Origin: Hymenobacter puniceus
Lineage (GTDB): Bacteria; Bacteroidota; Bacteroidia; Cytophagales; Hymenobacteraceae
NCBI RefSeq assembly: GCF_014333525.1
Contig: NZ_JACSCX010000001.1
Location: 372,001-436,000 of the forward strand
Direction of reading: 5' to 3'
Length of the DNA: 64,000 nucleotides
Position 1 is the stretch's first letter, and every line of letters starts with the position of its first letter. The notes beneath the pieces are model-generated. The model had not been told where the DNA came from. It ran no database searches and saw only the letters and a list, made by a program, of their open reading frames with translations. The translations under genes and the position numbers were made by a program. Positions 1-64,000 of the stretch are shown one piece after another.

Positions 1-339
1 GGCCTGTTCGGCATTTACTTTGGCACCGAGAAAAAGCAGGTAAACCGCACAGTGTCTTTGGTGCAAAAGGAGTTGAGGAAGCTACGCGAGCAGTCGTTGG
101 GCACGGCCCAGCTGCATACCACCAAAGAGCAGCTGATGGGCCAGATGGCCATGGCCGAGGAAAGCAACGGCGGTATGATGCAGTTGCTAGCCAAAAGCAC
201 CCTCGACCTAGGCCGCGTCGAATCTATCAACGAAATCTTCGACCGGGTGCGCGCCATTACGGCCTCCGAACTGCTGGAAATGGCCAACGAGGTCCTGACC
301 GATGATAATCTGAGCGTGCTGCAGTACGTACCTGAATAA
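1..339 (+). CDS. M16 (pitrilysin-type) zinc peptidase, C-terminal fragment
   Basis: The reading frame is open from the first base and stops at 337-339, so only the last 112 residues are present and the start lies outside the window. The fragment has the late M16 pattern: GLFGIYFGT, then a long helix (VQKELRKLREQ), a K-EQLMGQMAMAEES segment, and the ending ITASELLEMANEVL...LSVLQYVPE. In M16 family members this is the inactive half of the two-domain clamshell; the HxxEH zinc site is in the N-terminal half and is not visible here. Bacteroidota homologues are usually periplasmic or membrane-associated processing peptidases. Two hairpins follow at once, so the transcript probably ends here. The family call is from residue pattern only. 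Confidence 0.8.
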   Translation, partial: GLFGIYFGTEKKQVNRTVSLVQKELRKLREQSLGTAQLHTTKEQLMGQMAMAEESNGGMMQLLAKSTLDLGRVESINEIFDRVRAITASELLEMANEVLTDDNLSVLQYVPE

Positions 340-346
340 GAAAATT

Positions 347-413
347 ACAGCTATACAGATGAGGGCCGGACCGTGCTTTTAAGAGCATGGCCGGCCCTCA
401 TCTGTATAGCTGT
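347..413. terminator. long perfect hairpin after the M16 gene
   Basis: The 23-nt arms 347-369 and 391-413 are exact reverse complements. The inner 21 nt can pair further over about 7 bp with one G-T wobble. It starts 7 bp after the stop codon and has no good T-run directly after it. It may be a bidirectional terminator or a mobile palindromic repeat; it is much longer than an ordinary intrinsic terminator. Confidence 0.65.
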
Positions 414-429
414 GCTGCAACGAAGCAAA

Positions 430-484
430 AACACCCACTACTAGGCAAGCAACACCGCTTGCCTGATAGTGGGTGTTTATTTTA
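430..484. terminator. intrinsic terminator between convergent genes
   Basis: Arms of about 20 nt (430-450 and 457-477, with one small mismatch) close a 6-nt loop. A T-rich stretch follows on the plus strand and an A-rich stretch precedes it, so it can work in both directions. It separates the M16 gene (plus) from the curlin-repeat gene (minus). Confidence 0.75.
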
Positions 485-518
485 GACTCTGTTGGCTGAT
501 TGCCCAGAGAATAGTGGC

Positions 519-1481
519 TTACCGGTTCTGACGCACCGTTGCCGTGTTACCGGCACCATTCTGCATCACCTCGCTGCCATTACCAAAACCGCCTTGGTAG
601 GTGCTGGCGCTGTTCCGAGTACCCATTTGGTCCTGGGTAGCTCTGTTGCCGTCAGATTGGCTGGTGCTGAACTGATCAATCAAAGCATCGTTGCCATTTG
701 CGCTGTCACCGCCGACGTTGCCACGCTGGATCTGAGTGGCTTGGTTGTACTGTCCGGAACCGTACTGATTTACGGTTGCCTCATGGTAGCTGCCAGACTG
801 CGTCTGATTTGCCGTGTTGTTATTGCTGGTCTGCGTTATAGCTGCCATGTTATTATTACCACCTCCCTCTTGGGTCTGGTAGGCGTTATTGAAATTGCCG
901 GCTTGCTGGATAGTAGCCACTTGCGAAGCGCCTTGCTGGAACTGCCCGGCTTCGTTGTCGTCACCCGACTGCGTGGTAGTTGCCGAGTTATTGCTACCAG
1001 CCTGGCGCTGCAACGCATAGTTACGGTCTCCGGTCTGATCAATTAATAAAGAGGAGTTTTGCGTACCGCTGCCTCCCGTTTGCTCCTGTATAGCTACGTT
1101 ATCAAATGCCTCATTGCCACTCGCGCCCTGACGGATTTCCGCAGTGCTATTGCTGGCTTGCTGCAATTGGCTTGCCGAGTTACGATCACCGATTTGGGTG
1201 GCAGTTGCGTTGTTACCACCACCAAACTGCTGCGTTTGGGTAGCCTCGTTGTCATCACCGGATTGCGTGATGGTAGCACGGTCAGGTCCACCTGGGCCTT
1301 GCGACTGAGTGGCATTGTTGCCATCACCGGTTTGGGTGGCAGCAGCAGTGCTACCACTACCACTTTGCGTAACTGTTACATCATTGCCATTGCCAGTTGA
1401 GCTAGACGACTGATTGTTGCTTTGCGCGTGAGCAGCGCCAGCCATCATAAAGGCGGCAGCTAAAAAGGTTAACTTTTTCAT
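519..1481 (-). CDS. curlin-repeat (CsgA/CsgB-like) secreted protein
   Basis: This 320-residue protein has a signal peptide (MKKLTFLAAAFMMAGAAHAQ) and then a chain of degenerate curlin repeats rich in Gln, Asn, Gly and Thr. The units follow the pattern Q-x-G-x-x-N-x-A-x-x-x-Q, for example QTGDGNNATQSQ, QSGDDNEATQTQ, QIGDRNSASQLQ and QTGDRNYALQRQ, to the end (NTATVRQNR). Curlin repeats form stacked beta-strand-loop-strand units of extracellular amyloid. The protein is longer than E. coli CsgA (about 150 residues), as is common in Bacteroidota. No csgE, csgF or csgG homologue is in the window, so secretion partners must lie elsewhere. It has no close operon partner; a long AT-rich region lies upstream and a terminator downstream. 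Confidence 0.85.
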   Translation of the reverse strand: MKKLTFLAAAFMMAGAAHAQSNNQSSSSTGNGNDVTVTQSGSGSTAAATQTGDGNNATQSQGPGGPDRATITQSGDDNEATQTQQFGGGNNATATQIGDRNSASQLQQASNSTAEIRQGASGNEAFDNVAIQEQTGGSGTQNSSLLIDQTGDRNYALQRQAGSNNSATTTQSGDDNEAGQFQQGASQVATIQQAGNFNNAYQTQEGGGNNNMAAITQTSNNNTANQTQSGSYHEATVNQYGSGQYNQATQIQRGNVGGDSANGNDALIDQFSTSQSDGNRATQDQMGTRNSASTYQGGFGNGSEVMQNGAGNTATVRQNR

Positions 1482-2020
1482 GGGGAAAGGTTGGTAATGG
1501 TGGATGAATGTGTGAAAAAAGGGGGATGACTGAATAATTAAGTTTATCTAATAAATATTATCACTTATTAGATCAACTATGTAAATGTAACACGCTAAAC
1601 GGAAACTTTACCATCTAGTTTATAAGAAATACCAAAAAAAGTATTGTAATTATACAATATATTGAATTTCGATTTAAATATTATATTTATAATATAAATT
1701 TGCATTATTATATAAATCACTTTGTATCAACTACTTACTATCATGCTATTTATTCTTTGTTTACACTTATCCATGGAGAGGTTTTCAACGCAAATCCCGT
1801 AATCACATAATTCAGCACATCTTTTTTTTCAAAATGGCGTGCAAGCGCTTATCTAAAGCATTGTCAATCAGAATATACAGCACCTCGCTCCCTGTCTTTG
1901 CCTGTGCTATCTTCCTACCTGCAGTCAGCGAAGTAGCATCTATTCGACAGGGCGTCTCGTCTGTAAGCCAGCAGCGTATCAGGTTTCCTTGTTCCAGCTA
2001 TACCTATAAGAACTCTACTG
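1482..2020. other. AT-rich intergenic region between curlin gene and SRA gene
   Basis: About 540 bp with no convincing gene, strikingly AT-rich at 1530-1860 against GC-rich surroundings. It must hold the control region of the minus-strand curlin gene. Besides the palindrome at 1546-1573 I see no clear promoter match. The plus frame from 1834 is open but overlaps the SRA gene in another frame and resembles no protein. Confidence 0.6.
1546..1573. promoter_or_regulatory. candidate operator upstream of the curlin gene
   Basis: A perfect inverted repeat with 9-nt arms (ATCTAATAA and TTATTAGAT) around a 10-nt spacer, 65-92 bp upstream of the curlin start. Position and symmetry suit a dimeric regulator. 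No terminator function is likely because no GC stem is present. Function is inferred. Confidence 0.35.
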
Positions 2021-2458
2021 ATGCGCGTCTTTGGCCATATTGGCACATACCGCCCGGGCGACCTGTTTACCAACCGCCTGGAATTGAGCTTGTGTGGGCT
2101 TCACCGGCCACGTCGGGCAGGTGTGAGTGGCAGCCAGGCAGAAGGCGCCGATTCCATTGTACTGGCAGGAGCTTACGATGACGACCTGTTTGGCGAGGAA
2201 GCAATAATTTACAGCGGCAGTGGTGGGCGCGACCTGAAATCAGGTCATCAAGTCGCCGACCAGGAAATGACGGGCCGCAATCTGGCGCTACGCCGCAGTC
2301 AGGAAACCGGCCTGCCGGTGCGTGTTTTTCATCGGGTTTCACACGAAGGCAGCGAAGTCTTTCGATATGAAGGCTTGTACCGTATCATTGGTCATGAATT
2401 TGCGCGCGGCAAGTCGGGGTTTTGGGTGTTCCTGTTTAGGCTGGTGCCGATGGGCTAG
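2021..2458 (+). CDS. stand-alone SRA-YDG domain protein
   Basis: The 145 residues match one SRA-YDG domain almost end to end: FGHIGTYRPGDLFTNRLEL near the start, then GLHRP, GVSGSQAEGADSIVLAGAYDD, the acidic DDDLFGEE turn, IYSGSGGRD, QEMTGRNLALRRS, PVRVFH, a YEGLYRI segment (the YDG position reads YEG) and GKSGFWVFLFRL. SRA domains bind 5-methylcytosine or related modified bases, often by flipping the base. Bacterial versions are commonly fused to an HNH nuclease; here the frame stops just after the domain and no HNH follows. The first ATG lies directly before the domain and the frame upstream closes at 1964, so no N-terminal partner is missing. It is an orphan domain next to an unrelated methyltransferase gene. 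Confidence 0.85.
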   Translation: MRVFGHIGTYRPGDLFTNRLELSLCGLHRPRRAGVSGSQAEGADSIVLAGAYDDDLFGEEAIIYSGSGGRDLKSGHQVADQEMTGRNLALRRSQETGLPVRVFHRVSHEGSEVFRYEGLYRIIGHEFARGKSGFWVFLFRLVPMG

Positions 2459-2478
2459 AAACGCAGAGCCGGCAGTTC

Positions 2479-2486
2479 TACCTTTG
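2479..2486 (+). promoter_or_regulatory. -7 promoter element of the O-methyltransferase gene
   Basis: TACCTTTG matches the Bacteroidota -7 consensus TAnnTTTG exactly. It ends 4 nt before the ATG at 2491, which predicts transcription starting at or next to the start codon (leaderless). No clear -33 TTG is seen at the expected distance. Confidence 0.5.
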
Positions 2487-2490
2487 CCGC

Positions 2491-3132
2491 ATGCATTCCG
2501 AAGATTTTTTCCGCTACGCCGACCACCACACCACGCCCGAGCCACCGCTGCTGGCGCGCCTCAACCGCGAAACGCACGTGCAGACGCTGATGCCCCGTAT
2601 GTTGAGCGGGCACGCGCAGGGCCGGCTGCTGAGCATGATCAGCCACATGGTGCAGCCCCGGCGGGTGCTGGAGCTGGGCACCTTCACGGGCTACGCGGCG
2701 CTGTGTCTGGCCGAAGGACTGGCTGCCGATGGCGAACTGCACACCGTGGAATTCAACCCCGAGCTGGAAAGCCGCATCCGACGCTACGTGGCCGAGGCCG
2801 GCCTCACCAAGCGCCTGCACCTGCACATCGGGCGGGCCGCCGACGTGGTACCGACGCTAACCGAAACCTGGGATTTGGTGTTCATCGACGCCGACAAAAT
2901 CAACAACGACGCCTACTATGAGCTGGTGCTACCCCAGGTGCGTACAGGAGGGTTTCTGCTCATCGACAACGTACTATGGGGTGGCAAAGTGCTGGACTCC
3001 TACGTGGTGAAGCCTTCCGACAAAGACACACACGCGGTGCGCGCCTTCAACGACAAGGTGCAGGCCGATGAGCGGGTGGAAAACGTATTTCTGCCGTTGC
3101 GCGACGGCCTGCTGCTGGTGCGAAAACGGTAG
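2491..3132 (+). CDS. SAM-dependent O-methyltransferase, family 3 (caffeoyl-CoA type)
   Basis: A 213-residue class I methyltransferase of the usual length for this family. Visible landmarks are the SAM motif LELGTFTGYAALCLAEGL (about 60-77), the acidic ribose-binding position in HTVEFNPEL, the metal/substrate segment LVFIDADKINNDAYY and the LIDNVLWGGKV loop. Relatives are YrrM/TrmR-like proteins; TrmR methylates tRNA, while others act on catechols, so the substrate cannot be told from sequence. It should be cytoplasmic and Mg-dependent. It is a single gene with its own promoter at 2479, and the following outer-membrane gene is probably independent. Confidence 0.9.
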   Translation: MHSEDFFRYADHHTTPEPPLLARLNRETHVQTLMPRMLSGHAQGRLLSMISHMVQPRRVLELGTFTGYAALCLAEGLAADGELHTVEFNPELESRIRRYVAEAGLTKRLHLHIGRAADVVPTLTETWDLVFIDADKINNDAYYELVLPQVRTGGFLLIDNVLWGGKVLDSYVVKPSDKDTHAVRAFNDKVQADERVENVFLPLRDGLLLVRKR

Positions 3133-3225
3133 CGGGCAGCCGGTTTTTTCGGCGTAGAGTAAACGTGGAGGCCACTATTGCGTCTATTGCTCTTGGTGAC
3201 TTATCCTGCCGCTTACTTTCCGCTA

Positions 3226-6168
3226 ATGCTCAAACACTTCCTTGCTGTTATTTTTCTGCTGACGGCCACGCTGGCAGCACACGCCCAATCCTCGCTTAGT
3301 GGCCGTATTGTTGATGGCACCGACCAGTCGCCGCTGATTGGAGCCAACGTATTGGTGCGGGGCCTGTCGGCTGACTCGGTGAAGAACGGCGCGGCGGCCG
3401 ACGCCGACGGCAACTTCGCGATAAGTGGCCTGCCCAACGGCCGCTACCAGCTCACGATTTCGTTTCTGGGCTACCAAACACTGCAACGGCAGCTGACGCT
3501 GAGCGGGCAGCCGCTGGCGCTCGGCAATCTGGTGCTGGCGGCCGGCGGTGTGGCGCTGAAGGGCGTGGAAGTGGTGGGCAAAGCGGCAGCAGCCGTTCAG
3601 AAAGGCGACACGGCCCAGTTCAACGCCGGCTCGTTCAAGACCAACCCCGACGCCAACGCCCAGGACCTCATCACCAAGATGCCCGGCGTGACCGTGGACC
3701 CGACCAACGGCAAGGTGCAAGCCCAGGGCGAGCAAGTGCAGCGGGTGCTGGTGGACGGCAAAGAGTTTTTCGGCAACGACCCCGACGCGGTGCTCAAGAA
3801 CATTCCGGCCGAGGTCATCGACAAGATTCAGGTGTATGACCGCGCCTCCGACCAGAGCCAGTTTACGGGCTTCGACGACGGCAACCAGCAGAAAACCATC
3901 AACATTGTTACCAAGCCGCAGTTTCGCAACGGCAAGTTTGGGCGGGTGCTGGCCGGCTACGGCCCCCAGGACGACCGGTACCGGCTGAGCGGCAACCTCA
4001 ACCAGTTCAAAGGCAAGCAGCGGCTGAGCGTGGTGGCGCAAAGCAACAACGTGAACGAGCAGAACTTCGGCACCGAGGACTTGCTGGGCGTGGTGGGCAC
4101 GTCGTCCGGCGGTGGTGGCGGGGCCCGCGGCGGCCGCGGCAGCGGCCAGGGCGGCCGGCCCGGTGGCGGGGGCCAGGGCGGCGGCGGCAACAACTCCGGC
4201 GACTTTCTGGTGAACCAGCAGGGCGGCATCAGCAAAACCCACGCGCTGGGCCTCAACTACTCCGACACCTGGGGCACCAAAACCGACGTGCAGGGCAGCT
4301 ACTTCTTCAACCTCTCCGACAATACGGCCCGCACCAACCTGCTGCGCCGCTACGTGGCCCCGCAAGGCTCCACCGATGATCTGCGCTACAATGAACTGTC
4401 GCAGAACGCGAGCCGCAACATCAACAACCGCTTCAATCTGCGGCTGGAGCACAAGTTCGATTCGGTGAACTCGCTGATCTGGCGGCCCAGCCTCTCGGTG
4501 CAGCGCAACACCGGCAACAGCGGCCTCGACGGGCGCACGTTCCTGAGCACCGGCGACGTGGCCGGCGAAACCCAGGGCGCCAACACCAGCACCTACCGCT
4601 CGGCCCTGACGGGCATCACGGCGGCCAACCAGCTACAGTACCGGCACCGTTTTGCCAAGCGCGGCCGCACGGTTTCGGTGGGCCTGAACACGACGTACAA
4701 CGACAAAGAAGGCGACAACAACCTGCTGTCGTCGACGTCGGCGGTGGGCGGGCGCACGACGCTGCTCAACCAGTTTTCGGAGCTGACGCAACAAGGCTGG
4801 GCCTGGACCGGCAACGTCAATTACACCGAGCCCATCAGCCGGTTCAGCCAGCTGCAGGCCGAGTACCGCGTGTCGTACACGCCCAATGAGTCGGACAAGC
4901 GCACCTACGATTTTTCGCCGGGCGAGCAGGCCTATTCCATCCTCAACGACACGCTCAGCAGCGTATTTCAGAGCCGCTACCTTACCAATTCCGGTGAGCT
5001 GACCTACCGCTACCAGAATAAGGAGCTGCAGTGGACCGTGGGCACGGCCGTGCAGAACGCCCAGCTGCGCTCCGACCAGGAGTTTCCGCGCGCAGCCCTC
5101 ACGGAGCGCAGCTTCCTGAACGTGTTGCCCAACGCCACGGTGCGCTACAACTTCTCGAAGCAGCAGAACCTGCGGCTCAACTACCGCACCAACACCAACG
5201 CCCCCAGCATCAGCCAGCTGCAGGAAGTGGTGAACAATGCCAACCCGCTGCAGCTCACCACCGGCAACCCCAACCTGCGCCAGGAGTACCGCCACAACCT
5301 GTTTCTGCGCTACTCCTCGGCGGTGCCCGAGAAGTCCACCTCGTTCTTTGCGCTGATTGGCGGTTCTTACACCAACAACTACATCACCAACAACACCATC
5401 TACGCCGGCACCTCGCCCGTGACGGAGGGCGGCATCGTCATTCCGGTGGGCGGCCAGCTCACGCGGCCCGTCAACGTCGATCAGCAGTATACGCTGCGCT
5501 CGTTTCTGAACTACAGCCTGCCGCTGAGCTTCGTCAAGTCCAACCTCAACCTGAATGCCAACGCCACCTACTCGCAAACGCCGGGCTTGGTGTTCAGCGA
5601 ACTGAACTACAGCCGCACGCCGTCGTTTGGGCTGGGCGCGGTGCTGAGCAGCAACATCAGTCCCGAGCTGGACTTCACGCTGTCCTCGAATTCCAGCCAG
5701 AGCTACGTGCGCAACTCGCTGCCCGGCCAGGTGGACCGGCAGTACTTTCGGCAGAACACCAGTCTGCGCTTTTCCTGGATCATTGTGAAGGGCGTGACGG
5801 TGCAGTCCGATGTGACGCACCAACTCAACCAGGGCTTGTCGGCGGGTTTCAACCAGAACTTTGTGCTCTGGAATGGCTCGGTGGGCAAGAAGCTGGGCGC
5901 CAAGCAGCAGGCCGAAATCAAGCTCTACGCTTTCGATTTGCTGGGCCAGAACAACAGCATTCAGGTGAACAACACGGCCGCCTACACCGAGGACGTGCAA
6001 ACCAACATTCTGCAGCGCTACCTCATGCTGATGTTCACCTACAACATCCGCAGCTTTGCCGGCGCCGGCCCCGCCGATGCCTTACCGGGCGGCGGCGCCC
6101 CCGGCGGACGGCGCGGCACAGGCAACTTCGGTCAGCCTAGCGGCCCGCCTCCCGGGGGCGGCATGTAG
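3226..6168 (+). CDS. outer-membrane beta-barrel protein, TonB receptor-like, with carboxypeptidase-regulatory domain
   Basis: I start at the ATG at 3226 because it gives a clean signal peptide (MLKHFLAVIFLLTATLAAHAQ); an in-frame TTG at 3178 adds 16 unlikely residues. The 980-residue protein has a CarboxypepD-regulatory-like domain (GRIVDGTDQSPLIGANVLVRG...YQLTISFLGYQ, about 25-105), a plug-like region (DLITKMPGVTV...VDGKEFFGNDPDAVLKNIP) and a long barrel of aromatic/Asn-rich strands, fitting the OMP_b-brl_3 group of Bacteroidota. A Gly/Arg-rich insert (about 298-322) and a Gly/Pro-rich tail (last about 25 residues) are unusual. Members transport or bind unknown ligands; no SusD-like lipoprotein is adjacent. 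A terminator follows. Confidence 0.85.
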   Translation: MLKHFLAVIFLLTATLAAHAQSSLSGRIVDGTDQSPLIGANVLVRGLSADSVKNGAAADADGNFAISGLPNGRYQLTISFLGYQTLQRQLTLSGQPLALGNLVLAAGGVALKGVEVVGKAAAAVQKGDTAQFNAGSFKTNPDANAQDLITKMPGVTVDPTNGKVQAQGEQVQRVLVDGKEFFGNDPDAVLKNIPAEVIDKIQVYDRASDQSQFTGFDDGNQQKTINIVTKPQFRNGKFGRVLAGYGPQDDRYRLSGNLNQFKGKQRLSVVAQSNNVNEQNFGTEDLLGVVGTSSGGGGGARGGRGSGQGGRPGGGGQGGGGNNSGDFLVNQQGGISKTHALGLNYSDTWGTKTDVQGSYFFNLSDNTARTNLLRRYVAPQGSTDDLRYNELSQNASRNINNRFNLRLEHKFDSVNSLIWRPSLSVQRNTGNSGLDGRTFLSTGDVAGETQGANTSTYRSALTGITAANQLQYRHRFAKRGRTVSVGLNTTYNDKEGDNNLLSSTSAVGGRTTLLNQFSELTQQGWAWTGNVNYTEPISRFSQLQAEYRVSYTPNESDKRTYDFSPGEQAYSILNDTLSSVFQSRYLTNSGELTYRYQNKELQWTVGTAVQNAQLRSDQEFPRAALTERSFLNVLPNATVRYNFSKQQNLRLNYRTNTNAPSISQLQEVVNNANPLQLTTGNPNLRQEYRHNLFLRYSSAVPEKSTSFFALIGGSYTNNYITNNTIYAGTSPVTEGGIVIPVGGQLTRPVNVDQQYTLRSFLNYSLPLSFVKSNLNLNANATYSQTPGLVFSELNYSRTPSFGLGAVLSSNISPELDFTLSSNSSQSYVRNSLPGQVDRQYFRQNTSLRFSWIIVKGVTVQSDVTHQLNQGLSAGFNQNFVLWNGSVGKKLGAKQQAEIKLYAFDLLGQNNSIQVNNTAAYTEDVQTNILQRYLMLMFTYNIRSFAGAGPADALPGGGAPGGRRGTGNFGQPSGPPPGGGM

Positions 6169-6181
6169 TCTGATTCAACAG

Positions 6182-6212
6182 CAAAAGCGTCGGCCCGGCC
6201 GGCGCTTTTTGC
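6182..6212 (+). terminator. intrinsic terminator
   Basis: A GC-rich stem (AAAAGCGTCGGC paired with GCCGGCGCTTTTT, one G-T pair) with a short loop and a T-run lies 14 bp after the barrel gene's stop. Confidence 0.75.
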
Positions 6213-6462
6213 ATTTCACTGGGTTCAGGAAATAATTGGGCAACGCCGTGGTTGAAGTAGCGCCAAGTGAGTCGGCTTCCGGGCAGTGTGCAACCCAATC
6301 TTTTCAGAGGTAAAAGCGCTGGCTGGTGTAGTGGTTGGTTCAAGCTTAATGCAGTATAGCAGGGCTATTTGTGCCAATTCCCGCGTTTTTTTCCTCTACT
6401 TTGTAAGCGTCGGAGTCTGGTGAGCACAAGTCACGAAGCCAGAGCTGCGCTTGTTGCCTGTT

Positions 6463-8796
6463 ATGAAAAGAATTGTACTCCTACTGCTTTGCTGGCTGCC
6501 GCTGCTGGCCGCTGCCCAAAGTGGCCCTCAAAGCGTACCTGTCCCGGCCAACTTCGACTTTGCCGGCCTGCACCTGCGCCTCACGGAAGGCGGCCGCCGG
6601 GCCGTGCAGCAGAAAGTAGATGCCCTACGCAGCCACCCGGCCTCGTTTCAGGCCCGCGTGAACCTGGCCGACGCTTACTTTCCCCTTATTGAGCGGGTGT
6701 TTCAGGAAGAAGCCCTGCCGCTGGACTTCCGCTTTCTGGTGATTCAGGAAAGCGGCCTGCAGGGCGACGCCCAGAGCATCCACGACGCCGTGGGCTACTG
6801 GCAGTTCAAGCGCGAAACCGCCGCCGACTTTGGCGTGGTGATGAACGACGTGGTAGATGAGCGCAAGCACATTGTGGCGTCCAGCAAAGCCGCCGCCAAG
6901 TACCTCAAGCGCAACAACCAGGCGTTGCACAACTGGCTGAACACGCTGCTCAGCTACAACCTGGGCTCGGGCGGCGTGAAGTCCTACACTCTGCCCACCG
7001 ACTACAACGCCACGGAAATGCAGATTTCCGAGCAAACCCACGCCTATATCCTCACGATGCTGGCACATAAGCTGGCCTATGAGCCCGCCGTGGGTCACAA
7101 CCCTAAGCCGCAGCTGCAGCTGCAGGAGTTTCCGGCGCCTCCCGGCCTCTCGATGGCCAGCATTGCGCAGAGCCTGCAAACCGACCCCGCCGAAACCGCC
7201 CGCCACAACCGCTGGCTGCTCACGCCTACTGTACCTACGGACCGAGTGTACACGATGCTGGTGCCCATTACCGACCCGCTGCAGCAGACGGCTCTGGCGG
7301 CGCAGCAGAAAGGCGCTACCGCCGGCCAGCTGCTCAACCAACCCAAAACCGACCCGCAGAACGCCGATTACGTGCGCGTGAACGGCATTCGGGCACTGGT
7401 GGCGCTGCCCGGTGAAACCAAGGAAAGCATGGCCAAGCGCGCCGGTTTGAAGGTGCGCAAGTTCATGCAGTACAACGACCTGTTTGCCTTCGACAATATT
7501 ATAGTGGGCCAGCCTTACTTCGTGCAGAAGAAGCGCGACAAAAGTGAGGTGGAATACCACGTGGCGCAGCCCGGTGAGAGCGTGGCCACGGTGTCGCAGA
7601 AGTACGGCATCCGGGCTAAGGCTATCTGGGCCAAGAACCGCATGCCGCGCAACGAGGAGCTGCGGGCCGGCCGCATTTTGTGGCTGCAGCACACTCGCCC
7701 CAAAGACGTGGCCATTGAGTACGCCGATAGCAAAAACGAAAAAGCGCTGGCGGCTTTCGAGCGGCCTTCAGCGGCCCCGACTCCTAAAGTGGCTCCAGCC
7801 ACTCCAGCCGCTGCCTCAGCGCCGGAAAAGCCAGCCGTGAAAAAGCGCCGCATCGACGAAACCGAGCCGTACCGCGGCAACACGGCCAGCACCATGCGGG
7901 AGCTGGAAGATGCCACCGAAACAGACGATTCGCCTGCTTCCGGGGGCGTAGTTACGCAGCCTGATTCTGCTACTGACGCCACCACCGAGAACCTGAACGA
8001 ACTGGGCGCCGAGCCGGCTGCACCGGCTGTAGTTGCGCCCGTTCCGGCTCCTAAGTCAGCGCCGGCGCCGGCCGCAGTTGCGCCAGCCGCTGCTTCTGCT
8101 CCAAAACCAACGCCAGCTCCGGCGCCCGTGACGGCACCAGCGGCGGCTTCTGCTACTCCACGCCCTGTAGCCGCCACGCCGCCAGCGCGCAAGCCCTTGC
8201 CTGCCTCCACTCCTGTTGGTGATGAGCCTGATGAGGAGCCAGCTGCCCCGGTAGCAACACCAGTAACTACGCCGAAGCCGGCCGCCAAGCCAACCACGGC
8301 CGCTGCTACTGTGGTTGTGCCGGCTGCTAAGCCGGTTACGACGCCCGCCCCGCCACAAGCCCGACCGCTGCCGCCAACCATGTCTGCTCCCGCCGCAGGC
8401 CCGGTAGAAGCAGTGCCCGCCAGCGGCCTGCACACAGTGCAGCCCAAGGAAACACTCTATTCCGTGGCCCGCCGCTACGGCCTGCGTCCCGCCGACCTGA
8501 TTGTCTGGAACAATCTGCCCCAGAATCCGTCGTTGCGGCTGGGCCAGGTGCTGCGCGTAACAGCGGGCACCAGCACTTCGACAACCCCGGCCACCTCGGC
8601 AACTGCGCCGGCCACTACCAACGCAACGGCAACTCCGGCGGTGGCTATGGTGCGGCACACGGTAGCCGGTGGCGAATCGATGTATGCCATTTCGCGCAAG
8701 TATGGCGTTACCATCAAGCAGATTATGGAGTGGAACAACAAGGCTGACTTCAACGTGAAGCCCGGCGAAGTGCTGCTGGTGCAGCCAGCCAAGTAA
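6463..8796 (+). CDS. lytic murein transglycosylase (MltD-like) with LysM repeats
   Basis: The ATG at 6463 gives a signal peptide (MKRIVLLLLCWLPLLAAAQ); a TTG 12 nt upstream is less likely. The mature 777-residue protein has an SLT/goose-lysozyme-type domain (about 70-210) with the catalytic Glu in VIQESGLQ (E96) and the family landmarks AVGYWQFKRETA and LSYNLGSGGV. A LysM-like unit follows in the middle (YHVAQPGESVATVSQKYGIR), then a long Ala/Pro/Lys linker, then two good C-terminal LysM domains (HTVQPKETLYSVARRYGLR and HTVAGGESMYAISRKYGVT). It should cleave peptidoglycan glycan strands to 1,6-anhydro products in the periplasm, anchored by LysM. A short -7-like element TACTTTG at 6397-6403 may be its promoter. 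The next gene carries a related LysM domain. Confidence 0.9.
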   Translation: MKRIVLLLLCWLPLLAAAQSGPQSVPVPANFDFAGLHLRLTEGGRRAVQQKVDALRSHPASFQARVNLADAYFPLIERVFQEEALPLDFRFLVIQESGLQGDAQSIHDAVGYWQFKRETAADFGVVMNDVVDERKHIVASSKAAAKYLKRNNQALHNWLNTLLSYNLGSGGVKSYTLPTDYNATEMQISEQTHAYILTMLAHKLAYEPAVGHNPKPQLQLQEFPAPPGLSMASIAQSLQTDPAETARHNRWLLTPTVPTDRVYTMLVPITDPLQQTALAAQQKGATAGQLLNQPKTDPQNADYVRVNGIRALVALPGETKESMAKRAGLKVRKFMQYNDLFAFDNIIVGQPYFVQKKRDKSEVEYHVAQPGESVATVSQKYGIRAKAIWAKNRMPRNEELRAGRILWLQHTRPKDVAIEYADSKNEKALAAFERPSAAPTPKVAPATPAAASAPEKPAVKKRRIDETEPYRGNTASTMRELEDATETDDSPASGGVVTQPDSATDATTENLNELGAEPAAPAVVAPVPAPKSAPAPAAVAPAAASAPKPTPAPAPVTAPAAASATPRPVAATPPARKPLPASTPVGDEPDEEPAAPVATPVTTPKPAAKPTTAAATVVVPAAKPVTTPAPPQARPLPPTMSAPAAGPVEAVPASGLHTVQPKETLYSVARRYGLRPADLIVWNNLPQNPSLRLGQVLRVTAGTSTSTTPATSATAPATTNATATPAVAMVRHTVAGGESMYAISRKYGVTIKQIMEWNNKADFNVKPGEVLLVQPAK

Positions 8797-8914
8797 CCAG
8801 CTGGAGCCTTGGCCTGTGGCTGGCATCAAACGGCTAGAAGTGCGGATTTGCCTGACCAAGCGGTACCAGACTGCCCTTATTTCCTTTTCTGAGTTCTTCT
8901 GTATTTTTCTTCTG

Positions 8915-9772
8915 ATGCGTTTTCTTTCCCGGATTCTAACTTTTAGTAGTCTGCTATTGCCGCTTTCCTTGGCGGCGCAAACCCAGCAAACTGCTCCGGC
9001 TGTTCCGGTGGCCCCCGTGGCGCTGTCCGAAGATTCGGTACGGGTGATGTCGGGGCTGGTGCAGGCCAGCGTGCGGCAGCTGCGCGCCATCTACTACGAG
9101 CCGGATGATGCCCGCGCCACCCAGCTCGTGGAAACCGCCCTGCTCCAGATTCCGGCTTACAACCAGCGCCTGAGTTCCTACACTTCCAGTTTGCCGCGCG
9201 AGCAGCAGCAGCTATTGGCCCAGCGCCTGCGCCAGCAGCCCTGGCAGATTGAGCTGCAAACGCTGTTGCGCAGCCCGCAGTACAAGGATTTCAACCTCCG
9301 CACGGCCCGCAGCCCCACCCTCAAATCGGCTTCCGATCGGCTGGCGGCCACAGGTTTCCTCGGTACCAAGCCCAATGCCGCTAAGCCAGCCGCCAGCACC
9401 GCCGCCGCCAAGGCTACGCCCACCACTAGCCCCGATAAAACAATTAATGCTAAACCGGCTGTGGCCGCTCCAGCTGCCAAAACGCCAGCTGTTGTGGCCA
9501 AACCAGTATCAGGCAATGCACCTACCGCAGTGCCAGGCAATGCCCTGGCAGCTACGCCAGCTAAACCAACCGCGGCCATCGTGCCAGCCAAACCGGCACC
9601 AGCCAAGCCCACCACCAAAGCAGTGCGGCACCATACAGTAGCCAAGGGCGAAACACTTTTCGCTATTGCCCGCCAGTATGGCGTGAAGCCGGCCCAGCTG
9701 CTAAGCTGGAACAGCAAGTCTGACAACAGCGTGAGAATCGGGGAAGTGCTGACTATCCAAACGCCAGAATAG
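8915..9772 (+). CDS. exported LysM-domain protein
   Basis: The ATG at 8915 starts a signal peptide (MRFLSRILTFSSLLLPLSLAAQ); a GTG at 8816 would add 33 residues that do not look like a leader. The 285-residue protein has a helical, Gln/Leu-rich N-terminal part (about 40-150, no family recognised), a long Ala/Pro/Lys linker, and one C-terminal LysM domain (HTVAKGETLFAIARQYGVK...VRIGEVLTI). That LysM closely resembles the last LysM of the transglycosylase just upstream, so the pair may have arisen by duplication. LysM binds peptidoglycan; no catalytic domain is present, so it may be a structural or accessory cell-wall protein, probably co-transcribed with the upstream gene (118-bp gap). Confidence 0.75.
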   Translation: MRFLSRILTFSSLLLPLSLAAQTQQTAPAVPVAPVALSEDSVRVMSGLVQASVRQLRAIYYEPDDARATQLVETALLQIPAYNQRLSSYTSSLPREQQQLLAQRLRQQPWQIELQTLLRSPQYKDFNLRTARSPTLKSASDRLAATGFLGTKPNAAKPAASTAAAKATPTTSPDKTINAKPAVAAPAAKTPAVVAKPVSGNAPTAVPGNALAATPAKPTAAIVPAKPAPAKPTTKAVRHHTVAKGETLFAIARQYGVKPAQLLSWNSKSDNSVRIGEVLTIQTPE

Positions 9773-9827
9773 TTGATATCCGGCAACTGGCTGCGTGCTA
9801 TACTACACTGATTCGACCGCACGACGC

Positions 9828-9865
9828 AACAGAAAAGGCCGCCTTAACGGGCGGCCTTTTCTGTT
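9828..9865. terminator. bidirectional intrinsic terminator
   Basis: Arms AACAGAAAAGGCCGCC and GGCGGCCTTTTCTGTT are perfect over 16 bp with a short loop, flanked by A and T runs. It sits between the converging LysM and desaturase genes and can serve both. Confidence 0.85.
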
Positions 9866-9881
9866 GGTGAGTTACAGGTGG

Positions 9882-10958
9882 CTATGCCAGCGCCAATTCC
9901 GGCACTGATTTAGGTGCACGCGCAATCCGGCGGGTGCGGGTGCGGAGCAGCGCCACTACTTCGGCGTCGGAGTTGAACTGGTTTTCCAGGTTCACAAAGT
10001 TTTTTGCCAGCAAGTCGTAGCGCCGCGTCATCAGGTAGGCGAAAATGTGCAGAAAGTGAATCCCGTCGAACACCACGGCTTTGTTTTGGGCGTAGTGGGC
10101 CACGTTTTTCCGGAAATGCGTTGGATGCTCGCTCCAGTGCAGGGCCGGCTTGAGGTGGTGGCTGATGTGGTAGCCGTCGTTCCAGCACTTGTGGTTGTAC
10201 TTGGTGTTGATGCACGTCACGCTGTTGGTGTAGCAGTTGGCGGGGTCGGCGGCATCAATAAAGGCGTGCTGGCTCCAGTTGCCCAGCATCATGATGGTGC
10301 GCGTGACCAGCACCGGCATAATCAGCACGGCAATGGTAGCGGGCATATTCACGAAACCCAGCACCACGCAGGCCACCAGATACACCACTTCACCGCGTAG
10401 CAGCCGCGTCCGGAACGTGTGCTTGTTGGTGCGACCCAGGTACTGCACCAGCTTCGGGATGCCCAGCACGAAGAAATCGGCAAGGTAGCGGCCGAAGCTG
10501 GCCAGCGAGTCGCGCTGGTAGTACATGGTGGAGCTGCCGTCGTCGGGCAGGTTGTTTTCGGGGTGGTGCATGCCCATATGGTGGGTGAAGTACGTTTCCG
10601 GTGTCTGCCCAAAAAACGGCCCGATTACCCACGGAATGTAGTGGTTGAGGTAGCCATACTTCTTCTTGAACAGGATGCGGTGACTGGTGCAGTGCAGCAT
10701 CAGCCCGAAAGGCCCCTTGAAGAAAAACGTCGTCAAACCCAGGAATACCGCAAACACGGCCCACCACAGGCCTCGGTCGAGGCCGGGCACATACAGCAGC
10801 GCCACCAGCGGCAGAATCGTGAGCGAGATTTCCAGCATCAGGTACACAAACGGCAGGTCGCGCTTGTCCTGGATGAACTGCTGAAGGAAAGCGCCGGAGC
10901 GCGAGACAGGAGCGGCCTGGTTGTAAACCGGGTCGGTGGAGGCAAGCAGATATTTCAT
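9882..10958 (-). CDS. membrane fatty acid desaturase family protein
   Basis: A 358-residue integral membrane protein with four hydrophobic stretches and the three histidine clusters of the di-iron desaturase/hydroxylase superfamily: HCTSH (89-93), HHMGMHH (126-132) and HISHHLKP near residue 278. A further HAFIDA segment lies in between. The family inserts double bonds or hydroxyls into acyl chains or lipids at the membrane using O2 and an electron donor. The substrate cannot be told. It is monocistronic, with a terminator downstream; the 370-bp region upstream shows no clear promoter. Confidence 0.85.
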   Translation of the reverse strand: MKYLLASTDPVYNQAAPVSRSGAFLQQFIQDKRDLPFVYLMLEISLTILPLVALLYVPGLDRGLWWAVFAVFLGLTTFFFKGPFGLMLHCTSHRILFKKKYGYLNHYIPWVIGPFFGQTPETYFTHHMGMHHPENNLPDDGSSTMYYQRDSLASFGRYLADFFVLGIPKLVQYLGRTNKHTFRTRLLRGEVVYLVACVVLGFVNMPATIAVLIMPVLVTRTIMMLGNWSQHAFIDAADPANCYTNSVTCINTKYNHKCWNDGYHISHHLKPALHWSEHPTHFRKNVAHYAQNKAVVFDGIHFLHIFAYLMTRRYDLLAKNFVNLENQFNSDAEVVALLRTRTRRIARAPKSVPELALA

Positions 10959-11330
10959 GCGTGATATTGGCCGGTACGAGCGGCCACAAAAGGCAGATGA
11001 TGTAAATAGACAACTATCTATAGGATTGTCGGCCCGTTTTTTCGGAACCTATAAATGCCGGCTGGTGCTAATCATCAACCGGATATCGTGCGCCGGCTAT
11101 ATCACCTGCTGCTATGCTAACCCCCAGCATCTGAAAAAGATTGCGGAGCACGCAACAAGATAGGCGGTTCGTGCAGCACACCAGCCGGAACACCGGCGTC
11201 GGCTGGCACTTAAGAAGCGGCGCTGGCCACTATAAACCCAGACATAACCACTGAATATTGCGCCATCCTTGGTGAGGGCGCCTCAGCAGCAGCAGGCACC
11301 CACCAGCCAACTCACCTCTTCTGGTGATAC
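10959..11330. other. non-coding stretch upstream of desaturase
   Basis: No gene supported. There is a small hairpin with CCAGCCG/CGGCTGG arms at 11181-11206. The control region of the minus-strand desaturase must be near 10960-11060. Confidence 0.5.
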
Positions 11331-11380
11331 GCCAAAATCCATTGCCGCGCAACCTTTCCCGGCCGCTAATTCGTGGGTAA
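11331..11380. repeat. left copy of 50-bp direct repeat flanking the AbiE-like module
   Basis: This 50-nt stretch aligns without gaps to 12729-12778 at 43 of 50 positions; the first 10 and last 10 bases are identical. The sequences diverge on both sides. The two copies bracket the two-gene module exactly, as a target duplication or recombination scar would. Confidence 0.8.
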
Positions 11381-11385
11381 TGTAT

Positions 11386-11510
11386 TTACAGTGAAGCCAA
11401 GTTCTGGCAGCGTTGCCATAGTATCTGGAAACTACTATCTGGGTCGCGTACTGCATCCAGCCATTCCGTAATGTTGGCATCTGCTACCAATTCGCCAAAG
11501 CTTTGGGCTA
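11386..11510 (-). pseudogene. out-of-frame C-terminal remainder of the AbiEii-like nucleotidyltransferase
   Basis: Directly after the stop of the upstream ORF, a different minus-strand frame reads AQSFGELVADANITEWLDAV and on to LWQRCQNLASL before a stop at 11386-11388, with no start codon. It looks like real protein sequence. Adding one T to the TTT in GATGATTTATAGCC joins it to the preceding gene in a single frame of 230 codons. So this is either a genuine single-base deletion or a sequencing error in a short T-run. Confidence 0.6.
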
Positions 11511-12077
11511 TAAATCATCTGGCGCACGCGCAACCTCGTCCAGTAATTCGCGCCGAGTTTCCAACACATAGATGATATCTTCCCAATCCTGGCTCCAGCG
11601 CTTGTCGGTTGCTCGCGCATACATGGCTTCCAGCTTTGTCGCTATAAAATGAGGGGCATCTAATAGTTGAATCTCTATATCGCCAAGTGGCAATTGATAC
11701 CGTACGCTGCTGGCCATACCACTGGGGTACCATCGGTTTACGGTACTACCCAGCACTGTGCCGCCATCAGCTGGCATAATATCTACCACGTATTCCTCTA
11801 ACGAGCCTGGGTTCTGCCAGCACCAACGAATTTGAATACCGCTTTCTCGATCGTGCCGAAAACCGCGCTGCCGCAATTTCTCTTCCAGGTCAGTGAACTG
11901 AGCATAACTGGCCAAATCAATTATGCAGTCGACATCATCGGTTGGGCGAGGATCAGGAACTACTGGATTTGTAGCATACAACCCTACGGTAACACCACCT
12001 ACAAAAACAACCTGTGGCAGCAAATCGCCGAAAGCCAGCGCAACGGCGCGTAAAGCTATGATATGAGTGTATTCCAT
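11508..12077 (-). CDS. AbiEii-type nucleotidyltransferase, probably frameshifted near the C-terminus
   Basis: The 189-residue product shows the nucleotidyltransferase fold of the AbiEii toxin family: the FVGGVTVGLY segment (GG motif), TDDVDCIIDL with the two catalytic acidic residues, VVDIMPAD as a possible third acid, and FIATKLEAMYARATD...DWEDIIYVLE, the conserved K...R.KD/WED region. Such enzymes transfer nucleotides to tRNA or other RNA as toxins. The frame stops at 11508-11510, and a further 40 or so plausible residues continue in another frame to 11386. The ATG overlaps the stop of the upstream partner gene by 1 nt, so the two are translationally coupled. The region is AT-richer than its neighbours, which suggests transfer. 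Confidence 0.75.
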   Translation of the reverse strand: MEYTHIIALRAVALAFGDLLPQVVFVGGVTVGLYATNPVVPDPRPTDDVDCIIDLASYAQFTDLEEKLRQRGFRHDRESGIQIRWCWQNPGSLEEYVVDIMPADGGTVLGSTVNRWYPSGMASSVRYQLPLGDIEIQLLDAPHFIATKLEAMYARATDKRWSQDWEDIIYVLETRRELLDEVARAPDDL

Positions 12078-12655
12078 CAGATACGTAATAGTCGCTTTAA
12101 TTCTTCCCGCGCCAGATTTATCTCCCTGCTACGGCCAACTCGCAAAGCATCTGTAAGCGCCAACAGTTGATACAATTGCTCGTTCTGCACAACTACATCA
12201 GGCACAGTCCGGAAAAGTGGTTCAATAGCCTGTCCACGCACCTCTCCTTCTTCATGAGGCCACACATACTGCTCAGTAGCTTGAATAATATCACTTAGTG
12301 GCGGAGCAGAATGTGCAGTGGGCACCCCTCTTGTCAAATGACCAGGCTTGACAGGAAATACGTACTTGATGCCATAAATCAGGAACTCATAGAGTGCCTG
12401 ACGAGCGACCTGTCCAGTAGCTAAACGGCCTGATCCTATCAGCAAACCAGCGAAGCGGCTGCGTCTGATGGAGTGGCCTATCTCTGCTTCACTGATCTGC
12501 AGAGTAGAGCTGAGTTCTTTGGCCTTGATACTGGTAACGAAGCGTAAGCCCTTCGGAAACTGTTCGCTTGTTGGAGAGTACCCCCTTACTGCCAATTCCA
12601 ACAGCACGACAATATCCTGCGGACGCATTCCACTGTGTGGGCGCATACTTGCCAT
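12077..12655 (-). CDS. regulator-like partner of the AbiEii-type protein (probable antitoxin)
   Basis: I start at the ATG at 12655 (192 residues); a GTG at 12679 would add 8 residues. The N-terminal part (RPQDIVVLLELAVRG...KELSSTLQISEAEIGHSIRR) looks like a winged helix-turn-helix. The rest (ALYEFLIYGIKYVFPVKPG, TAHSAPPLS, YVWPHEEGEVRG) matches a widespread uncharacterised family usually found beside nucleotidyltransferase genes. The gene overlaps the downstream nucleotidyltransferase by 1 nt. By position and fold it is the likely antitoxin/repressor, although it differs from classical AbiEi. A perfect AT-rich palindrome lies 26 bp upstream of the start and may be its own operator. Confidence 0.7.
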   Translation of the reverse strand: MASMRPHSGMRPQDIVVLLELAVRGYSPTSEQFPKGLRFVTSIKAKELSSTLQISEAEIGHSIRRSRFAGLLIGSGRLATGQVARQALYEFLIYGIKYVFPVKPGHLTRGVPTAHSAPPLSDIIQATEQYVWPHEEGEVRGQAIEPLFRTVPDVVVQNEQLYQLLALTDALRVGRSREINLAREELKRLLRI

Positions 12656-12680
12656 AGATTGATATCTTGTGTCAATCACA

Positions 12681-12699
12681 AATTTACAATTTGTAAATT
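12681..12699. promoter_or_regulatory. palindromic operator candidate for the AbiE-like module
   Basis: Perfect 9-nt arms AATTTACAA and TTGTAAATT around one central base, just upstream of the regulator's start. This is a typical place for autoregulation by a toxin-antitoxin system. A partial third TTGTAAA half-site follows. Confidence 0.55.
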
Positions 12700-12728
12700 G
12701 TAAACTACCTATCTTTTAGCGCGGCCCT

Positions 12729-12778
12729 GCCAAAATCCGTTGACGCACAATCTTTCCTGGCGGCTGATTCGTGGGTAA
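12729..12778. repeat. right copy of 50-bp direct repeat, upstream of dnaE
   Basis: Matches 11331-11380 at 43 of 50 positions, no gaps. It ends 45 bp before the dnaE start and so may contain part of the dnaE promoter (GGGTAACTTTA resembles a -7 element). This copy may be the ancestral one and the other a duplicate made when the module arrived. Confidence 0.8.
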
Positions 12779-12823
12779 CTTTACTTCACGCTTCGCGCCC
12801 TAACGGCGTGGTGCCGGTCGCCC

Positions 12824-15800
12824 ATGCCCGTTTTCTCACACCTTCACTCGCACACCCAATATTCCCTGCTCGACGGCCAGGCCAGCATTTCGGCCCTGAT
12901 GAAGAAGGCCCAGGCCGACGGCATGCCGGCCGTGGCCCTCACCGACCACGGCAACATGTTCGGGGCGTTCAACTTCGTGGCCGAGGCCAACAAGTACAAC
13001 GTGAAGCCAATTGTGGGCTGCGAGTTCTACATGGTGGAGGACCGCCACAAGAAAGCCTTCAGCCGCGAGAAAGGCGAGCGGGACAAGCGCTACCACCAGC
13101 TGCTGCTGGCCAAAGACCAGGCCGGCTACCACAACCTAAGCAAGCTCTGCTCCATGAGCTTCATCGAAGGCGTGTACAGCAAGTTTCCGCGCATCGACAA
13201 GGAGTTGCTGCTCAAGTACCACGAGGGCCTGATTGCCACTAGCTGCTGCATAGGGGCCGAGATTCCGCAGGCCATCCTGTTTCAGAGCGAGGCCAAAGCT
13301 GAGGAGCTGCTCAAGTGGTGGCTGGATGTGTTCGAGGACGACTACTACATCGAGATTCAGCGCCACGGCCTGATGAACTTCGACGGCACCGGCAAAAGCC
13401 AGGAAGACGTGAACCAGGTGCTGTTGGGCCTGGCGAAGAAGTACAACGTCAAGGTTATCTGCACCAACGACTCGCACTATGTGGAGCAGACCGACTTTGC
13501 GCCCCACGATATTCTGCTGTGCGTGAATACCGGCGAGGAGCACAGCATCCCCGTTGGCGACTTCCAGACCCAGTATTTCCGCCTGATTTCCCAGGACAAC
13601 AAGGTTCACTACGACCACCTCGACAACCTGCGTCACCTCTCCGGCCAGGATGCCACCATCCGCCGCCAGCTCCAGCGGATTGATGAGGAAGCACAGAGCC
13701 CCAAGCCCCGGGCGCGGTTCGGTTTCGCCAACGACCAGTTCTATTTCAAGAACCAGGCGGAGATGAACGCGCTGTTCAGCGACGTGCCGGAAAGCGTGGA
13801 CAACACCAACGAAATCGTGGACAAGATCACGCCGCCGGTGCTGCAGCGTGATATTCTGCTGCCCAACTTCCCCCTACCCCCCGAGCACCCCACGGCTGAT
13901 GCCTTCCTGCGCCACCTCACCTACAAAGGTGCTTTCGAAGGCCCCAAGCGCCGCTACTCCGACCGCACCCCCGAGATTGAGGAGCGCCTCGACTACGAGC
14001 TGCGCGTGATTGAGACGATGGGCTTCGCCGGCTACTTCCTCATCACCCAGGACTTCATCAACCACGGCCGCAACAATGGCGTGGCCATTGGGCCAGGCCG
14101 GGGCTCGGCGGCCGGCTCGGCGGTGGCTTACTGCATCGGCATCACCAACATCGACCCGATCAAGTACTCGCTGCTGTTCGAGCGTTTCCTGAACCCGGAG
14201 CGTGTGTCGATGCCCGATATCGACATTGACTTCGACGACGTGAACCGCCAGCGCGTGATTGACTACGTGGTGGACAAGTACGGCAAAACCCAGGTGGCCC
14301 AGATCATCACCTTCGGTACCATGGCCGCCAAATCCAGCATCAAGGACGTTTCGCGGGCCATGGAGCTGCCGCTGCCGGTGGCCAACGACCTGGTGAAGAT
14401 GGTGCCCGACCAGGTGGGCACCACCCTGGCCAAGGCCTTCGCCGAAAACCCCGAGCTGGACTACATCCTGCGCGACGACGCCCCCGACAACCTGCGCGGT
14501 CAGATTCTGCGCCTGGCCCACAAGCTGGAAGGCTCGGTGCGCAACACCGGCATCCACGCGGCCGGCGTCATCATCGCCCCCGACGACATCACCAAGTACA
14601 TTCCCGTCTCCACGTCCAAGGATTCCGACCTGCTTATCACGCAGTTCGACGGCAAGGTGATTGAGAGTGCCGGCATGCTAAAGATGGACTTTCTGGGCCT
14701 CAAAACCCTGACCATCATCGTCGATGCCATCAACCTGATCGAGAAAAACCACGGCGTCAAAATCGACATCGACGAAATCCCGATTGACGACCAGAAAACC
14801 TACGAGCTCTACCAGCGCGGCGACACCATCGGCACGTTCCAGTTCGAGAGCGAGGGCATGCGCATGTACCTCAAGGACCTCAAGCCCACCAACATCGAGG
14901 ACCTGATTGCCATGAACGCCCTGTACCGGCCGGGCCCGATGCAGTTCATCCCGAACTTTATCAACCGCAAGCACGGCCGCGAAACGGTAGACTACCCGCA
15001 CGAGCTGCTGGAGCCCATCCTGAACTACTCCCAGGGCATCATGGTGTACCAGGAGCAGATCATGCAGACAGCCCAGATCCTAGCCGGCTACTCCCTCGGC
15101 GGCGCCGACTTGCTGCGCCGCGCGATGGGTAAGAAGGACATGAAGAAGATGGCCCTGGAGCGGGAGAAGTTCTGCGCGGGCGCCGAGAAGCTGCATGGCA
15201 TCAAGGCCAAAAAGGCCAACGAGGTGTTCGACGTGATGGAGAAGTTTGCGGCCTACGGCTTCAACCGCTCCCACTCCGCCGCCTACTCGGTGGTGGCCTA
15301 CCAGACCGGCTACCTCAAGGCCCACTACCCCGCCGAGTACATGGCCGCCGTGCTCACCAACAACATGGGCGACATCAAGAAGGTGACGTTCTTCATCGAG
15401 GAAGCCCGCAAGCAGGGTGTGGCCGTTCTTGGGCCCGACGTGAACGAATCCATCCTGAAGTTCAACGTAAATGCCCAGGGCCAGATTCGCTTCGGCATGG
15501 CTGCCATGAAGGGCTCAGGCGAGGCCGCCGTGGAGGAAATCGTGAAGGAGCGGGAGAAAAGCGGCCCCTATGCCGACATCTTCGACTTTGCGCGCCGCGT
15601 GAATTTGCGGGCCGTGAACAAGAAAACCTTCGAGAGCATGGCCCAGGCCGGCGCCTTCGACTCGTTTGAACGCTACCACCGCCGCCAGTTTCTGGAGGCC
15701 CCCGGCGGCGACCAGAACCTCATCGAGAAGGCCATGAAGGTGGGTCAGCAGCACCAGGCCGCCAAGGAATCGGCCCAGCAGAGCCTGTTTGGCGGCGGCG

Positions 15801-16507
15801 GCGGCGAAATGGCCATCCCGATGCCCAAAATTCAGGATATCGAGCCCTGGAGCCCCACTGAGAAGCTGCGCCGCGAAAAGGAAATCGTAGGCTTCTACCT
15901 CTCGGGCCACCCCCTCGACGACTTCAAGCTGGAAATCGACTCCTACTGCACCTGCGGGCTGGATAAGATTGAGAGCTACAAAAACCGCGACGTGACGGTA
16001 GCCGGCCTGATTTCCAACGTGCAGTTCAAGACCACCAAAACCGGGCAGCCCTTCGTGAGCTTCAACGTGGAAGACTACGAAAGCAGCCTCAACCTGGCTT
16101 TGTTCCGCGACGACTACTCCAAGTTCTCGGCCCTCATCAACCCGCGCAACTACGACAAGGAGCAGGTGCCGCCCATGTTCATTCGGGGCAAGTACGCCCA
16201 GCGCTTCCGCGACTCCGACCAGTTCGAGTTCAAGATCATGACCATGGAGCCGCTGTTTAACGTGGCCGAAAAGCTCGCCAATGGCGTGCGCGTGCAGCTG
16301 GATCTGCGCACCATCACCGAGCCCTTCATGGACCGCTTCATGGAAGCCGTGGAAGGCTGCGCGGGCTCCAAAAAGCTCGAAATCAAGTTCGCCGAGCCCC
16401 ACGAGCACCTGGCCGTCGACACCTATTCCCGCCGCTACCGCATCGAGCCCAAGGAGTTCATCCGCAAAATGCGCGAAATGGAAATCGACGCCTGCCAGCT
16501 GATTTAG
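12824..16507 (+). CDS. dnaE: DNA polymerase III subunit alpha
   Basis: A full-length 1227-residue replicative polymerase. The PHP domain opens the protein (FSHLHSHTQYSLLDG with the HxH motif; LTDHGNMFGAF; VGCEFYM). The catalytic palm carries PDIDIDFDD (about 464-472) and the GPGRGSAAGS loop before it. KLEGSVRNTGIHAAGVIIA, ALYRPGPMQFIPNFI, YQEQIMQTAQILAGYSLGGAD and FNRSHSAAYS are all family hallmarks. An OB-fold (VTVAGLISNVQFKTTKTGQP) lies near 1057 and the C-terminal region is present. It polymerises DNA in the replisome, loaded by the beta clamp. The gene stands alone, with the direct repeat copy just upstream and an inverted repeat right after its stop. Confidence 0.98.
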   Translation: MPVFSHLHSHTQYSLLDGQASISALMKKAQADGMPAVALTDHGNMFGAFNFVAEANKYNVKPIVGCEFYMVEDRHKKAFSREKGERDKRYHQLLLAKDQAGYHNLSKLCSMSFIEGVYSKFPRIDKELLLKYHEGLIATSCCIGAEIPQAILFQSEAKAEELLKWWLDVFEDDYYIEIQRHGLMNFDGTGKSQEDVNQVLLGLAKKYNVKVICTNDSHYVEQTDFAPHDILLCVNTGEEHSIPVGDFQTQYFRLISQDNKVHYDHLDNLRHLSGQDATIRRQLQRIDEEAQSPKPRARFGFANDQFYFKNQAEMNALFSDVPESVDNTNEIVDKITPPVLQRDILLPNFPLPPEHPTADAFLRHLTYKGAFEGPKRRYSDRTPEIEERLDYELRVIETMGFAGYFLITQDFINHGRNNGVAIGPGRGSAAGSAVAYCIGITNIDPIKYSLLFERFLNPERVSMPDIDIDFDDVNRQRVIDYVVDKYGKTQVAQIITFGTMAAKSSIKDVSRAMELPLPVANDLVKMVPDQVGTTLAKAFAENPELDYILRDDAPDNLRGQILRLAHKLEGSVRNTGIHAAGVIIAPDDITKYIPVSTSKDSDLLITQFDGKVIESAGMLKMDFLGLKTLTIIVDAINLIEKNHGVKIDIDEIPIDDQKTYELYQRGDTIGTFQFESEGMRMYLKDLKPTNIEDLIAMNALYRPGPMQFIPNFINRKHGRETVDYPHELLEPILNYSQGIMVYQEQIMQTAQILAGYSLGGADLLRRAMGKKDMKKMALEREKFCAGAEKLHGIKAKKANEVFDVMEKFAAYGFNRSHSAAYSVVAYQTGYLKAHYPAEYMAAVLTNNMGDIKKVTFFIEEARKQGVAVLGPDVNESILKFNVNAQGQIRFGMAAMKGSGEAAVEEIVKEREKSGPYADIFDFARRVNLRAVNKKTFESMAQAGAFDSFERYHRRQFLEAPGGDQNLIEKAMKVGQQHQAAKESAQQSLFGGGGGEMAIPMPKIQDIEPWSPTEKLRREKEIVGFYLSGHPLDDFKLEIDSYCTCGLDKIESYKNRDVTVAGLISNVQFKTTKTGQPFVSFNVEDYESSLNLALFRDDYSKFSALINPRNYDKEQVPPMFIRGKYAQRFRDSDQFEFKIMTMEPLFNVAEKLANGVRVQLDLRTITEPFMDRFMEAVEGCAGSKKLEIKFAEPHEHLAVDTYSRRYRIEPKEFIRKMREMEIDACQLI

Positions 16508-16513
16508 CAGTTT

Positions 16514-16586
16514 GTGAGACGCTTGTAAGCTCAAGCGTTCTGCCACCAATTCTCAGGCATAGCAGTTGGGCTTACAAGTGTCTCAC
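16514..16586. repeat. inverted repeat downstream of dnaE
   Basis: The 21-nt arms 16514-16534 and 16566-16586 pair at 19 positions around a 31-nt centre. It fills the gap between the dnaE stop and the next ATG at 16589. It lacks a T-run, so it could be a mobile palindrome or RNA-stability element rather than a classical terminator. Confidence 0.65.
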
Positions 16587-16588
16587 GC

Positions 16589-18103
16589 ATGAACTATCTA
16601 TTTTGCCAGCTACTACAACCGATTCTTTACCTCTGTCGAATGACGCTATTTCTACGTCTGTTCTTTTTTTATTTATCCGTCATTCTGTGGTTATCCCTTC
16701 CCAGGCAGGCGCAGGCGCAGATTTATTATCTTGAGTTAGACCGGCAAAAGATTACGTTGCCCAACCGCACGATACAGGTTGAACAAGTGGTGGATGGCCG
16801 CCCCGGCAAACCTACCATTGGGATAGTGTACCGCACCCTCAACAATCGGCCGGCCGCCGTACTGTTTCGCAATGGTGTGGAAGCGGAGTTCAGCGAGTTC
16901 TTGCGGGAACAACTGCCGGCCCGCCCCGCTGACCATCCGATTGTACTGTGTCTGCGCCAGTTGCGCGTGAGTGAGCAGCTCAATGGCGTAACCGAAGCGG
17001 CCAACGCTGATTTGGCAGCCGACGTGTACGCGCATTTACCCGATGGCTACCATTTCATGCGGAGCGTAGGGGCTCGTACGTCCAAACGTGCCCTCGAAAC
17101 TACCTCGTTGCACCAGCAGCACGTAGCATTGCTGTTACAACAGTGTTTAGAGCAGCTTACGGAAGCCGATTGGACGCAGGCATACAGTTCGCCAGTTCGC
17201 ACCCTCAAGCAGTTGCCTACTGATCTGCCTGCTGCCAGCCTGACTGTGGGCGCTATTACCCGGCTCCCGGCTATTCTGCGCGAAGCGCCACGGCGGGGCG
17301 TATATTTCACCTTTGCACAGTTTCTGAGCAACCAGCCAGAGCCTAATATCCAGATCAGACTGGATACGTTGCCCTCCCGGCGTTGGCGCGGTGGAACAGG
17401 CCGTGTCTTGTGGGGCGGCACCACCCGATTTGAGGCGTTTGTGGTAGCTAACCCCAACCAACGACTCGGACAGCAACAGGCCTTATCGACCGAAGTTTGG
17501 GGCTTTTCTGATGGGCAGCAGGTATTTGTGCAGCACGAGAAAATGTTTTATCCGCTGGTACGACAAGCCAATTTCTTCACTTTTATAGGCGAAAGACCCG
17601 CAGACATTGAGTACCTGCGTGCCCGCAGCCAAGCACAGGCAAGGGCCGGAATAATTGGGACGGCCACAGTGCAGGCCCAAGACCACAGCGGCGAGCCCAC
17701 GCCATATGCAGTGGATATGCGTACTGGCCAGTCGGCTCCTTTCCCCGACCCGTTGCGTGCCCTTCCGGCCCGCACCGATACGGCCTACATCTATCTCTAC
17801 CGCCAAGCTGATACGGCAGTAACACCAGTATCCGTGTTTATCGAAGGCCGTGAGGTGGGCCAGCTTCAACCTAACTCCTACTTAGAGTTGCCCTGGCCCT
17901 ATTACGCCCGCCTCATGCGCCTTTGTCTGGGCCTGCCCGCTGCTGCGCCCTGCCAACTGCTGGTACCCGATGCAGCACGTCCCAATTACCTGCGCATCAC
18001 CCCTGCCCCAACTGACGGCATATTTTGGCAATGGGTAGATGCAAAGCAGGGCGAAGCCGACTTAGACGCACTTGATAAGCTCGGCGTACCCGTGGAGAAG
18101 TAA
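16589..18103 (+). CDS. exported protein of unknown function with a DUF2846-like C-terminal region
   Basis: The 504-residue ORF begins with a hydrophobic leader; a second ATG at 16640 (MTLFLRLFFFYLSVILWL) followed by AQAQ gives the most natural signal peptide. The body (about 45-380) resembles nothing I know; it includes ITLPNRTIQVEQVVDGRPG and a Trp/Arg-rich WGGTTRFEAFV segment. The end (AYIYLYRQADTAVTPVSVFI, GREVGQLQPNSYLELPWP, LLVPDAARPNYLRITP) has the beta-rich pattern of DUF2846-like domains, which occur in envelope lipoproteins. The following small lipoprotein gene may be co-transcribed (54-bp gap). It is somewhat less GC-rich than dnaE. Confidence 0.6.
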   Translation: MNYLFCQLLQPILYLCRMTLFLRLFFFYLSVILWLSLPRQAQAQIYYLELDRQKITLPNRTIQVEQVVDGRPGKPTIGIVYRTLNNRPAAVLFRNGVEAEFSEFLREQLPARPADHPIVLCLRQLRVSEQLNGVTEAANADLAADVYAHLPDGYHFMRSVGARTSKRALETTSLHQQHVALLLQQCLEQLTEADWTQAYSSPVRTLKQLPTDLPAASLTVGAITRLPAILREAPRRGVYFTFAQFLSNQPEPNIQIRLDTLPSRRWRGGTGRVLWGGTTRFEAFVVANPNQRLGQQQALSTEVWGFSDGQQVFVQHEKMFYPLVRQANFFTFIGERPADIEYLRARSQAQARAGIIGTATVQAQDHSGEPTPYAVDMRTGQSAPFPDPLRALPARTDTAYIYLYRQADTAVTPVSVFIEGREVGQLQPNSYLELPWPYYARLMRLCLGLPAAAPCQLLVPDAARPNYLRITPAPTDGIFWQWVDAKQGEADLDALDKLGVPVEK

Positions 18104-18157
18104 GAATGCGGCTGGTGTTCCTTCAAGACTATTTTTCAGGCATTTATCAAGGCCAGA

Positions 18158-18679
18158 ATGCGTCATCTATCTTCCCGATTCCTGTTGCTCGTCCGGCTTT
18201 GTGGGCTGGGTTGCGGCTTGGCTAGCTGCCGCGTAGAGCAGCGGCTGTTGCTGCCGCCTTCTACCGATTATCAGGCGTCCGCCGAAATTCCCGTCACCAA
18301 TGACACCGCTCGGCCGGCCTTATCCACGCTTCCACTTACGGAGCTTAAGCGCAATTTGCGTGTCCGGCCTGCCACAACCCTGGTACTGAAGCCCCTGGCC
18401 CACCCCCTACTGCCGCGGGCATCTGCTGCTAGTGCCCGAATATCTGTCCGCCGCTACCAGACACCGCGGGCGGAAGCGCTGCATCGGCGGCAGCCTACGG
18501 AAGGCGGAGTGGTGTTTGGCGTGTTCCATTTGCTCCTGTTGCTGGCCGGGGCCGCTTTATTCGTAGTCTTGGGTCTGATCTTGTTCCCGGTGAGCACCAT
18601 ACTGGGGCTATTTGCCTTCGTGGTGGCCCTTGCAGGTGTGGCTGGCGCGGTGCTGGATATCATCCGGATAGCCCGCTGA
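18158..18679 (+). CDS. putative lipoprotein with C-terminal transmembrane hairpin
   Basis: 173 residues. The N-terminus ends in LGCGLASC, a lipobox-like site with Cys at about 24. The middle is Pro/Leu/Arg-rich and not recognised. The C-terminal third contains two long hydrophobic segments (FGVFHLLLLLAGAALFVVLG and a second one through FAFVVALAGVAGAVLDII). A similar lipobox-plus-two-helix design occurs in the protein at 29109-29627. It probably sits in the envelope; function unknown. It follows the 16589 gene on the same strand. The gbsR operator starts 5 bp after its stop. Confidence 0.6.
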   Translation: MRHLSSRFLLLVRLCGLGCGLASCRVEQRLLLPPSTDYQASAEIPVTNDTARPALSTLPLTELKRNLRVRPATTLVLKPLAHPLLPRASAASARISVRRYQTPRAEALHRRQPTEGGVVFGVFHLLLLLAGAALFVVLGLILFPVSTILGLFAFVVALAGVAGAVLDIIRIAR

Positions 18680-18683
18680 AAAT

Positions 18684-18709
18684 AAACTTTCAATTTTTAT
18701 TGAAAGTTT
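18684..18709 (+). promoter_or_regulatory. operator 1 of the GbsR-type regulator
   Basis: A perfect palindrome: AAACTTTCAA, six bases, TTGAAAGTTT. Its right arm contains a TTG (18700-18702) that sits exactly 19 nt before the -7 element TACATTTG at 18722-18729, so the operator covers the -33 box. Very similar to operator 2 at 19287-19308. Confidence 0.7.
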
Positions 18710-18721
18710 GAAATACTCCAC

Positions 18722-18729
18722 TACATTTG
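18722..18729 (+). promoter_or_regulatory. -7 promoter element of the GbsR-type gene
   Basis: TACATTTG, a perfect TAnnTTTG, paired with the -33 TTG at 18700-18702. The ATG follows 4 nt later, so the mRNA should be leaderless or nearly so. Confidence 0.65.
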
Positions 18730-18733
18730 AACC

Positions 18734-19255
18734 ATGCAACTCGACGAAGCCAAGCGCAAGTTCATTGAAGGCTGGGGCACCCTGGGCTCGGCCTGGGGTG
18801 TGAGCCGCACAATGGCGCAGGTGCACGCGCTGCTACTGGTGTCGCCGGGGGCGCTGAGCACCGAGGACATCATGGAGCAGCTGCAGATTTCGCGGGGCAA
18901 CGTGAACCTGAATGTGCGCGCCCTCATGGACTGGGGCATCGTGCGCAAGGAGCTACGGCCCGGCGAGCGGCGCGAGTTTTTCTCGGGCGAAAAGGACATC
19001 CACCGGGTGGCCACCCTCATTTTGCAGGAGCGCCGCAAGCGCGAACTGCAGCCCATCATGCGGGTACTAGGTGAAATCAGCGAGGTGGAACCTTCCCCCA
19101 CCGCCACGCCCGAGGAAACGGCTGCCTTCACGCATATGATCGGGAGCATCCAGAGCTTTGCCAACTTCGCCGACCGGGCCGCCTCCACCCTCATCAAAGC
19201 GGATGAAAACTGGTTTCTAAGCACCTTCATGAAACTGATGCGGCCGGGGCCGTAG
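18734..19255 (+). CDS. GbsR/MarR-family transcriptional regulator
   Basis: 173 residues with a winged helix-turn-helix: SRTMAQVHALLLVSPGALST, EDIMEQLQISRGNVNLNVRAL (recognition helix) and the wing around MDWGIVRKELRPGERREFF. The opening DEAKRKFIEGWGTLGSAWGV is typical of the GbsR group. The C-terminal helices should form the dimer. GbsR relatives repress osmolyte or membrane genes; in Bacteroidota they often sit beside TIGR01777 epimerases, as here. Near-identical palindromes precede this gene and the epimerase gene, so it probably represses both its own promoter and the downstream unit. The inducer is unknown. Confidence 0.85.
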   Translation: MQLDEAKRKFIEGWGTLGSAWGVSRTMAQVHALLLVSPGALSTEDIMEQLQISRGNVNLNVRALMDWGIVRKELRPGERREFFSGEKDIHRVATLILQERRKRELQPIMRVLGEISEVEPSPTATPEETAAFTHMIGSIQSFANFADRAASTLIKADENWFLSTFMKLMRPGP

Positions 19256-19286
19256 GGCTTCGGCATACTTTTTTTTGACTATTATA

Positions 19287-19308
19287 TTTCAATAATTATT
19301 GAAAGTTT
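19287..19308 (+). promoter_or_regulatory. operator 2 of the GbsR-type regulator, upstream of the epimerase gene
   Basis: TTTCAA, six bases, TTGAAAGTTT. It shares TATTGAAAGTTTGA with operator 1. The TTG at 19299-19301 is again 19 nt before a weak -7-like TACTTATC at 19321. Repeated architecture supports a shared regulator. Confidence 0.65.
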
Positions 19309-19371
19309 GATATATACGATTACTTATCGGCCGGCGAAATCCCATTTCTCTTTCCTTTTTCAGCGTGTTTT

Positions 19372-20292
19372 ATGGAACCCCCATTTCTTGTTCTGGCCGG
19401 CGGCACGGGCTTTTTGGGCCGGCACATTCGGCACTACTTCACCAAGGCCGGCTACCGGGTCCTGACGCTCAGCCGCCGTGCCACCGGCCCCGATGAGCTG
19501 ACCTGGGATGGCCGCACACTGGGCCCCTGGGCTGCTGCCCTGGAAGGCGCCGCGGTAGTGCTCAACCTGGCCGGCCGCTCCGTCGACTGCCGCTACCATG
19601 CCGTCAACCGCTACGCCATCCTGCGCAGCCGCACGGATAGCACCCGGGTGCTGGGAGCCGCCATTGCGGCCTGCCGCAACCCGCCAGCGCTGTGGCTGAA
19701 CTCTTCTACGGCGACTATTTATGAGAACACCACTGATGTGGCACCAGCCAACACAGAAGCCACCGGCCGGGTCGGGCGAGGGTTTTCGGAGATGGTGGCG
19801 CAGCAATGGGAGGCCGAGCTCAACCTGGCCGACACGCCGCATACCCGCCGCGTGGCGCTGCGCACGGCCATTGTGCTGGGTGCCGATGGCGGCGCGCTGC
19901 CCATGCTGGCCCGACTGGCGCGCTGGGGCCTCAGTACGCCGCACGGCCACGGTCGGCAGTGGGTCAGCTGGCTGCACCTCGAGGATTTCTGCCGGGCCGT
20001 GGAGTTCCTGGTGGCGCATCCGGCGCTGGTGGGCGCGTTCAACCTGTGCGCCCCGGAGCCGTTGCCCAACGCGGCTCTTATGGTTCTGCTTGATGCACAC
20101 TACCGCCCGCGCTGGCACCTGCCGCAGCCCCGGTGGCTGCTCGAATTCGGCGCTTTCTTGCTCCGCACCGAAACCGAGCTGCTACTGAAAAGCCGCAAAG
20201 TAGTGCCGCAACGGCTGCTGGAGGCTGGCTTCCGGTTCCGCTACCCTGGCTGCTCTCAGGCATTGAACGACTTACTCCCGCAGTTGCCCTAG
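19372..20292 (+). CDS. TIGR01777-type NAD-dependent epimerase (SDR family)
   Basis: A 306-residue extended SDR protein. The Rossmann motif is AGGTGFLGRHI (9-19), followed by LTWDGRTLGPWAAALEGA, VVLNLAGRSVDCRY, the motif SSTATIYENT and RTAIVLGADGGALPMLARLARWG, all characteristic of the YfcH/SulA-like TIGR01777 group. The tail (LLLKSRKVVPQRLLEAGFRF) is the DUF1731 region. The catalytic role is unproven in this family; YfcH-type proteins are linked to cell division or envelope biology in some annotations. It lies under operator 2 and leads a small unit with the membrane protein at 20378 (85-bp gap). Confidence 0.85.
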   Translation: MEPPFLVLAGGTGFLGRHIRHYFTKAGYRVLTLSRRATGPDELTWDGRTLGPWAAALEGAAVVLNLAGRSVDCRYHAVNRYAILRSRTDSTRVLGAAIAACRNPPALWLNSSTATIYENTTDVAPANTEATGRVGRGFSEMVAQQWEAELNLADTPHTRRVALRTAIVLGADGGALPMLARLARWGLSTPHGHGRQWVSWLHLEDFCRAVEFLVAHPALVGAFNLCAPEPLPNAALMVLLDAHYRPRWHLPQPRWLLEFGAFLLRTETELLLKSRKVVPQRLLEAGFRFRYPGCSQALNDLLPQLP

Positions 20293-20377
20293 CCGCTCAA
20301 CCGGACCCACACGGCTTCTCACCTCATCACCATTTACCTCATCACCGTCCTTTTTTCACCTTTCAACCCCCAACGTC

Positions 20378-20767
20378 ATGAACTATTATCTGCTGGTTTA
20401 CGGAGTCTATCTGCCCGTCACGGTGCTGCTCACGGTGTGGGTGGCGCGCACGCTCTTCACCAACGGCCGCACTTTCTTGGTCGATATCTTCCACGGCAAC
20501 GAGCCTTTGGCCGACTCCGTGAACAAGCTGCTGCTCACCGGCTTCTACCTCATCAACATCGGCTACGCCACTCTGATGCTACGTAGCACCGACGAAATCG
20601 GGAGCTACCAGCAGAGTGTGGAAGAGCTCAGCATCAAAATTGGAACGATTATCCTGATTCTCGGTGGCATGCACTTCTTCAATCTGTATGTGTTTTACAA
20701 GCTGCGCAGCCGCGCCCAGGACTATTCCAACGCCCTCAACTTCGTGGTGAATAAGCCCGAGAAATAG
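20378..20767 (+). CDS. small inner-membrane protein
   Basis: 129 residues with about three transmembrane segments (YYLLVYGVYLPVTVLLTVWV, LLLTGFYLINIGYATLML, IGTIILILGGMHFFNLYVFY). Between the first two lies NGRTFLVDIFHGNEPLADSV, a pattern conserved in small integral-membrane proteins of Bacteroidota that accompany GbsR-type regulators. No catalytic motif is seen and the function is unknown. Same strand as the epimerase and probably co-transcribed with it under operator 2. Confidence 0.7.
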   Translation: MNYYLLVYGVYLPVTVLLTVWVARTLFTNGRTFLVDIFHGNEPLADSVNKLLLTGFYLINIGYATLMLRSTDEIGSYQQSVEELSIKIGTIILILGGMHFFNLYVFYKLRSRAQDYSNALNFVVNKPEK

Positions 20768-20962
20768 CCACTGGCGGGGCCGGCGGGCACTTTGCTTCCT
20801 AGAACAAAAGTCACCCGGCCCCACGCCTCGTTCAGCAGCCGATGCGCACAATTAGTCGAAGTGAACTTTCCCGACGCAGCCTTGTTGAAACGCAATCTGC
20901 TACCTTGCGGCCCCAAGAATCGTAAGCAGTAATTTTCAACGTCACACAAACCCCCTTCCGTC

Positions 20963-21292
20963 ATGGGACATAAAGCCATCGAAATTACCGATGCTAACTT
21001 CGATCAGATCATCAACTCCGATAAGCCCGTTCTGGTGGACTTCTGGGCCGAATGGTGCGGCCCTTGCCGCATGGTGGGCCCGGTAGTAGAAGAGCTGGCC
21101 GGCGAATATGAAGGCAAAGTCGTTATTGGTAAAGTTGACGTAGACGCCAACCCGCAGACGTCGGCCAAGTTTGGCATCCGCAGCATTCCTACGCTGCTCG
21201 TGTTCAAGAACGGCCAGGTAGTTGACAAGCAGGTAGGTGCTGTTCCAAAGCACGTACTAGCCCAAAAACTCGACGCTCAGGTAACTGCCTAA
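20963..21292 (+). CDS. trxA: thioredoxin
   Basis: 109 residues, the usual size. The active site WCGPCR (C32, C35) follows VLVDFWAE, and the cis-Pro segment [11 protein letters not shown] is present. It keeps cytoplasmic proteins reduced with thioredoxin reductase. It has its own probable promoter: TACCTTGC at 20901-20908 with a TTG 16 nt before it. A strong terminator follows, so it is monocistronic. Confidence 0.97.
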
Positions 21293-21317
21293 GCATTCCT
21301 GTTTGCTCTTCGGCAAG

Positions 21318-21360
21318 CGCAAAAAGCCCGGATTTGCTCAGCAGATCCGGGCTTTTTGCG
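21318..21360. terminator. bidirectional intrinsic terminator after trxA
   Basis: Perfect 16-nt arms (CGCAAAAAGCCCGGAT and ATCCGGGCTTTTTGCG) with an 11-nt loop and A/T runs on both sides; also serves the minus-strand gene ending at 21386. Confidence 0.9.
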
Positions 21361-21385
21361 TGCTATGCTGCTGCCATAAGCCCAG

Positions 21386-21697
21386 CTAGCGGCGGGGCCG
21401 GGTTTGGGCGTCGCGCTTTTGGCGGTAGAGTACCCGGTCGGCTTGGCGCTCTTCCCTGCGGATGCCCTGGCGCTCCGCGGTGGTAACTACGCCGTCGGCG
21501 CGGGCCCCTTGCCGGGCCTGGCGGGCGTCGGCCTGTTGGGCCTGGGCCCGGGCCGCCTCGGCGCGGGTCAGCTGCCCCGATTTCACGCCCTGCCGGATGC
21601 GGGCCTGGTCGTTGTGGGGGCGGGCGGTCTGTGCGAAGGAGGCGGTGGTAGCCAGTAAGCTCAGCGCGGCCCCAAAGAGCAAGGCAGAAGTTTTCAT
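21386..21697 (-). CDS. small exported Arg/Ala/Gln-rich protein
   Basis: 103 residues with a clear signal peptide (MKTSALLFGAALSLLATTASFAQ). The mature part is highly charged and helical: IRQGVKSGQLTRAEAARAQA, QARQGARADGVVTTAERQGI, EERQADRVLYRQKRDAQTR. The phrases SGQLTRAEA and DGVVTTAER are EF-hand-like helix-loop patterns repeated twice, as in many small periplasmic Hymenobacter-type proteins. No function can be assigned. It follows the TonB/MORN gene on the same strand. Confidence 0.6.
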   Translation of the reverse strand: MKTSALLFGAALSLLATTASFAQTARPHNDQARIRQGVKSGQLTRAEAARAQAQQADARQARQGARADGVVTTAERQGIRREERQADRVLYRQKRDAQTRPRR

Positions 21698-21769
21698 GGT
21701 CAGGCAGATGAAGGTGAAGCGTGCGTACCGCCTTTAGAAAGTAGTGGCAGCGGCAGGTTTAACGCCCAC

Positions 21770-22735
21770 TCAATACATTTCCTCGGGAAGGGCTGCCCGC
21801 GCCTCCGTAGGGGGCACCTGGGGCGGCCGCACACCATTGAACAGCGAGAAGCTCGGCGAAAAATGGATGGGCACCGTGAAAGTCATGGCCGTGGGCACAT
21901 GGTACTCGCGGCCCGGTTGGAAGGCCGGCAGGCTGGCCACCACGCGCCGCGCCTCCTGGTCGGTTTCCGGCGAGAGGCCTTGCACCACCTGCACCTGTCC
22001 CACGCGGCCCTGCTCATCTACAGTGTAGCTCACGTAAACCTTACCGGTAATGCCCTTGCGGCGCGAATTGCGCGGGTAGTTGGTATTGCGGGCCACGTAG
22101 TTGAGCAGCGCCGTTTCGCCGCCCGGAAACTGCGGCAGCTCCCGCTTCTGCAGCTTGCCCACATATGGCGAGCCGTCTTCGTTGAAAAACGCCAGCGCCG
22201 GCCCTTTCTCGCGGCTAAGCAGCTCCAGGGAGCTAAGCTGGCCGGTATCATAATAGTAGCGCCACTCGCCCACGGCCCGGCCGGCGGCGTAGTTGCCTTT
22301 AGAGCGTTTCTGCCCGTTGCGGTGCACACTGATCCAGGTGCCGCTGCGCTGGCCATTGAGGTACTCGCCACGCTGGCGCACCCGGCCGTCTTCGTACCAC
22401 GCCACATACACACCGTCTGCCTCATCGGCGCGGTAGTGCACCTGGGCGGCCTTGGCACCATTCGGATGGTACCAGGTGAGCAGGCCCGCCCGCACGACTG
22501 GCTCAATGGAGCTGAGCGTACCCCGTAGCAGTAGCGTGCCTGTCAGCGAGAATTCCCGCATGGCATAGGTGCCCAGCAGCTCATTTTTGCGGTCGATAAC
22601 CCGGTAGTGCGTGGCGCTGTCCGGCACCGTAGCTTCGTCGTGGCTATTAAGATATATGGCCGGCATGCTTTGTCCCTGGGCTTGCCTCACGCCAGCCAGC
22701 AGGCATACACACGACACAATTAAATAGGCTTTCAT
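21770..22735 (-). CDS. MORN-repeat protein with TonB C-terminal domain
   Basis: 321 residues with a signal peptide (MKAYLIVSCVCLLAGVRQAQG). The middle (about 85-180) holds MORN-like/YwqK-like repeats: GLLTWYHPNGAKAAQVHY, GVYVAWYEDGRVRQRGEY, GTWISVHRNGQKRSKGNY, GEWRYYYDTGQLSSLE. The C-terminal domain (QFPGGETALLNYVARNTNYP, GKVYVSYTVDEQGRVGQVQV, RVVASLPAFQPGR) is a TonB_C fold. Lacking a membrane anchor and Pro-rich neck, it is not a classical energy-transducing TonB; such proteins are frequent in the Bacteroidota periplasm, with unknown partners. Same strand as the small gene at 21386. Confidence 0.8.
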   Translation of the reverse strand: MKAYLIVSCVCLLAGVRQAQGQSMPAIYLNSHDEATVPDSATHYRVIDRKNELLGTYAMREFSLTGTLLLRGTLSSIEPVVRAGLLTWYHPNGAKAAQVHYRADEADGVYVAWYEDGRVRQRGEYLNGQRSGTWISVHRNGQKRSKGNYAAGRAVGEWRYYYDTGQLSSLELLSREKGPALAFFNEDGSPYVGKLQKRELPQFPGGETALLNYVARNTNYPRNSRRKGITGKVYVSYTVDEQGRVGQVQVVQGLSPETDQEARRVVASLPAFQPGREYHVPTAMTFTVPIHFSPSFSLFNGVRPPQVPPTEARAALPEEMY

Positions 22736-22971
22736 GGACGAGAAGCTGCAGAAATGAGTTCAGGAAATATACCATTTCTTCTACTGCCAGCCAAGAGCCT
22801 TGGGAATTGTTCATAAAAATACTTCTACATTCCTATCATATTTTACTGATGAAGTCAAGCGTTGCTTTTTCTTCTTCTTATCTTCCTACATTCTCAAGTA
22901 TTGCCAGCCTGCGTGTTTTTTCGCCGGGCCACACCACGGCTTTATAAGCTACCAGCCTAGTCCGCGCGCAA

Positions 22972-23004
22972 AAAGGCCGCGCCCTAGTGTAGGGCACGGC
23001 CTTT
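22972..23004. terminator. intrinsic terminator of the Lrp gene
   Basis: 14-nt arms (22972-22985, 22991-23004) with one wobble pair and a 5-nt loop; on the minus strand it is followed by a T-run, 18 bp after the lrp stop. The rest of the 22736-23022 gap is AT-rich and shows no gene. Confidence 0.8.
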
Positions 23005-23022
23005 CAGCAAACCAGCAACCAT

Positions 23023-23487
23023 TTATAGCAGCTGAATGGGCCTGTTAAGCGACTCCTCCAGCGAAATAAGGGTTTCCGTACGCTCGATACCCTCGATGAG
23101 CTGCATCTGCCCATGAAGCACCTCGCGGAGGTGTTGCGTGTCGCGGCACCGGATACGGGCAAAGATGCCGTAGGCTCCGGTTGTGAAGTGGATGCTCACC
23201 ACCTCTGGAATCTCGCGCAGTTGGGCCGCTACGCTGGCATACACCGAGCTTTTCAGTAGGTAGATACCTAAAAAAGCATCTACTCCATATCCCAGCTTCT
23301 GGTAGTCAATCTCCAGAGTGGCACCTTTTACAATGCCTAACTCCTCTAATCGCGCCATTCGCACGTGTACTGTGCCTCCAGAGACATGCACTTTACGGGC
23401 AATTTCCGTGTAAGGCATCTTCGCATCATGGATCAGCAAATCCAGAATCTTGCGGTCGGTGTCGTCAAGTTCGTAATTCTTAGCCAT
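23023..23487 (-). CDS. Lrp/AsnC-family transcriptional regulator
   Basis: 154 residues, standard length. N-terminal helix-turn-helix: LDDTDRKILDLLIHDAKMPY, TEIARKVHVSGGTVHVRMAR, LEELGIVKGATLEIDYQKLG. The C-terminal RAM ligand-binding domain follows (AFLGIYLLKSSVYASVAAQL, SIHFTTGAYGIFARIRCRD, IEGIERTETLISLEESLNR). Family members sense amino acids or other small molecules and regulate amino-acid metabolism, often including their own promoter. It is divergent from the RNA gene at 23.6 kb, and the two promoters are about 55 bp apart, so it might also control that RNA. Confidence 0.93.
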   Translation of the reverse strand: MAKNYELDDTDRKILDLLIHDAKMPYTEIARKVHVSGGTVHVRMARLEELGIVKGATLEIDYQKLGYGVDAFLGIYLLKSSVYASVAAQLREIPEVVSIHFTTGAYGIFARIRCRDTQHLREVLHGQMQLIEGIERTETLISLEESLNRPIQLL

Positions 23488-23534
23488 TTTAGAGGTGTGT
23501 GATTATATATATTCGAATTACAAAAGGTGTTTTT

Positions 23535-23542
23535 CAAAAATA
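23535..23542 (-). promoter_or_regulatory. -7 promoter element of the Lrp gene
   Basis: On the minus strand TATTTTTG matches TAnnTTTG; the start codon lies about 48 bp downstream. The surroundings are very AT-rich. Confidence 0.45.
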
Positions 23543-23596
23543 TTGTAAATTTTCAGACAAACGACTGCTAAAATTTTACAATTGGGGGCAAACATC

Positions 23597-23604
23597 TACA
23601 TTTG
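23597..23604 (+). promoter_or_regulatory. -7 promoter element of the tRNA-like RNA gene
   Basis: TACATTTG is a perfect TAnnTTTG. It predicts a start near 23611, some 28 nt before the cloverleaf. The -33 region is weak (no TTG at the usual distance). Confidence 0.5.
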
Positions 23605-23638
23605 TTGTAATCCTACGCAAACGGCTTGGGATTCTCAT

Positions 23639-23753
23639 TGTAGAGTGATGAAACTGGCAGACATGCCCTCCTCTCTCGGGGGTGGTGATTCGGGAAAAAC
23701 TGGTCCGGCGGCCGGCTAACCACACCGTGGAGGTTCGAATCCTTCTTCTACAG
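23639..23753 (+). tRNA. tRNA-like RNA: leucine-type body, CTC-like anticodon loop, very long variable region
   Basis: A cloverleaf can be drawn. The acceptor stem is 23639-23645 with 23746-23752 (7 bp including one G-T). The D-arm has stem ATG/CAT and loop AAACTGGCAGA, the pattern of bacterial tRNA-Leu. The anticodon stem is CCCTC/GGGGG (one T-G) with a 7-nt loop CTCTCTC, which puts CTC at 34-36 and a pyrimidine at 37. The T-arm is GGAGG-TTCGAAT-CCTTC. The variable region (23683-23728) is 46 nt instead of about 12-20, with possible stems GGTG/CACC and CCGG/CCGG. The discriminator is G and no CCA is encoded. It could be a decayed tRNA-Leu, an unusual tRNA, or a non-decoding tRNA-like RNA. It has its own -7 element and terminators. 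Confidence 0.55.
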
Positions 23754-23787
23754 CTGACTGGGTGGGACATGTGAGGAGGAAAAAGTG

Positions 23788-23816
23788 GAGCGTATCTGGG
23801 TGGGTGCGTTCTTTTT
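23788..23816 (+). terminator. first of two terminators with identical loops
   Basis: Stem GAGCGTA/TGCGTTC (two wobble pairs), loop TCTGGGTGGG, then five T. The same 10-nt loop occurs in the next hairpin. Confidence 0.6.
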
Positions 23817-23820
23817 CAAG

Positions 23821-23853
23821 AGGCGGCATCTGGGTGGGTGCCGCCTTTTTTTT
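23821..23853 (+). terminator. strong intrinsic terminator of the RNA unit
   Basis: Perfect 8-bp stem AGGCGGCA/TGCCGCCT with loop TCTGGGTGGG and eight T. It closes the transcript that begins near 23611. The stretch 23854-23964 that follows shows nothing further. Confidence 0.85.
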
Positions 23854-23964
23854 GTCCTGTCCCCTCACTGTACATTCCATTTCTAGGGGTGTTGTGCCGG
23901 CGCCACTTCAAATCGGGTGCAAAGAACGCAAAATAAGAGCGGCAAGGCTACCAGCCCATCAAAC

Positions 23965-24004
23965 AAAAGCCCAGTCTGTGACATAACTCACAAACCGGGC
24001 TTTT
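23965..24004. terminator. terminator of the isoaspartyl peptidase gene
   Basis: Imperfect arms of about 16 nt (AAAAGCCC... and ...GGGCTTTT) with a 6-nt centre, A/T runs on both sides, 27 bp past the minus-strand stop. Confidence 0.65.
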
Positions 24005-24031
24005 TATTTGGCGTCATCTTCCTAAAACTGA

Positions 24032-25183
24032 CTACTTGTAAATCTGAATCTGGCTTTTGCCATCTGCCTTGATAAACCCGCGGTACATCCCCTCCGAATT
24101 GAAAGGCATGGCAAGGTTGCCTTGCCGGTCCAAGGCAATCAGGCCACCGTCGCCGCCCATTTTGGCTACCTTATCGATGGTGGCTTGTGCGGCTTGCGCC
24201 ACGGGCTGCTGCTGAAACTCCACGCGGGCCGCTACGTCCCGGGCCACCGTCGCCCGGATAAAGTACTCGCCCCAGCCGGTGCACGACACGGCGCACGACT
24301 GATTATCGGCATAGGTACCGCAACCGATGATGGGCGCATCGCCGACGCGGCCGTAGCGCTTGTTGGTCATGCCGCCGGTGCTGGTGGCCGCAGCCAGGTT
24401 ACCATATTGGTCGAGAGCTACGGCTCCCACCGTCCCGTATTTCCTGCCCTCCGTGAAGATCAGACTGGCTTCCTCATTTTGGCTGGGCACGGAAACGGCG
24501 CTGGTGGGTTTTCCGGCCTTGGTTTTTACTTTCATCTTGGTGGGCGCTGCCGGAGCCGCTTTGGTAGGCGCATTCAGCTGATCGGGGGTGCCGGCGGCTC
24601 GGTCTTCAGCCAGCGCCTTCTGCAGCTGGTCGTAGCGGGCCTGAGTGAAGAAGTAGGAGGGCTCAACAATAACCAGCCCTTTTTCGCGGGCGAACTGCTC
24701 GGCGCCTGGTCCGGTCATCATTACGTGCTCCGACTTTTCCATCACGGCGCGGGCGGCCGTAATGGGGTTGCGTACGACCGTCACGCCGGCCACAGCGCCA
24801 GCCGCCATATTCTGGCCGCTCATGATGGCAGCATCCATTTCATTGCGGCCTTCGTGTGTAAACACGGCTCCCTTGCCCGCATTGAACAGCGGCGAGTCTT
24901 CCATTACGCGCACGCTGGCTTCTACAGCATCAAGCGAAGTTCCGCCACGCTTCAGAACGGCGTAGCCTGCCTGCAGGGCCTGGTTGAGGGCAGCGTTGTA
25001 GGCTTGCTCTTTTTCGGGCGTCATGTTGGCGCGCGTGATAGTGCCGGCTCCGCCATGAATGACGAGCGTAATGCGCGACGGATCGGGGGCAGCAGTAGGG
25101 GAAGCCGGAGCAGCAGATTGCGCGTGCAGCACGGCAGGTGTGGCCAGCAGGAGCAGCGCCAACAGACGGGTACGAAGAAGCAT
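24032..25183 (-). CDS. exported isoaspartyl peptidase / L-asparaginase (Ntn hydrolase, IaaA type)
   Basis: 383 residues with a signal peptide ending near AQSAA. The family hallmarks are VIHGGAGTI (41-49), GGTSLDAVEASVRVMEDSPLFNAGKGAVF, EMDAAIMSG, and the autocatalytic site KYGTVGAVALD, where T251 should become the N-terminal nucleophile after self-cleavage. GGMTNKRYGRVGDAPIIGCGTYAD and the C-terminal Gly-rich GGDGGLIALD complete the fold. It hydrolyses isoaspartyl dipeptides and L-asparagine. Before T251 lies a low-complexity Ala/Pro/Lys stretch (about 205-235), a linker expected to be loose in the precursor. Export suggests a role in scavenging peptides. Terminators lie on both sides. Confidence 0.92.
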   Translation of the reverse strand: MLLRTRLLALLLLATPAVLHAQSAAPASPTAAPDPSRITLVIHGGAGTITRANMTPEKEQAYNAALNQALQAGYAVLKRGGTSLDAVEASVRVMEDSPLFNAGKGAVFTHEGRNEMDAAIMSGQNMAAGAVAGVTVVRNPITAARAVMEKSEHVMMTGPGAEQFAREKGLVIVEPSYFFTQARYDQLQKALAEDRAAGTPDQLNAPTKAAPAAPTKMKVKTKAGKPTSAVSVPSQNEEASLIFTEGRKYGTVGAVALDQYGNLAAATSTGGMTNKRYGRVGDAPIIGCGTYADNQSCAVSCTGWGEYFIRATVARDVAARVEFQQQPVAQAAQATIDKVAKMGGDGGLIALDRQGNLAMPFNSEGMYRGFIKADGKSQIQIYK

Positions 25184-25232
25184 AGTGAGGCGGAAAATAG
25201 AGTGGACAGCAAACCGAATGCGGCCGTAAGAT

Positions 25233-25269
25233 AAAACCCCGCTCCGGACTATTGCCGGAGCGGGGTTTT
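25233..25269. terminator. intrinsic terminator of dsbD
   Basis: Perfect stem AAAACCCCGCTCCGG/CCGGAGCGGGGTTTT with a short loop, 23 bp past the minus-strand dsbD stop. Confidence 0.9.
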
Positions 25270-25291
25270 GCCGCTTTACACAGAAAAGAAA

Positions 25292-27493
25292 TTAAGGGTT
25301 TTTCTGGCGGTAGCGGGCCAGGCCGGCATCCAGGAACCGGATGAACGCCTCTACATCGGACTCGTAGGCGACGGGCGTGGCCAGCGTATGGGCCAGGTCG
25401 GCGGGAGCAGTCGGGTCGAGCAGCACGTAGAACGGCTGGGCGTTTACGTTGAAGCCGGAAAGCTGCAGATCCGCGTTTTTCTTGCCCAGCGTGGTTTTCT
25501 GCTTACTGTCGTAACTGGACGTATACCACTCGCTCTGCGGCAGGTCGGTTTTATCATCCACGTAAAGCGCTACCACTACAAAGTTGTCGCGGAGACGCTG
25601 TAGCACCCGCGGATCCTTCCAAACGGTGGCTTCCATCTTGCGGCAGTTCACGCAGGCGTGGCCGGTGAAATCAATGAACAGCGGCTTGCGCAGGGCGCGG
25701 GCGCACCGCTGGGCCTGTGCCAGATCGAAGTAGCCGCGCAGGCCGTGGGGCAACTCCAGAAACTCTTCGTAGCGGGGTGCTTCGCAGGCGGCGTTGAGGG
25801 GCGTAGCAGCCGCAGCGGGGCTGCCCACGGTACCGGCCAGCGAGAAGTCGTTGCGGCTCTGGGGAGGCAGGTAGCCGGCCAGCAGCGGCAGCGGCGCCCC
25901 AAACAGGCCCGGCACCAGGTAGGTCATAAAGCTGAAGGCCAGCACCGCCATCAGCAGGCGGCCGACGCTCAAGTGGGGCAGGTCGGAGTCGTGCGAGAGT
26001 TTGAAGCGGCCCAGCAGATACAAGCCCAGCAAGCCGGAAAGGGCAATCCAGAACACCAAGTACAGGTCGCGCGGGAGCAGGTTCCAGTGGTAGGCCAGGT
26101 CGGCCATGCTCAGGAATTTCAGGGCCAGCATCAGCTCCACGAAGCCCAGTACCACTTTCACGGTATTCAGCCAGCCACCGGAGCGGGGCAGGCTTTTCAG
26201 CCAGGCCGGGAAGATGGCAAACAGCGTAAACGGCAAGGCAAAGGCTAGCGAAAAGCCCAGCATCCCAATAACCGGCGTGAGGCGCTGGCCCTGCGCGGCC
26301 ATCGTCAGGATGGTGGCCACGATGGGGCCAGTGCACGAAAACGACACCACCACCAGCGTAAGGGCCATGAAAAACACGCCGCCCCAGCCGCCTTTGTCGG
26401 CTTGCGCGTCAATGCTATTGACCATGCCGTGGGGCAGCGTGATTTCAAATAAGCCCAAAAACGACAAGCCGAACACGATGAATACCGCGAAGAAAATCAG
26501 GTTGGGCAGCCAGTGCGTGCTGATCAGGTTGAGGCCGTCGGCCCCGAGCAGCACTGTCACGAGCAGCCCTACTACCACATAGATGAAGACGATGGACAGC
26601 CCGTAGACCACCGCCTTGAGGATGCCGCGCTGCCGGCTATCGGAGCCACTCGTGAAAAACGACACAGTCATCGGAATCAGCGGAAACACACAGGGCGTGA
26701 TGAGCGCGCCCAAACCGAACAGGAAAGCACCGAAGGCAAATCCCAGCAGCCCTGTTTTGCCGGCATCTGTGGGCACAGTTGCGGTGGCCGGAGCTGCTTC
26801 GGCAGTAGCAGCCGTAGTAGCCTCCGCGACGGTAGCAGCAGTGTCAGTAATAGCCGCAGCTGTTGCTGGTGGCCCGGCAGCCGTGTCAACGGAAGGGGCA
26901 GCTACGCCTGGCACAGTAGTGGCCGCAGTGGCCGCAGGGCTGGCAGGGGAGGCAGCAGCGGGCGGGGTAGCAGCCGGAGGAGCAGTTGCCGCCGCAATGG
27001 CCGTGCCCGTCACCTGAAGAGGACCAAAACTCAGGTTTTCCTCGCCTGGAATGCAGCGCCCATCGATATCGGTGCAGGTCTGGTACTCCACATTGGCCTG
27101 CACCGTGAGGGCGCCAGGCTGCAGCAGCCGGATACGCTGGCGTATCTGGCCGGTTTTATCGAAGTAAGTGATGTCGCCTTTGAAAACGTCGTCGTACTTC
27201 TTCTTGGAATTAATGGATTTTGGCTTGCCTACCAGCTCGTAGGCCGGGCTCTTAGTGAAGCTGAACGTGAATACCGTGGGCCCCAGGTCGGGGTCGAAAT
27301 CGGTGGCGTAGAGGTGCCACTTGTCGTCGATGCGGGCATTGACAATAAGGTCGACCTCCTCCCCCACTTTGGCCGTTGGCTGGCTTAGGGCTACGCTCAG
27401 CTTGGTAGGTGTCAGGATCTGGGCGGCAGCACTGCCGGCCATGCTTAGCACGAGCAGTAACGGCAGCAGGAAATAAGTGCGGAAAAACATCAT
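25292..27493 (-). CDS. dsbD: thiol:disulfide interchange protein DsbD
   Basis: 733 residues. A signal peptide (to about 25) precedes a periplasmic DsbD-alpha-like domain (30-170) with its cysteines in YQTCTDIDGRCIPGEENL. A long Ala/Thr/Pro linker (about 175-245) follows. The transmembrane core has about eight helices (ALITPCVFPLIPMTVSFFTS with its Cys; SFSCTGPIVATIL with the paired Cys). The C-terminal thioredoxin-like domain carries FTGHACVNCRKME (CVNC). DsbD passes electrons from cytoplasmic thioredoxin to periplasmic thiol proteins. All three cysteine pairs are present, so it should be active. The expanded low-complexity linker is the only oddity. Confidence 0.93.
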   Translation of the reverse strand: MMFFRTYFLLPLLLVLSMAGSAAAQILTPTKLSVALSQPTAKVGEEVDLIVNARIDDKWHLYATDFDPDLGPTVFTFSFTKSPAYELVGKPKSINSKKKYDDVFKGDITYFDKTGQIRQRIRLLQPGALTVQANVEYQTCTDIDGRCIPGEENLSFGPLQVTGTAIAAATAPPAATPPAAASPASPAATAATTVPGVAAPSVDTAAGPPATAAAITDTAATVAEATTAATAEAAPATATVPTDAGKTGLLGFAFGAFLFGLGALITPCVFPLIPMTVSFFTSGSDSRQRGILKAVVYGLSIVFIYVVVGLLVTVLLGADGLNLISTHWLPNLIFFAVFIVFGLSFLGLFEITLPHGMVNSIDAQADKGGWGGVFFMALTLVVVSFSCTGPIVATILTMAAQGQRLTPVIGMLGFSLAFALPFTLFAIFPAWLKSLPRSGGWLNTVKVVLGFVELMLALKFLSMADLAYHWNLLPRDLYLVFWIALSGLLGLYLLGRFKLSHDSDLPHLSVGRLLMAVLAFSFMTYLVPGLFGAPLPLLAGYLPPQSRNDFSLAGTVGSPAAAATPLNAACEAPRYEEFLELPHGLRGYFDLAQAQRCARALRKPLFIDFTGHACVNCRKMEATVWKDPRVLQRLRDNFVVVALYVDDKTDLPQSEWYTSSYDSKQKTTLGKKNADLQLSGFNVNAQPFYVLLDPTAPADLAHTLATPVAYESDVEAFIRFLDAGLARYRQKNP

Positions 27494-27638
27494 CGAAAAG
27501 AAAAACAGCGAAAAGGCAGGCCGGCAAAGGTCGGTAGAAACCCTAACAGCCGGGCGAGTTTACCGGTTTTTTAGTGCCGGACTGTGCGCACCCACAGACA
27601 AAGGCGGGCGTGGAGCCAACTGCTTATCGGGAATCACG

Positions 27639-27646
27639 TACTTTTG
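27639..27646 (+). promoter_or_regulatory. -7 promoter element of the CNNM/CBS gene
   Basis: TACTTTTG fits TAnnTTTG exactly, 45 bp before the ATG at 27692. Confidence 0.5.
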
Positions 27647-27691
27647 TAGCATAAAGGCAGCTGGGCCGCGTGAGCCCGAGTTGCCGCACCT

Positions 27692-29026
27692 ATGATCTTA
27701 AATATCGTTTTTACTGTTCTGCTGGTATTGCTGAACGGTTTTTTTGTGGCAGCAGAATTTGCTTTCGTTAAAGTTCGCCCGTCGCAGATAGACATCAAAG
27801 CGCAGAGCGGCAACCGCTTAGCTAAACTTGTGCAGAGCATGCTGCACGACCTCAACTACTACCTCTCAGCTACGCAGCTCGGCATTACGGTGGCGTCGCT
27901 GGCGCTGGGTTGGGTGGGCGAAAGTGTGGTAGCGGCCGTGGTGCTAGCTATCATCGACCAGTTGGGCCTGACGCTCACACCGACGCTGGTTCACCAGATT
28001 GCCATTGCTACGTCGTTTACGCTCATCACCATCATGCACATTGTGCTAGGCGAGCAGGCCCCTAAAGTGTTGGCTATTCAGAAGCCTGAAACCACTTCTA
28101 TGGCTATTGCCATTCCACTGCGGGCCTTCGCCTTCATTACTTTCCCGCTGATCTGGGTGCTTGACCGGCTGTCGAACATGGTGGCGGGTTTGTTTGGGGG
28201 CAATGCCACTCATGGATCGGAAGTGCATACCTCGGAAGAGCTGCGTTTGCTGCTCGACCAAAGCAAGCAGAGCGGGGAAATTCAGGAATCAGAGCATGAG
28301 CTGCTGGAAAACGTGTTCGAGTTCAACGACCGGATGGTGAAGCAGATTATGGTACCCCGCACCAAGCTGGCTGCCATCGACGTGAATACGCCTCAGGATG
28401 GCATTCTGGAAATGGTGTACAACGAAGGCTATTCGCGCATTCCGGTGTTTGAAGGCAATATCGACAATATCGTGGGGGTGCTTTATGTCAAGGACCTGCT
28501 GCAGATCATCCGGCGCAATGATGCCATTGAGCTGCCTAAGATTATGCGGCCGGCTTACTTCGTGCCTGAAACCAAGAAAATCAACCGGCTGCTGCGCCAG
28601 TTTCAGCGCAAGCACATGCACATGGCCATCGTATCAGACGAGTTCGGCGGCGTATCGGGCATTGTGACCATCGAGGACATTATGGAAGAGCTGGTAGGCG
28701 AAATCCAGGACGAGTACGACAACGAGGTGCCGGTGGTAGAGAAGGTTTCCTCCACTGAATTCCGTGTCAATACTTCTACCTCTATTTCCGACGCCAACGA
28801 ATACTTACCTCATCCACTGCCCGAGGGCGAAGACTACGAAACAGTTGGTGGCCTGCTGAACGTCATCTACGGCAATATCCCGGAGGTAGGCGACGTGGCC
28901 GTGCTCGACAGCTACGAGTTCCGGGTGCTGAAACGCTCCCGCCGTTCCGTGGAACTGGTCCAGCTGCGCGTCACGACTGAGGCCGAGCGCGAAGAGCAGG
29001 AAGACGAAGGGCTACAGGCTTTATAA
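27692..29026 (+). CDS. CNNM/CorC-HlyC family membrane protein with CBS domains
   Basis: 444 residues. The N-terminal DUF21/CNNM membrane domain (1-190, about four helices) has VLLNGFFVAAEFAFVKVRPS and YLSATQLGITVASLALGWVG. A CBS pair follows (about 205-325): MVKQIMVPRTKLAAIDVNTP, SRIPVFEGNIDNIVGVLYVK, HMAIVSDEFGGVSGIVTIED. The C-terminal CorC_HlyC domain (about 345-430) is also complete. Relatives are Mg2+/Co2+ efflux or transport proteins; the old name hemolysin is misleading. Monocistronic, with its own promoter and a very long hairpin 2 bp after the stop codon. Confidence 0.95.
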   Translation: MILNIVFTVLLVLLNGFFVAAEFAFVKVRPSQIDIKAQSGNRLAKLVQSMLHDLNYYLSATQLGITVASLALGWVGESVVAAVVLAIIDQLGLTLTPTLVHQIAIATSFTLITIMHIVLGEQAPKVLAIQKPETTSMAIAIPLRAFAFITFPLIWVLDRLSNMVAGLFGGNATHGSEVHTSEELRLLLDQSKQSGEIQESEHELLENVFEFNDRMVKQIMVPRTKLAAIDVNTPQDGILEMVYNEGYSRIPVFEGNIDNIVGVLYVKDLLQIIRRNDAIELPKIMRPAYFVPETKKINRLLRQFQRKHMHMAIVSDEFGGVSGIVTIEDIMEELVGEIQDEYDNEVPVVEKVSSTEFRVNTSTSISDANEYLPHPLPEGEDYETVGGLLNVIYGNIPEVGDVAVLDSYEFRVLKRSRRSVELVQLRVTTEAEREEQEDEGLQAL

Positions 29027-29028
29027 AA

Positions 29029-29106
29029 GTCACAATCCTGATGACAGCAAAAGAAAGGCCGCCCGGTTTCGGGCGGCCTTTCTTTTGCTGTCATCAGGAT
29101 TGTGAC
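29029..29106. terminator. 37-bp perfect hairpin between convergent genes
   Basis: Arms 29029-29065 and 29070-29106 are exact reverse complements of 37 nt with a 4-nt loop. It begins 2 bp after the CNNM stop and ends 2 bp before the stop of the minus-strand lipoprotein gene, and includes A- and T-rich blocks in the stem. It must end both transcripts, but the length is exceptional for a terminator. Confidence 0.85.
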
Positions 29107-29108
29107 GC

Positions 29109-29627
29109 CTAGCTGCTGATCAGGGCAATAATCAACATAACCAAGCCGACCAAGAACACCACGCCGCCGATGGTGGCCACGAAGTTGGTGCCCCCGATAA
29201 GTCCACCAATCAGTAAAATTACGAGGCCAATACCCATAATGAGCCCTGCTCTCCCGGCCTTCGACTGTACCTGGTCTGCCTGCGCAGCTTCGGTATGACG
29301 GGCCTGAAGCTTTTTGGCGAGCTTGGTTGCTACGGCTTTCTGCACACCAGCCAGCTTGGTAGGTTTAGCAGGTTTAGCCACGGCTGCTGGTTGGGCCGGA
29401 GCAGGAGTAAGGGGCGTAGCTGCCACCTTTGCTATAGCAACTGCAGTTGGCTGAATGGCAGCAGCCACTACTTCTGTATTTGCTATGGGCGCAGATACTA
29501 CCGTAGCAGATTGTGCTGTGTGGTAAGAGCCTGTACCAGGCTTGAAAGTATAGTCGGAGCGGCTGCACGACGAAAGAGACAAACCAGCCAGTAAAGCCAG
29601 CGAGCAATAGGAATAGATTTTTTTCAT
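29109..29627 (-). CDS. putative lipoprotein with C-terminal membrane hairpin
   Basis: 172 residues. The signal ends in a lipobox (LAGLSLSSC, Cys about 21). A low-complexity Ala/Thr/Val/Pro region (about 35-115) links to a basic segment (KAVATKLAKKLQARHTEAAQ) and two hydrophobic stretches (AGLIMGIGLVILLIGGLIGG and a second one ending VGLVMLIIALISS). The design parallels the protein at 18158-18679, and together they may form a small family of lipoproteins with a tail hairpin. Function unknown. Confidence 0.65.
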   Translation of the reverse strand: MKKIYSYCSLALLAGLSLSSCSRSDYTFKPGTGSYHTAQSATVVSAPIANTEVVAAAIQPTAVAIAKVAATPLTPAPAQPAAVAKPAKPTKLAGVQKAVATKLAKKLQARHTEAAQADQVQSKAGRAGLIMGIGLVILLIGGLIGGTNFVATIGGVVFLVGLVMLIIALISS

Positions 29628-29761
29628 GCAAAAATCAATAAAAGTGAAGAAGCAAAACCCAAATGCGGGCGAAATACCCCCGATAGGTGGCTGGTAGCAA
29701 AACTAAATAAGTTCACTGTATTACAGCACCTGGATTCTGCACTATTTCCTACTGGTTGCAC

Positions 29762-30292
29762 TTAAATATTTTGTGGCTTTCCGCTAAACCAGCTGGCATA
29801 TAGCACATAATTATCAGCAGTGCGTAGCATGTTGGCGCGCTGCTCATCCGTTACGGGCTTGATGCGGCGGGCGGGCACGCCAGCGTAGAGGTAGCCCGGT
29901 TCGCACCGCGTGTTTTCCAGCACCACAGCCCCGGCCGCCACAATGCAGCCCGCACCCACCACGGCGTGGTCCATCACAATGGCGCCCATGCCAATCAGCA
30001 CATCGTCCTCGACGGTGCAGCCGTGCACAATGGCTTTGTGCCCGATGCTCACGCGCGACCCAATGGTGGTAGCCGCTTTCTGGTAAGTGCAGTGCAGCAC
30101 TGCGCCATCCTGCACGTTGGTTTTGTCGCCAATGCGGATGGCGTTGACGTCGCCGCGGATAACGGCGTTGAACCAGACCGTGCAGTTCGCGCCCAGCGTC
30201 ACGTCGCCGACGATGGTGGCGTTGTCGGCCACGTAGCAGTCGGCAGGAATTTGGGGGTGTTTGCCCTGAACGGGCAGAATGAGAGCCGGCAT
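29762..30292 (-). CDS. gamma-carbonic anhydrase family (hexapeptide-repeat) protein
   Basis: 176 residues made of left-handed beta-helix hexapeptides (NATIVGDVTLGANCTVWFNA, VIRGDVNAIRIGDKTNVQDG). The metal-binding histidines of the gamma-CA group are in place: H67 (AVLHC), H85 and H90 (IGHKAIVHG). The C-terminal helix (PVTDEQRANMLRTADNYVLY) is typical of the YrdA/PaaY type. Many members are trimeric with weak or no carbonic anhydrase activity. A TAGATTTG -7 element lies upstream at 30320-30327. Confidence 0.9.
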   Translation of the reverse strand: MPALILPVQGKHPQIPADCYVADNATIVGDVTLGANCTVWFNAVIRGDVNAIRIGDKTNVQDGAVLHCTYQKAATTIGSRVSIGHKAIVHGCTVEDDVLIGMGAIVMDHAVVGAGCIVAAGAVVLENTRCEPGYLYAGVPARRIKPVTDEQRANMLRTADNYVLYASWFSGKPQNI

Positions 30293-30319
30293 AGAAATGA
30301 GCAGCTAGTGAGTGATACG

Positions 30320-30327
30320 CAAATCTA
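30320..30327 (-). promoter_or_regulatory. -7 promoter element of the gamma-CA gene
   Basis: TAGATTTG on the minus strand matches TAnnTTTG, 28 bp upstream of the start. Confidence 0.45.
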
Positions 30328-30370
30328 CTTGTTGGCAGCCGGGTTATGCCTACTTTCTGCCTACCTGGGT

Positions 30371-31354
30371 TTAGCGCGCCAGCATGCGTTTCCAGGTGCC
30401 TTTGGTCCAGTTGTATTTCAGGGTGCTGGGCAGCGCCTGCCAGAAGTACTTGCTGGTTTCGACGGCGAAGCTGGGCTGCATGTAGCAGTTGATGGTGCAG
30501 CCTTCGCACTGCGGCAGGCGGCCTTCCAACGCTACCAAACGACCTACTTCAGGCGCATGGTACAGGTCATAGAGCTGGCCGTTGATGGGAAACTTCTGCT
30601 CGCCGAGGTGGTAGCAGGGCAGCACCAGCTCGTTGCTGGGTGAAATGACCAGCGTGGTGCTGGCCGCCCGGCATACGGGTGCCGCCACGTGGTTGCCGCC
30701 GTCGCGCCGCAGCGCAATAAAGGCCTCATTCAGATATACACCCTTGCGCTTGCCGAAGGCCGAGAGGTAATCCAGTTCGGCGGGCGTCAGCTGCTCGCCG
30801 GTTTCCACTGTATTGTACTCAAAGGCCGGGTTCAGAATCAGCACCAAGCCATTGGGCTGGGCAATGTCGCGGTACACAGCTTCCAGCTCGTGCAGATTTT
30901 CGCGAAATACCGTGAACAGAATATCGGGCCGCTCACCCAGCTCCCGGGCCACCCGAATGCTTTCCAGCACGAAATCGAAGCAAGCCACACCCCGCCCCTT
31001 GTCGTGCACTTCTTTCTCCGACGAATCGAGGGAGAAATGCAGCATATCTACTTTGCCGCGCAGCTTCTCGGCGTATTTGGGGTAGAGCAGACAGTTGGTG
31101 GTGAGCGTCGTGATGAAGCCCATGTCGTGCGCCAAACTCACAAACTCATGAATCTGGCGATGCAGCAGCGGCTCACCACCCGTAAAATCCACCACCGATA
31201 CGCCTAGTCGCTTCAGGTCGCGCAGGTTGCGCTCCACGTCTTCCAGCGTAATGTAGGGCGAGGGTTTTTCCCAAATGTCGCAGAACGAGCAGCGCGCATT
31301 ACACCGGTACGTGACGTAGTAATTGCACAAAACCGGGTGATTCACTAAACGCAT
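30371..31354 (-). CDS. radical SAM enzyme with SPASM-like C-terminal cysteines
   Basis: I start at the ATG at 31354 (MRLVNHPVLCNYYVTYRCNA); the open frame extends 240 bp upstream but through the palindrome at 31360-31445 and is not protein-like. The 327-residue enzyme has CNARCSFC (C18, C22, C25), which binds the 4Fe-4S cluster for radical SAM chemistry, and the DFTGGEPLLH motif. Late cysteines (VCRAAS, LPCYHLG, CEGCTINC) suggest an auxiliary SPASM/Twitch cluster. Such enzymes modify peptides, sulfatases or small molecules; no precursor peptide is next to it, so the substrate is open. It ends with a Lys/Arg-rich tail (KGTWKRMLAR). Confidence 0.85.
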   Translation of the reverse strand: MRLVNHPVLCNYYVTYRCNARCSFCDIWEKPSPYITLEDVERNLRDLKRLGVSVVDFTGGEPLLHRQIHEFVSLAHDMGFITTLTTNCLLYPKYAEKLRGKVDMLHFSLDSSEKEVHDKGRGVACFDFVLESIRVARELGERPDILFTVFRENLHELEAVYRDIAQPNGLVLILNPAFEYNTVETGEQLTPAELDYLSAFGKRKGVYLNEAFIALRRDGGNHVAAPVCRAASTTLVISPSNELVLPCYHLGEQKFPINGQLYDLYHAPEVGRLVALEGRLPQCEGCTINCYMQPSFAVETSKYFWQALPSTLKYNWTKGTWKRMLAR

Positions 31355-31359
31355 GCTTT

Positions 31360-31445
31360 CGTTTTTCGTGATTTGTTGTTCGTTGTTTGTTTCAGGCTGT
31401 TCGACAAACTCTCCGCAAAGAACGAACAACAAACTCCGAAAAACG
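31360..31445. repeat. imperfect inverted repeat between radical SAM and endonuclease genes
   Basis: 25-nt arms (31360-31384 and 31421-31445) pair at about 22 positions around a 36-nt centre. It starts 5 bp upstream of the radical SAM ATG and ends 1 bp before the endonuclease stop. It looks like an inserted palindromic element. Confidence 0.6.
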
Positions 31446-31446
31446 A

Positions 31447-32214
31447 TTAATGCGCCAGCGCACCCCAGGCCGTGTCCCACTTGGCAGGCGTGGCGGCTAG
31501 TGCCTCGGGCGTGGCCGGACCGTAGTGCTCCAGATAGTAATTGCAGAAGCCTTTCAGCGGGCAGCGCGCACAGTCGGGCTTGCTGAAAAAGCATACCTTC
31601 TGCCCATGCCAGTAGTTGTGTTTATGGAAGTTAAGCAGCACCAGCGCATCTTTCGGAAGGTGCTCCAGCAGCACCTGGTGGGCTTTGTCGGCGGAGGCCT
31701 TGGGACCAATCATGCCCACGCGCTGCGCAATGCGGTGCACGTGCGTATCAATGGGCAGCACGGGCTTATGGAAGTTGAAGAGCAGCACCAGTGAGGCCGT
31801 TTTCAGGCCGATGCCCGGCATATCGTTCAGCCACGCCATGCCCTTTTCCGTCGGCCAGTCGGCCAGAAAGTCCAGCTCGAAAGCACCACGCTCTGCCCAG
31901 ATCCGGCGCAGAATCTCCTGGATACGGGGCGCCTGCGTATCAGGCCAGCGGGTGGTCCGGATGGCGTGGGCCAGCTCGGCGGTGGGCGCCGCCAGCACAC
32001 CGGCCCAGTCGCCGAAGGCTTCCAGCATCCGGTCGTAGGCCAGCTCCTCATCGGCGTGCGTGGTCCGGTGCGACAACACCGTGGAAATCAGCTCCCGCAT
32101 GGGCGTGCGGCGGGCAGTATCCAGTGCCAGTGGCGGATAAAATTCGTTCAGCAGCAGATGGTCTTGCCAGGTTTTTTCGGCAGCGGGCGAGGCGTAGGTG
32201 GCGGCGGTAGGCAT
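31447..32214 (-). CDS. endonuclease III-family DNA glycosylase/AP lyase
   Basis: 255 residues. The helix-hairpin-helix reads LNDMPGIGLKTASLVLLFNF with the catalytic Lys K138, and the catalytic Asp is D156 in LPIDTHVHRIAQ. The C-terminal 4Fe-4S loop has C208, C215, C218 and C224 with the classical 6-2-5 spacing. These residues point to a bifunctional base-excision glycosylase acting on oxidised pyrimidines. It is a little longer than E. coli Nth (211 residues). It precedes the radical SAM gene on the same strand, but a palindrome lies between them. Confidence 0.92.
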   Translation of the reverse strand: MPTAATYASPAAEKTWQDHLLLNEFYPPLALDTARRTPMRELISTVLSHRTTHADEELAYDRMLEAFGDWAGVLAAPTAELAHAIRTTRWPDTQAPRIQEILRRIWAERGAFELDFLADWPTEKGMAWLNDMPGIGLKTASLVLLFNFHKPVLPIDTHVHRIAQRVGMIGPKASADKAHQVLLEHLPKDALVLLNFHKHNYWHGQKVCFFSKPDCARCPLKGFCNYYLEHYGPATPEALAATPAKWDTAWGALAH

Positions 32215-32312
32215 GCCTGCTTGTACCTGCTGCCTCAGTCCGGGGTTGCGCTAACCACTCAACTCTTTGCCAGCCCATGTTTACTTAACCGTCTTACCAG
32301 ATAGCTGGAAAC

Positions 32313-32346
32313 AAAAACGGCGACTCTGTGCAGAGTCGCCGTTTTT
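32313..32346. terminator. intrinsic terminator of the OmpA-family gene at 32382
   Basis: Perfect 16-bp stem (AAAAACGGCGACTCTG and its complement) with a 2-nt loop, 35 bp past the minus-strand stop; T-run in both directions. Confidence 0.9.
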
Positions 32347-32381
32347 CAGACTGAGGTGCTGTAGCCCGTAGCGACAGCAGC

Positions 32382-33095
32382 TTAGATGGTGCCTTTCTCG
32401 GCAGCCTTCTTCAGCTTCTCGTTGGCGAAGATGGCAACCTCTACGCGGCGGTTGGCACTGCGGCCAGCTTCAGTAGAGTTATCAGCAATAGGCTGGCGCG
32501 AGCCGTAGCCTGTCACGGTGAAGCGCGAAGCATCTACACCCTGCTGCTGCGTGTAGTTGGCCACGGCCTGAGCCCGGCGCTGCGACAGTGGGTCGTTGAT
32601 GGCATCAGAACCGCTGGTGTCGGTGTGGCCTTCTACGATGACGTTAGTGTCGCCGTACTTGATGAGGGTCTTGGCCAGATCCTGGATGTTAGCCTGCGCG
32701 GCCGAAGTCAGGGCCGACGAGTTCTTGGCGAACAGCAAGCCGGAGTCGAAGGTAATCTTGATGCCCTCGCCTACCCGCTCTACTTTAGCACCGGCCATCT
32801 CCCGCTTCAGTTCAGCAGCCTGCTTGTCCATGCGGCGGCCAATCAGGGCGCCGGCACCGCCACCCACGGCGGCTCCAATGATGGCACCTTTCGCAGTACC
32901 CGACTTGCCACCAATTACGCGGCCCAACACGGCACCACCAGCTGCACCACCTAAGCCACCAATTACAGCGCCTTTAGCGGTTTTGCTCCATGGCTTCTTG
33001 GCAGTAGTAGTGCCGGCATCCTGAGCCTGCACTGTGCTGGTGCCAAACAAAAGCACCGCCATCATCAAAGCGAAAAGTGAACGAAGATTTTTCAT
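32382..33095 (-). CDS. OmpA-family protein with glycine zipper (YiaD-like)
   Basis: 237 residues with a signal peptide ending VQAQ. A glycine-zipper segment (GAVIGGLGGAAGGAVLGRVI, AIIGAAVGGGAGALIGRRMD) precedes an OmpA domain (about 110-225): IKITFDSGLLFAKNSSALTS, VIVEGHTDTSGSDAINDPLS, RRAQAVANYTQQQGVDASRF, SANRRVEVAIFANEK. The OmpA domain binds peptidoglycan and the zipper inserts in membrane. It is a paralogue of the next upstream gene (33472), differing mainly in the N-terminus: here a Sec signal, there a lipobox. The two have separate terminators, so separate transcription units. Confidence 0.9.
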   Translation of the reverse strand: MKNLRSLFALMMAVLLFGTSTVQAQDAGTTTAKKPWSKTAKGAVIGGLGGAAGGAVLGRVIGGKSGTAKGAIIGAAVGGGAGALIGRRMDKQAAELKREMAGAKVERVGEGIKITFDSGLLFAKNSSALTSAAQANIQDLAKTLIKYGDTNVIVEGHTDTSGSDAINDPLSQRRAQAVANYTQQQGVDASRFTVTGYGSRQPIADNSTEAGRSANRRVEVAIFANEKLKKAAEKGTI

Positions 33096-33420
33096 GAGTG
33101 AAAAAGAGGTTAAGGGGTTTCGGAGTTGGTAAGAGAAGAACAGAAAGAGCAGTGGCTAAAAGCAGAGTTGCTGCTTGCACCCAGCCGGTGCTTCACTGCG
33201 TGGCCAGGCAATTTGCAACCACCTTGCCAAAAACGCGCTTCAGCGTTTAAAATTGCTGAAAAGTTTGTTTCCAGCAATTACAAGCACTTTTCGCACAGGA
33301 TTATTTTTGCAAATAACCTTGATTCGCTGGATTTTAGCTGGCAACAATTTAGGCAGCTTTTCCGCAGCATTTGCCTTAGCATATATTCGCTCCGGTGCAA
33401 CTAGTGGCCCAACCTACACA
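33096..33420. other. intergenic control region between the two OmpA-family genes
   Basis: About 325 bp with an AT-rich core (33240-33400) and no gene I can support. It must contain the promoter of the minus-strand gene at 32382. No clear TAnnTTTG was found on that strand. Confidence 0.5.
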
Positions 33421-33451
33421 AAAAAAGGCCGCACATAGTGTGCGGCCTTTT
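33421..33451. terminator. intrinsic terminator of the lipoprotein OmpA gene
   Basis: Arms AAAAGGCCGCAC and GTGCGGCCTTTT with a 4-nt loop and A/T runs, 21 bp past the stop at 33472. Confidence 0.85.
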
Positions 33452-33471
33452 CCTTAATACTACCTGAATGC

Positions 33472-34218
33472 TTACAGCGTGCCGTTTTCAGCAGCTTTCT
33501 TCATTTTTTCGTTGGCGAAGATGGCAATTTCCACGCGGCGGTTTGCCTGCTTGCCGGCTTCCGTGGTGTTATCAGCAATAGGGTCCGAAGAACCGAGGCC
33601 TTTAGTGGTTACGCGGGCAGCATCAACACCCTGCGAGGTGGTGTAGTTGGCTACAGCCTGCGCGCGGCGCTCCGACAGCGGCTGGTTGATGGCATCTGAA
33701 CCGCTGGCATCGGTGTGGCCTTCTACCAATACGTTGGTGTCGGGGTACTTCTTCAGAATCTCGGCCATTTTCTGGATTTCGGTCATCGAAGCAGCACGCA
33801 GGTCGCTCTTGTTGGTGTCGAACAGGATACCGGAGTCGAAGGTGATTTTGATGCCTTCACCTACGCGCTCTACTTTGGCATTCTGCATGTCGCGCTGCAG
33901 TTCTTCGGCCTGCTTGTCCATTTTGCGGCCAATCAGGGCGCCACCGGTACCACCTACTGCAGCGCCGATGATGGCCCCAGCAGCCGTGCCGTTTTTGCCG
34001 CCAATCACGCGGCCGAGCACGCCACCTACTACGGCGCCGCCACCGGCCCCGATGATACCGCCTTTGGCAGTCTTGCTCATGCCGGTCTTGCGAGGGCCAG
34101 TACCGTTGGTATCAGGCGCGTCCGGAATGTTGGGGTTGCGGGGTTGAGAAGTGGCGCACGAGCCCAGCAGAAGGGTCAGGGCCATAAAAAACGACAGCAG
34201 CGAATTAGGAGCTTTCAT
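33472..34218 (-). CDS. OmpA-family lipoprotein with glycine zipper
   Basis: 248 residues. The leader ends in a lipobox (LTLLLGSC, Cys 21). The short Pro/Asn-rich linker is followed by a glycine zipper (GGIIGAGGGAVVGGVLGRVI, GAIIGAAVGGTGGALIGRKM) and an OmpA domain (IKITFDSGILFDTNKSDLRA, VLVEGHTDASGSDAINQPLS, QANRRVEIAIFANEKMKKAA). Very close paralogue of the gene at 32382, so a tandem duplication followed by a change in anchoring. It should tether the outer membrane to peptidoglycan. Confidence 0.9.
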   Translation of the reverse strand: MKAPNSLLSFFMALTLLLGSCATSQPRNPNIPDAPDTNGTGPRKTGMSKTAKGGIIGAGGGAVVGGVLGRVIGGKNGTAAGAIIGAAVGGTGGALIGRKMDKQAEELQRDMQNAKVERVGEGIKITFDSGILFDTNKSDLRAASMTEIQKMAEILKKYPDTNVLVEGHTDASGSDAINQPLSERRAQAVANYTTSQGVDAARVTTKGLGSSDPIADNTTEAGKQANRRVEIAIFANEKMKKAAENGTL

Positions 34219-34350
34219 TTAAATGAACGTAGGGAGTGAGAAAATCAAGTGAGGTTGGTCGTGCTTTACTGGCATTGCAGGTAAAATGTTCGCTCAATAT
34301 AGGCACTCATCTATATGTGGCAGTGTTTCAACCTGAAAAGTTGTTCCAGC

Positions 34351-34395
34351 AAAATGCCCGGCCTGCGCAGCAACGCTGCACAAACCGGGCGTTTT
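34351..34395. terminator. intrinsic terminator of accD
   Basis: Imperfect arms of about 20 nt (AAAATGCCCGG... with ...CCGGGCGTTTT), 18 bp past the minus-strand stop, A/T-flanked. Confidence 0.7.
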
Positions 34396-34413
34396 CAACA
34401 AGTGTGCCGAAAG

Positions 34414-35307
34414 TTAGCGGGCCCGCTGGCCAAGCTTGGCGCCAACCGGCTCAGCCACTTCTGTGGGGCGCAGCATGCCCAGCAAATCAGTGAGTTGCTG
34501 CTTAAGCTGCTTGCGGTCCACAATAAAGTCGAGGAAGCCATGCTCCAGCACAAACTCGGCGCTCTGGAAGCCTTTAGGCAAATCTTTGCCGATAGTTTCC
34601 TTGATAACGCGCGGCCCGGCAAAGCCGATGAGGGCGCCTGGCTCGGCAATGTTGAAGTCGCCGAGCATGGCAAACGAAGCCGTAACGCCGCCGGTAGTTG
34701 GGTCAGTGAGCAGCGAGATGTAAGGTACGCCAGCCTCGGAGAGCAAAGCCAGCTTAGCCGAGGTCTTGGCCATCTGCATCAGCGAGAAGCCGGCCTCCAT
34801 CATGCGGGCTCCACCGGAGCGCGAAATCATCAGGAACGGCTGGCGCTGCTGGCGGGCATAGTCAATGGCGCGGGCAATCTTCTCGCCTACCACCGAGCCC
34901 ATGGAGCCGCCAATAAAGCGGAAATCCATGGCAGCTACTACCAGGCCCTGGCCATTGGAGAGGCCGTGGGCCGTCCGGACGGCATCGCGCAGGCCGGTTA
35001 CCTTTTCAGTAGCCGTGAGGCGCTGCGGATATGCTTTGGTATCCACAAAGTGCAGCGGGTCACCGGAGTGCATGTCGGCATCCAGCTCCGTAAACTGCCC
35101 ATCGTCGAAAAGAAAATCGAAGTACTCGGCCGCGTCAATCCGGTCGTGGTGGTTGCAGTTGCCGCAGGTGGCCAGCAGGCGTTTGTGCTCGGCCATGGTA
35201 GCCACGGTTTTACACTCCGGGCATTTGTACCACAGCCCGTCCGGCGTCTCTTTTTTCTGCTCTGTCGGCGTGACAATGCCCTTTTCTACTCGCTTAAACC
35301 AAGACAT
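34414..35307 (-). CDS. accD: acetyl-CoA carboxylase carboxyltransferase subunit beta
   Basis: I start at the ATG at 35307 ([10 protein letters not shown]); a TTG 9 nt upstream is less likely. The 297-residue protein has the N-terminal zinc ribbon (C29, C32, C48, C51) and the crotonase-like carboxyltransferase core: [68 protein letters not shown]. With AccA it transfers the carboxyl from biotin to acetyl-CoA, the first step of fatty acid synthesis. An AT-rich palindrome overlies its upstream region. Confidence 0.97.
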
Positions 35308-35313
35308 TTTGTT

Positions 35314-35446
35314 CAATTAAAAATTGAGAATTAAAAATTAAAAATTGGGGATTAACTCAATCAAAACTTCCGAAAAATCATCTTCCAAGCCTTAAAAAGC
35401 TGGTTTTATACGGAATTTTCAATTCTTAATTCTCAATTTTTAATTC
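35314..35446. repeat. AT-rich inverted repeat between accD and the aldolase gene
   Basis: 33-nt arms (35314-35346 and 35414-35446) pair at about 30 positions around a 67-nt centre. The arms are built from AATTAAAAATTGAGAATTAA-type words repeated within themselves. It fills the gap between the two genes and may be a mobile palindrome; it would also carry the accD promoter. Confidence 0.7.
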
Positions 35447-35450
35447 AAAC

Positions 35451-36503
35451 CTACGCCAGCGTGATGGCCGGGTCCAGGTATACGTCCTGGATGGCGTTGA
35501 GGAGTTGCACGCCCTCGGCGAAAGGCCGCTGGAACGCTTTGCGGCCTGAAATAAGACCTTGGCCACCGGCGCGCTTGTTGATGATGGCTGTGCGGACTGC
35601 CTCGGCCTGGTCGGTGGCGCCTTTACTTTCGCCGCCGGAGTTGATGAGGCCAATGCGCCCCATGTAGCAGTTGGCAACCTGATAACGGGTCAGGTCGATG
35701 GGGTTGTCGGAAGTCAGCTGGTCGTACATGGCCGGGAAGGTCTTGCCGAACTTGAGCGTGCTGAAGCCGCCATTGTTTTCGGGCAGCTTCTGCTTGATGA
35801 TGTCGGCCTGGATGGTGACGCCGAGGTGGTTGGCCTGGCCGGTGAGGTCGGCCGATACATGAAAGTCTTTGTCGGCAGTTTTGAAGGCGTTGTTGCGGGT
35901 GTAGCACCAAAGTACCGTGGCCAACCCTAGCTCGTGCGCCAGCGCAAACGCCTCGCTCACCTCCTGCAACTGCCGGCCCGACTCTTCGGACCCGAAATAG
36001 ATGGTGGCTCCTACCGCCGTGGCGCCCAGGTTCCAGGCCTCCTTCACCGAGCCGAACATAATCTGGTCGAACTTATTGGGATAAGTCAGCAGCTCGTTGT
36101 GGTTGATTTTAACCAGAAACGGGATTTTGTGGGCGTAGCGCCGCGCCACTGCGCCAAACGTGCCGAAGGTGGTGGCTACGGCGTTGCAGCCGCCTTCCAC
36201 GGCCAGCCGGATGATGTTTTCGGGGTCGAAGTACATGGGGTTGGGCCCAAACGAAGAGCCGGCCGTGTGCTCGATGCCCTGGTCGACGGGCAGGATGCTG
36301 AGGTAGCCGGTGCCGCCCAGCCGCCCGTGGTGGTAGAGCTGGCCCAGGCTGCGCAATACCTGCGGCGTGCGGTTGCCGGGCACAAAGCAGCGGTCCAGAA
36401 AGTCGGGGCCAGGCTGGTGCAGCAGCTCTTTGCTGATGGTTTTGCACTCGTGCTGAAGCAGCGCCTCGGTTTCGGCGCTCAGGGAAGCAGTAGGAGAAGC
36501 CAT
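35451..36503 (-). CDS. class I fructose-bisphosphate aldolase (DhnA/FbaB type)
   Basis: I choose the ATG at 36503 ([16 protein letters not shown]), giving 350 residues; the open frame continues upstream without protein character and past the promoter. Landmarks are [45 protein letters not shown] (probable Schiff-base region), [25 protein letters not shown] and the C-terminal [20 protein letters not shown] phosphate-binding segment. It interconverts fructose-1,6-bisphosphate with triose phosphates in glycolysis/gluconeogenesis. Its own -7 element lies at 36540-36547. Confidence 0.92.
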
Positions 36504-36539
36504 AGCAGAAGGAAAAAAGGGGCCACTGAAATCAGCCGC

Positions 36540-36547
36540 CAAATATA
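36540..36547 (-). promoter_or_regulatory. -7 promoter element of the aldolase gene
   Basis: TATATTTG on the minus strand matches TAnnTTTG, 37 bp upstream of the chosen ATG, which supports that start. Confidence 0.5.
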
Positions 36548-36662
36548 GGTTGAAAATCGGTTGATTGCGGGGCAGCATTGCAACATGCGGCAGCCCCTGA
36601 GTACCTTGCTGCGGGATGTAGCGAGTCAACCGCCCGGCAGCCCGAATCTGGCTTTTCAACTT

Positions 36663-37688
36663 GTGAATTCCGTGAAAAAATCCGCTTCTCTGTTTCCTGC
36701 GCTGGCCCTGGCCGCGGCCTTCGTGTTGCCCGGCTGCGTGGCCTCCAAAAAGTACGACGACCTGAAGGCCCGGCAGGCTTCTACAGAACAAGGCAAAGCG
36801 GAAGCAGAGCGCCAGCAGCGCACCGCCGTAGCGGAGCTACGCAAAGCCACCGACGAGCTGACTGAGCTGCGCCTGCAAACCAAGCGCCTCACCGACGACT
36901 CCACCCAAACCGGCAATGCCCTGCGCCGCACCCGACAGCTTTACACCCAACTCACCGACAGCTACGACAAGCTACTGAAAAACTCCGACCGGGAACTGGC
37001 CAACAAGTCATCGGACTACAACAAAGTAGCGCAGGATCTGGCCCGCCGTGAGGCCGAGCTGGGGGAGCTGGATGCCGGCCTACGCCGCAGCCGTGCCGAT
37101 ATCGACAAGCTGAACGCCGACCTGAAAACCCGCGAGGCGCGCCTGGCCGAACTGCAAAAGGCGCTGGCCGAGAAAGATAAGGCCGTGAACGACCTGCGCG
37201 CCAGTGTCACGAATGCATTGCGTGGCTTCCAGGGCACCGACCTGCAGGTGCAGATGAAGGACGGAAAAGTATATGTGTCGTTGTCGGAGCAGCTGCTGTT
37301 TAAGTCGGGCTCGACGAAGGTGGACCCCAAGGGACAGGAGGCGCTCAAGCAGCTGGCCGCTGTGCTCCAGCAGCAGCCCGACGTGAACGTGGTGGTAGAA
37401 GGCCACACCGACAACGTGCCATTCAGCCGCGCTGCCGGAGCCATGCAGGACAACTGGGACTTGAGCGTGCTGCGGGCCACCGAAATTGCACGGTTGCTGG
37501 CCGCGGGTGGCGTGCCGCCGCAGCGCGTCACGGCTTCAGGCCGCAGCCAGTACGTGCCCGTGGCTGCCAACGACTCGCCCCAGAATAAGGCCCTCAACCG
37601 CCGCACCGAAATCATTCTGACGCCGAAGCTCAACGAGCTGTTCAAGATTCTGGACTCCAACTCCTCATCGACGACGGGCGGGAAATAA
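36663..37688 (+). CDS. OmpA-family lipoprotein with long coiled coil
   Basis: No ATG fits; I propose GTG at 36663 ([20 protein letters not shown]) or GTG at 36672. Either gives a lipobox AFVLPGC. The longer in-frame TTG/ATG starts at 36561/36585 add residues that do not look like a leader. About 341 residues: a coiled coil from about 35 to 190 (many [12 protein letters not shown]-type heptads, then [20 protein letters not shown]), then an OmpA domain ([72 protein letters not shown]). It should span from the outer membrane to peptidoglycan. It shares a 159-bp divergent region with the aldolase gene. Confidence 0.85.
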
Positions 37689-37789
37689 ATAACACTGGAA
37701 TCGTTTTTATCCAACACATTATCAACTACTTTCAAGGGTAGCCGCCAACGGTTGCCCTTTATTGTTTTCATCTTTATTTCCCCTTACTT

Positions 37790-39331
37790 ATGCACGCATA
37801 TTTCCGCATCCGCTTTCTGCTGCTGGGTTGTTTATTGCTGATGAGTGGGCTCGGAGCCCAAGCCAGCCACGTACTGGGCGGCGACCTTGACTACGCTTAT
37901 ATTCCCGGCTCGGCCTCGCAATACCGCATCACGGCGCGGCTGTACAGCAACCCGGCCGATGCTGGCACTAATTTTCCGGACCCTAGAATCATGTTTTTGT
38001 CCGGCACCCAAAATGGGTGCGCTAGCACTTCTGCCAGTAACTTTCAACTGCAAGTGCCGCGCTTGCAGCTCATGCGCCGGGCGTTGGGCTGTGCTGTCAA
38101 CGGGCGCAGCTACAACATCAGCCAATACGAAGCCACGGTAACTCTATTACCGGGACAATGGACCCTCAAGGTTATCGAGGAACTGCGCTCAGGCGGTATG
38201 CTGAACCTGAATACCACCGATACCGAAGGCTTCTACATGACAGCTTATCTGGATAACTCCAGTGGTCTGACCAACAACTCACCGCGCTTCACTTCCTTCG
38301 CGCTGCCCTACGTGTGCGGCAGCCAGCCGTACCGCTACAGCTTTAGCACCTTTGAGCCCAATGGCGACTCGCTGGTGTATCGTTCCGTGCAGCCACTTTC
38401 AGCTACTATAACCAATCAGGGTTGTGGCACTGCTATTGCGTACGCCAGCTATGCCGCCGGGCAGTTTCAGGATCCTATTACTGGGCAGACGGCTACTTAT
38501 CCAGCGGGCCAATTTACAGCTGGATTTCCCGTATTGTCCTTCAGGGCAATTAATGGCGTGGCGGTGCCGCAATTTGAGCTGAACGCCGCCAATGGTGACC
38601 TGCAGACCACGCCGGTGGCGGCGCGCGGCCTCAATACCGTGGTAGTGCAGGTAGACGAGTACCGCCGCGTGAATGGCACCTGGGCACGTATCGGCAGTGT
38701 AATGCGCGACGTAGTGTACTCTGTGTTCGATGCAAATGGCAACCGCAACCCCAGCTTTTCAAGCCTGCAGATTGCCGGCGCCAACCAGCCCCTCAACCAG
38801 CCGATTGTGGTGCAGCGCGGCCAGAGTATTGCGCTAACGCTCACGGCCGCTGACCCCGACGCGGGCCAGGCGGTACAAATCAGCAGCGACGTGGCCTCTG
38901 TTATCCCCGGTGCTTCTTTTCAGCGGCAGGGAACCAGCCAGGCAGTGCTGAGCTGGCAGGTACCGGCTACGTTGCCACTAGGCTGCTACTCCTTCACCGT
39001 GACGGTTATGGACGACAACTGCCCGAACAGCGGCTCGGAAGTGCGCACCATCAATTTTCTGGTTTCGGCACAGGCGTTGGGTATAGCCAGAAGCCGCGCC
39101 CAGGTGCTCTCAACCTACCCCATGCCGTTCCGCAGCCAGGTGCAGTTCCGGCTGCCCACGCCCGGCGTGCAGCCCGTGTATATCACCGATGGCCTGGGCC
39201 GGCTCATGGCCACGCTGCAGAGCCGTCCTGACGGCAGTGTGAACTGGGCGCCGGCCGCTGAAGTGCCGGCCGGCGCGTACTTCGCCCGGCCTGGCTCCGG
39301 CGAGGCTGTGTTTCGGCTGTTGCGAGAATAA
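37790..39331 (+). CDS. secreted Ig-like surface protein with T9SS-type C-terminal domain
   Basis: 513 residues with a signal peptide (to about QAS). The mature start SHVLGGDLDYAYIPGSASQY belongs to a group of Bacteroidota surface proteins that begin with a SH(I/V)xGG(E/D) beta-domain, sometimes annotated as gliding-motility-related. Several Ig-like or cadherin-like stretches follow (LTAADPDAGQAVQISSDVAS, TLPLGCYSFTVTVMDDNCPN). The end (STYPMPFRSQVQFRLPTPGV ... GAYFARPGSGEAVFRLLRE) is a type A T9SS sorting domain with YPMPF in place of YPNPF. Exported by Sec and then the type IX system; the ligand is unknown. Confidence 0.8.
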   Translation: MHAYFRIRFLLLGCLLLMSGLGAQASHVLGGDLDYAYIPGSASQYRITARLYSNPADAGTNFPDPRIMFLSGTQNGCASTSASNFQLQVPRLQLMRRALGCAVNGRSYNISQYEATVTLLPGQWTLKVIEELRSGGMLNLNTTDTEGFYMTAYLDNSSGLTNNSPRFTSFALPYVCGSQPYRYSFSTFEPNGDSLVYRSVQPLSATITNQGCGTAIAYASYAAGQFQDPITGQTATYPAGQFTAGFPVLSFRAINGVAVPQFELNAANGDLQTTPVAARGLNTVVVQVDEYRRVNGTWARIGSVMRDVVYSVFDANGNRNPSFSSLQIAGANQPLNQPIVVQRGQSIALTLTAADPDAGQAVQISSDVASVIPGASFQRQGTSQAVLSWQVPATLPLGCYSFTVTVMDDNCPNSGSEVRTINFLVSAQALGIARSRAQVLSTYPMPFRSQVQFRLPTPGVQPVYITDGLGRLMATLQSRPDGSVNWAPAAEVPAGAYFARPGSGEAVFRLLRE

Positions 39332-39379
39332 GGCTTTACTGGTGGCAGTAAGCCAAACAGCATTCAAGACAAATTGGGG

Positions 39380-42300
39380 TTACCTAAGCAGTCGGAACTG
39401 CGCCTGATACCCCTCTCCTACTACTCGCAGCAGATACATGCCAGGCTCCAGCCCCAGGGCCGAGAAGTCCAGGGAGAAACGTTTGCGGCCTGGCGCCAAC
39501 TGTAGTGCACCTTCTGCTCTGGCAAGGCCTACCGCCGATACCAGCGTATAGCGCAGCAGCTGGTTCGGCGCGGCAGATAGCTCCAGGGTGTAGCGGCCGT
39601 CGGGCGAAGGGTTGGGATGCAGCGTGGCAGTGCGGCCTGGTGCTGTGGTGGCTGCACCGGAAGCGGCCAGAGCTCGGGCTGCTGTACTCGTACTACGCCA
39701 CAGCTCCAGGCCGGACAGGTTGACGGTGCCACCAGTGCTGGTCAGGGCCAGCGTGCCGGCCGCCGGCACGCTCACCTCGTACGGGCCCAGCCTGGCCCAC
39801 TGCCCGGCCGCGCCGCTGTTGTAGTTGCTCGCCACCGCCTGCCCGTTCAGACTCAGCGAAAACACCTCGGGGTAGTTGTCTTCCCATACATACGCCCACA
39901 CCCGGTACTGGCCCGCCGGCACGCCGCTGAGCGTCGCACTCAGGCCCGTCAGCTTCCAGGCCGAGCTGCGGATCATGCCCGTGCGCGGCGCGTCGGTAGT
40001 GGGCACCAAGGGCACGGCGTTGTTGCTGAACACCGAGCCGTTGGTGGTGAAGCCCGCGGCCGTGCCTGCCTCCCAGGTGTTGCCGTCCAGGCTCAGCGCC
40101 GGCCCGCCCACGTTGATGGCCCGGTAGAATGCGTAGCTCGTGCCACCGCCCGGCGCCGGATTCACCAGCACGCTCACCTGGTCAGGCGCGCTGCTGGCGT
40201 TGGCGTTGTCGCGGACCACCAGACTGAACACGTAGCTGCCCGCCACCAACCCGCTGACGGTGGGCTGGGCCACGGCCAGCGAAGAAAACACGGCCGTGTT
40301 CGGCCCGCTCACCTGGCTCCAGTTGTAGGCGCTGATCGTGCCATCGGCGTCGGTGCCGCTGCCTTGCAACTGCACACTATTGGTAGGCAGCGTGAGCGTC
40401 TGGTCCGGCCCGGCAGCGGCTACCGGCACCTGGTTGCCCGGTGGTGGTGCGGTACCCAGCCGCCACAGCTCCAGGCCGGACAGATTCATGGTGCCGCCCG
40501 TACTGCTGATTTGCACGGTGCCGTCTGTGCCCACAGTTATGTCATAGGGGCCGGGGTTATTCCAGGTACCGGCAGGTCCGCTGTTGTAGTTAGGTGCGAC
40601 TATCTGCCCGTTGATGGCCAGCGAAAACACTTCAGCATTATTGTCTTCCCACACATACACCCACACCCGGTACTGCCCGGCCGGCACGCCGCTGAGCGTG
40701 GCGGTCAGGCCGCTGGGGTTGTAAGCCGAGTTGCGGATCATGGCGGTGCGTGGCGCGTCGGTAGTGGGCACCAAGGGTACTGAATTGTCAGTGAATACAA
40801 AGCCGTTTGTGTTGAATCCTGTGGCCGTGCCCGCCTCCCAGGTGTTGCCGTCCAGGCTCAGTGCCGGCCCGCCCACGTTGATGGCTCGGTAGAAGCTCAG
40901 GGTGGGGGCTGAGGCACAATCCGGGTTCAGGCGCATTTCCTGAGTGGTAGCCAGGCCCGCGGCGTCAGTTACGGTCAGTACTATGCGGTAGTAGTAAGTT
41001 TCGGCGCCGCAGCCCACGGGCGTGGTAGTCAGGGTGGCCTCAGGGGTGGTCTGCACGGGTTCGGGGTGCTGGTGGTCGGCGTGGTGCAGAAAGCACTGCC
41101 ACCGGTAGCTAAGCTGAGCAGTGCCATGCTCGGTATCCGCCACAGAGGCACGCAGCACAAACGCCGACTGGGTCGCCACCGAATACAGTGTGTTGGGCGC
41201 CGGACTGGTAATCGTGACCTGGGGCGGGGTATTATTGGCTGAAATCAGCAGGGTGGCCTGTCCCGTCAGGCCCTGCGGGTCCGTCACGGTTAGGCGCACA
41301 GTATACGGTGTGGGTGTTCCGGCAGGGGCCACGAAGCTATGGGTTGGGTTGGCAGCCGTGCTACTGGAGCCGTCGCCGAAGTCCCAGCGGTAGCTGAGCA
41401 GCTGATTTTCTGGGTCGGTGGAGGTGCTGCCCGTAAACTGCACGCTCAGCGGGCTGGGCCCGAACCTTAGGTTGGAGCTGGCCACAGCCACCGGTGCCTG
41501 ATTGGAGGCCGTATACGTTACCTTGATGATTTCAGAAGGGAAGTTGATATAGTAGAGGCCGGGTGTGGTAGGATGCACGGCCAACCCCACGGCCACGGCG
41601 CCATCAGAAATGAAATTGCCTACTACCGAAGGAACGTTGGTGCCACTCACGGCCATGTTGCGAATCCAGCCCCCCGAATAGTCGCCAAAGAAGTAGGTGT
41701 TCTGGTACTGGGCCGGAAAATCATTGTGAGGATAAAAAACCCCACCCACGCTGGCGCTGCCCCCAAACTGTGGTCCCGCTACCGGCGAGCCAGCCGCCCC
41801 CAGGTTAACGACACCCGGTGTGCTGCCCGTGAAAATACCTGTCCGGGAGGGCCCGCCATTGTGGCCCCAATCGATGAGCGGGCGTGTGTGTACGAAGGTG
41901 GGTATCGAGTTGGGAATGGCCTGCCCACCGCATGGATTCAGGAAGGTGGCGGTGCCACTGGGTGTGGCCTGCGTTATCAGGTTCTGGAACGTGAAATACT
42001 GCTGTGTGCAGCCATTGATGCCGTACTGCGGATTGGGCGCGTACGGATTGGGCTGCGTGCGGCCCATGTAGGTGGTGTTGGCTTCCAGGCCCTCAAACAG
42101 CGGCCAGCCCATGTTCTGGCCAGCCCGACTCACCACCTCCACTTCTTCCCAGGTGAAGTAGCCTACATTGCCGACGTACAGCGTGCCGGGGTTGCCATCG
42201 GCAGGGCTGGCGCTTCCCGTGCCGGGCCGGCGCGTCATGCGAAATGGGTTGCGGAAGCCCAGGGCCCATACCTTGGAGCACGGCGCCTGCGGGTCGGAAG

Positions 42301-43078
42301 CTTGGTAGAACGGGTTACTGGGCACACCGGCCCCGGTTTCAGGGTCGAGGCGCAGAATCTTACCGCTCAAACAATCCACGGCCTGTGCCCGGTAAGCTCC
42401 GATGTTGTCTTTGCTGGTCATCAGGCCATCAGCCAGCGCCTGGGCGTAATAGGTGTTGGGGTTGCTGCCGTAGTCGTTGTCTGAGCCGTGAGCGCCGTCG
42501 CCGACGGAAGCCAGCAGCGTGCCGTCGGCCCCGAAAACCAGACTACCCGCACTGTGGCTGCGCTCCAGACTAACCACACCCGTCGATCTGGTGGCGCCCA
42601 GCAGAATCTTTCGGCTCACCGGGTTTACGCTGTAGGCAGTGCCGCTCCGGGTGGCGGTGTAGCGCGTCAGGCGGCTGATACTGGCACTGAAATAATCGTT
42701 GGTAGCAGGGTTGTAGGCCGGCGTCCCAAAATTCAGCAGATGATGCCGGTCTACGAGGTAGAATAAGTAGAAGTAGCCGTTGGTCTCGAACTGCGGATGC
42801 AAAGCAAAACCAAGTAGGCCGTGGTCATTCCAGGCCCCTACCTCCGGGCTTATATCAAGCAGCAGCGTCCGCTGGCCGTCGTATACCACCCATACTTTGC
42901 CGCCCCGCTCCCACACGAACATGTGAGTGCCACTGGCATTAAAAGTGAGCCCAACTGCCTCATTCCACTGATCGGAGACGACCGTGGAGGTGAAGCCTGC
43001 GGGGGGCGTCTGTGCTCTCAGAGTGTGCACTGATAGTGGCAGAAGCAGGAGCAGAAAGAAGCAGAGATATCTACGCAT
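39380..43078 (-). CDS. secreted glucose/sorbosone dehydrogenase-like protein with PKD and duplicated malectin-like domains
   Basis: The ATG at 43078 gives a signal peptide (MRRYLCFFLLLLLPLSVHTL, then RAQ); the ORF extends 204 bp further but is less likely. About 1232 residues. The N-terminal beta-propeller (about 30-480) is sorbosone/glucose-dehydrogenase-like: ISPEVGAWNDHGLLGFALHP, SLVFGADGTLLASVGDGAHG, SKVWALGFRNPFRMTRRPGT, GQNMGWPLFEGLE. A PKD domain follows (SYRWDFGDGSSS), a further Ig-like region, then two malectin-like domains either side of a PKD/Ig domain (SYVFSLVVRDNAN). The C-terminal part (LHPNPSPDGRYTLELSAAPN ... FRLLR) is a type A T9SS sorting domain. It probably oxidises or binds sugars at the cell surface. 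Calcium/PQQ binding cannot be judged. Confidence 0.85.
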   Translation of the reverse strand: MRRYLCFFLLLLLPLSVHTLRAQTPPAGFTSTVVSDQWNEAVGLTFNASGTHMFVWERGGKVWVVYDGQRTLLLDISPEVGAWNDHGLLGFALHPQFETNGYFYLFYLVDRHHLLNFGTPAYNPATNDYFSASISRLTRYTATRSGTAYSVNPVSRKILLGATRSTGVVSLERSHSAGSLVFGADGTLLASVGDGAHGSDNDYGSNPNTYYAQALADGLMTSKDNIGAYRAQAVDCLSGKILRLDPETGAGVPSNPFYQASDPQAPCSKVWALGFRNPFRMTRRPGTGSASPADGNPGTLYVGNVGYFTWEEVEVVSRAGQNMGWPLFEGLEANTTYMGRTQPNPYAPNPQYGINGCTQQYFTFQNLITQATPSGTATFLNPCGGQAIPNSIPTFVHTRPLIDWGHNGGPSRTGIFTGSTPGVVNLGAAGSPVAGPQFGGSASVGGVFYPHNDFPAQYQNTYFFGDYSGGWIRNMAVSGTNVPSVVGNFISDGAVAVGLAVHPTTPGLYYINFPSEIIKVTYTASNQAPVAVASSNLRFGPSPLSVQFTGSTSTDPENQLLSYRWDFGDGSSSTAANPTHSFVAPAGTPTPYTVRLTVTDPQGLTGQATLLISANNTPPQVTITSPAPNTLYSVATQSAFVLRASVADTEHGTAQLSYRWQCFLHHADHQHPEPVQTTPEATLTTTPVGCGAETYYYRIVLTVTDAAGLATTQEMRLNPDCASAPTLSFYRAINVGGPALSLDGNTWEAGTATGFNTNGFVFTDNSVPLVPTTDAPRTAMIRNSAYNPSGLTATLSGVPAGQYRVWVYVWEDNNAEVFSLAINGQIVAPNYNSGPAGTWNNPGPYDITVGTDGTVQISSTGGTMNLSGLELWRLGTAPPPGNQVPVAAAGPDQTLTLPTNSVQLQGSGTDADGTISAYNWSQVSGPNTAVFSSLAVAQPTVSGLVAGSYVFSLVVRDNANASSAPDQVSVLVNPAPGGGTSYAFYRAINVGGPALSLDGNTWEAGTAAGFTTNGSVFSNNAVPLVPTTDAPRTGMIRSSAWKLTGLSATLSGVPAGQYRVWAYVWEDNYPEVFSLSLNGQAVASNYNSGAAGQWARLGPYEVSVPAAGTLALTSTGGTVNLSGLELWRSTSTAARALAASGAATTAPGRTATLHPNPSPDGRYTLELSAAPNQLLRYTLVSAVGLARAEGALQLAPGRKRFSLDFSALGLEPGMYLLRVVGEGYQAQFRLLR
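39695..40134 (-). repeat. second malectin-like repeat copy within the dehydrogenase-like gene
   Basis: Encodes AFYRAINVGGPALSLDGNTW to NLSGLELWR. It closely matches the copy at 40460-40898 at both protein and DNA level, which indicates a fairly recent internal duplication. Confidence 0.8.
40460..40898 (-). repeat. first malectin-like repeat copy within the dehydrogenase-like gene
   Basis: Encodes SFYRAINVGGPALSLDGNTW to NLSGLELWR. Shared blocks with the second copy include PLVPTTDAPRT, LSGVPAGQYRVW and YVWEDN. Confidence 0.8.
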
Positions 43079-43964
43079 AGTATTCAAGCTGTGAAGAAGC
43101 ATGATGAACAAGCCCAACTGCCCGCCTGCGATGAGCACTGCACAACTGGCGGGCATAAAGCGCAAACCCGGAACAGCAGGGAGATAAGCCCGCAGCCCGC
43201 CAGACAGGACGTGGCAGAGAAGGCTGCGGGCTATTAGCCTAATACCAAAACGGTGGAGCGGGTGCTGTTTAGAGCGAAGCAAGCCGCCTGCTTAGGCCGG
43301 CAGCACTAACCTACTTGGGTGAAAAAGACAGCGGGGGCAGTACAGCAAACTGCCAGATTAGGAGCTAAAAAACAGAGCCTCACGCACAAGCCGCATGCTG
43401 CGGCCCACCTACCGGAATTCGCCTGGGATACTCTCAGTTGGCCCAACCTTCCTCAACAGACAACCAACTCTACAGGCTGATTGAAATTTATAATAAATAT
43501 TTAAATAATAAATATAATTTATTTTATAATGAGCGAATAGAGTATTTGCATCACCTATTTATGTTATGTTGTCATTATACCCAGCAGGCAATTTGCTGTC
43601 GATTGCACATCTGCAGGCTTTACTGTAGCGCGGCCTGCCACAGGTGCCAATTGACTATGCATCTGAATTTTTTCCATCAAGCACATCTCACCACAACCCT
43701 TCCGGTAAGGAAATGAGTGGGCTACACTCAGAGATACAGTCTTAAATAAAGTCAGGTGAAAACCGCCTAAAAAGGCATTTGAAGGCATTTTACACAGTCA
43801 ATCTCCGATCTGTAAAGTCCAACAACCATGAAGGATGGTTAGGCAATATCTGAGCGGTGCAGCACCTTTCCTACCTCATGCAGCCACTCGCCTACATCTT
43901 CGCTCCACCCGTGCCAGGTTTGGCTACCAAACGCACGGGTAACTCCCGGTATCAGGAGGAGGAA
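43079..43964. other. long non-coding stretch upstream of the biosynthetic cluster
   Basis: Almost 900 bp between two divergent genes with no supported gene. 43470-43560 is extremely AT-rich with small palindromes (for example AATAAATATAATTTATT), and there is a hairpin AACCAT-GAAGG-ATGGTT at about 43824-43840. The promoter of the seven-gene cluster should be here. The plus frame 43438-43716 is open but Cys/His-rich and unlike a protein. Confidence 0.5.
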
Positions 43965-45413
43965 ATGGTGGCTCAAAGCCGAACCACCAACTACGCGCAA
44001 CACATTCTGGCGCAGCTGCGGCAGCACCCAACCCAGGTGTGCCTGGTGTGGCCCGCACCCGATGGCACCACCCACCGCTACACCGGCAATGACCTGCTGC
44101 AGCAAATAGCCACCACACGGGAGCAACTGCTGGGGGCTGGCGTGCAGCCCGGCCACTTGGTGCTGCTGGCGGTGCCCGTCAGCGTGGAGCTGATTGCTGG
44201 GTTGCTGGCGGTGCAGGCCGTGGGCGCCGTGCCGGTTTTGCCGCCCGCGGGTGCGTCGGGTTGGCAACTGCTGCAGCTGGTGCGCCGCCTGGATATTTCG
44301 GTAGCATTGATTGGCACTGCGCCCCGCCCGCTGATGCGGCTGGCAGCCCGGCTAGGCGGCCTGCGGCTGGTTCTGGTGGCCTCCAAGCGGCTGGAAGCTA
44401 CAGATGATGCCTGGCAGGCCTGTCCGGTACCGGCGCAGCAGCCGGCGCTGGTGTCGCACAGCTCCGGCTCTACGGGGCGCGCCAAGGCCATCCGGCGCAG
44501 CCACGTGGTGCTGCAGGCGCAGCACGCGGCCATCAAGGCCGCCTTTCCGCCGTGGCTGGGGCAGCGCGACTTTCCGCTGTTTCCGAACGTGCTCCTGCAC
44601 AATCTGGCAGCGGGCGTGGTGAGTGTGCTGCCGGCCGTGCCCTGGCACGACCTCCGGCAGCTCAGCCCGGCCCGCATTGTAGCGCAGCTGCTCATGGAGC
44701 GAGTGCAGACCCTGACCGGCAACGTGGCTTACTTTGGCGCGCTGCTGGCGCACCTGCGGCAGCAGCCCGTGGCGTTGCCGGAAGTGGTGGCGGTGGGCGT
44801 GGGTGGCTCGCCGGTGCCGGAACCGTTGGCGCAACAGCTTCGGCAGACGTTTGAGCGGGCCACCATCCACATTATCTATGGTTCATCGGAAGCCGAGCCC
44901 ATTGCTGTGCGCCAGGTGACTCCCGATTCGCCTATCCCGCTGGCCGGCTACTGCGTGGGTCCTATTCAGGATGGGCTGGAATGGCGTTTTGAGCTGCTGG
45001 GTATGATTGAAACCGAAGCCACAAACCGCCAGCCGGTGGGCGAGCTGTGGGTGCGGGGCGCGCACGTGGCGGTAGCGCCCGGCGAGTGGCTACGCACCGG
45101 CGACTACGGCTACGTGGCCGACGGCCAGCTCTACCTCACCGGCCGCCAGGGCAACGAACAGTTGCACCACGGCGTGCAGCACTACCAGCTGGAGCACCTA
45201 CTCTACCACCTGCCCGGCGTGGAGCGCGCCGCCGCCCGCGCCGATGCCACCGGCTTCACGTTGTTCGTGCAGGGCACCGCTCCGCTCGAAAGTATAGCCG
45301 AGCTGCTGGCTGAAAAGCTGCCATTGATGCCTGTTTTGGGCGTATATCGGCGTAACACGCTACCGGTGGATGCGCGCCATCATTCCAAAATTCTCTACTC
45401 TCAGCTTCGCTAA
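43965..45413 (+). CDS. class I adenylate-forming enzyme (acyl/aryl-AMP ligase type)
   Basis: I choose the ATG at 43965 because a strong ribosome site AGGAGGAGGAA (43954-43964) directly precedes it, rare in this genome; earlier GTG/ATG starts lack one. The 482-residue enzyme has the ATP-binding loop SHSSGSTGRAKAIRRSH, the A5 motif IIYGSSEAEPIAVR, the A7 motif WLRTGDYGYV, the A8 motif LYLTGRQGNEQLHHG and a late Lys (HHSKILYSQL). All steps of carboxylate adenylation therefore look possible. No carrier protein is nearby, so the acyl-AMP may go to CoA or directly to an amine. First gene of the cluster; the next starts 2 nt after its stop. Confidence 0.85.
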   Translation: MVAQSRTTNYAQHILAQLRQHPTQVCLVWPAPDGTTHRYTGNDLLQQIATTREQLLGAGVQPGHLVLLAVPVSVELIAGLLAVQAVGAVPVLPPAGASGWQLLQLVRRLDISVALIGTAPRPLMRLAARLGGLRLVLVASKRLEATDDAWQACPVPAQQPALVSHSSGSTGRAKAIRRSHVVLQAQHAAIKAAFPPWLGQRDFPLFPNVLLHNLAAGVVSVLPAVPWHDLRQLSPARIVAQLLMERVQTLTGNVAYFGALLAHLRQQPVALPEVVAVGVGGSPVPEPLAQQLRQTFERATIHIIYGSSEAEPIAVRQVTPDSPIPLAGYCVGPIQDGLEWRFELLGMIETEATNRQPVGELWVRGAHVAVAPGEWLRTGDYGYVADGQLYLTGRQGNEQLHHGVQHYQLEHLLYHLPGVERAAARADATGFTLFVQGTAPLESIAELLAEKLPLMPVLGVYRRNTLPVDARHHSKILYSQLR

Positions 45414-45415
45414 TT

Positions 45416-46573
45416 ATGGAATCCGAGTTCTACAAGGTGGCGCTGGACCGCCTGCGCTATTCGCTGGTGTGGGAAGACAGCCGCACGCTCTATAGCGCCC
45501 TCTGCATCCAGCCCACAGACCACATGCTGGTGGTAGCTTCGGCGGGCTGCAACGTGCTCAATGCTCTACTCAAAAACCCGCGCCACGTCACGGCCATCGA
45601 CCTGAATCCGGTGCAGCTGCAGCTGCTGCGCCTGAAGCGGCACGTCATCCAGCACCACGAGCACGCCGTGCTGCGCGGCTTGTTAGGGCTGGCCGGACCG
45701 GCGGCGGTGGCAGCCGCCTGGCAAACAGTGGCGCCTACGCTGCCAGCCGCCGAGCAGGCGTATTGGGCCGCATTTTTCCAGAGCCACCCGGCCGGCATTC
45801 TTACGGCAGGGCAACTGGAAAGCTACGTTACCGGCTTTCTGCCGACGCTGGCCCCGGCCATGCAGACGCAGCTGCGGCAGCTGCTGGAGTTCGATACGGT
45901 GGCGGAGCAAGCAACTTATTTCGAAACGGAGCTGGCTGATTCCACCTTTCCGGCGCAGTTCGTGGCGTATTTCGATGAGGCCAACCTGAGCAAGGGCCGC
46001 GACCCGCGCCTGTTTCGCTACGCAGCCGAGTCGGGCGGAGAAGCCTTCTACCTGCGGCTACGCGACACGCTGCACACCGAGCTGATGCGCGACAATTTCT
46101 TTCTGCGGTTCTTCTTTTTCGGGCCCGAAAACCTGCCTTGCGCCATTCTGCCGCCCTGCTACCAGCGCCGCCACCATGCGCTGCTGCGCCAGCAGCTGCC
46201 CAAGCTCACGCTGGTAGAAGGCGAGGCCGTGGGCTACCTGCGCAGCGCGGCCGGCCAGGGTATCAGCAAAGCCAGCCTGTCCAATATCTTCGAGTATACC
46301 AGCCCGGCCGAGTTTCAACGTACGGCGCAGGCGCTGTTTGCCCGCAACCGGCCGCTGCGGGTGGTCTACTGGAATCTGCTGCTCGACCAAGGGGCCAACC
46401 AGGGTGCCGATGGCGCTGCCGACGCGGCGCCGCTACCCATTGCCACGGCGGTTTCCGAGCGGCTGTCGCAGCAGGAAGCCTGCTTCTACTTCCGCAACGT
46501 GCGCGTGCTCGACTCACGCCAGATCTGTGTTGCCACTTCTTCCACACCTGCTTTTCTCGCTCACTGTGCCTGA
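45416..46573 (+). CDS. BtaA-like (DUF3419) SAM 3-amino-3-carboxypropyl transferase
   Basis: 385 residues. The start (YKVALDRLRYSLVWEDSRTL) and the SAM-binding region (HMLVVASAGCNVLNALLKNP, HVTAIDLNPVQLQLLRLKRH) fit DUF3419. Later blocks RDPRLFRYAAESGGEAFYLR, RDNFFLRFFFFG, GISKASLSNIFEY and the end RVVYWNLLLDQ...FYFRNVRVL also fit. BtaA proteins move the aminocarboxypropyl group of SAM to diacylglycerol, making homoserine lipids. BtaB, which would methylate to the betaine lipid, is absent here. This enzyme may therefore build a different acp-containing product. It is coupled to both neighbours (2-nt gap, 8-nt overlap). Confidence 0.82.
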   Translation: MESEFYKVALDRLRYSLVWEDSRTLYSALCIQPTDHMLVVASAGCNVLNALLKNPRHVTAIDLNPVQLQLLRLKRHVIQHHEHAVLRGLLGLAGPAAVAAAWQTVAPTLPAAEQAYWAAFFQSHPAGILTAGQLESYVTGFLPTLAPAMQTQLRQLLEFDTVAEQATYFETELADSTFPAQFVAYFDEANLSKGRDPRLFRYAAESGGEAFYLRLRDTLHTELMRDNFFLRFFFFGPENLPCAILPPCYQRRHHALLRQQLPKLTLVEGEAVGYLRSAAGQGISKASLSNIFEYTSPAEFQRTAQALFARNRPLRVVYWNLLLDQGANQGADGAADAAPLPIATAVSERLSQQEACFYFRNVRVLDSRQICVATSSTPAFLAHCA

Positions 46574-47801
46574 TACCGCCATTCTCGACCTGACAAGCCC
46601 GGCGTTTCTGGAAGAAATACTGCGCGCCCGCACGCCCACGCAGCCCTGCAGAGTCCTAGCCGTGGAACCCTTGCCGCTCGACAACTCGGCCAGCATTCTG
46701 GTGACGCTAACGGCCGGCCAGAGCACCCGGCCCATCGGGCACTTCGGGCTGGCCATCACGCTGGAAGAAGCCGGCCAGCCAACCACGCACCACATGGTGC
46801 TCAAGGTGAAGCCTCACGGCGGCGAAATATCCGGTATGCTGGCCGGCTTGGCCCAGCTGTGTGGCGGTGAGTTGGCCGAAGTTTACCCCAATTTTGCCGG
46901 GCGCACCGGCTTTCAGCACACCCACCAGCGCGAGCTGGCTGTGTACGAACACGCCGCGCCTGGCCTGATGCCGCGCATCTGGGGCACGCACGCCGACGAG
47001 GAAACCGGCCTCTACTGTGTGCTGATGGAGTATCTGGAGGACGTGACGCTGCTTAACTCGGTGCAGACCCCGGCCGCCTGGACCGACCACCACATCCGCA
47101 CGGCACTGGAGCAAATAGCCGCCTGGCACGCCCGCCACCTGCTGCCGCCCGGCGTGCCCGCACCCACCTGGCCCGACTTGCCTACCGGCGCCTACATGCA
47201 GGAACTGGCCCCACTCTGGACGGCGCTGCTCCACAACGCCGCGCCGCGCTTCCCGGAGCTGTTCAGCCCGCAGCGTACGGCGCAACTGCACGCGGCCATC
47301 CAACAGATTCCGGCGCGCAAAGCCTGGCTAGATGCCCGGCCGCGCACGCTCATCCACAACGACCTGAACCCGCGCAACACCTGTTTCCGGGGCGCCGGCC
47401 CCACCCTGCAGCTTTGCGCCTACGACTGGGAGCTGGCCACCTACCACGTTCCGGTGTACGATGTGGTGGAGCTGCTGTGCTTTGTACTCGATGCCGACCG
47501 CTACCACCTGCGGCCCGCCTACCTGGAGCACTACCGCCAAGCTTTGCACGCGCATACCGGCCGCTACGCCGATGTGGCCGACTTTCGCCATGAAGCCTAT
47601 TATGCTGCCCTCGATTTCGGGCTGCACCGTCTGGGCATGTACCTGATGGCACATTCCGTGGGCCCCTACCCTTTCCTGCCCCGCGTGGTTGACAGCTTTT
47701 TCAACACGCTAACCCAAACGGCATCCACTGAGCACCCAGCCTTTAAATTACCGTTGCCTCAGTCCGACGCTGCAAGCGTACGACCGGTTTTCGCCCGCTG
47801 A
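46566..47801 (+). CDS. APH/choline kinase-like phosphotransferase
   Basis: The open frame begins far upstream inside the previous gene; I take GTG at 46566 (VPDTAILDLTSPAFLEEILR), which overlaps the BtaA-like stop by 8 nt. 411 residues. The kinase fold shows ILVTLTAGQS...FGLAITLEE, MVLKVKPHGGE (nucleotide Lys), HQRELAVYEHAAPGLMPRIW, VLMEYLEDVTLLNSV (hinge), then TLIHNDLNPRNTCF with H264, D266 and N271, and the metal Asp in CAYDWELATYHVPVYDVVEL. The Brenner motif is intact. Family members phosphorylate aminoglycosides, choline, homoserine or other alcohols. In this cluster a homoserine-like or lipid headgroup hydroxyl is plausible. Confidence 0.8.
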   Translation: MPDTAILDLTSPAFLEEILRARTPTQPCRVLAVEPLPLDNSASILVTLTAGQSTRPIGHFGLAITLEEAGQPTTHHMVLKVKPHGGEISGMLAGLAQLCGGELAEVYPNFAGRTGFQHTHQRELAVYEHAAPGLMPRIWGTHADEETGLYCVLMEYLEDVTLLNSVQTPAAWTDHHIRTALEQIAAWHARHLLPPGVPAPTWPDLPTGAYMQELAPLWTALLHNAAPRFPELFSPQRTAQLHAAIQQIPARKAWLDARPRTLIHNDLNPRNTCFRGAGPTLQLCAYDWELATYHVPVYDVVELLCFVLDADRYHLRPAYLEHYRQALHAHTGRYADVADFRHEAYYAALDFGLHRLGMYLMAHSVGPYPFLPRVVDSFFNTLTQTASTEHPAFKLPLPQSDAASVRPVFAR

Positions 47802-47844
47802 CTTTGTTGCGTCGTCGTTCACATAGCCTGTTCAGATGGTTCCA

Positions 47845-47883
47845 GGCGGCGCAGCCGCCAACCAGTCCGACGCCTGCGGCGTC
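47845..47883. repeat. two small GC hairpins
   Basis: GGCGGC-GCA-GCCGCC (47845-47859) and GACGCC-TGC-GGCGTC (47869-47883) lie side by side in the 129-bp gap between the kinase and UbiA genes. They may be a remnant of a palindromic repeat or slow transcription within the operon. Confidence 0.5.
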
Positions 47884-47930
47884 GCATCGGGATAGTGACC
47901 CACAATTACCATAGCACCATACCCCTCCGA

Positions 47931-48821
47931 ATGAAACTCCGCCACCTCGCCGCGTATCTGAATCAGCGGTTTCCGCCCGTTAATATGGGACTGTTTGCGG
48001 TGCTGTTTCTGACGGTGTGGTCGGTGGTGGGGCGGGGCGCAGGAAATACATTTGGGTGGCGCGAGGTGGGCGGAATGCTGGCTACTATCTCCTTTTTCTT
48101 CCGCCTGCGGGTGTTCGATGAAATCAAGGACTACGCCACCGACGCCGTGCACCATCCGCAGCGCGTGCTGCAGCAGGGCCTCGTGACGCTGGGGCAGCTG
48201 CAGCAACTGGCATGGCTGGGGGCCGTGGGCGAGCTGGTGTGGTCGGCGCAGATGGGGCGGGCGGCGCTTGGCGGCTGGACGCTGGCGCTGGTCTACAGCT
48301 TGCTGATGCGCTACGAGTTCGGAATAGGCGAGTTTCTGAAGCGGCGGCTGGTACTATATGCACTCAGCCACATGCTCATCATGCCGCTCGTCGTTTACTG
48401 GCTGTGGCAGGCATACGCGCTGTATCAGCCCGATGTGGCCACGCCGCTGCGGTTTTGGCTGCTGGCAGCCTTGAGTTTGCTGGGCGGCTTTGCGTTCGAG
48501 CTGGCCCGCAAAACCCACGCCCCCGCCGCCGAGCAGTTCGGCATCGACTCCTACTCCCGCACGCTGGGCTACCGCGGCGCTATTGCGGCGGTGCTGCTGG
48601 TGCTATTGGGCGGCATTGCGGTGCAGAGTCTATTGCTGCAACAGCTGCAGGCCGGCGCGTGGGCATTTGTGCTGTTGGCGGGGCTGTTTGTCCTTGCGCT
48701 GCTGGTGTACGGCCGGGCGGCGGCCCGACCTCAGGAAAAGCTGCTGCGCACCGCCGAGCTGCTGGTGTCTATGTTCATGCTGACCAGCTATCTGGCCATT
48801 ATCGGCCTGGTTCTGCTGTAG
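47931..48821 (+). CDS. UbiA-family membrane prenyltransferase-like protein
   Basis: I take the ATG at 47931 (MKLRHLAAYLNQRFPP); a GTG at 47895 is possible. 296 residues with about 8-9 membrane helices. The first Asp-rich motif is FDEIKDYATD (62-71), and the second appears as FELARKTHAPAAEQFGIDSY (about 188-207), both as in UbiA enzymes, which bind Mg-diphosphate of prenyl or other activated donors. The distance and sequence suggest the branch with DEIKD rather than classical NDxxDxxxD. It may attach a lipid tail or condense phospho-activated groups in the membrane. The stop codon lies inside the palindromic element 48818-48912. Confidence 0.8.
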   Translation: MKLRHLAAYLNQRFPPVNMGLFAVLFLTVWSVVGRGAGNTFGWREVGGMLATISFFFRLRVFDEIKDYATDAVHHPQRVLQQGLVTLGQLQQLAWLGAVGELVWSAQMGRAALGGWTLALVYSLLMRYEFGIGEFLKRRLVLYALSHMLIMPLVVYWLWQAYALYQPDVATPLRFWLLAALSLLGGFAFELARKTHAPAAEQFGIDSYSRTLGYRGAIAAVLLVLLGGIAVQSLLLQQLQAGAWAFVLLAGLFVLALLVYGRAAARPQEKLLRTAELLVSMFMLTSYLAIIGLVLL

Positions 48822-48912
48822 AGACGCAATACTTTGCGTCTCGTCGTCTGCGCCGCCAAGGTCAAGGATAAACAACATCAGAATGCGCCGAGACGCGAAT
48901 ACGCGTCTCTAC
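48818..48912. repeat. composite palindromic element (two hairpins) at the UbiA 3' end
   Basis: Outer arms GTAGAGACGC/GCGTCTCTAC bracket two perfect hairpins: GAGACGCAA-TACT-TTGCGTCTC (48821-48842) and GAGACGCG-AATA-CGCGTCTC (48890-48909). The UbiA stop codon is within it. It resembles REP/BIME-type interspersed palindromes. Confidence 0.75.
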
Positions 48913-48936
48913 CCTGTTCAATTCCACCCAAACCCC

Positions 48937-51477
48937 ATGGTTCTTCACGGTTCTCTGCTGCCCACTCAGTACACCATCGGCCACAAGGCGCGCGGGTTGT
49001 TCCGCCTGCAGGCGGCGGGCATGCGTGTGCCGGAGTTCTTGGTGCTGCCCGCCGAAACTTTTGATGCGCTGCTAGCCGCCCCGGATGCCATTCAGCAGCG
49101 GCAGCGGCTGCAGGAGTTTCAGCTGCCCGCCACCGATCAGCAAGCCATCCGGCAGGTGCTGGCGGGCTGGGGCTTTCCGGCGCAACCGGTGGTGGTGCGC
49201 TCCTCGGTGGCCGATGAGGACGGCGCGGGTGCTTCGTTTGCGGGGCTTATGGATTCGTTTCTGAATCTGACGTCGGAGGCGGCGGTGTGGGCGGCGGTGG
49301 GGCGGTGCGCGGCCAGCGCCTACTCTGAGCGGGCTCTGGCCTACCGTCAACAAAAGCAGCTACCGTTGGTGGCGCGGCCGGCCGTCATCATTCAGCGGCA
49401 GCTGGCCGCCGAAGTGAGCGGCGTGGTGTTTTCCACCTTCCCGGAGTACCCGCAGGAAATGGCCATTCACGCCGTTTGGGGCTTCGGAGAGGGGTTGGTG
49501 GGCGGCCAGCTGGAACCCGACGAGTTCTACCTCAACAAGCGTACCGGCGGCGCCTGCCATACCAAGCTGGCCACCAAGGACACGCAGTTTCAGTGTGCCA
49601 GCAGCGCCGATGGGCTGCAGCAAACCCCTGTGCCCACTGACCACCAGCACGCCGCCTGCCTCACAGAACCTCAGCTGGCGGAGCTGTTTGCGGCGGCCAC
49701 GCAACTGGAACAGCAATTCGGCCAGCCCCAGGACCTGGAGTTTGTGCTAGAAGCCGGCCAGCCGTGGCTGGTGCAGGCGCGGCCCATCACGCAGCCGATG
49801 CCGGAGGTGGTGGTCTACGATAACTCCAACATCCAGGAAAGCTACTGTGGGGTCACGACACCACTCACGTTCAGCTTTGCGCAACGTGCCTACGCCACGG
49901 TGTACCGCCAGACCATGCACGTGCTGGGTTTGCCGCCGGCGCGTATTCAGGCCCAAGAAAGCACCGTCACGCAGCTATTGGGGCTGGTGAAGGGGCGCAT
50001 CTATTACAACATCAACAACTGGTACCGCGGCTTGCAGCTGTTGCCTTCCTTCCGGCAAAACAAGGCCGATATGGAGCGCATGATGGGCGTGGAAGAGCCC
50101 GTGGATTTCGTAGTCAGCCAGCAGAAAACGCTGGGCGCCACGCTCCAACTGCTACCTGGTCTGGCCCTGAATCTGTTGCGGCTGCTGCGGGCCTTCGGGC
50201 AGCTGAAGAAGCGCGTTCCGGATTTTCACGCGCACTTCCGGGCGCAGTATCAGCGATTCTACGCCCTGCCGCTGGCCACGCTCAGCGGGGCCGAGCTGCG
50301 GCAGCAAAAAGATATCCTGGATGCGCAGCTGCTGCAAAACTGGACCACGCCCATCATCAACGACTTCTTCGTGATGACCACCAACGGCCGCGTGAATCGG
50401 GGTTTGCAGCGGGCCGGCATCACGCAGCCCGATGAGTTTCTGAGCCGGTATCTGTCCGGCGACCAGCAGGTGGCCAGCACCCAGCCCACCCGCCAGCTGC
50501 AGGCCCTGGCCCGCGCCGCGTGGCCCCAGGCCGCCCTGCGCGAGCTGGTGCTGGCCGCCCCGCCCGATCTACACGCCCAGGTGGCCCAACTGGCGCCGGA
50601 TTTTCACCGGGCCGTGGAAGAGTTCATCGGGCAGTACGGCGACCGGACGGTGGGCGAGCTGAAGCTGGAAACGGCCACCATGCGCGTGGAGCCCGCCGTG
50701 TTCTACCAGTACCTGCGCAACTTCCTGCTGGCGCCTCCCGCCCCGGAAACTGAGGCTGGTAGCGCCCTGCAGCAGCAGGCCCGGCAGGAACTAGCCAATA
50801 GGCTGACGGGCCGCAGCCGCTGGTTTCGGTGGCGGCTGCAGCGCAACCTCAACCAACTGCAGCTGGCCATCCGGCAGCGCGAAGCGCTACGGCTGGAACG
50901 CACGCGGCTGTTTGGCATGTACCGGGCGCTCTACCGGGCCATGGGCGCGCAACTCACGCAACGTGGCCAGCTTGCCGCTACCGAAGACGTGTTCTGGCTG
51001 ACGGAGCCGGAACTGCTGGCCGCCCTGGCCGACGGCACCGCGCCACTGCTGCCACTGGTAGCCAAGCGCCGCCGCGAGTTCCGGCAGTACGCTCAGGAAG
51101 ACGTGCCGGCCCGCGTGACGATGCCCGCCCGCCCCACCGCTGCCCCGCCCCTGCCCGAAGGCGCCCTAGCTGGCACCGGCTGCTACCCTGGCGTGGCTGA
51201 AGGCGCGGTGGTCGTCATCACCGACCCCGGCGGCGACCTGAACGTGACCGGCAAAATCGTGTGTGCCCTGCGCACCGACCCCGGCTGGGCCGCCTTGTTT
51301 CCAATGTGCCGCGGCGTCATCATCGAAAAAGGCTCGTCGTTGTCGCACTCCGTGATTCTGCTGCGCGAGCTGGGCATCCCCACCATCATCAACGTGCCGC
51401 ATATCACGCAACGCCTCCGCACCGGCCAGCACATTCGCCTCAACGGCGAAACCGGCCAGATTAAGATGGTGGAGTAA
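48937..51477 (+). CDS. PEP-synthase/rifampin phosphotransferase-like dikinase
   Basis: I start at the ATG at 48937 (MVLHGSLLPTQYTIGHKARG), 846 residues. The N-terminal ATP-grasp part (about 15-310) shows PVVVRSSVADEDGAGASFAG, VIIQRQLAAEVSGVVFSTFP, AIHAVWGFGEGLVGG and EFVLEAGQPWLVQARPI. A large central region (about 320-730) has no partner I can name. The C-terminal phosphohistidine swivel (about 750-846) carries GVIIEKGSSLSHSVILLREL with the catalytic H804. The order ATP-grasp, middle, His-domain and the length are those of rifampin phosphotransferases and PEP synthases, but the PEP-binding C-terminal barrel is missing. It should move phosphate from ATP through His to an acceptor bound by the middle domain. 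Confidence 0.82.
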   Translation: MVLHGSLLPTQYTIGHKARGLFRLQAAGMRVPEFLVLPAETFDALLAAPDAIQQRQRLQEFQLPATDQQAIRQVLAGWGFPAQPVVVRSSVADEDGAGASFAGLMDSFLNLTSEAAVWAAVGRCAASAYSERALAYRQQKQLPLVARPAVIIQRQLAAEVSGVVFSTFPEYPQEMAIHAVWGFGEGLVGGQLEPDEFYLNKRTGGACHTKLATKDTQFQCASSADGLQQTPVPTDHQHAACLTEPQLAELFAAATQLEQQFGQPQDLEFVLEAGQPWLVQARPITQPMPEVVVYDNSNIQESYCGVTTPLTFSFAQRAYATVYRQTMHVLGLPPARIQAQESTVTQLLGLVKGRIYYNINNWYRGLQLLPSFRQNKADMERMMGVEEPVDFVVSQQKTLGATLQLLPGLALNLLRLLRAFGQLKKRVPDFHAHFRAQYQRFYALPLATLSGAELRQQKDILDAQLLQNWTTPIINDFFVMTTNGRVNRGLQRAGITQPDEFLSRYLSGDQQVASTQPTRQLQALARAAWPQAALRELVLAAPPDLHAQVAQLAPDFHRAVEEFIGQYGDRTVGELKLETATMRVEPAVFYQYLRNFLLAPPAPETEAGSALQQQARQELANRLTGRSRWFRWRLQRNLNQLQLAIRQREALRLERTRLFGMYRALYRAMGAQLTQRGQLAATEDVFWLTEPELLAALADGTAPLLPLVAKRRREFRQYAQEDVPARVTMPARPTAAPPLPEGALAGTGCYPGVAEGAVVVITDPGGDLNVTGKIVCALRTDPGWAALFPMCRGVIIEKGSSLSHSVILLRELGIPTIINVPHITQRLRTGQHIRLNGETGQIKMVE

Positions 51478-51505
51478 CGCCTACTTTACGCTCTATTCTC
51501 CTCCT

Positions 51506-52573
51506 ATGATCCCCATCCACCAGCTGCCGTTTCAGGACCATTTGCCGGATTCGTTCTTCCAGATTCCCGTCCCGATTTACGCAGCATTGCCTTATCAGCC
51601 GCAGGAGGATGCAGCGGCCGTGCGGCAGCTGTTCCGGCAGGAACTGGAGCGCAACGACATCGTGCTGCTCACCAACCACACGCAGCTGCGGCTGGTGGGC
51701 ATCTTCCCGAAGGACAGCCGCACCGCGTATTTCGGGTATTGGGAAACCGTGGACGATGTGGCACTGAACGAGGCAGCATTTGCGCAGCTGCAGCTGGCCG
51801 CCCGACAGCGCGGCTACACGCACCTGCAGGGGCCACTCAACTTCAACACCTACCACCCCTACCGCCTGCGCCTGGGTGCGGCGCCTTCCTGGCAGCACTT
51901 CGACCGGGAGCCGGTCAACCCGGCCTACTATCCGGGCCTGCTGGAGCAGCTGGGTTTTGCGCCCGTCCTCACCTTTGAAAGCCGCCTGATTGCGCCCGCC
52001 ACGGTGCCGGCCGTGTACCAGGACAAGGCCAGCCTGCTGGCCGCCGTCCGGAGTCTGCCCTACGAGTTTATTCCGCTTACACCAGTCAGTTGGCCGGAGC
52101 ATGAGGAAGCCATTTTTGAGCTGGTGCACCAGATTTTCAGTGCTAACCCGGCCTACCAGCCCATTCCGAAAAGCCAGTTCCGGCAGCTCTACAACGCCGA
52201 ATACGCCGCCAAGCTGTGCCCGCACACCTCGGTATTGCTGCGCGAAAAAGCGCACGGCCGCCTGGTGGCGCTCAGCCTTTGCCACCCTAACTACGCGCCT
52301 CTGCACCTTGGCACCGAGCCGCCCAATTTCCAGCGCGACTATCCACGCCTGCCGCGCCGAACAATGCTGGCCAAAACTATCGGCGTACACCCCGATTTTC
52401 GCAATCAGCAGCTGATGAGCTACCTGGGCGCCTACGGCATGCTGACGTTCCGCGACCTGTACGACGAGGCCATTTTCTGCCTGATGCGCTCCGACAACTT
52501 CTCTCTGCATTTCACCGACGGCCTGCCCGCCGAAACCGCCCACTACGCGCTGTATGAGCTGGCACTGAACTGA
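51506..52573 (+). CDS. GNAT-like acyltransferase of the cluster
   Basis: 355 residues. The pattern suggests a double GNAT-like fold: RLVGIFPKDSRTAYFGYWET, YTHLQGPLNFNTYHPYRLRL, YYPGLLEQLGFAPVLTFESR in the first half, and TSVLLREKAHGRLVALSLC, LAKTIGVHPDFRNQQLMSYL, CLMRSDNFSL in the second. The TIGVHPDFRNQQL segment fits the acetyl-CoA/acyl-CoA loop of GNAT enzymes. It may N-acylate the amine of an acp-containing intermediate, using the acyl group activated by the first gene. It starts 28 bp after the dikinase stop. Confidence 0.65.
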   Translation: MIPIHQLPFQDHLPDSFFQIPVPIYAALPYQPQEDAAAVRQLFRQELERNDIVLLTNHTQLRLVGIFPKDSRTAYFGYWETVDDVALNEAAFAQLQLAARQRGYTHLQGPLNFNTYHPYRLRLGAAPSWQHFDREPVNPAYYPGLLEQLGFAPVLTFESRLIAPATVPAVYQDKASLLAAVRSLPYEFIPLTPVSWPEHEEAIFELVHQIFSANPAYQPIPKSQFRQLYNAEYAAKLCPHTSVLLREKAHGRLVALSLCHPNYAPLHLGTEPPNFQRDYPRLPRRTMLAKTIGVHPDFRNQQLMSYLGAYGMLTFRDLYDEAIFCLMRSDNFSLHFTDGLPAETAHYALYELALN

Positions 52574-52592
52574 GCTTGTTTGTAACGCGGCG

Positions 52593-52675
52593 CTGTCATT
52601 CCGACACAGGAAGAATCTCGCCAGGCTACTAGAATTACTATTCAGGCAAGATTCCTCCTGCATCGGAATAACAGG
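52593..52675. repeat. palindromic interspersed element between acyltransferase and exporter genes
   Basis: The left side (CTGTCATTCCGACACAGGAA and on) pairs imperfectly with the right side (...TTCCTCCTGCATCGGAATAA) over about 30 nt. I recognise the TGTCATTCCGAC...GAATCTC word as a common intergenic element of Hymenobacter-type genomes (recollection, not searched). It lies 19 bp after a stop codon. Confidence 0.7.
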
Positions 52676-52713
52676 CACGGCTCGGAACGATAATTAACCC
52701 CTCTATCCAAATC

Positions 52714-54942
52714 ATGCTCCACCTCTACCGAATCCGCTACCTGCTCCTGCTGCTGATTGTGGCGGCTTGCGTGGCGTTGTGGCCCGGCGTGCAGGCTGCT
52801 ATGGTGGTCGATAATAGCTTGGCTACGTGGTTTCTGCAGGACGACCCGGCATTGCGCGAATACCGCGCCTTTCAGCAACGCTTCGGCAACGACGAAGTGG
52901 TGATTCTGGCCGTGCATGATACGCAGCCGGTGCTTACGCCCGCGTATCTGGCGGCCTTTCGCAACCTCACCCGCGAGCTGGGAGCCCTGCCGGCCGTAGC
53001 GGGCGTGAACGGCCCCGGCAACACCCAGCTGCCCGGCCGGGGCTTGGCCGGCACCTCACAGCCACTACTGGCGGCTGGCACCACAGCGGCTGAAGTGCGG
53101 CGGGCGCTGCAGCCGCTGCCCACGTTGCGCCAAAGCCTGTTTTCCAACGACTTCACCACGGCGCGCTTCATCATCCAACTGCACCAGCGGCCCGACTTCG
53201 ACGACCGGCGCGGCGAGATTCTGGCGCAGGTGCAGCAAGTGGTATACCGGTATTTCCGGCCGGAGCAGGCGCATCTGGGCGGCGTAGGCATCGTGTATGC
53301 GGGTCTGAATGCGTTGTCGCAGCACGATTTTGGGCTGTTCTTGGGGCTGGGCTACCTGCTGATGTTTGGGGTACTGCTGCTTGTCTACCGCAACCTGCTG
53401 CTGCTGGTGTACACGCTGGGCATTGTGGGGCTGGCCACTTACGTTACGTTTGGGGTGTATGGGGCGCTGGGCTACCGCGTAAACCTGATGACCGTGCTGC
53501 TGCCCATCGTGCTGATTCTGCTGGGCATCATGGATGCCATGCATGTCATTAATGAGCGCAACCGCCTGCGCACACCCACCAGCCCCGCCCGCCACGACGC
53601 GCTGCAGGCTTTGCGCAACGTGTTTGCGCCTTGCCTGTTCACCATGCTCACCACTGTGGCGGGTTTTCTGGCGCTGCTGTCGTGCCCGATGGCTATTCTG
53701 CGCAATTTTGGGGTGTTTGCGGCGCTGGGCATTGCGCTGTGCTTGCTGTTCACATTTGTGCTGGGCGTACTGCTGCTGCCACTGGCCAAAGCCCCGGCCC
53801 GCACTGCCGCCGCCACACACTCGGCCGCCAACCGCACGGTGGCTTTCTACCATTATCTGCTGGCCCGGCCGCGCTTTTTCGCCGCACTTTCCGTGCTACT
53901 CACGCTGGCACTGGCCGCCGGCCTGTCCCGCCTCCGTTCCGACACCTACACGCTTGGCTACCTGCCCGCCACCCACCGCGTCGTCGCGGACCATGAGGCC
54001 ATTGAAGCCAGCTGGGGGCCCTACATGCCGCTGGAGCTGCTGGTGGAGCCCCGCCCCGGCCACGCCCTGTCGGACGTAGCCGTGGTGCAGGCCACCTTCG
54101 CCTTCGCCGACTCGGTGCGCCAGCTTTCCGGCGTGGGCCAGGTAACCGGGTTTCACTCGCTCTATCAGGCCGGATTGGAAGCGCAGGTTGGTGGCAAAGC
54201 CGCCCGCCTGCGCGCCAGCCAGGGCGCTTTGCACGCGGTAGAGCGGCAACTGAAACAAAACTATCCGAAGCTGCTGGCCCAGTTTGTGCACGAGCCTTCC
54301 GGCACCGGGCGCGTCACGGTTTCGGGCCGGATGCTGTCGGCGCGGCAGCTCACGGCCAAGGTGGATACGCTGCTAACAGTGGCGCGCGCCACGCTGGGGC
54401 CGGTGGCTACGGTGCGGGCTGCCGGCTACCAGCCGCTCTACGCCAACATTGTGGCCTACGTCACGGAGTCCCAAACCAACAGCTTGCTGCTGTCGTTCGG
54501 GCTGGTGTTCGGGTTGACGTGGGCGTTCATTCGCAGCTTCCGGCTGGCGCTGCTCACGGTGGTGCCCAACCTGTTTCCGGTGCTGGTGCTGCTGGGCGCC
54601 ATGGGCTGGCTGGGCATTCCGCTCGACACGGCCACGGCCAGCATTGCTTCCATCGTGCTCAGCTTGTGCGTCGATGACACCATCCACTTCGTGTACAGCT
54701 ACCAGCAGCACCGCCGCCACGGCTTCACGCCCGCCCAGGCCCGCCTCACCACCATTGCGCACGTCGGTCCCACCATCGTGCTAACCAGCGTAGTGCTGTT
54801 TCTGGGCTACGCCGTCATGACGCTGGGCTCCCTGAAAACGGTGCAGTTGTTTGGCTCACTCACGGCCATTGCTGTGGCCGGCGCCTTCTACGGAGAGCTG
54901 GTTATATTTCCATTGGTGCTGAAAAGATTCGACCCGGAGTAA
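52714..54942 (+). CDS. MMPL/RND superfamily exporter
   Basis: 742 residues. It has one N-terminal helix (YLLLLLIVAACVALWPGVQA), a periplasmic loop (about 30-200), a bundle of helices (about 205-365) with GIMDAMHVINERNR, a second helix and loop (about 390-590), and a last bundle (about 590-740) with LFPVLVLLGAMGWLGIPLDT and LSLCVDDTIHFVYSYQQH, where the Asp pair is typical of MMPL proton relays. Relatives export lipids, hopanoids or glycolipids. As the last gene of the cluster it probably exports the product. The stop codon lies inside the hairpin 54939-55050. Confidence 0.85.
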   Translation: MLHLYRIRYLLLLLIVAACVALWPGVQAAMVVDNSLATWFLQDDPALREYRAFQQRFGNDEVVILAVHDTQPVLTPAYLAAFRNLTRELGALPAVAGVNGPGNTQLPGRGLAGTSQPLLAAGTTAAEVRRALQPLPTLRQSLFSNDFTTARFIIQLHQRPDFDDRRGEILAQVQQVVYRYFRPEQAHLGGVGIVYAGLNALSQHDFGLFLGLGYLLMFGVLLLVYRNLLLLVYTLGIVGLATYVTFGVYGALGYRVNLMTVLLPIVLILLGIMDAMHVINERNRLRTPTSPARHDALQALRNVFAPCLFTMLTTVAGFLALLSCPMAILRNFGVFAALGIALCLLFTFVLGVLLLPLAKAPARTAAATHSAANRTVAFYHYLLARPRFFAALSVLLTLALAAGLSRLRSDTYTLGYLPATHRVVADHEAIEASWGPYMPLELLVEPRPGHALSDVAVVQATFAFADSVRQLSGVGQVTGFHSLYQAGLEAQVGGKAARLRASQGALHAVERQLKQNYPKLLAQFVHEPSGTGRVTVSGRMLSARQLTAKVDTLLTVARATLGPVATVRAAGYQPLYANIVAYVTESQTNSLLLSFGLVFGLTWAFIRSFRLALLTVVPNLFPVLVLLGAMGWLGIPLDTATASIASIVLSLCVDDTIHFVYSYQQHRRHGFTPAQARLTTIAHVGPTIVLTSVVLFLGYAVMTLGSLKTVQLFGSLTAIAVAGAFYGELVIFPLVLKRFDPE

Positions 54943-55050
54943 CGTGGAGTGGCACCCCGAAAACAAATAACGCGAGTACCCGGCACCGCGCCATTTGCGC
55001 CAATGCCAGATACTCGCGTTGCCCGTTTGCGGAGTGCCACTCCACGTTAC
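54939..55050. terminator. nested long hairpin between convergent exporter and receptor genes
   Basis: Outer 17-nt arms (54939-54955, 55034-55050) are perfect and extend with one mismatch; inner 17-nt arms (54969-54985, 55004-55020) pair at 15 positions. The exporter stop codon is in the outer arm. It may terminate both genes and has the look of an inserted palindrome. Confidence 0.75.
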
Positions 55051-55056
55051 TTTTCC

Positions 55057-57903
55057 CTACTTACCCAGCGTCACGTTCACGCGGCCGAAATAGAAGGCGC
55101 CGTTGAAGCCGAATTGGTTGGGATTATAAAGTGTGCGGCCGCGGTTGGTGTTGTCGAGGTTGGAAGCGTAGCTGGTACCATCCACGGCAAAGTTGCTGGC
55201 GTTGTTGCGCGCATTCACACGGTACTTGTCGGGGTAGACGTTGAACAGATTGTTGGCGCCCACAGCCAGCTGCAGCTGCGGCAGCAACTGGTACGTCACG
55301 GTAGCGTCCGTCACCCACTTGGCCGAAAACGTCTGGTCGATGCTGGAAAACAAGAATGGGTTGGGGTTGGCCTGGGTAGGCACGGGGTCCACGCGGGCGT
55401 CGCGGAACACTACCTCACCGAAGCGCACGGTGCGCAGCTCCAGGCCCAGCTTGCTGAGCGTGTAGTTGGCGGCCAGCACAATCTTGCTGCGCGGCTGGGC
55501 GTCTTCGAGGCGGCCGGTTTGCTGGCGGTCAAAGAAGATGGTGCGCAGTGTGGGGTCTTCGAGCTGGCTGGGTACGTTCACGCTTTGCACCTTGGTTTCC
55601 GTGAAGTTGGCAGCGGCCGTCAAACTCAGCGTGCTGGTTTCCGAGAGCGTCAGCCGCTCGTTGGCCACAATATCAAGGCCGCGGGTGCGGGTATCGATGG
55701 CGTTGGCGAAAAACTGCACAATACCCACGTCCGTGGCTCCGGCTGCATTCAGGTAGCCGGCCACCAGGGCATTGGCACGGCTGAACTGCGAGCTGAGCGC
55801 AATCCGGTCGTTGATGTCAATCTGGTAGGCATCCACGGTGAGCGTGATGGTGCGCAGCAGCCGCGCCGTGAGGCCCAGGCTGTAGTTGCGGGATGTTTCC
55901 TGCTTCAAAGAGCCCACGCCAAACTGCCGCACGATGGGGTTTTCGTTGTTGGCCGTCAGCACGGTTTGGGGGGCGCCCTGCACAAACTGGGTGCTTTGGT
56001 TGGTGAAGTAGCGCTGCTGCAGCGAAGGCGCCCGGAAGCCGTTGCCGAGGTTGCCGCGCAAGGCCACATCCTCCAGAATATTCAGCCGTACGCCTACCCG
56101 GCCGCTCACGTTGGAGCCGAAGTCGGAGTAGTCCTCGGCGCGGCCGGCCAAACTCACCAGCAGGCGGCGGCTGATGTCGCTTTCCACCTCAGCGTAGCCG
56201 GCCACGTTGGTGCGCGAGCGGGTCAGCTCGTTGCTGGGCTGGAATCCCGGAAACACCTGGGCGCCGGCCGCAGCGGGCCCAAACGTGGGCGTACCGTTGG
56301 CGGCGGTGCCCGTGCGCACCGTGCGGCCCTGGCCGTTGATGCCGTTGGCGTAGGAGGCCGGGTCACCGGCCTCAATCTGGTACTGGTCGTCGCGGTACTC
56401 GCCACCGAAGGCCACGCTCAGCGTTTCCAGGAAGCCCAGCTCGCGGTATTGCCGCGAAAAGCCTAGGTTGGTGGTGTTCTGCCGGAAGTAGATGCGGCCG
56501 GCGTAGAACTCGCGCGGGCTGGTGCCGGTCGGCAACGAGGCATTCACGGAATTGGTGACGTCGAAATCCATGCCGTTGGAGCCCCACACGTTGCTCAAAT
56601 CCCAGCTGAAGCCCAGCACCTTGCCCCGCACGCCCGCCAGCACCGACCGGTCAATCAGCGTGGGCTCGATAAGGGGCAGAAAACCGTTGGGGTAGTACGT
56701 GGAGTCGGTTTGGGCGCTGAAGCGGCCGGGCAGGCGGGCAAAGCCGGCGGCCTGGCCCTCGCGCCGCATCAGGCCGGCCGTGAGGTAGGCCTCCAAGCCC
56801 AGCGACTCGCTCAGCGTGTAGCCCGCGTTCAGAAAGCCGCCGTAGTTGACCTGGTCGGAGTTGCCAAAGCGCAGGTTGCGCCGGTCGTAGCCGCGGCTGG
56901 CGGCCAGCGCGTCGTCGCGGCGCTTGAGGTCCTGGCGCAGGGCGGGCGTGTTGGCGTTGGCGGGGTAGTTGCCGTTGTTGTCGCCGAGGTAGATGAGCGG
57001 GGCCGTGTCCACGCCGCTGCGGTTGGTGAAGCCCCGGTTGCTGTACTGCCCGCTCACGTCCACAAAGCCCCGGCCACCCAGCCCCAGCCCCACGTTGGCA
57101 TCGGCCTGAAACAGCTCACCGTCGCTTTCCACGGTCTGGCCAACGGTACTGCTGGCTGTTACGCCCACGCTGTCGTCTTTGAGCTGCACGTTAATAACGC
57201 CGGCAATGGCGTCGGAGCCGTAGAGGGCCGCCGCGCCGTCGCGCAGCACTTCAATCCGCTTGATGCTGGCCACCGGAATCGTGTTCAGGTCGGTACCTAC
57301 CGAGCCGCGGCCCACGGTGCCGTTCACGTTCACCAGGGCCTGGTTGTGGCGGCGCTTGCCGTTCACGAGTACAAGCACCTGGTCGGGGCCGAGGCCGCGC
57401 AAGGAGGCCGGGTCGAGGTGGTCGGTGCCATCGGCAATGGTTTGGCGGCTGCTCTGGAACGACGGCGCCGTAAACGTAAGCACCTGCCCCACATCGGTCT
57501 GGGCAAAGGCCCGGATTTCGCGCGACGAAATAACGTCCACCGGAGCGGTAGTCTGGATATTGGAGCGGCCCTCCGTGGCTCGCGAGCCGGTCACAACTAC
57601 CTCGTTCAAATCAGTAGCGGCGTCCACGAGGCGTACATCCAGCGTGGTGCGGCCATTCACGGGCACTTGCTGGGTGGCCGCGCCCACCGCCGAAAACGTG
57701 AGTGTGGCCGTGCCGGGCACCTCCAGGCTGAATCGGCCGTTGGCATCGGTGCTGGTGCCGTTGCTGGTGCCGCGCTCCAGCACGGTCACGCCGGGCTGGG
57801 CGCCGCTGCTGCCCGTCACGCGGCCCGTCACCGTGATTTTCTGGGCCTGGGCCTGCGCTACTACGGCTACCATGGCCAGGGGTAAGAGAAGAAGTTTTTT
57901 CAT
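55057..57903 (-). CDS. TonB-dependent receptor (copy 1)
   Basis: 948 residues. Signal peptide (MKKLLLLPLAMVAVVAQAQA), a CarboxypepD-regulatory-like domain (ITVTGRVTGSSGAQPGVTVL...GRFSLEVPGTATLTFSAVG, 24-105), a plug domain (LNEVVVTGSRATEGRSNIQT; LRGLGPDQVLVLVNGKRRHN; IEVLRDGAAALYGSDAIAGV; about 115-245) and a barrel ending in YNPNQFGFNGAFYFGRVNVT. It imports a ligand with TonB-ExbBD energy; the substrate is unknown. No SusD-like gene is near. It is a paralogue of copy 2 at 58112, tandem and same strand. Confidence 0.92.
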   Translation of the reverse strand: MKKLLLLPLAMVAVVAQAQAQKITVTGRVTGSSGAQPGVTVLERGTSNGTSTDANGRFSLEVPGTATLTFSAVGAATQQVPVNGRTTLDVRLVDAATDLNEVVVTGSRATEGRSNIQTTAPVDVISSREIRAFAQTDVGQVLTFTAPSFQSSRQTIADGTDHLDPASLRGLGPDQVLVLVNGKRRHNQALVNVNGTVGRGSVGTDLNTIPVASIKRIEVLRDGAAALYGSDAIAGVINVQLKDDSVGVTASSTVGQTVESDGELFQADANVGLGLGGRGFVDVSGQYSNRGFTNRSGVDTAPLIYLGDNNGNYPANANTPALRQDLKRRDDALAASRGYDRRNLRFGNSDQVNYGGFLNAGYTLSESLGLEAYLTAGLMRREGQAAGFARLPGRFSAQTDSTYYPNGFLPLIEPTLIDRSVLAGVRGKVLGFSWDLSNVWGSNGMDFDVTNSVNASLPTGTSPREFYAGRIYFRQNTTNLGFSRQYRELGFLETLSVAFGGEYRDDQYQIEAGDPASYANGINGQGRTVRTGTAANGTPTFGPAAAGAQVFPGFQPSNELTRSRTNVAGYAEVESDISRRLLVSLAGRAEDYSDFGSNVSGRVGVRLNILEDVALRGNLGNGFRAPSLQQRYFTNQSTQFVQGAPQTVLTANNENPIVRQFGVGSLKQETSRNYSLGLTARLLRTITLTVDAYQIDINDRIALSSQFSRANALVAGYLNAAGATDVGIVQFFANAIDTRTRGLDIVANERLTLSETSTLSLTAAANFTETKVQSVNVPSQLEDPTLRTIFFDRQQTGRLEDAQPRSKIVLAANYTLSKLGLELRTVRFGEVVFRDARVDPVPTQANPNPFLFSSIDQTFSAKWVTDATVTYQLLPQLQLAVGANNLFNVYPDKYRVNARNNASNFAVDGTSYASNLDNTNRGRTLYNPNQFGFNGAFYFGRVNVTLGK

Positions 57904-58062
57904 ACGCCAGAGAAAAATAGAAAGTGAAATACTGCGGCAGTCAAGGTCAGCACCTGTGCCCGACCTGAATAGAAATCAATATAGCCATAGAAAAAGCACA
58001 TTTCCTGCATAAGCCTTGCGCCACGCCGCCATAGGTTGCGCCTGAACGGCTACCCCACAACA

Positions 58063-58097
58063 AAAAAGCCGCCCAGCGCAATGCCAGGCGGCTTTTT
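58063..58097. terminator. intrinsic terminator between the two receptor genes
   Basis: Perfect arms AAAAAGCCGCC/GGCGGCTTTTT with a 13-nt loop, 15 bp after the minus-strand stop at 58112. The receptors are therefore separate units. Confidence 0.88.
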
Positions 58098-58111
58098 CAG
58101 AACGATGAAAC

Positions 58112-60892
58112 TTACAAAGTCAGGTTGAGGCGGCCAAAATAGAAGGCGCCGCTGTAGCCGAACTGGTTGGAGCTGTACAGAAACCGGCCCCGGTTGGTGG
58201 CGTCGAGGGTGGAGTAAGTCAGGCTTTGCGGATTGTTGTTGGGGTCTTGGTAGAGCCGGTCGGGGTACACGTCGAACAGGTTGTTCACGCCTATGCTTAC
58301 GCCCACGTTCTTGAGCACCTGCGCGCTGAGCACGAAATCGGTAATCCATTTGGCCGAAAACGTCTGGTCGATGAAGGCGCGGTCGGGGTTGGCGTCCTTG
58401 GTCTGCACCTCGCCGAAGCGCACGGTGCGCAGGTTCAGCGCAAAGATTTTGTAGCCATAGTCGGCGCTGAGGTTGATTTTGCTGCGCGGCTGGCCGTTTT
58501 CGAGGCGCGCCCGCTGGGCCCGGTCGAAGAGCGTGTTTTGCAGCGTGGGGTTGGCATCAATGAAGCTGGAGCTGTTGAAGCTGCGCACGGTGGTGGCGTT
58601 GAAGTTGGCGGCCGCCGTCAGGGTCAGGCGGCTTTCGGCGCCCAGGTTCAGGCGCTCATTGGCTACCACGTCGAGGCCACGGGTGCGGGTATTCACGGCG
58701 TTGGCGAAGAACTGAATGCCCTGCACCGGCAGCGTGCCCAGAATCTGGGCTACGGCCGGGTTGCCCCGGTTGTACTGGCTGCTGAGCACGATTCGGTCCC
58801 GGATATCAATCTGGTAGGCATCCACGGTGAGCGTGATAGTGCGCAACACCCGCGCCGTGAGGCCCAGGCTGTAGTTCGTGGATTTCTCCTGCTTCAAAGA
58901 GCCAATGCCGAAGGCGCGCGTGAGCGGGCTGTCGTTGTTGGTGGTCAGCACTTCGCGCAGCTCGCCGCTGTTGAACTGGGTGCTGGAGTTGGTGAAGTAG
59001 CGCTGCTGCAGCGAAGGCGCCCGGAAGCCATTACTGAGGGCCCCGCGCACCGCCACGTCGGGCAGTATGCTGTAGCGAGCCGCCAGCTTGCCGCTCACGT
59101 TGCCCCCAAAATCGGAGTAACGCTCGGCGCGGCCGGCCACGCTCACCAACAGCTTTTCGGTCAGGTCACTTTCCAGGTCAATGTAGCCGGCTACGTTGGT
59201 GCGCGACCGGTCCGTGGCATCCTGGGGCCGGTAGCCGGCAAAACCCTGCGAGCCGGCCGCCGCATAGGTAGCCGCCGTGCTGCCGGAGGCCGGCGTGATG
59301 ATCCGCCCCTGCTCGTTGATGCCGTTGGCGTAGGAGCCCAGCTCGCCGGCCTTAATCTGGAAGTTATCCACCCGGAATTCACCGCCGAAGGCCACGTTGA
59401 GCGTGCTCAGCACCGGCAGCTCCAAGAACTTGCGCGAGAAGCCCAGGTTCACGGTGTTCTGCTGAAACAGCAGCTCGCCGGCGTAAAACTCACTAGGGCT
59501 AGAACCCAGCGGCAGCGAGGCGTTGAGCGTGTTGCTGATGTCGTAGCGCAAACTGTTGCGGCCGTAGGTGTTGCTCAAATCGGCCTGGAAGCCCAGCACC
59601 CGGCCACGCACGCCCGTAATCAGCGAGGCGTCATCCACGCTGCTGTTGATGAACGGCAGGAAGCCGTTCGGGTAGAGGCCCAGGTCGATTTGAGTGGTTT
59701 GGCTGGGCAGGCGGTAAAGGGCGCCGCCGCGGCCGGTGCGGCGCGTGAGGCCGCCGGCCACGTAGGCTTCCAGCTCCTGAGCGGGCAGCAAGGTGTAAGC
59801 CGCGTTCAGGAAGCCGCCATAGGTGCGCGTGTCGGAAGCACCCACCCGAATGTTGCGGCGGTTGAAGCCGTTTTGAGCCACCAGCGCATCGTCCTGGGCT
59901 TTGAGGGCACGTTTCTGGTCGTCGGTGAGGCCACCGGGGTAGGTGCCGCCGGCCGTGCCGCGGTAAATGAGCGGAGCCGTGTCGGGCCCGCTGCGGTCGA
60001 AGTAGCTGCGGTTGCTGAACTGCCCGCTCACGTTCACGAAACCACGCTTGTTCAGCCCAAAACCGGCGTTGGCATCAGCCTGAAACAGCTGCCCGTCGCT
60101 CTCAGTGGTCTGGCCGGCGGTGCTGCTCACGCTCACGCCGGTGGTGTCATCCTTGAGCTGCATGTTGATGACGCCTGCAATGGCATCGGAGCCGTACTGG
60201 GCCGCCGCGCCGTCGCGCAGCACCTCAATCCGCTTGATGGCAGCCGGCGGAATAACGTTCATGTCGGTACCTACCGAGCCGCGGCCGGGCGTGCCGTTGA
60301 TATTCACCAGCGCCGAGCTGTGGCGGCGCTTGCCGTTCACCAGCACCAGCACCTGGTCGGGCCCGAGGCCGCGCAGGGAGGCCGGGTCCACGAAGTCGGT
60401 GCCGTCCGTCACGGTCTGGCGCGTGCTCTGGAATGAAGGCGCGATGTACGTCAGAATCTGCGTAACGTCGGTTTGGGCATAGGCCTTGATTTCACGGGCC
60501 GAAATGACGTCCACCGGCGCCGTGGTCAGGATATTGGAGCGGCCCTCCGTGGCCCGCGAGCCAGTCACGACCACTTCGTTGAGGGCGGTTTGATTGTCAG
60601 CGAGGCGCACATCCAGCGTGGTGCGGCCGTTGAGCGGTACCTGCTGCGTCACGGAGCCAATGGCCGATATTATTAGCGTGGCGCCGGGCTGCACACTTAG
60701 GCGGTAGCGGCCCTCAGCATCGGTACTGGTGCCGTTGCTGGTGTTTTGTTCCAGCACCGTCACGCCGGGCTGGCCCTGGCCGGTGGTATTGGTTACGCGG
60801 CCCGTCACGGGCACGGTTTGGGCGAAAGTAGCATAGCTGGCCACCGACAAAGCCGTAACCAGGCCCAGCCGCGTTGCGGATAGATTGTTCAT
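58112..60892 (-). CDS. TonB-dependent receptor (copy 2)
   Basis: I take the ATG at 60892 (MNNLSATRLGLVTALSVASY), giving a signal ending AQT; the ORF is open 45 bp further up. 926 residues. Same order as copy 1: carboxypeptidase-like domain (VPVTGRVTNTTGQGQPGVTV), plug (LNEVVVTGSRATEGRSNILT, LRGLGPDQVLVLVNGKRRHS, IEVLRDGAAAQYGSDAIAGV), barrel ending SSNQFGYSGAFYFGRLNLTL. Long blocks are identical to copy 1, especially in the plug and around GFRAPSLQQRYFTN. The two differ in extracellular loops (for example near YRGTAGGTYPGGLTDD), which suggests different ligands. Confidence 0.92.
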   Translation of the reverse strand: MNNLSATRLGLVTALSVASYATFAQTVPVTGRVTNTTGQGQPGVTVLEQNTSNGTSTDAEGRYRLSVQPGATLIISAIGSVTQQVPLNGRTTLDVRLADNQTALNEVVVTGSRATEGRSNILTTAPVDVISAREIKAYAQTDVTQILTYIAPSFQSTRQTVTDGTDFVDPASLRGLGPDQVLVLVNGKRRHSSALVNINGTPGRGSVGTDMNVIPPAAIKRIEVLRDGAAAQYGSDAIAGVINMQLKDDTTGVSVSSTAGQTTESDGQLFQADANAGFGLNKRGFVNVSGQFSNRSYFDRSGPDTAPLIYRGTAGGTYPGGLTDDQKRALKAQDDALVAQNGFNRRNIRVGASDTRTYGGFLNAAYTLLPAQELEAYVAGGLTRRTGRGGALYRLPSQTTQIDLGLYPNGFLPFINSSVDDASLITGVRGRVLGFQADLSNTYGRNSLRYDISNTLNASLPLGSSPSEFYAGELLFQQNTVNLGFSRKFLELPVLSTLNVAFGGEFRVDNFQIKAGELGSYANGINEQGRIITPASGSTAATYAAAGSQGFAGYRPQDATDRSRTNVAGYIDLESDLTEKLLVSVAGRAERYSDFGGNVSGKLAARYSILPDVAVRGALSNGFRAPSLQQRYFTNSSTQFNSGELREVLTTNNDSPLTRAFGIGSLKQEKSTNYSLGLTARVLRTITLTVDAYQIDIRDRIVLSSQYNRGNPAVAQILGTLPVQGIQFFANAVNTRTRGLDVVANERLNLGAESRLTLTAAANFNATTVRSFNSSSFIDANPTLQNTLFDRAQRARLENGQPRSKINLSADYGYKIFALNLRTVRFGEVQTKDANPDRAFIDQTFSAKWITDFVLSAQVLKNVGVSIGVNNLFDVYPDRLYQDPNNNPQSLTYSTLDATNRGRFLYSSNQFGYSGAFYFGRLNLTL

Positions 60893-61508
60893 GAGAAAAA
60901 CAGAAGAGGGAAGAAACAGGTCGCCGCGAAGCCACACAAAGCAGTCTGCAGCTGGCCAAAAACAGAAAATCAGAAAGGAAAGTCTGCTGATAAATCAGCA
61001 CGGAAACGCGCTTAGCAGAGCAAGTCTATGCTGCCTACACGGCGGCGCAGACGCCGTTGGCAAGTGGCACGCCCGATACAGCGTGCTGCCTAAAGCCATG
61101 CGTGGTAGCCCTGCGCGCCGACACAAACCGCAGGGGTTGCGTTATGGCGCGCAAAGACACCCAAAAATCACTTCAACAAACCAACCAGAGGAGAAAACAG
61201 GCGGCGCTGCCGCCTTACTGCGCTAGCGCAGCACCACACACTACCAACAACAGCCACGCGCTACTACGGCGCCTAGAGGCGCAGGCAGAACATGGAAGAG
61301 TATTGAAATCAAACGATGGGTCAACTGGCTTTTCGGCGAAGAAAAAGCAGCTGAAAAAGTATTTTTCACGCGGCAAAAGTACAGTGCGGGCTTCGGAAAG
61401 CCAGCCAACACAGCTGCTGGCTGCCGAAACAACTCTGCTACTACCCGTTTCCCCCGCAATTTGTTTTCAGATGATGTGGCCTCCGCTACAGCTGTGCCCA
61501 CCAGACAC
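60893..61508. other. non-coding region upstream of receptor copy 2
   Basis: About 600 bp without a supported gene. Two frames are open but not protein-like. Small hairpins such as GCGCTAGCGC are present. I looked for a cobalamin-type or SAM-type riboswitch on the minus strand and found no convincing box. Confidence 0.5.
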
Positions 61509-61540
61509 AAAAAAGGCAGGACCCTAGGGGCCCTGCCTTT
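61509..61540. terminator. intrinsic terminator of the SIMPL/cystathionine synthase unit
   Basis: Arms AAAGGCAGGACCC/GGGCCCTGCCTTT (near perfect), 28 bp past the minus-strand stop, with a T-run on that strand. Confidence 0.85.
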
Positions 61541-61568
61541 CCGAATAGATAAAAGTGCCTAAAAGCGT

Positions 61569-62282
61569 TTATTGCACCTCATAGTCCACGTCGAAAGCAG
61601 CGCTTACACGGATGGCTCTCGGACTAACGGAGGCGCTTTCGGCGCTGCTCATTTGCTCTTCCAGCGTGCTGCCTCCGCGCATTTTCAGCAGTGCTTCTTC
61701 CCGGCTGCCGGGCGTGGGCCGGGTGGGCACCACTTCCCGCACCGCATGGGCACTGCCAAGCTGCAAACCCAGCTGCTGAGCAGTATACTGCGCCTTAGTG
61801 CGGGCATTGGCCAGCGCCAGACCCATCACCTCCAGCCGAAACGCCTCCAGGCGCGAGCTAAGCAGGCTGATTACCACTACTTCGTCGGCGCCGCTTTGCA
61901 CCAGCTTGGGCAGCAGCTCATCCAGCAGCGCTGGCTTGTCGAGCACCAGCTTGTACTGCCGGGTGAGAGCAATGGTGGAGTTAGCCACTTTCGACATACC
62001 GTAGCCGCTGGCTACCACGTTGTACGTCGTAAGCTTCTCGGGCGCAACGCCGTATTCGCGCAGTACAGTCTGCAGGCGAGTTTGCTGCTCGCGGGCCCGG
62101 TCGGCGTCGCGCACGTTGTCGTTAGTGCGGTAGGTGAGCAGCAGCTCCGCCGTTTCAGGGGCCAGCTCGCGCATGGCAGTGCCGCGCACCTGCACCATTT
62201 TCGGTACCGACTGAGCAACAGCACCCACCACGGCCAGCAGAAACAGCGCCAGTAGCAGCGCCGGAGCCTTTATCTGTGTCAT
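61569..62282 (-). CDS. SIMPL-domain (DUF541) periplasmic protein
   Basis: 237 residues with a signal peptide (to VGAVAQ). SIMPL landmarks are VQVRGTAMRELAPETAELLL, QQTRLQTVLREYGVAPEKLT, ANSTIALTRQYKLVLDKPAL, ALANARTKAQYTAQQLGLQL and the ending AIRVSAAFDVDYEVQ. The family forms ring-like or oligomeric periplasmic/outer-membrane-associated assemblies; proposed roles in stress are not settled. The start lies 6 bp after the cystathionine synthase stop, so the two are one operon. Confidence 0.88.
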   Translation of the reverse strand: MTQIKAPALLLALFLLAVVGAVAQSVPKMVQVRGTAMRELAPETAELLLTYRTNDNVRDADRAREQQTRLQTVLREYGVAPEKLTTYNVVASGYGMSKVANSTIALTRQYKLVLDKPALLDELLPKLVQSGADEVVVISLLSSRLEAFRLEVMGLALANARTKAQYTAQQLGLQLGSAHAVREVVPTRPTPGSREEALLKMRGGSTLEEQMSSAESASVSPRAIRVSAAFDVDYEVQ

Positions 62283-62288
62283 CCGGGC

Positions 62289-63428
62289 TTAGCCAATGGC
62301 TTGCTTGAGGTCGGCAATCAAATCTTCCACGTCCTCAATGCCCACGCTCAGGCGAATCAGCGAGTCGGAAAGGCCGGCCTTGCGGCGCTCCTCGGCCGGA
62401 ATGCTGGCGTGCGTCATGGTGGCGGGGTGGCCCGAGAGGCTTTCCACGCCGCCCAGGCTTTCGGCCAAGGAAAACAGCTCAAACTTCTCCAGCACGGCCA
62501 CGGCGTCCTCTTTCCGGTCGCCTTTGAGTACGAAGGAAATCATGCCGCCGAAGTCACGCATCTGCTTGGCCGCCACGGCGTGGTTGGGATGCTCCGCGAA
62601 GCCGGGCCAGAACACTTTTTCCACTTTGGAGTGGCTCTTGAGATACTCGGCCACGGCGCGGCCGTTTTCGCAATGGCGCTGCATGCGCAGGTGCAGGGTT
62701 TTGAGGCCGCGCAGCACCAGGAAGCAGTCCTGGGGGCCGGGCGTGCCGCCGCAGGCGTTCTGCAGAAACCGCAGCCGCTCGTGCAGCTCGTCGTCCTTCA
62801 CAATCACGGCGCCCATCACCACGTCGGAGTGGCCGCCCATGTACTTGGTCAGCGAGTGCATCACCATGTCGGCGCCCAAATCCAGCGGCGTCTGCAGGTA
62901 AGGCGTCGAGAAGGTGTTGTCCACTACCAGCAGCGCGCCGGCCTTTTTGGCCACGGCGGCCGCTGCTTCAATGTCGATGACGTTGAGCAGCGGGTTCGTC
63001 GGCGTTTCCACCCAGATCAGCTTGGTATTGGCCGTCACTTTCTCTTCCACGGCTGCCATGTCGTGCATCGGCACGAAGTGAAACTTAATGCCGTAGTTGG
63101 CGAAAACCTTGGTGAAGATGCGGTAGGAGCCGCCGTACAGGTCGTTGGTGCTGATAACCTCGTCGCCGGGCTGCAGCAGCTTGATGATGCAGTCGATGGC
63201 GGCCATACCCGAGGCGAAAGCCAGGCCGTGTTGGCCGTTTTCCAGCGCCGCCAGCGCGTCCTGGAGCTGGGTGCGGGTAGGATTGTGCGTGCGCGAGTAC
63301 TCGTAGCCTTTGTGGTCGCCGGGTGAGCTTTGCACATAGGTCGAGGTCTGGTAAATGGGCGTCATGATGGCCCCGGTGGTGGGGTCCGGGTGCACGCCGG
63401 CATGGATGGCTTTGGTTCCGAATTTCAT
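62289..63428 (-). CDS. cystathionine gamma-synthase/lyase-type PLP enzyme
   Basis: 379 residues, the usual size. The PLP lysine is K195 in MHSLTKYMGGHSD. Other marks are YQTSTYVQSSPGDHKGYEYS, NPTRTQLQDALAALENGQHG, FASGMAAIDC, ETPTNPLLNVIDIEA, VVDNTFSTPYLQTPLDLGAD and SLAESLGGVESLSGHPATMT. It makes or cleaves cystathionine in methionine/cysteine metabolism; synthase and lyase forms cannot be separated reliably by eye. It leads the unit with the SIMPL gene. A -7 element TACCTTTG lies at 63469-63476 on the minus strand. If it acts toward methionine, it could feed SAM to the BtaA-like enzyme, but no direct link is shown. Confidence 0.93.
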   Translation of the reverse strand: MKFGTKAIHAGVHPDPTTGAIMTPIYQTSTYVQSSPGDHKGYEYSRTHNPTRTQLQDALAALENGQHGLAFASGMAAIDCIIKLLQPGDEVISTNDLYGGSYRIFTKVFANYGIKFHFVPMHDMAAVEEKVTANTKLIWVETPTNPLLNVIDIEAAAAVAKKAGALLVVDNTFSTPYLQTPLDLGADMVMHSLTKYMGGHSDVVMGAVIVKDDELHERLRFLQNACGGTPGPQDCFLVLRGLKTLHLRMQRHCENGRAVAEYLKSHSKVEKVFWPGFAEHPNHAVAAKQMRDFGGMISFVLKGDRKEDAVAVLEKFELFSLAESLGGVESLSGHPATMTHASIPAEERRKAGLSDSLIRLSVGIEDVEDLIADLKQAIG

Positions 63429-63468
63429 CTGGTAAGACTAAGGTTCTGGGGAACTGGGGTTGGGACGG

Positions 63469-63476
63469 CAAAGGTA
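63469..63476 (-). promoter_or_regulatory. -7 promoter element of the cystathionine synthase-type gene
   Basis: TACCTTTG on the minus strand matches TAnnTTTG; the start codon lies about 41 bp downstream. Confidence 0.55.
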
Positions 63477-63628
63477 ACTATGCGCCGCTAGCATTGCCTT
63501 GCTCTACGCCGACGGCAGCAAAGCCAGTCGGTTTATAACCAGCAGAATTTCACCTGGCTCTACCCGAATCTTCCGGGCAGCCACCTATCTTGTCTGCAAA
63601 ATCTTATTCACACTTCTTCTTTATCTGC

Positions 63629-64000
63629 TTGAAAACACTCCTACTCCTATGGGCATTGCTGTGCCTGCCAATGGCCGTTTCTGCTGCCCCTACCCCACCA
63701 ATCGATTTGCTGGATAGTGAGCGGCACTATATCGACTCGGTGCAGGCCAAGTTGCACTATCAGACCGGCCGCATCACGCTTCCCGACGACCTGGGCGCCA
63801 TTACCGTGCCCGCCGGCTTCCGCTACCTCGATGCCAAGCAAAGCGAATATGTGCTGACCAAGCTCTGGGGCAACCCCAACGGCGAGTCGTTGGGCATGCT
63901 GTTTCCGGCTGACCGCGGCCCGCTCGACCCCAACAATTGGGCCTTCGCCGTGGAGTACGACCCCTCAGGCTACGTGGAAGACAGCGACGCTGCCGAAATC
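63629..64000 (+). CDS. DUF2167 family membrane protein, N-terminal part
   Basis: The gene runs off the window. A TTG at 63629 gives the leader LKTLLLLWALLCLPMAVSAA; no ATG is available in frame, and another TTG is at 63590. The mature part reads TGRITLPDDLGAITVPAGFR, YLDAKQSEYVLTKLWGNPNG and NWAFAVEYDPSGYVEDSDAA, the conserved N-terminal half of DUF2167. These are exported proteins with C-terminal membrane helices (not yet reached here) of unknown function. An ORF at 63499-63717 in another frame is a shadow. Confidence 0.8.
   Translation, partial: MKTLLLLWALLCLPMAVSAAPTPPIDLLDSERHYIDSVQAKLHYQTGRITLPDDLGAITVPAGFRYLDAKQSEYVLTKLWGNPNGESLGMLFPADRGPLDPNNWAFAVEYDPSGYVEDSDAAEI

Follow-up and report, generated by a model that had tools for sequence, protein, structure and literature searches.

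Six co-inherited enzymes in Hymenobacter and its relatives, including a UbiA-fold protein with a changed second motif: a possible pathway to an undescribed amino lipid

Introduction

Seven genes follow one another on the plus strand of Hymenobacter puniceus contig NZ_JACSCX010000001.1, at positions 43965-54942 of the window, by which we mean the whole 64,000-nucleotide stretch of DNA that was analysed (contig positions 372,001 to 436,000). An initial annotation had read them as a cluster for a metabolite or lipid that probably carries the 3-amino-3-carboxypropyl (acp) group of S-adenosylmethionine (SAM) and is exported. Do these genes form one pathway and, if so, what kind of product does it make? 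Among the titles and abstract openings returned by a full-text literature search, no described pathway with the same gene set was found, in agreement with that annotation.

Results

Inheritance of the gene set

The annotated positions, strand, distances and families of the seven genes are confirmed by the open reading frames, by Pfam and NCBIfam matches and by structure models. Calculated from the ORF ends, with the start codons chosen in the initial annotation, the intergenic distances in gene order are 2, -8, 129, 115, 28 and 140 nt. A scan restricted to sigma-70-type promoters finds zero candidates in the gaps of 129, 115 and 140 nt, and no RNA element is present between 43000 and 55300 at Rfam gathering thresholds. 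As had been claimed, none of the seven genes is matched by Pfam or NCBIfam to a carrier protein, an NRPS or a PKS.

The three wide gaps, together with the variable gene order and strand in relatives, would fit unrelated genes that have become neighbours by accident. Indeed, the arrangement on one strand holds for the window and not in general: the group of AMP-ligase, DUF3419 protein and APH-like kinase is opposed to that of UbiA-fold enzyme, dikinase and GNAT in 26 of the 34 related loci and shares its orientation in 7, the second group being missing from L088. Nevertheless, all six enzymes are found in 31 of the 34 loci despite this rearrangement, 27 of the 31 also having a match to the seventh protein, an MMPL transporter; two of the three loci without the full set are contig ends. 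These loci comprise L069-L071 and L072-L102 (L064-L068, which lie on the same contigs as L076, L095, L096, L100 and L089, were left out); contig ends truncate L070 and L093, and L103 stops near its cluster.

In the genus, inheritance is nearly all-or-none. The UbiA-fold protein, the GNAT and the dikinase are strongly matched in the same 22 of 120 genomes, and the DUF3419 protein in those 22 plus one more. In the phylum, a thin, evenly drawn sample of 395 genomes has strong matches to the UbiA subfamily in 10, and in all of these a DUF3419 gene lies no more than about 6 kb away on that contig. A single scan of genome contigs found close relatives only. The initial annotation had named rare co-occurrence of homologues in relatives as evidence against a cluster; when this was checked, the loci and the genus genomes both spoke for a functional cluster of the named families with its DUF3419 enzyme, and accidental neighbourhood is refuted, its probability being practically negligible. 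One genome, G027, keeps the DUF3419 protein and the APH-like kinase, and searches for the UbiA-fold protein, GNAT and dikinase find none of the three there; this suggests that the former two act as a sub-step.

The bearers of the cluster are bacteria of soil and water, in which the six enzyme genes, usually with the exporter, are inherited as a block.

The last gene (52714-54942, plus strand) encodes an MMPL/HAE3 RND-type transporter (Pfam MMPL, 91.1 bits; TIGR00921, 162.3 bits against a cut-off of 351.9). It is matched in 28 of the 34 loci, in two of these by fragments only (L082, L087). In L071, L079, L083 and L086 it is not found in the fetched stretch, to which the search was confined; these contigs extend further, and the gene may sit elsewhere in those genomes. 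In our proposed reading the transporter is a frequent but apparently dispensable, accessory member and the six enzymes are the pathway. Of the claim that the product is exported, the presence of a transporter in most loci stands; that it is not found in four fetched stretches and is fragmentary in two makes export the weakest part of the reading.

AMP-ligase, APH-like kinase and tandem GNAT

The first gene (43965-45413, plus strand) encodes a PRK09274/OleC-like adenylate-forming enzyme, here called AMP-ligase (Pfam AMP-binding, 101.5 bits; PRK09274, 190.4 bits, under the cut-off of 478). Its SGSTG loop, TGD motif and C-terminal Lys475 are present, and G168, S169, G171, T378, G379, D380 and K475 are kept in at least 97% of 29 near and at least 90% of 7 distant rows; in this comparison, as in that of the DUF3419 protein, near rows had to reach 75% and distant rows 60% of the query's length. 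The third gene (46566-47801, plus strand, GTG start) encodes an APH/EcKL-like kinase (Pfam APH, 54.3 bits) whose catalytic-type loop HNDxNPRN is intact, with H, N, D, N, P, R and N each kept in 33 of 33 rows.

The sixth protein (51506-52573, plus strand) has no Pfam match up to E 0.1. Its structure model (pLDDT 78.1) gives 167 Foldseek matches with E ≤0.001, the best being 2wpx (E 8.3e-11), and the best-matching folds are tandem GNATs. The predicted fold is thus that of a tandem GNAT, an acyl- or aminoacyltransferase, as the earlier assignment as a GNAT-like acyltransferase had it.

The DUF3419 protein

The second gene (45416-46573, plus strand) encodes the only DUF3419 match of the genome at E ≤0.001 (145.2 bits against a Pfam cut-off of 28.2), with D62, N64 and Q67 kept across 31 near and 10 distant rows. 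DUF3419 is the family of the betaine-lipid enzyme BtaA, and the protein is presumed to be a SAM acp transferase. Since it is a relative of BtaA at the level of the family only, acp transfer itself is uncertain.

Could the locus then serve a BtaA-type betaine lipid (DGTS) route under phosphate limitation? Family membership speaks for it. In a tree of 42 hand-chosen rows (18 near, from the window and 17 of the 34 loci, 11 distant and 13 others), rooted at the midpoint only and with one very long branch (L133), the DUF3419 proteins of the cluster are set apart by a branch of support 96/95 and length 0.13 from the one BtaA in the tree that has a BtaB-like partner, the Rhizobium leguminosarum DUF3419 protein with its adjoining class I methyltransferase. 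Furthermore, no BtaB-type N-methyltransferase, fused or adjacent, is found among the seven genes of the window, and the route would leave five further enzymes without a role. A DGTS route is therefore very improbable, and neither the tree nor the missing methyltransferase supports a BtaA/BtaB identity. The label 'BtaA-like' is right for the family and fails for any closer kinship; the cluster proteins appear to be a clade of their own, which is a new finding here.

The UbiA-fold enzyme

The fourth protein (47931-48821, plus strand) also lacks a Pfam match up to E 0.1 and falls below the NCBIfam prenyltransferase models (PRK05951, 94.6 of 239 bits; PRK13592, 61.5 of 443). Its structure model (pLDDT 87.2; best Foldseek match 7bpu, E 5.2e-7) bears out the proposed UbiA-family membrane enzyme. 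The closest solved fold is archaeal DGGGP synthase (6m31, Z 19.9, 278 residues aligned, rmsd 4.0), and in sequence profile searches DGGGP synthase and chlorophyll a synthase are the only significant solved relatives. Aeropyrum UbiA is almost as near in fold (Z 18.3), so the fold does not settle the type of acceptor.

The UbiA superfamily has NDxxDxxxD as its first acidic motif. Here the first motif is DExxDxxxD (residues 63-71) in 41 of 41 rows, aligning in the profile alignment with NDIFDIEID of DGGGP synthase. The census of 41 rows includes 29 of the 32 near loci that bear the protein, the rest having been lost at ORF picking. In all 41 the second motif departs from the classical Asp-rich form: it opens with R193-K194 instead of Asp. 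In DGGGP synthase K194 aligns with the first D of KDFEDMEGD, and in chlorophyll synthase with that of NDFKSVEGD. E201, equally invariant, aligns with the last D of this motif in chlorophyll synthase and lies one residue off it in DGGGP synthase, so that part of the motif may survive. By these alignments the proteins form a UbiA subfamily whose second motif has changed, a finding new here, and the enzyme may be no ordinary prenyltransferase.

The kinship with DGGGP synthase, its top relative by fold and by sequence, raises a further alternative, an archaeal-type isoprenoid ether lipid pathway in which this enzyme would be the DGGGP synthase. A GGGPS-like PcrB occurs in 39 of the 41 genomes selected for that search, 38 of them over the cut-off. 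However, PcrB does not track the cluster, because it is present in 9 of 9 cluster-negative genus genomes and not found in two distant cluster bearers (G408, G479); moreover, where the second motif of DGGGP synthase starts with Asp, the cluster enzyme has Lys. A lipid made via GGGPS is rejected on the distribution of PcrB, and an archaeal-type pathway is improbable.

The dikinase

The fifth gene (48937-51477, plus strand) encodes a dikinase with an ATP-grasp domain, a middle domain and a mobile His domain. Pfam finds PPDK_N at residues 27-287 (191.4 bits) and PEP-utilizers at 772-840 (62.4 bits) of 846, and nothing else; His804 is kept in 43 of 43 rows, which include one stray PTS enzyme I-like protein from L105. 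The best NCBIfam models are of the PRK06241.2 group, named phosphoenolpyruvate synthase (PRK06241.2-2, 700.3 bits of 883), while TIGR01418 gives 174 bits of 739.75. PEP synthase carries a C-terminal PEP/pyruvate-binding domain after its His domain. Pfam does not find this domain here, so PEP synthase identity is rejected in spite of the model names. RedH (250.6 bits of 1350) and PigC (238.5 of 1300) match over almost the whole length, both under their cut-offs, and Rph (240.2 of 999) also stays below its own; against 5hv2, which we take to be rifampin phosphotransferase though its record says PEP synthase, the profile aligns at both ends and not in the middle. Of the 'PEP-synthase/RPH-like' label, the second half stands: the architecture is Rph/PigC-like, which is new for this gene.

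These matches speak for an alternative in which the product is a diffusible specialised metabolite, for example a prenylated or a pigment-like one, and not a membrane lipid. In that scheme the dikinase would be a PigC/RedH-type ligase, the DUF3419 protein would attach acp in the way known from small natural products that bear this group, the UbiA-fold enzyme would add a prenyl tail and the MMPL protein would export the product. The patchy spread in the genus, like that of accessory metabolites, fits this, as do the transporter in most loci and an MMPL-like protein in the distant L107. On the other hand, the exporter is not found in some loci, the seven genes hold no carrier protein, NRPS or PKS, the UbiA-fold enzyme's significant sequence relatives are lipid- and chlorophyll-type synthases, and distant versions of the cluster have lipid-type partners. 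On balance we consider a specialised metabolite rather unlikely.

Distant versions

An older core of UbiA-fold enzyme, dikinase and DUF3419 protein, in most cases accompanied by GNAT and AMP-ligase, is seen again among distant Bacteroidota and on a plasmid of an alphaproteobacterium. The plasmid search with the UbiA-fold protein of L110 leads to one record; with that of the window it gives zero matches. Most distant cores contain an HMG-CoA-reductase-like enzyme, confirmed by Pfam in six loci and, on the plasmid, for both halves; in L107 a fatty-acyl-reductase-type protein (Male sterility, NAD_binding_4) adjoins the dikinase instead. Both kinds of reductase can in principle convert a thioester to an alcohol. 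PS decarboxylase is found in L105 and L107 and a DagK-type kinase in L105, and some membrane proteins resemble SEC59/VTE5-like kinases by eye, though Pfam matches none of them to a family of that kind.

In the genomes selected for this search (45, as against 41 for PcrB and 17 for one further search), HMG-CoA reductase occurs in 16 of 16 genus genomes with a full or partial cluster and in 7 of 9 without it, and is absent from three cluster-bearing Pontibacter genomes; its part in the window's pathway is thus unsupported. A supposed loss of the HMG-binding Arg in the cluster HMG-CoA reductase, its position being counted against the human numbering, was dropped because the alignment shows Arg there. 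As no thioester reductase is found among the window's seven genes and the three Pontibacter genomes lack HMG-CoA reductase, the product of the near versions may differ from that of the distant ones.

Discussion

The analysis directly establishes the gene set, its conservation, conserved catalytic-type motifs, two predicted folds and the changed motif of the UbiA-fold enzyme. We propose, with a probability of about 0.45, that the cluster serves a dedicated pathway whose product is an undescribed, acp-bearing and acylated amino lipid of the membrane. This reading follows from the co-inheritance of the six enzymes, from the constant proximity of the UbiA subfamily to DUF3419 in the phylum, from the lipid-type genes of the distant versions, from the solved relatives of the UbiA-fold enzyme and from the family tie to BtaA. 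It is weakened by the dikinase, whose models are PEP synthase and next include the small-pigment ligases PigC/RedH, and by the altered second motif.

We infer an acp group in the product, the substrates, the order of steps, the product and its export. The AMP-ligase would activate a fatty or similar acid. Working in the membrane like DGGGP or chlorophyll synthase, the UbiA-fold enzyme would link a hydrophobic chain with a polar acceptor, which would be an alcohol or carboxylate and not a phenol. Intermediates would be phosphorylated or activated by the dikinase and the APH-like kinase; the DUF3419 protein would place acp on a hydroxyl (as an ether, in betaine-lipid style) or an amine; and the tandem GNAT would acylate or aminoacylate the resulting amine.

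A more far-reaching form of the amino-lipid reading, its parts taken together as one conjecture, is somewhat less likely than not. It supposes a new bacterial lipid class with an acylated acp head, made by this enzyme set across Bacteroidota and Pseudomonadota. The central bond would be made by a UbiA-fold enzyme lacking the classical second metal motif, which would use a donor other than a diphosphate or else bind diphosphate through Arg/Lys, and the Rph-like dikinase would supply the activated partner. The distant versions would start from an alcohol made by a dedicated thioester reductase: in most an HMG-CoA-reductase-like enzyme, with mevalonate or an analogue serving as a building block and not for isoprenoids, and in L107 a fatty-acyl-reductase-like one.

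If the proposal is true, Bacteroidota have an undescribed class of lipid or metabolite, and the UbiA enzymes a subfamily marked by an active-site signature that is new. By term counts among the literature matches listed, 'unidentified aminolipid' is a term used in species descriptions of Bacteroidota; for Hymenobacteraceae the gene set is a concrete hypothesis at gene level. Furthermore, co-inheritance alone can reveal a pathway that has no NRPS, PKS or carrier protein.

Comparison with known systems

The AMP-ligase shares its family with the OleC/PRK09274 adenylate-forming enzymes, yet it reaches no more than 54.7 bits on one OleC model (cut-off 900) and 37.0 bits on the other (cut-off 850), and OleA, OleB and OleD are not among the Pfam and NCBIfam matches listed for the seven genes. 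The ebo operon is likewise a conserved Bacteroidota operon with a UbiA-like protein, Ubi-297 or EboC (PMC9235831; PMC5133447). The EboC model gives too low a score for identity, 31.7 of 250 bits for the UbiA-fold protein of L110, and has no listed match in that of the window. The other ebo proteins belong, as far as is known, to other families. With BtaA/BtaB betaine-lipid synthesis the cluster has in common the DUF3419 family and a presumed acp transfer from SAM; it differs in its separate DUF3419 group, in having no methyltransferase among the seven and in its five other enzymes. Like Rph and the prodiginine ligases PigC and RedH, the dikinase has its ATP-grasp domain first and its mobile His domain last, with the His kept, but it is far under each family cut-off, and the profile search leaves its middle (acceptor) domain unaligned with the one in Rph. 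Finally, the cluster shares with DGGGP synthase and chlorophyll synthase the UbiA fold, the first acidic motif and the membrane setting, whereas its own enzyme has D and E for the N and D that open the first motif, and Lys, preceded by Arg, for the leading Asp of the second.

Gene content and arrangement in near relatives

The seven plus-strand genes that the initial annotation placed at 43965-54942 were checked on the window sequence (source genome G000, 4.86 Mb in 16 contigs; window at C8:372001-436000), and their positions and spacing are as it claimed. The AMP-binding, PPDK_N plus PEP-utilizers and MMPL families are backed by both Pfam and NCBIfam, the DUF3419 and APH families by Pfam only, and the Pfam search returned no match for either the UbiA-like or the GNAT-like protein. 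The folds of these two are settled by predicted structures: the UbiA-like model (pLDDT 87.2) has archaeal DGGGP synthase as its top fold match (Foldseek E 5.2e-7; VIA Z 19.9, 278 residues, rmsd 4.0), and the GNAT-like model (pLDDT 78.1) matches tandem GNATs (best E 8.3e-11).

The cluster is a real unit. A tblastn search with its seven proteins covered 34 loci that surround closely related DUF3419 genes: 31 come from the window's family, one from a Pedobacter and two from MAGs. The named close relatives belong to Hymenobacter, Solirubrum and Pontibacter, the Pedobacter and the MAGs being further off. All six enzymes (every gene product except MMPL) are found in 31 of these loci, and all seven genes are matched in 27. 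Two of the enzyme-short loci, L070 and L093, are truncated by contig ends, and the third, L088 from genome G027, is a true partial set, in whose stretch (10581-12868) no more than two of the seven genes are found, DUF3419 and APH. No UbiA, GNAT or dikinase match occurs in the G027 genome. Since the tree places its DUF3419 protein with those of Hymenobacter carrying the full cluster, this partial set looks like a secondary loss.

Within the genus, the gene set is close to all-or-none. UbiA is present in 22 of 120 genomes; GNAT is strong in the same 22, with two extra matches of ~20 bits, as is the dikinase, with 19 other genomes giving only <100 bits, and DUF3419 occurs in these 22 plus G027. 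Gene order and strand are not fixed among the near loci: the AMP-DUF3419-APH and UbiA-dikinase-GNAT groups have opposite orientation in 26/34 and the same orientation in 7/34, the window's array being common to G012, G075 and G041. In G012 (L073, ~8137-10150), the APH match falls into two pieces with ~0.8 kb between them, as though an insertion had split the gene.

MMPL is the loosest member: the fetched stretches of L071, L079, L083 and L086 gave no match to it, and those of L082 and L087 gave a short fragment. Hence, export is the weakest part of what was first proposed, an exported acp-containing metabolite or lipid (acp, the 3-amino-3-carboxypropyl group of SAM).

Several features lie in or near these loci. 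The UbiA-dikinase gap of the window holds a palindrome-like repeat at 48821-48842 (one site in the window on both strands, 0 in 100 shuffles) and, further in, a similar GAGACGC/GCGTCTC stretch; the repeat looks like a REP-type element. Downstream on the minus strand (55057-60937) are two large tandem proteins, similar to each other and TonB-dependent receptor-like by eye. A delta-aminolevulinate dehydratase (L077, Pfam) and hemA/hemC-like proteins (L069, by eye) near the cluster are probably coincidental.

The UbiA subfamily and the distant core

The first UbiA motif, DExxDxxxD, is kept in 41/41 aligned rows. In the second motif, which reads KDFEDMEGD in DGGGP synthase and NDFKSVEGD in chlorophyll synthase, the cluster proteins have an invariant RK (41/41) in place of KD or ND, and E201 may stand in for the last Asp. 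This is a signature of the subfamily and suggests an altered donor or an altered mode of diphosphate binding. With the subfamily profile, 10 of 395 phylum genomes match strongly (at least 337 bits; next best 39.5), and all 10 carry DUF3419 on the same contig within ~6 kb; DUF3419 overall occurs in 45/395.

Ten distant loci were chosen for holding the core from 29 distant DUF3419 loci examined (L103 stops near a contig end), and thus have UbiA, dikinase and DUF3419 in 10/10; AMP-ligase is present in 7/10 and a GNAT-like protein in 8/10. HMG-CoA reductase (HMGR) is identified by Pfam in L103, L106, L108, L110, L111 and L112, and a protein of matching size takes the equivalent place in L113 and L114. 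The genomes of L105 (G342) and L107 (G557) gave no HMGR match; both loci have phosphatidylserine decarboxylase, and L105 also a DagK-type kinase. In L107, a fatty-acyl-reductase-type protein (15657-16934; NAD_binding_4, 170.4 bits) adjoins the dikinase, which suggests that many distant versions share a need for a thioester-to-alcohol reductase. A split MMPL-like gene is seen at the same locus.

Among plasmid matches, the lowest E-value belongs to a Roseinatronobacter plasmid (Alphaproteobacteria), which encodes UbiA, a PEP/pyruvate-binding protein, DUF3419, a pair of hypothetical proteins, of which one resembles GNATs by profile (34.7 bits), and an AMP-ligase; its HMGR lies just upstream of UbiA as two halves (171.7 and 173.5 bits) across the record's origin.

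G200, G219, G408 and G479 gave no HMGR match besides that of the cluster and do have DXR of the MEP route, so their HMGR looks dedicated to the cluster pathway. A second HMGR occurs in G267 and G360, for which DXR gave no match. Given that three cluster-bearing Pontibacter genomes lack any HMGR in genome-wide searches, the window's version appears to have no need for it. The window's genome itself contains HMGR and DXR (C8:1105566-1106678 and C8:276420-276803), and HMGR is also found in 7/9 cluster-negative genus genomes searched.

Candidate chemistry and product

The DUF3419 tree has a 96/95 branch that separates the cluster proteins, near and distant, from a Rhizobium leguminosarum protein, which adjoins a class I methyltransferase in the BtaA/BtaB arrangement; acp transfer by the cluster enzyme is thus inferred no closer than at family level. 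Elsewhere, L109 (G334, 11773-14570) encodes DUF3419 and a phospholipid-methyltransferase (PEMT) domain in one frame, beside a DagK-type kinase and a GNAT-like protein, and is possibly a one-protein betaine-lipid synthase in Bacteroidota. In L104 and L115, DUF3419 lies close to a protein of 367-416 aa and to one that by eye resembles a GNAT; the former has a weak Shikimate_DH match in L104, where a fatty acid desaturase is also present. This is another lipid-type context for DUF3419.

The dikinase has ATP-grasp and terminal His domains and no further Pfam domain, with His804 invariant across rows. Its profile aligns at both ends with 5hv2, which we take to be rifampin phosphotransferase; the middle part does not align, which would fit a different acceptor. 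In NCBIfam, the PRK06241.2 models, annotated as PEP synthase, score highest (700.3 of 883 bits); RedH, Rph, a further PRK06241 model and PigC come next, and none reaches its cut-off. The PigC likeness leaves room for a small pigment-like metabolite as the product, which we regard as less likely; the UbiA relatives and the occurrence of lipid-type partners among distant versions favour a lipid. Our preferred reading, at a probability of about 45%, is an acp-bearing, acylated membrane lipid.

For such a lipid, the AMP-ligase (PRK09274/OleC group, motifs kept) would activate an acid, the UbiA-fold enzyme would perform a coupling in the membrane, the dikinase and the APH-like kinase (catalytic-type loop kept) would phosphorylate, DUF3419 would transfer acp, and GNAT would acylate or aminoacylate; substrates and step order are putative.

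Comparison with known systems

The individual parts are known families. Titles and abstract openings from full-text searches on DUF3419, acp chemistry with Bacteroidetes or UbiA, BtaA in Bacteroidetes and the family combinations held no recognisable description of the gene set. To that extent, neither the gene combination nor the UbiA signature nor the distribution is described in the literature searched, and a bolder reading, in which the product is a new class of bacterial lipid, may also hold. The nearest published UbiA operon found, that of Ubi-297 (PMC9235831), differs from the cluster.
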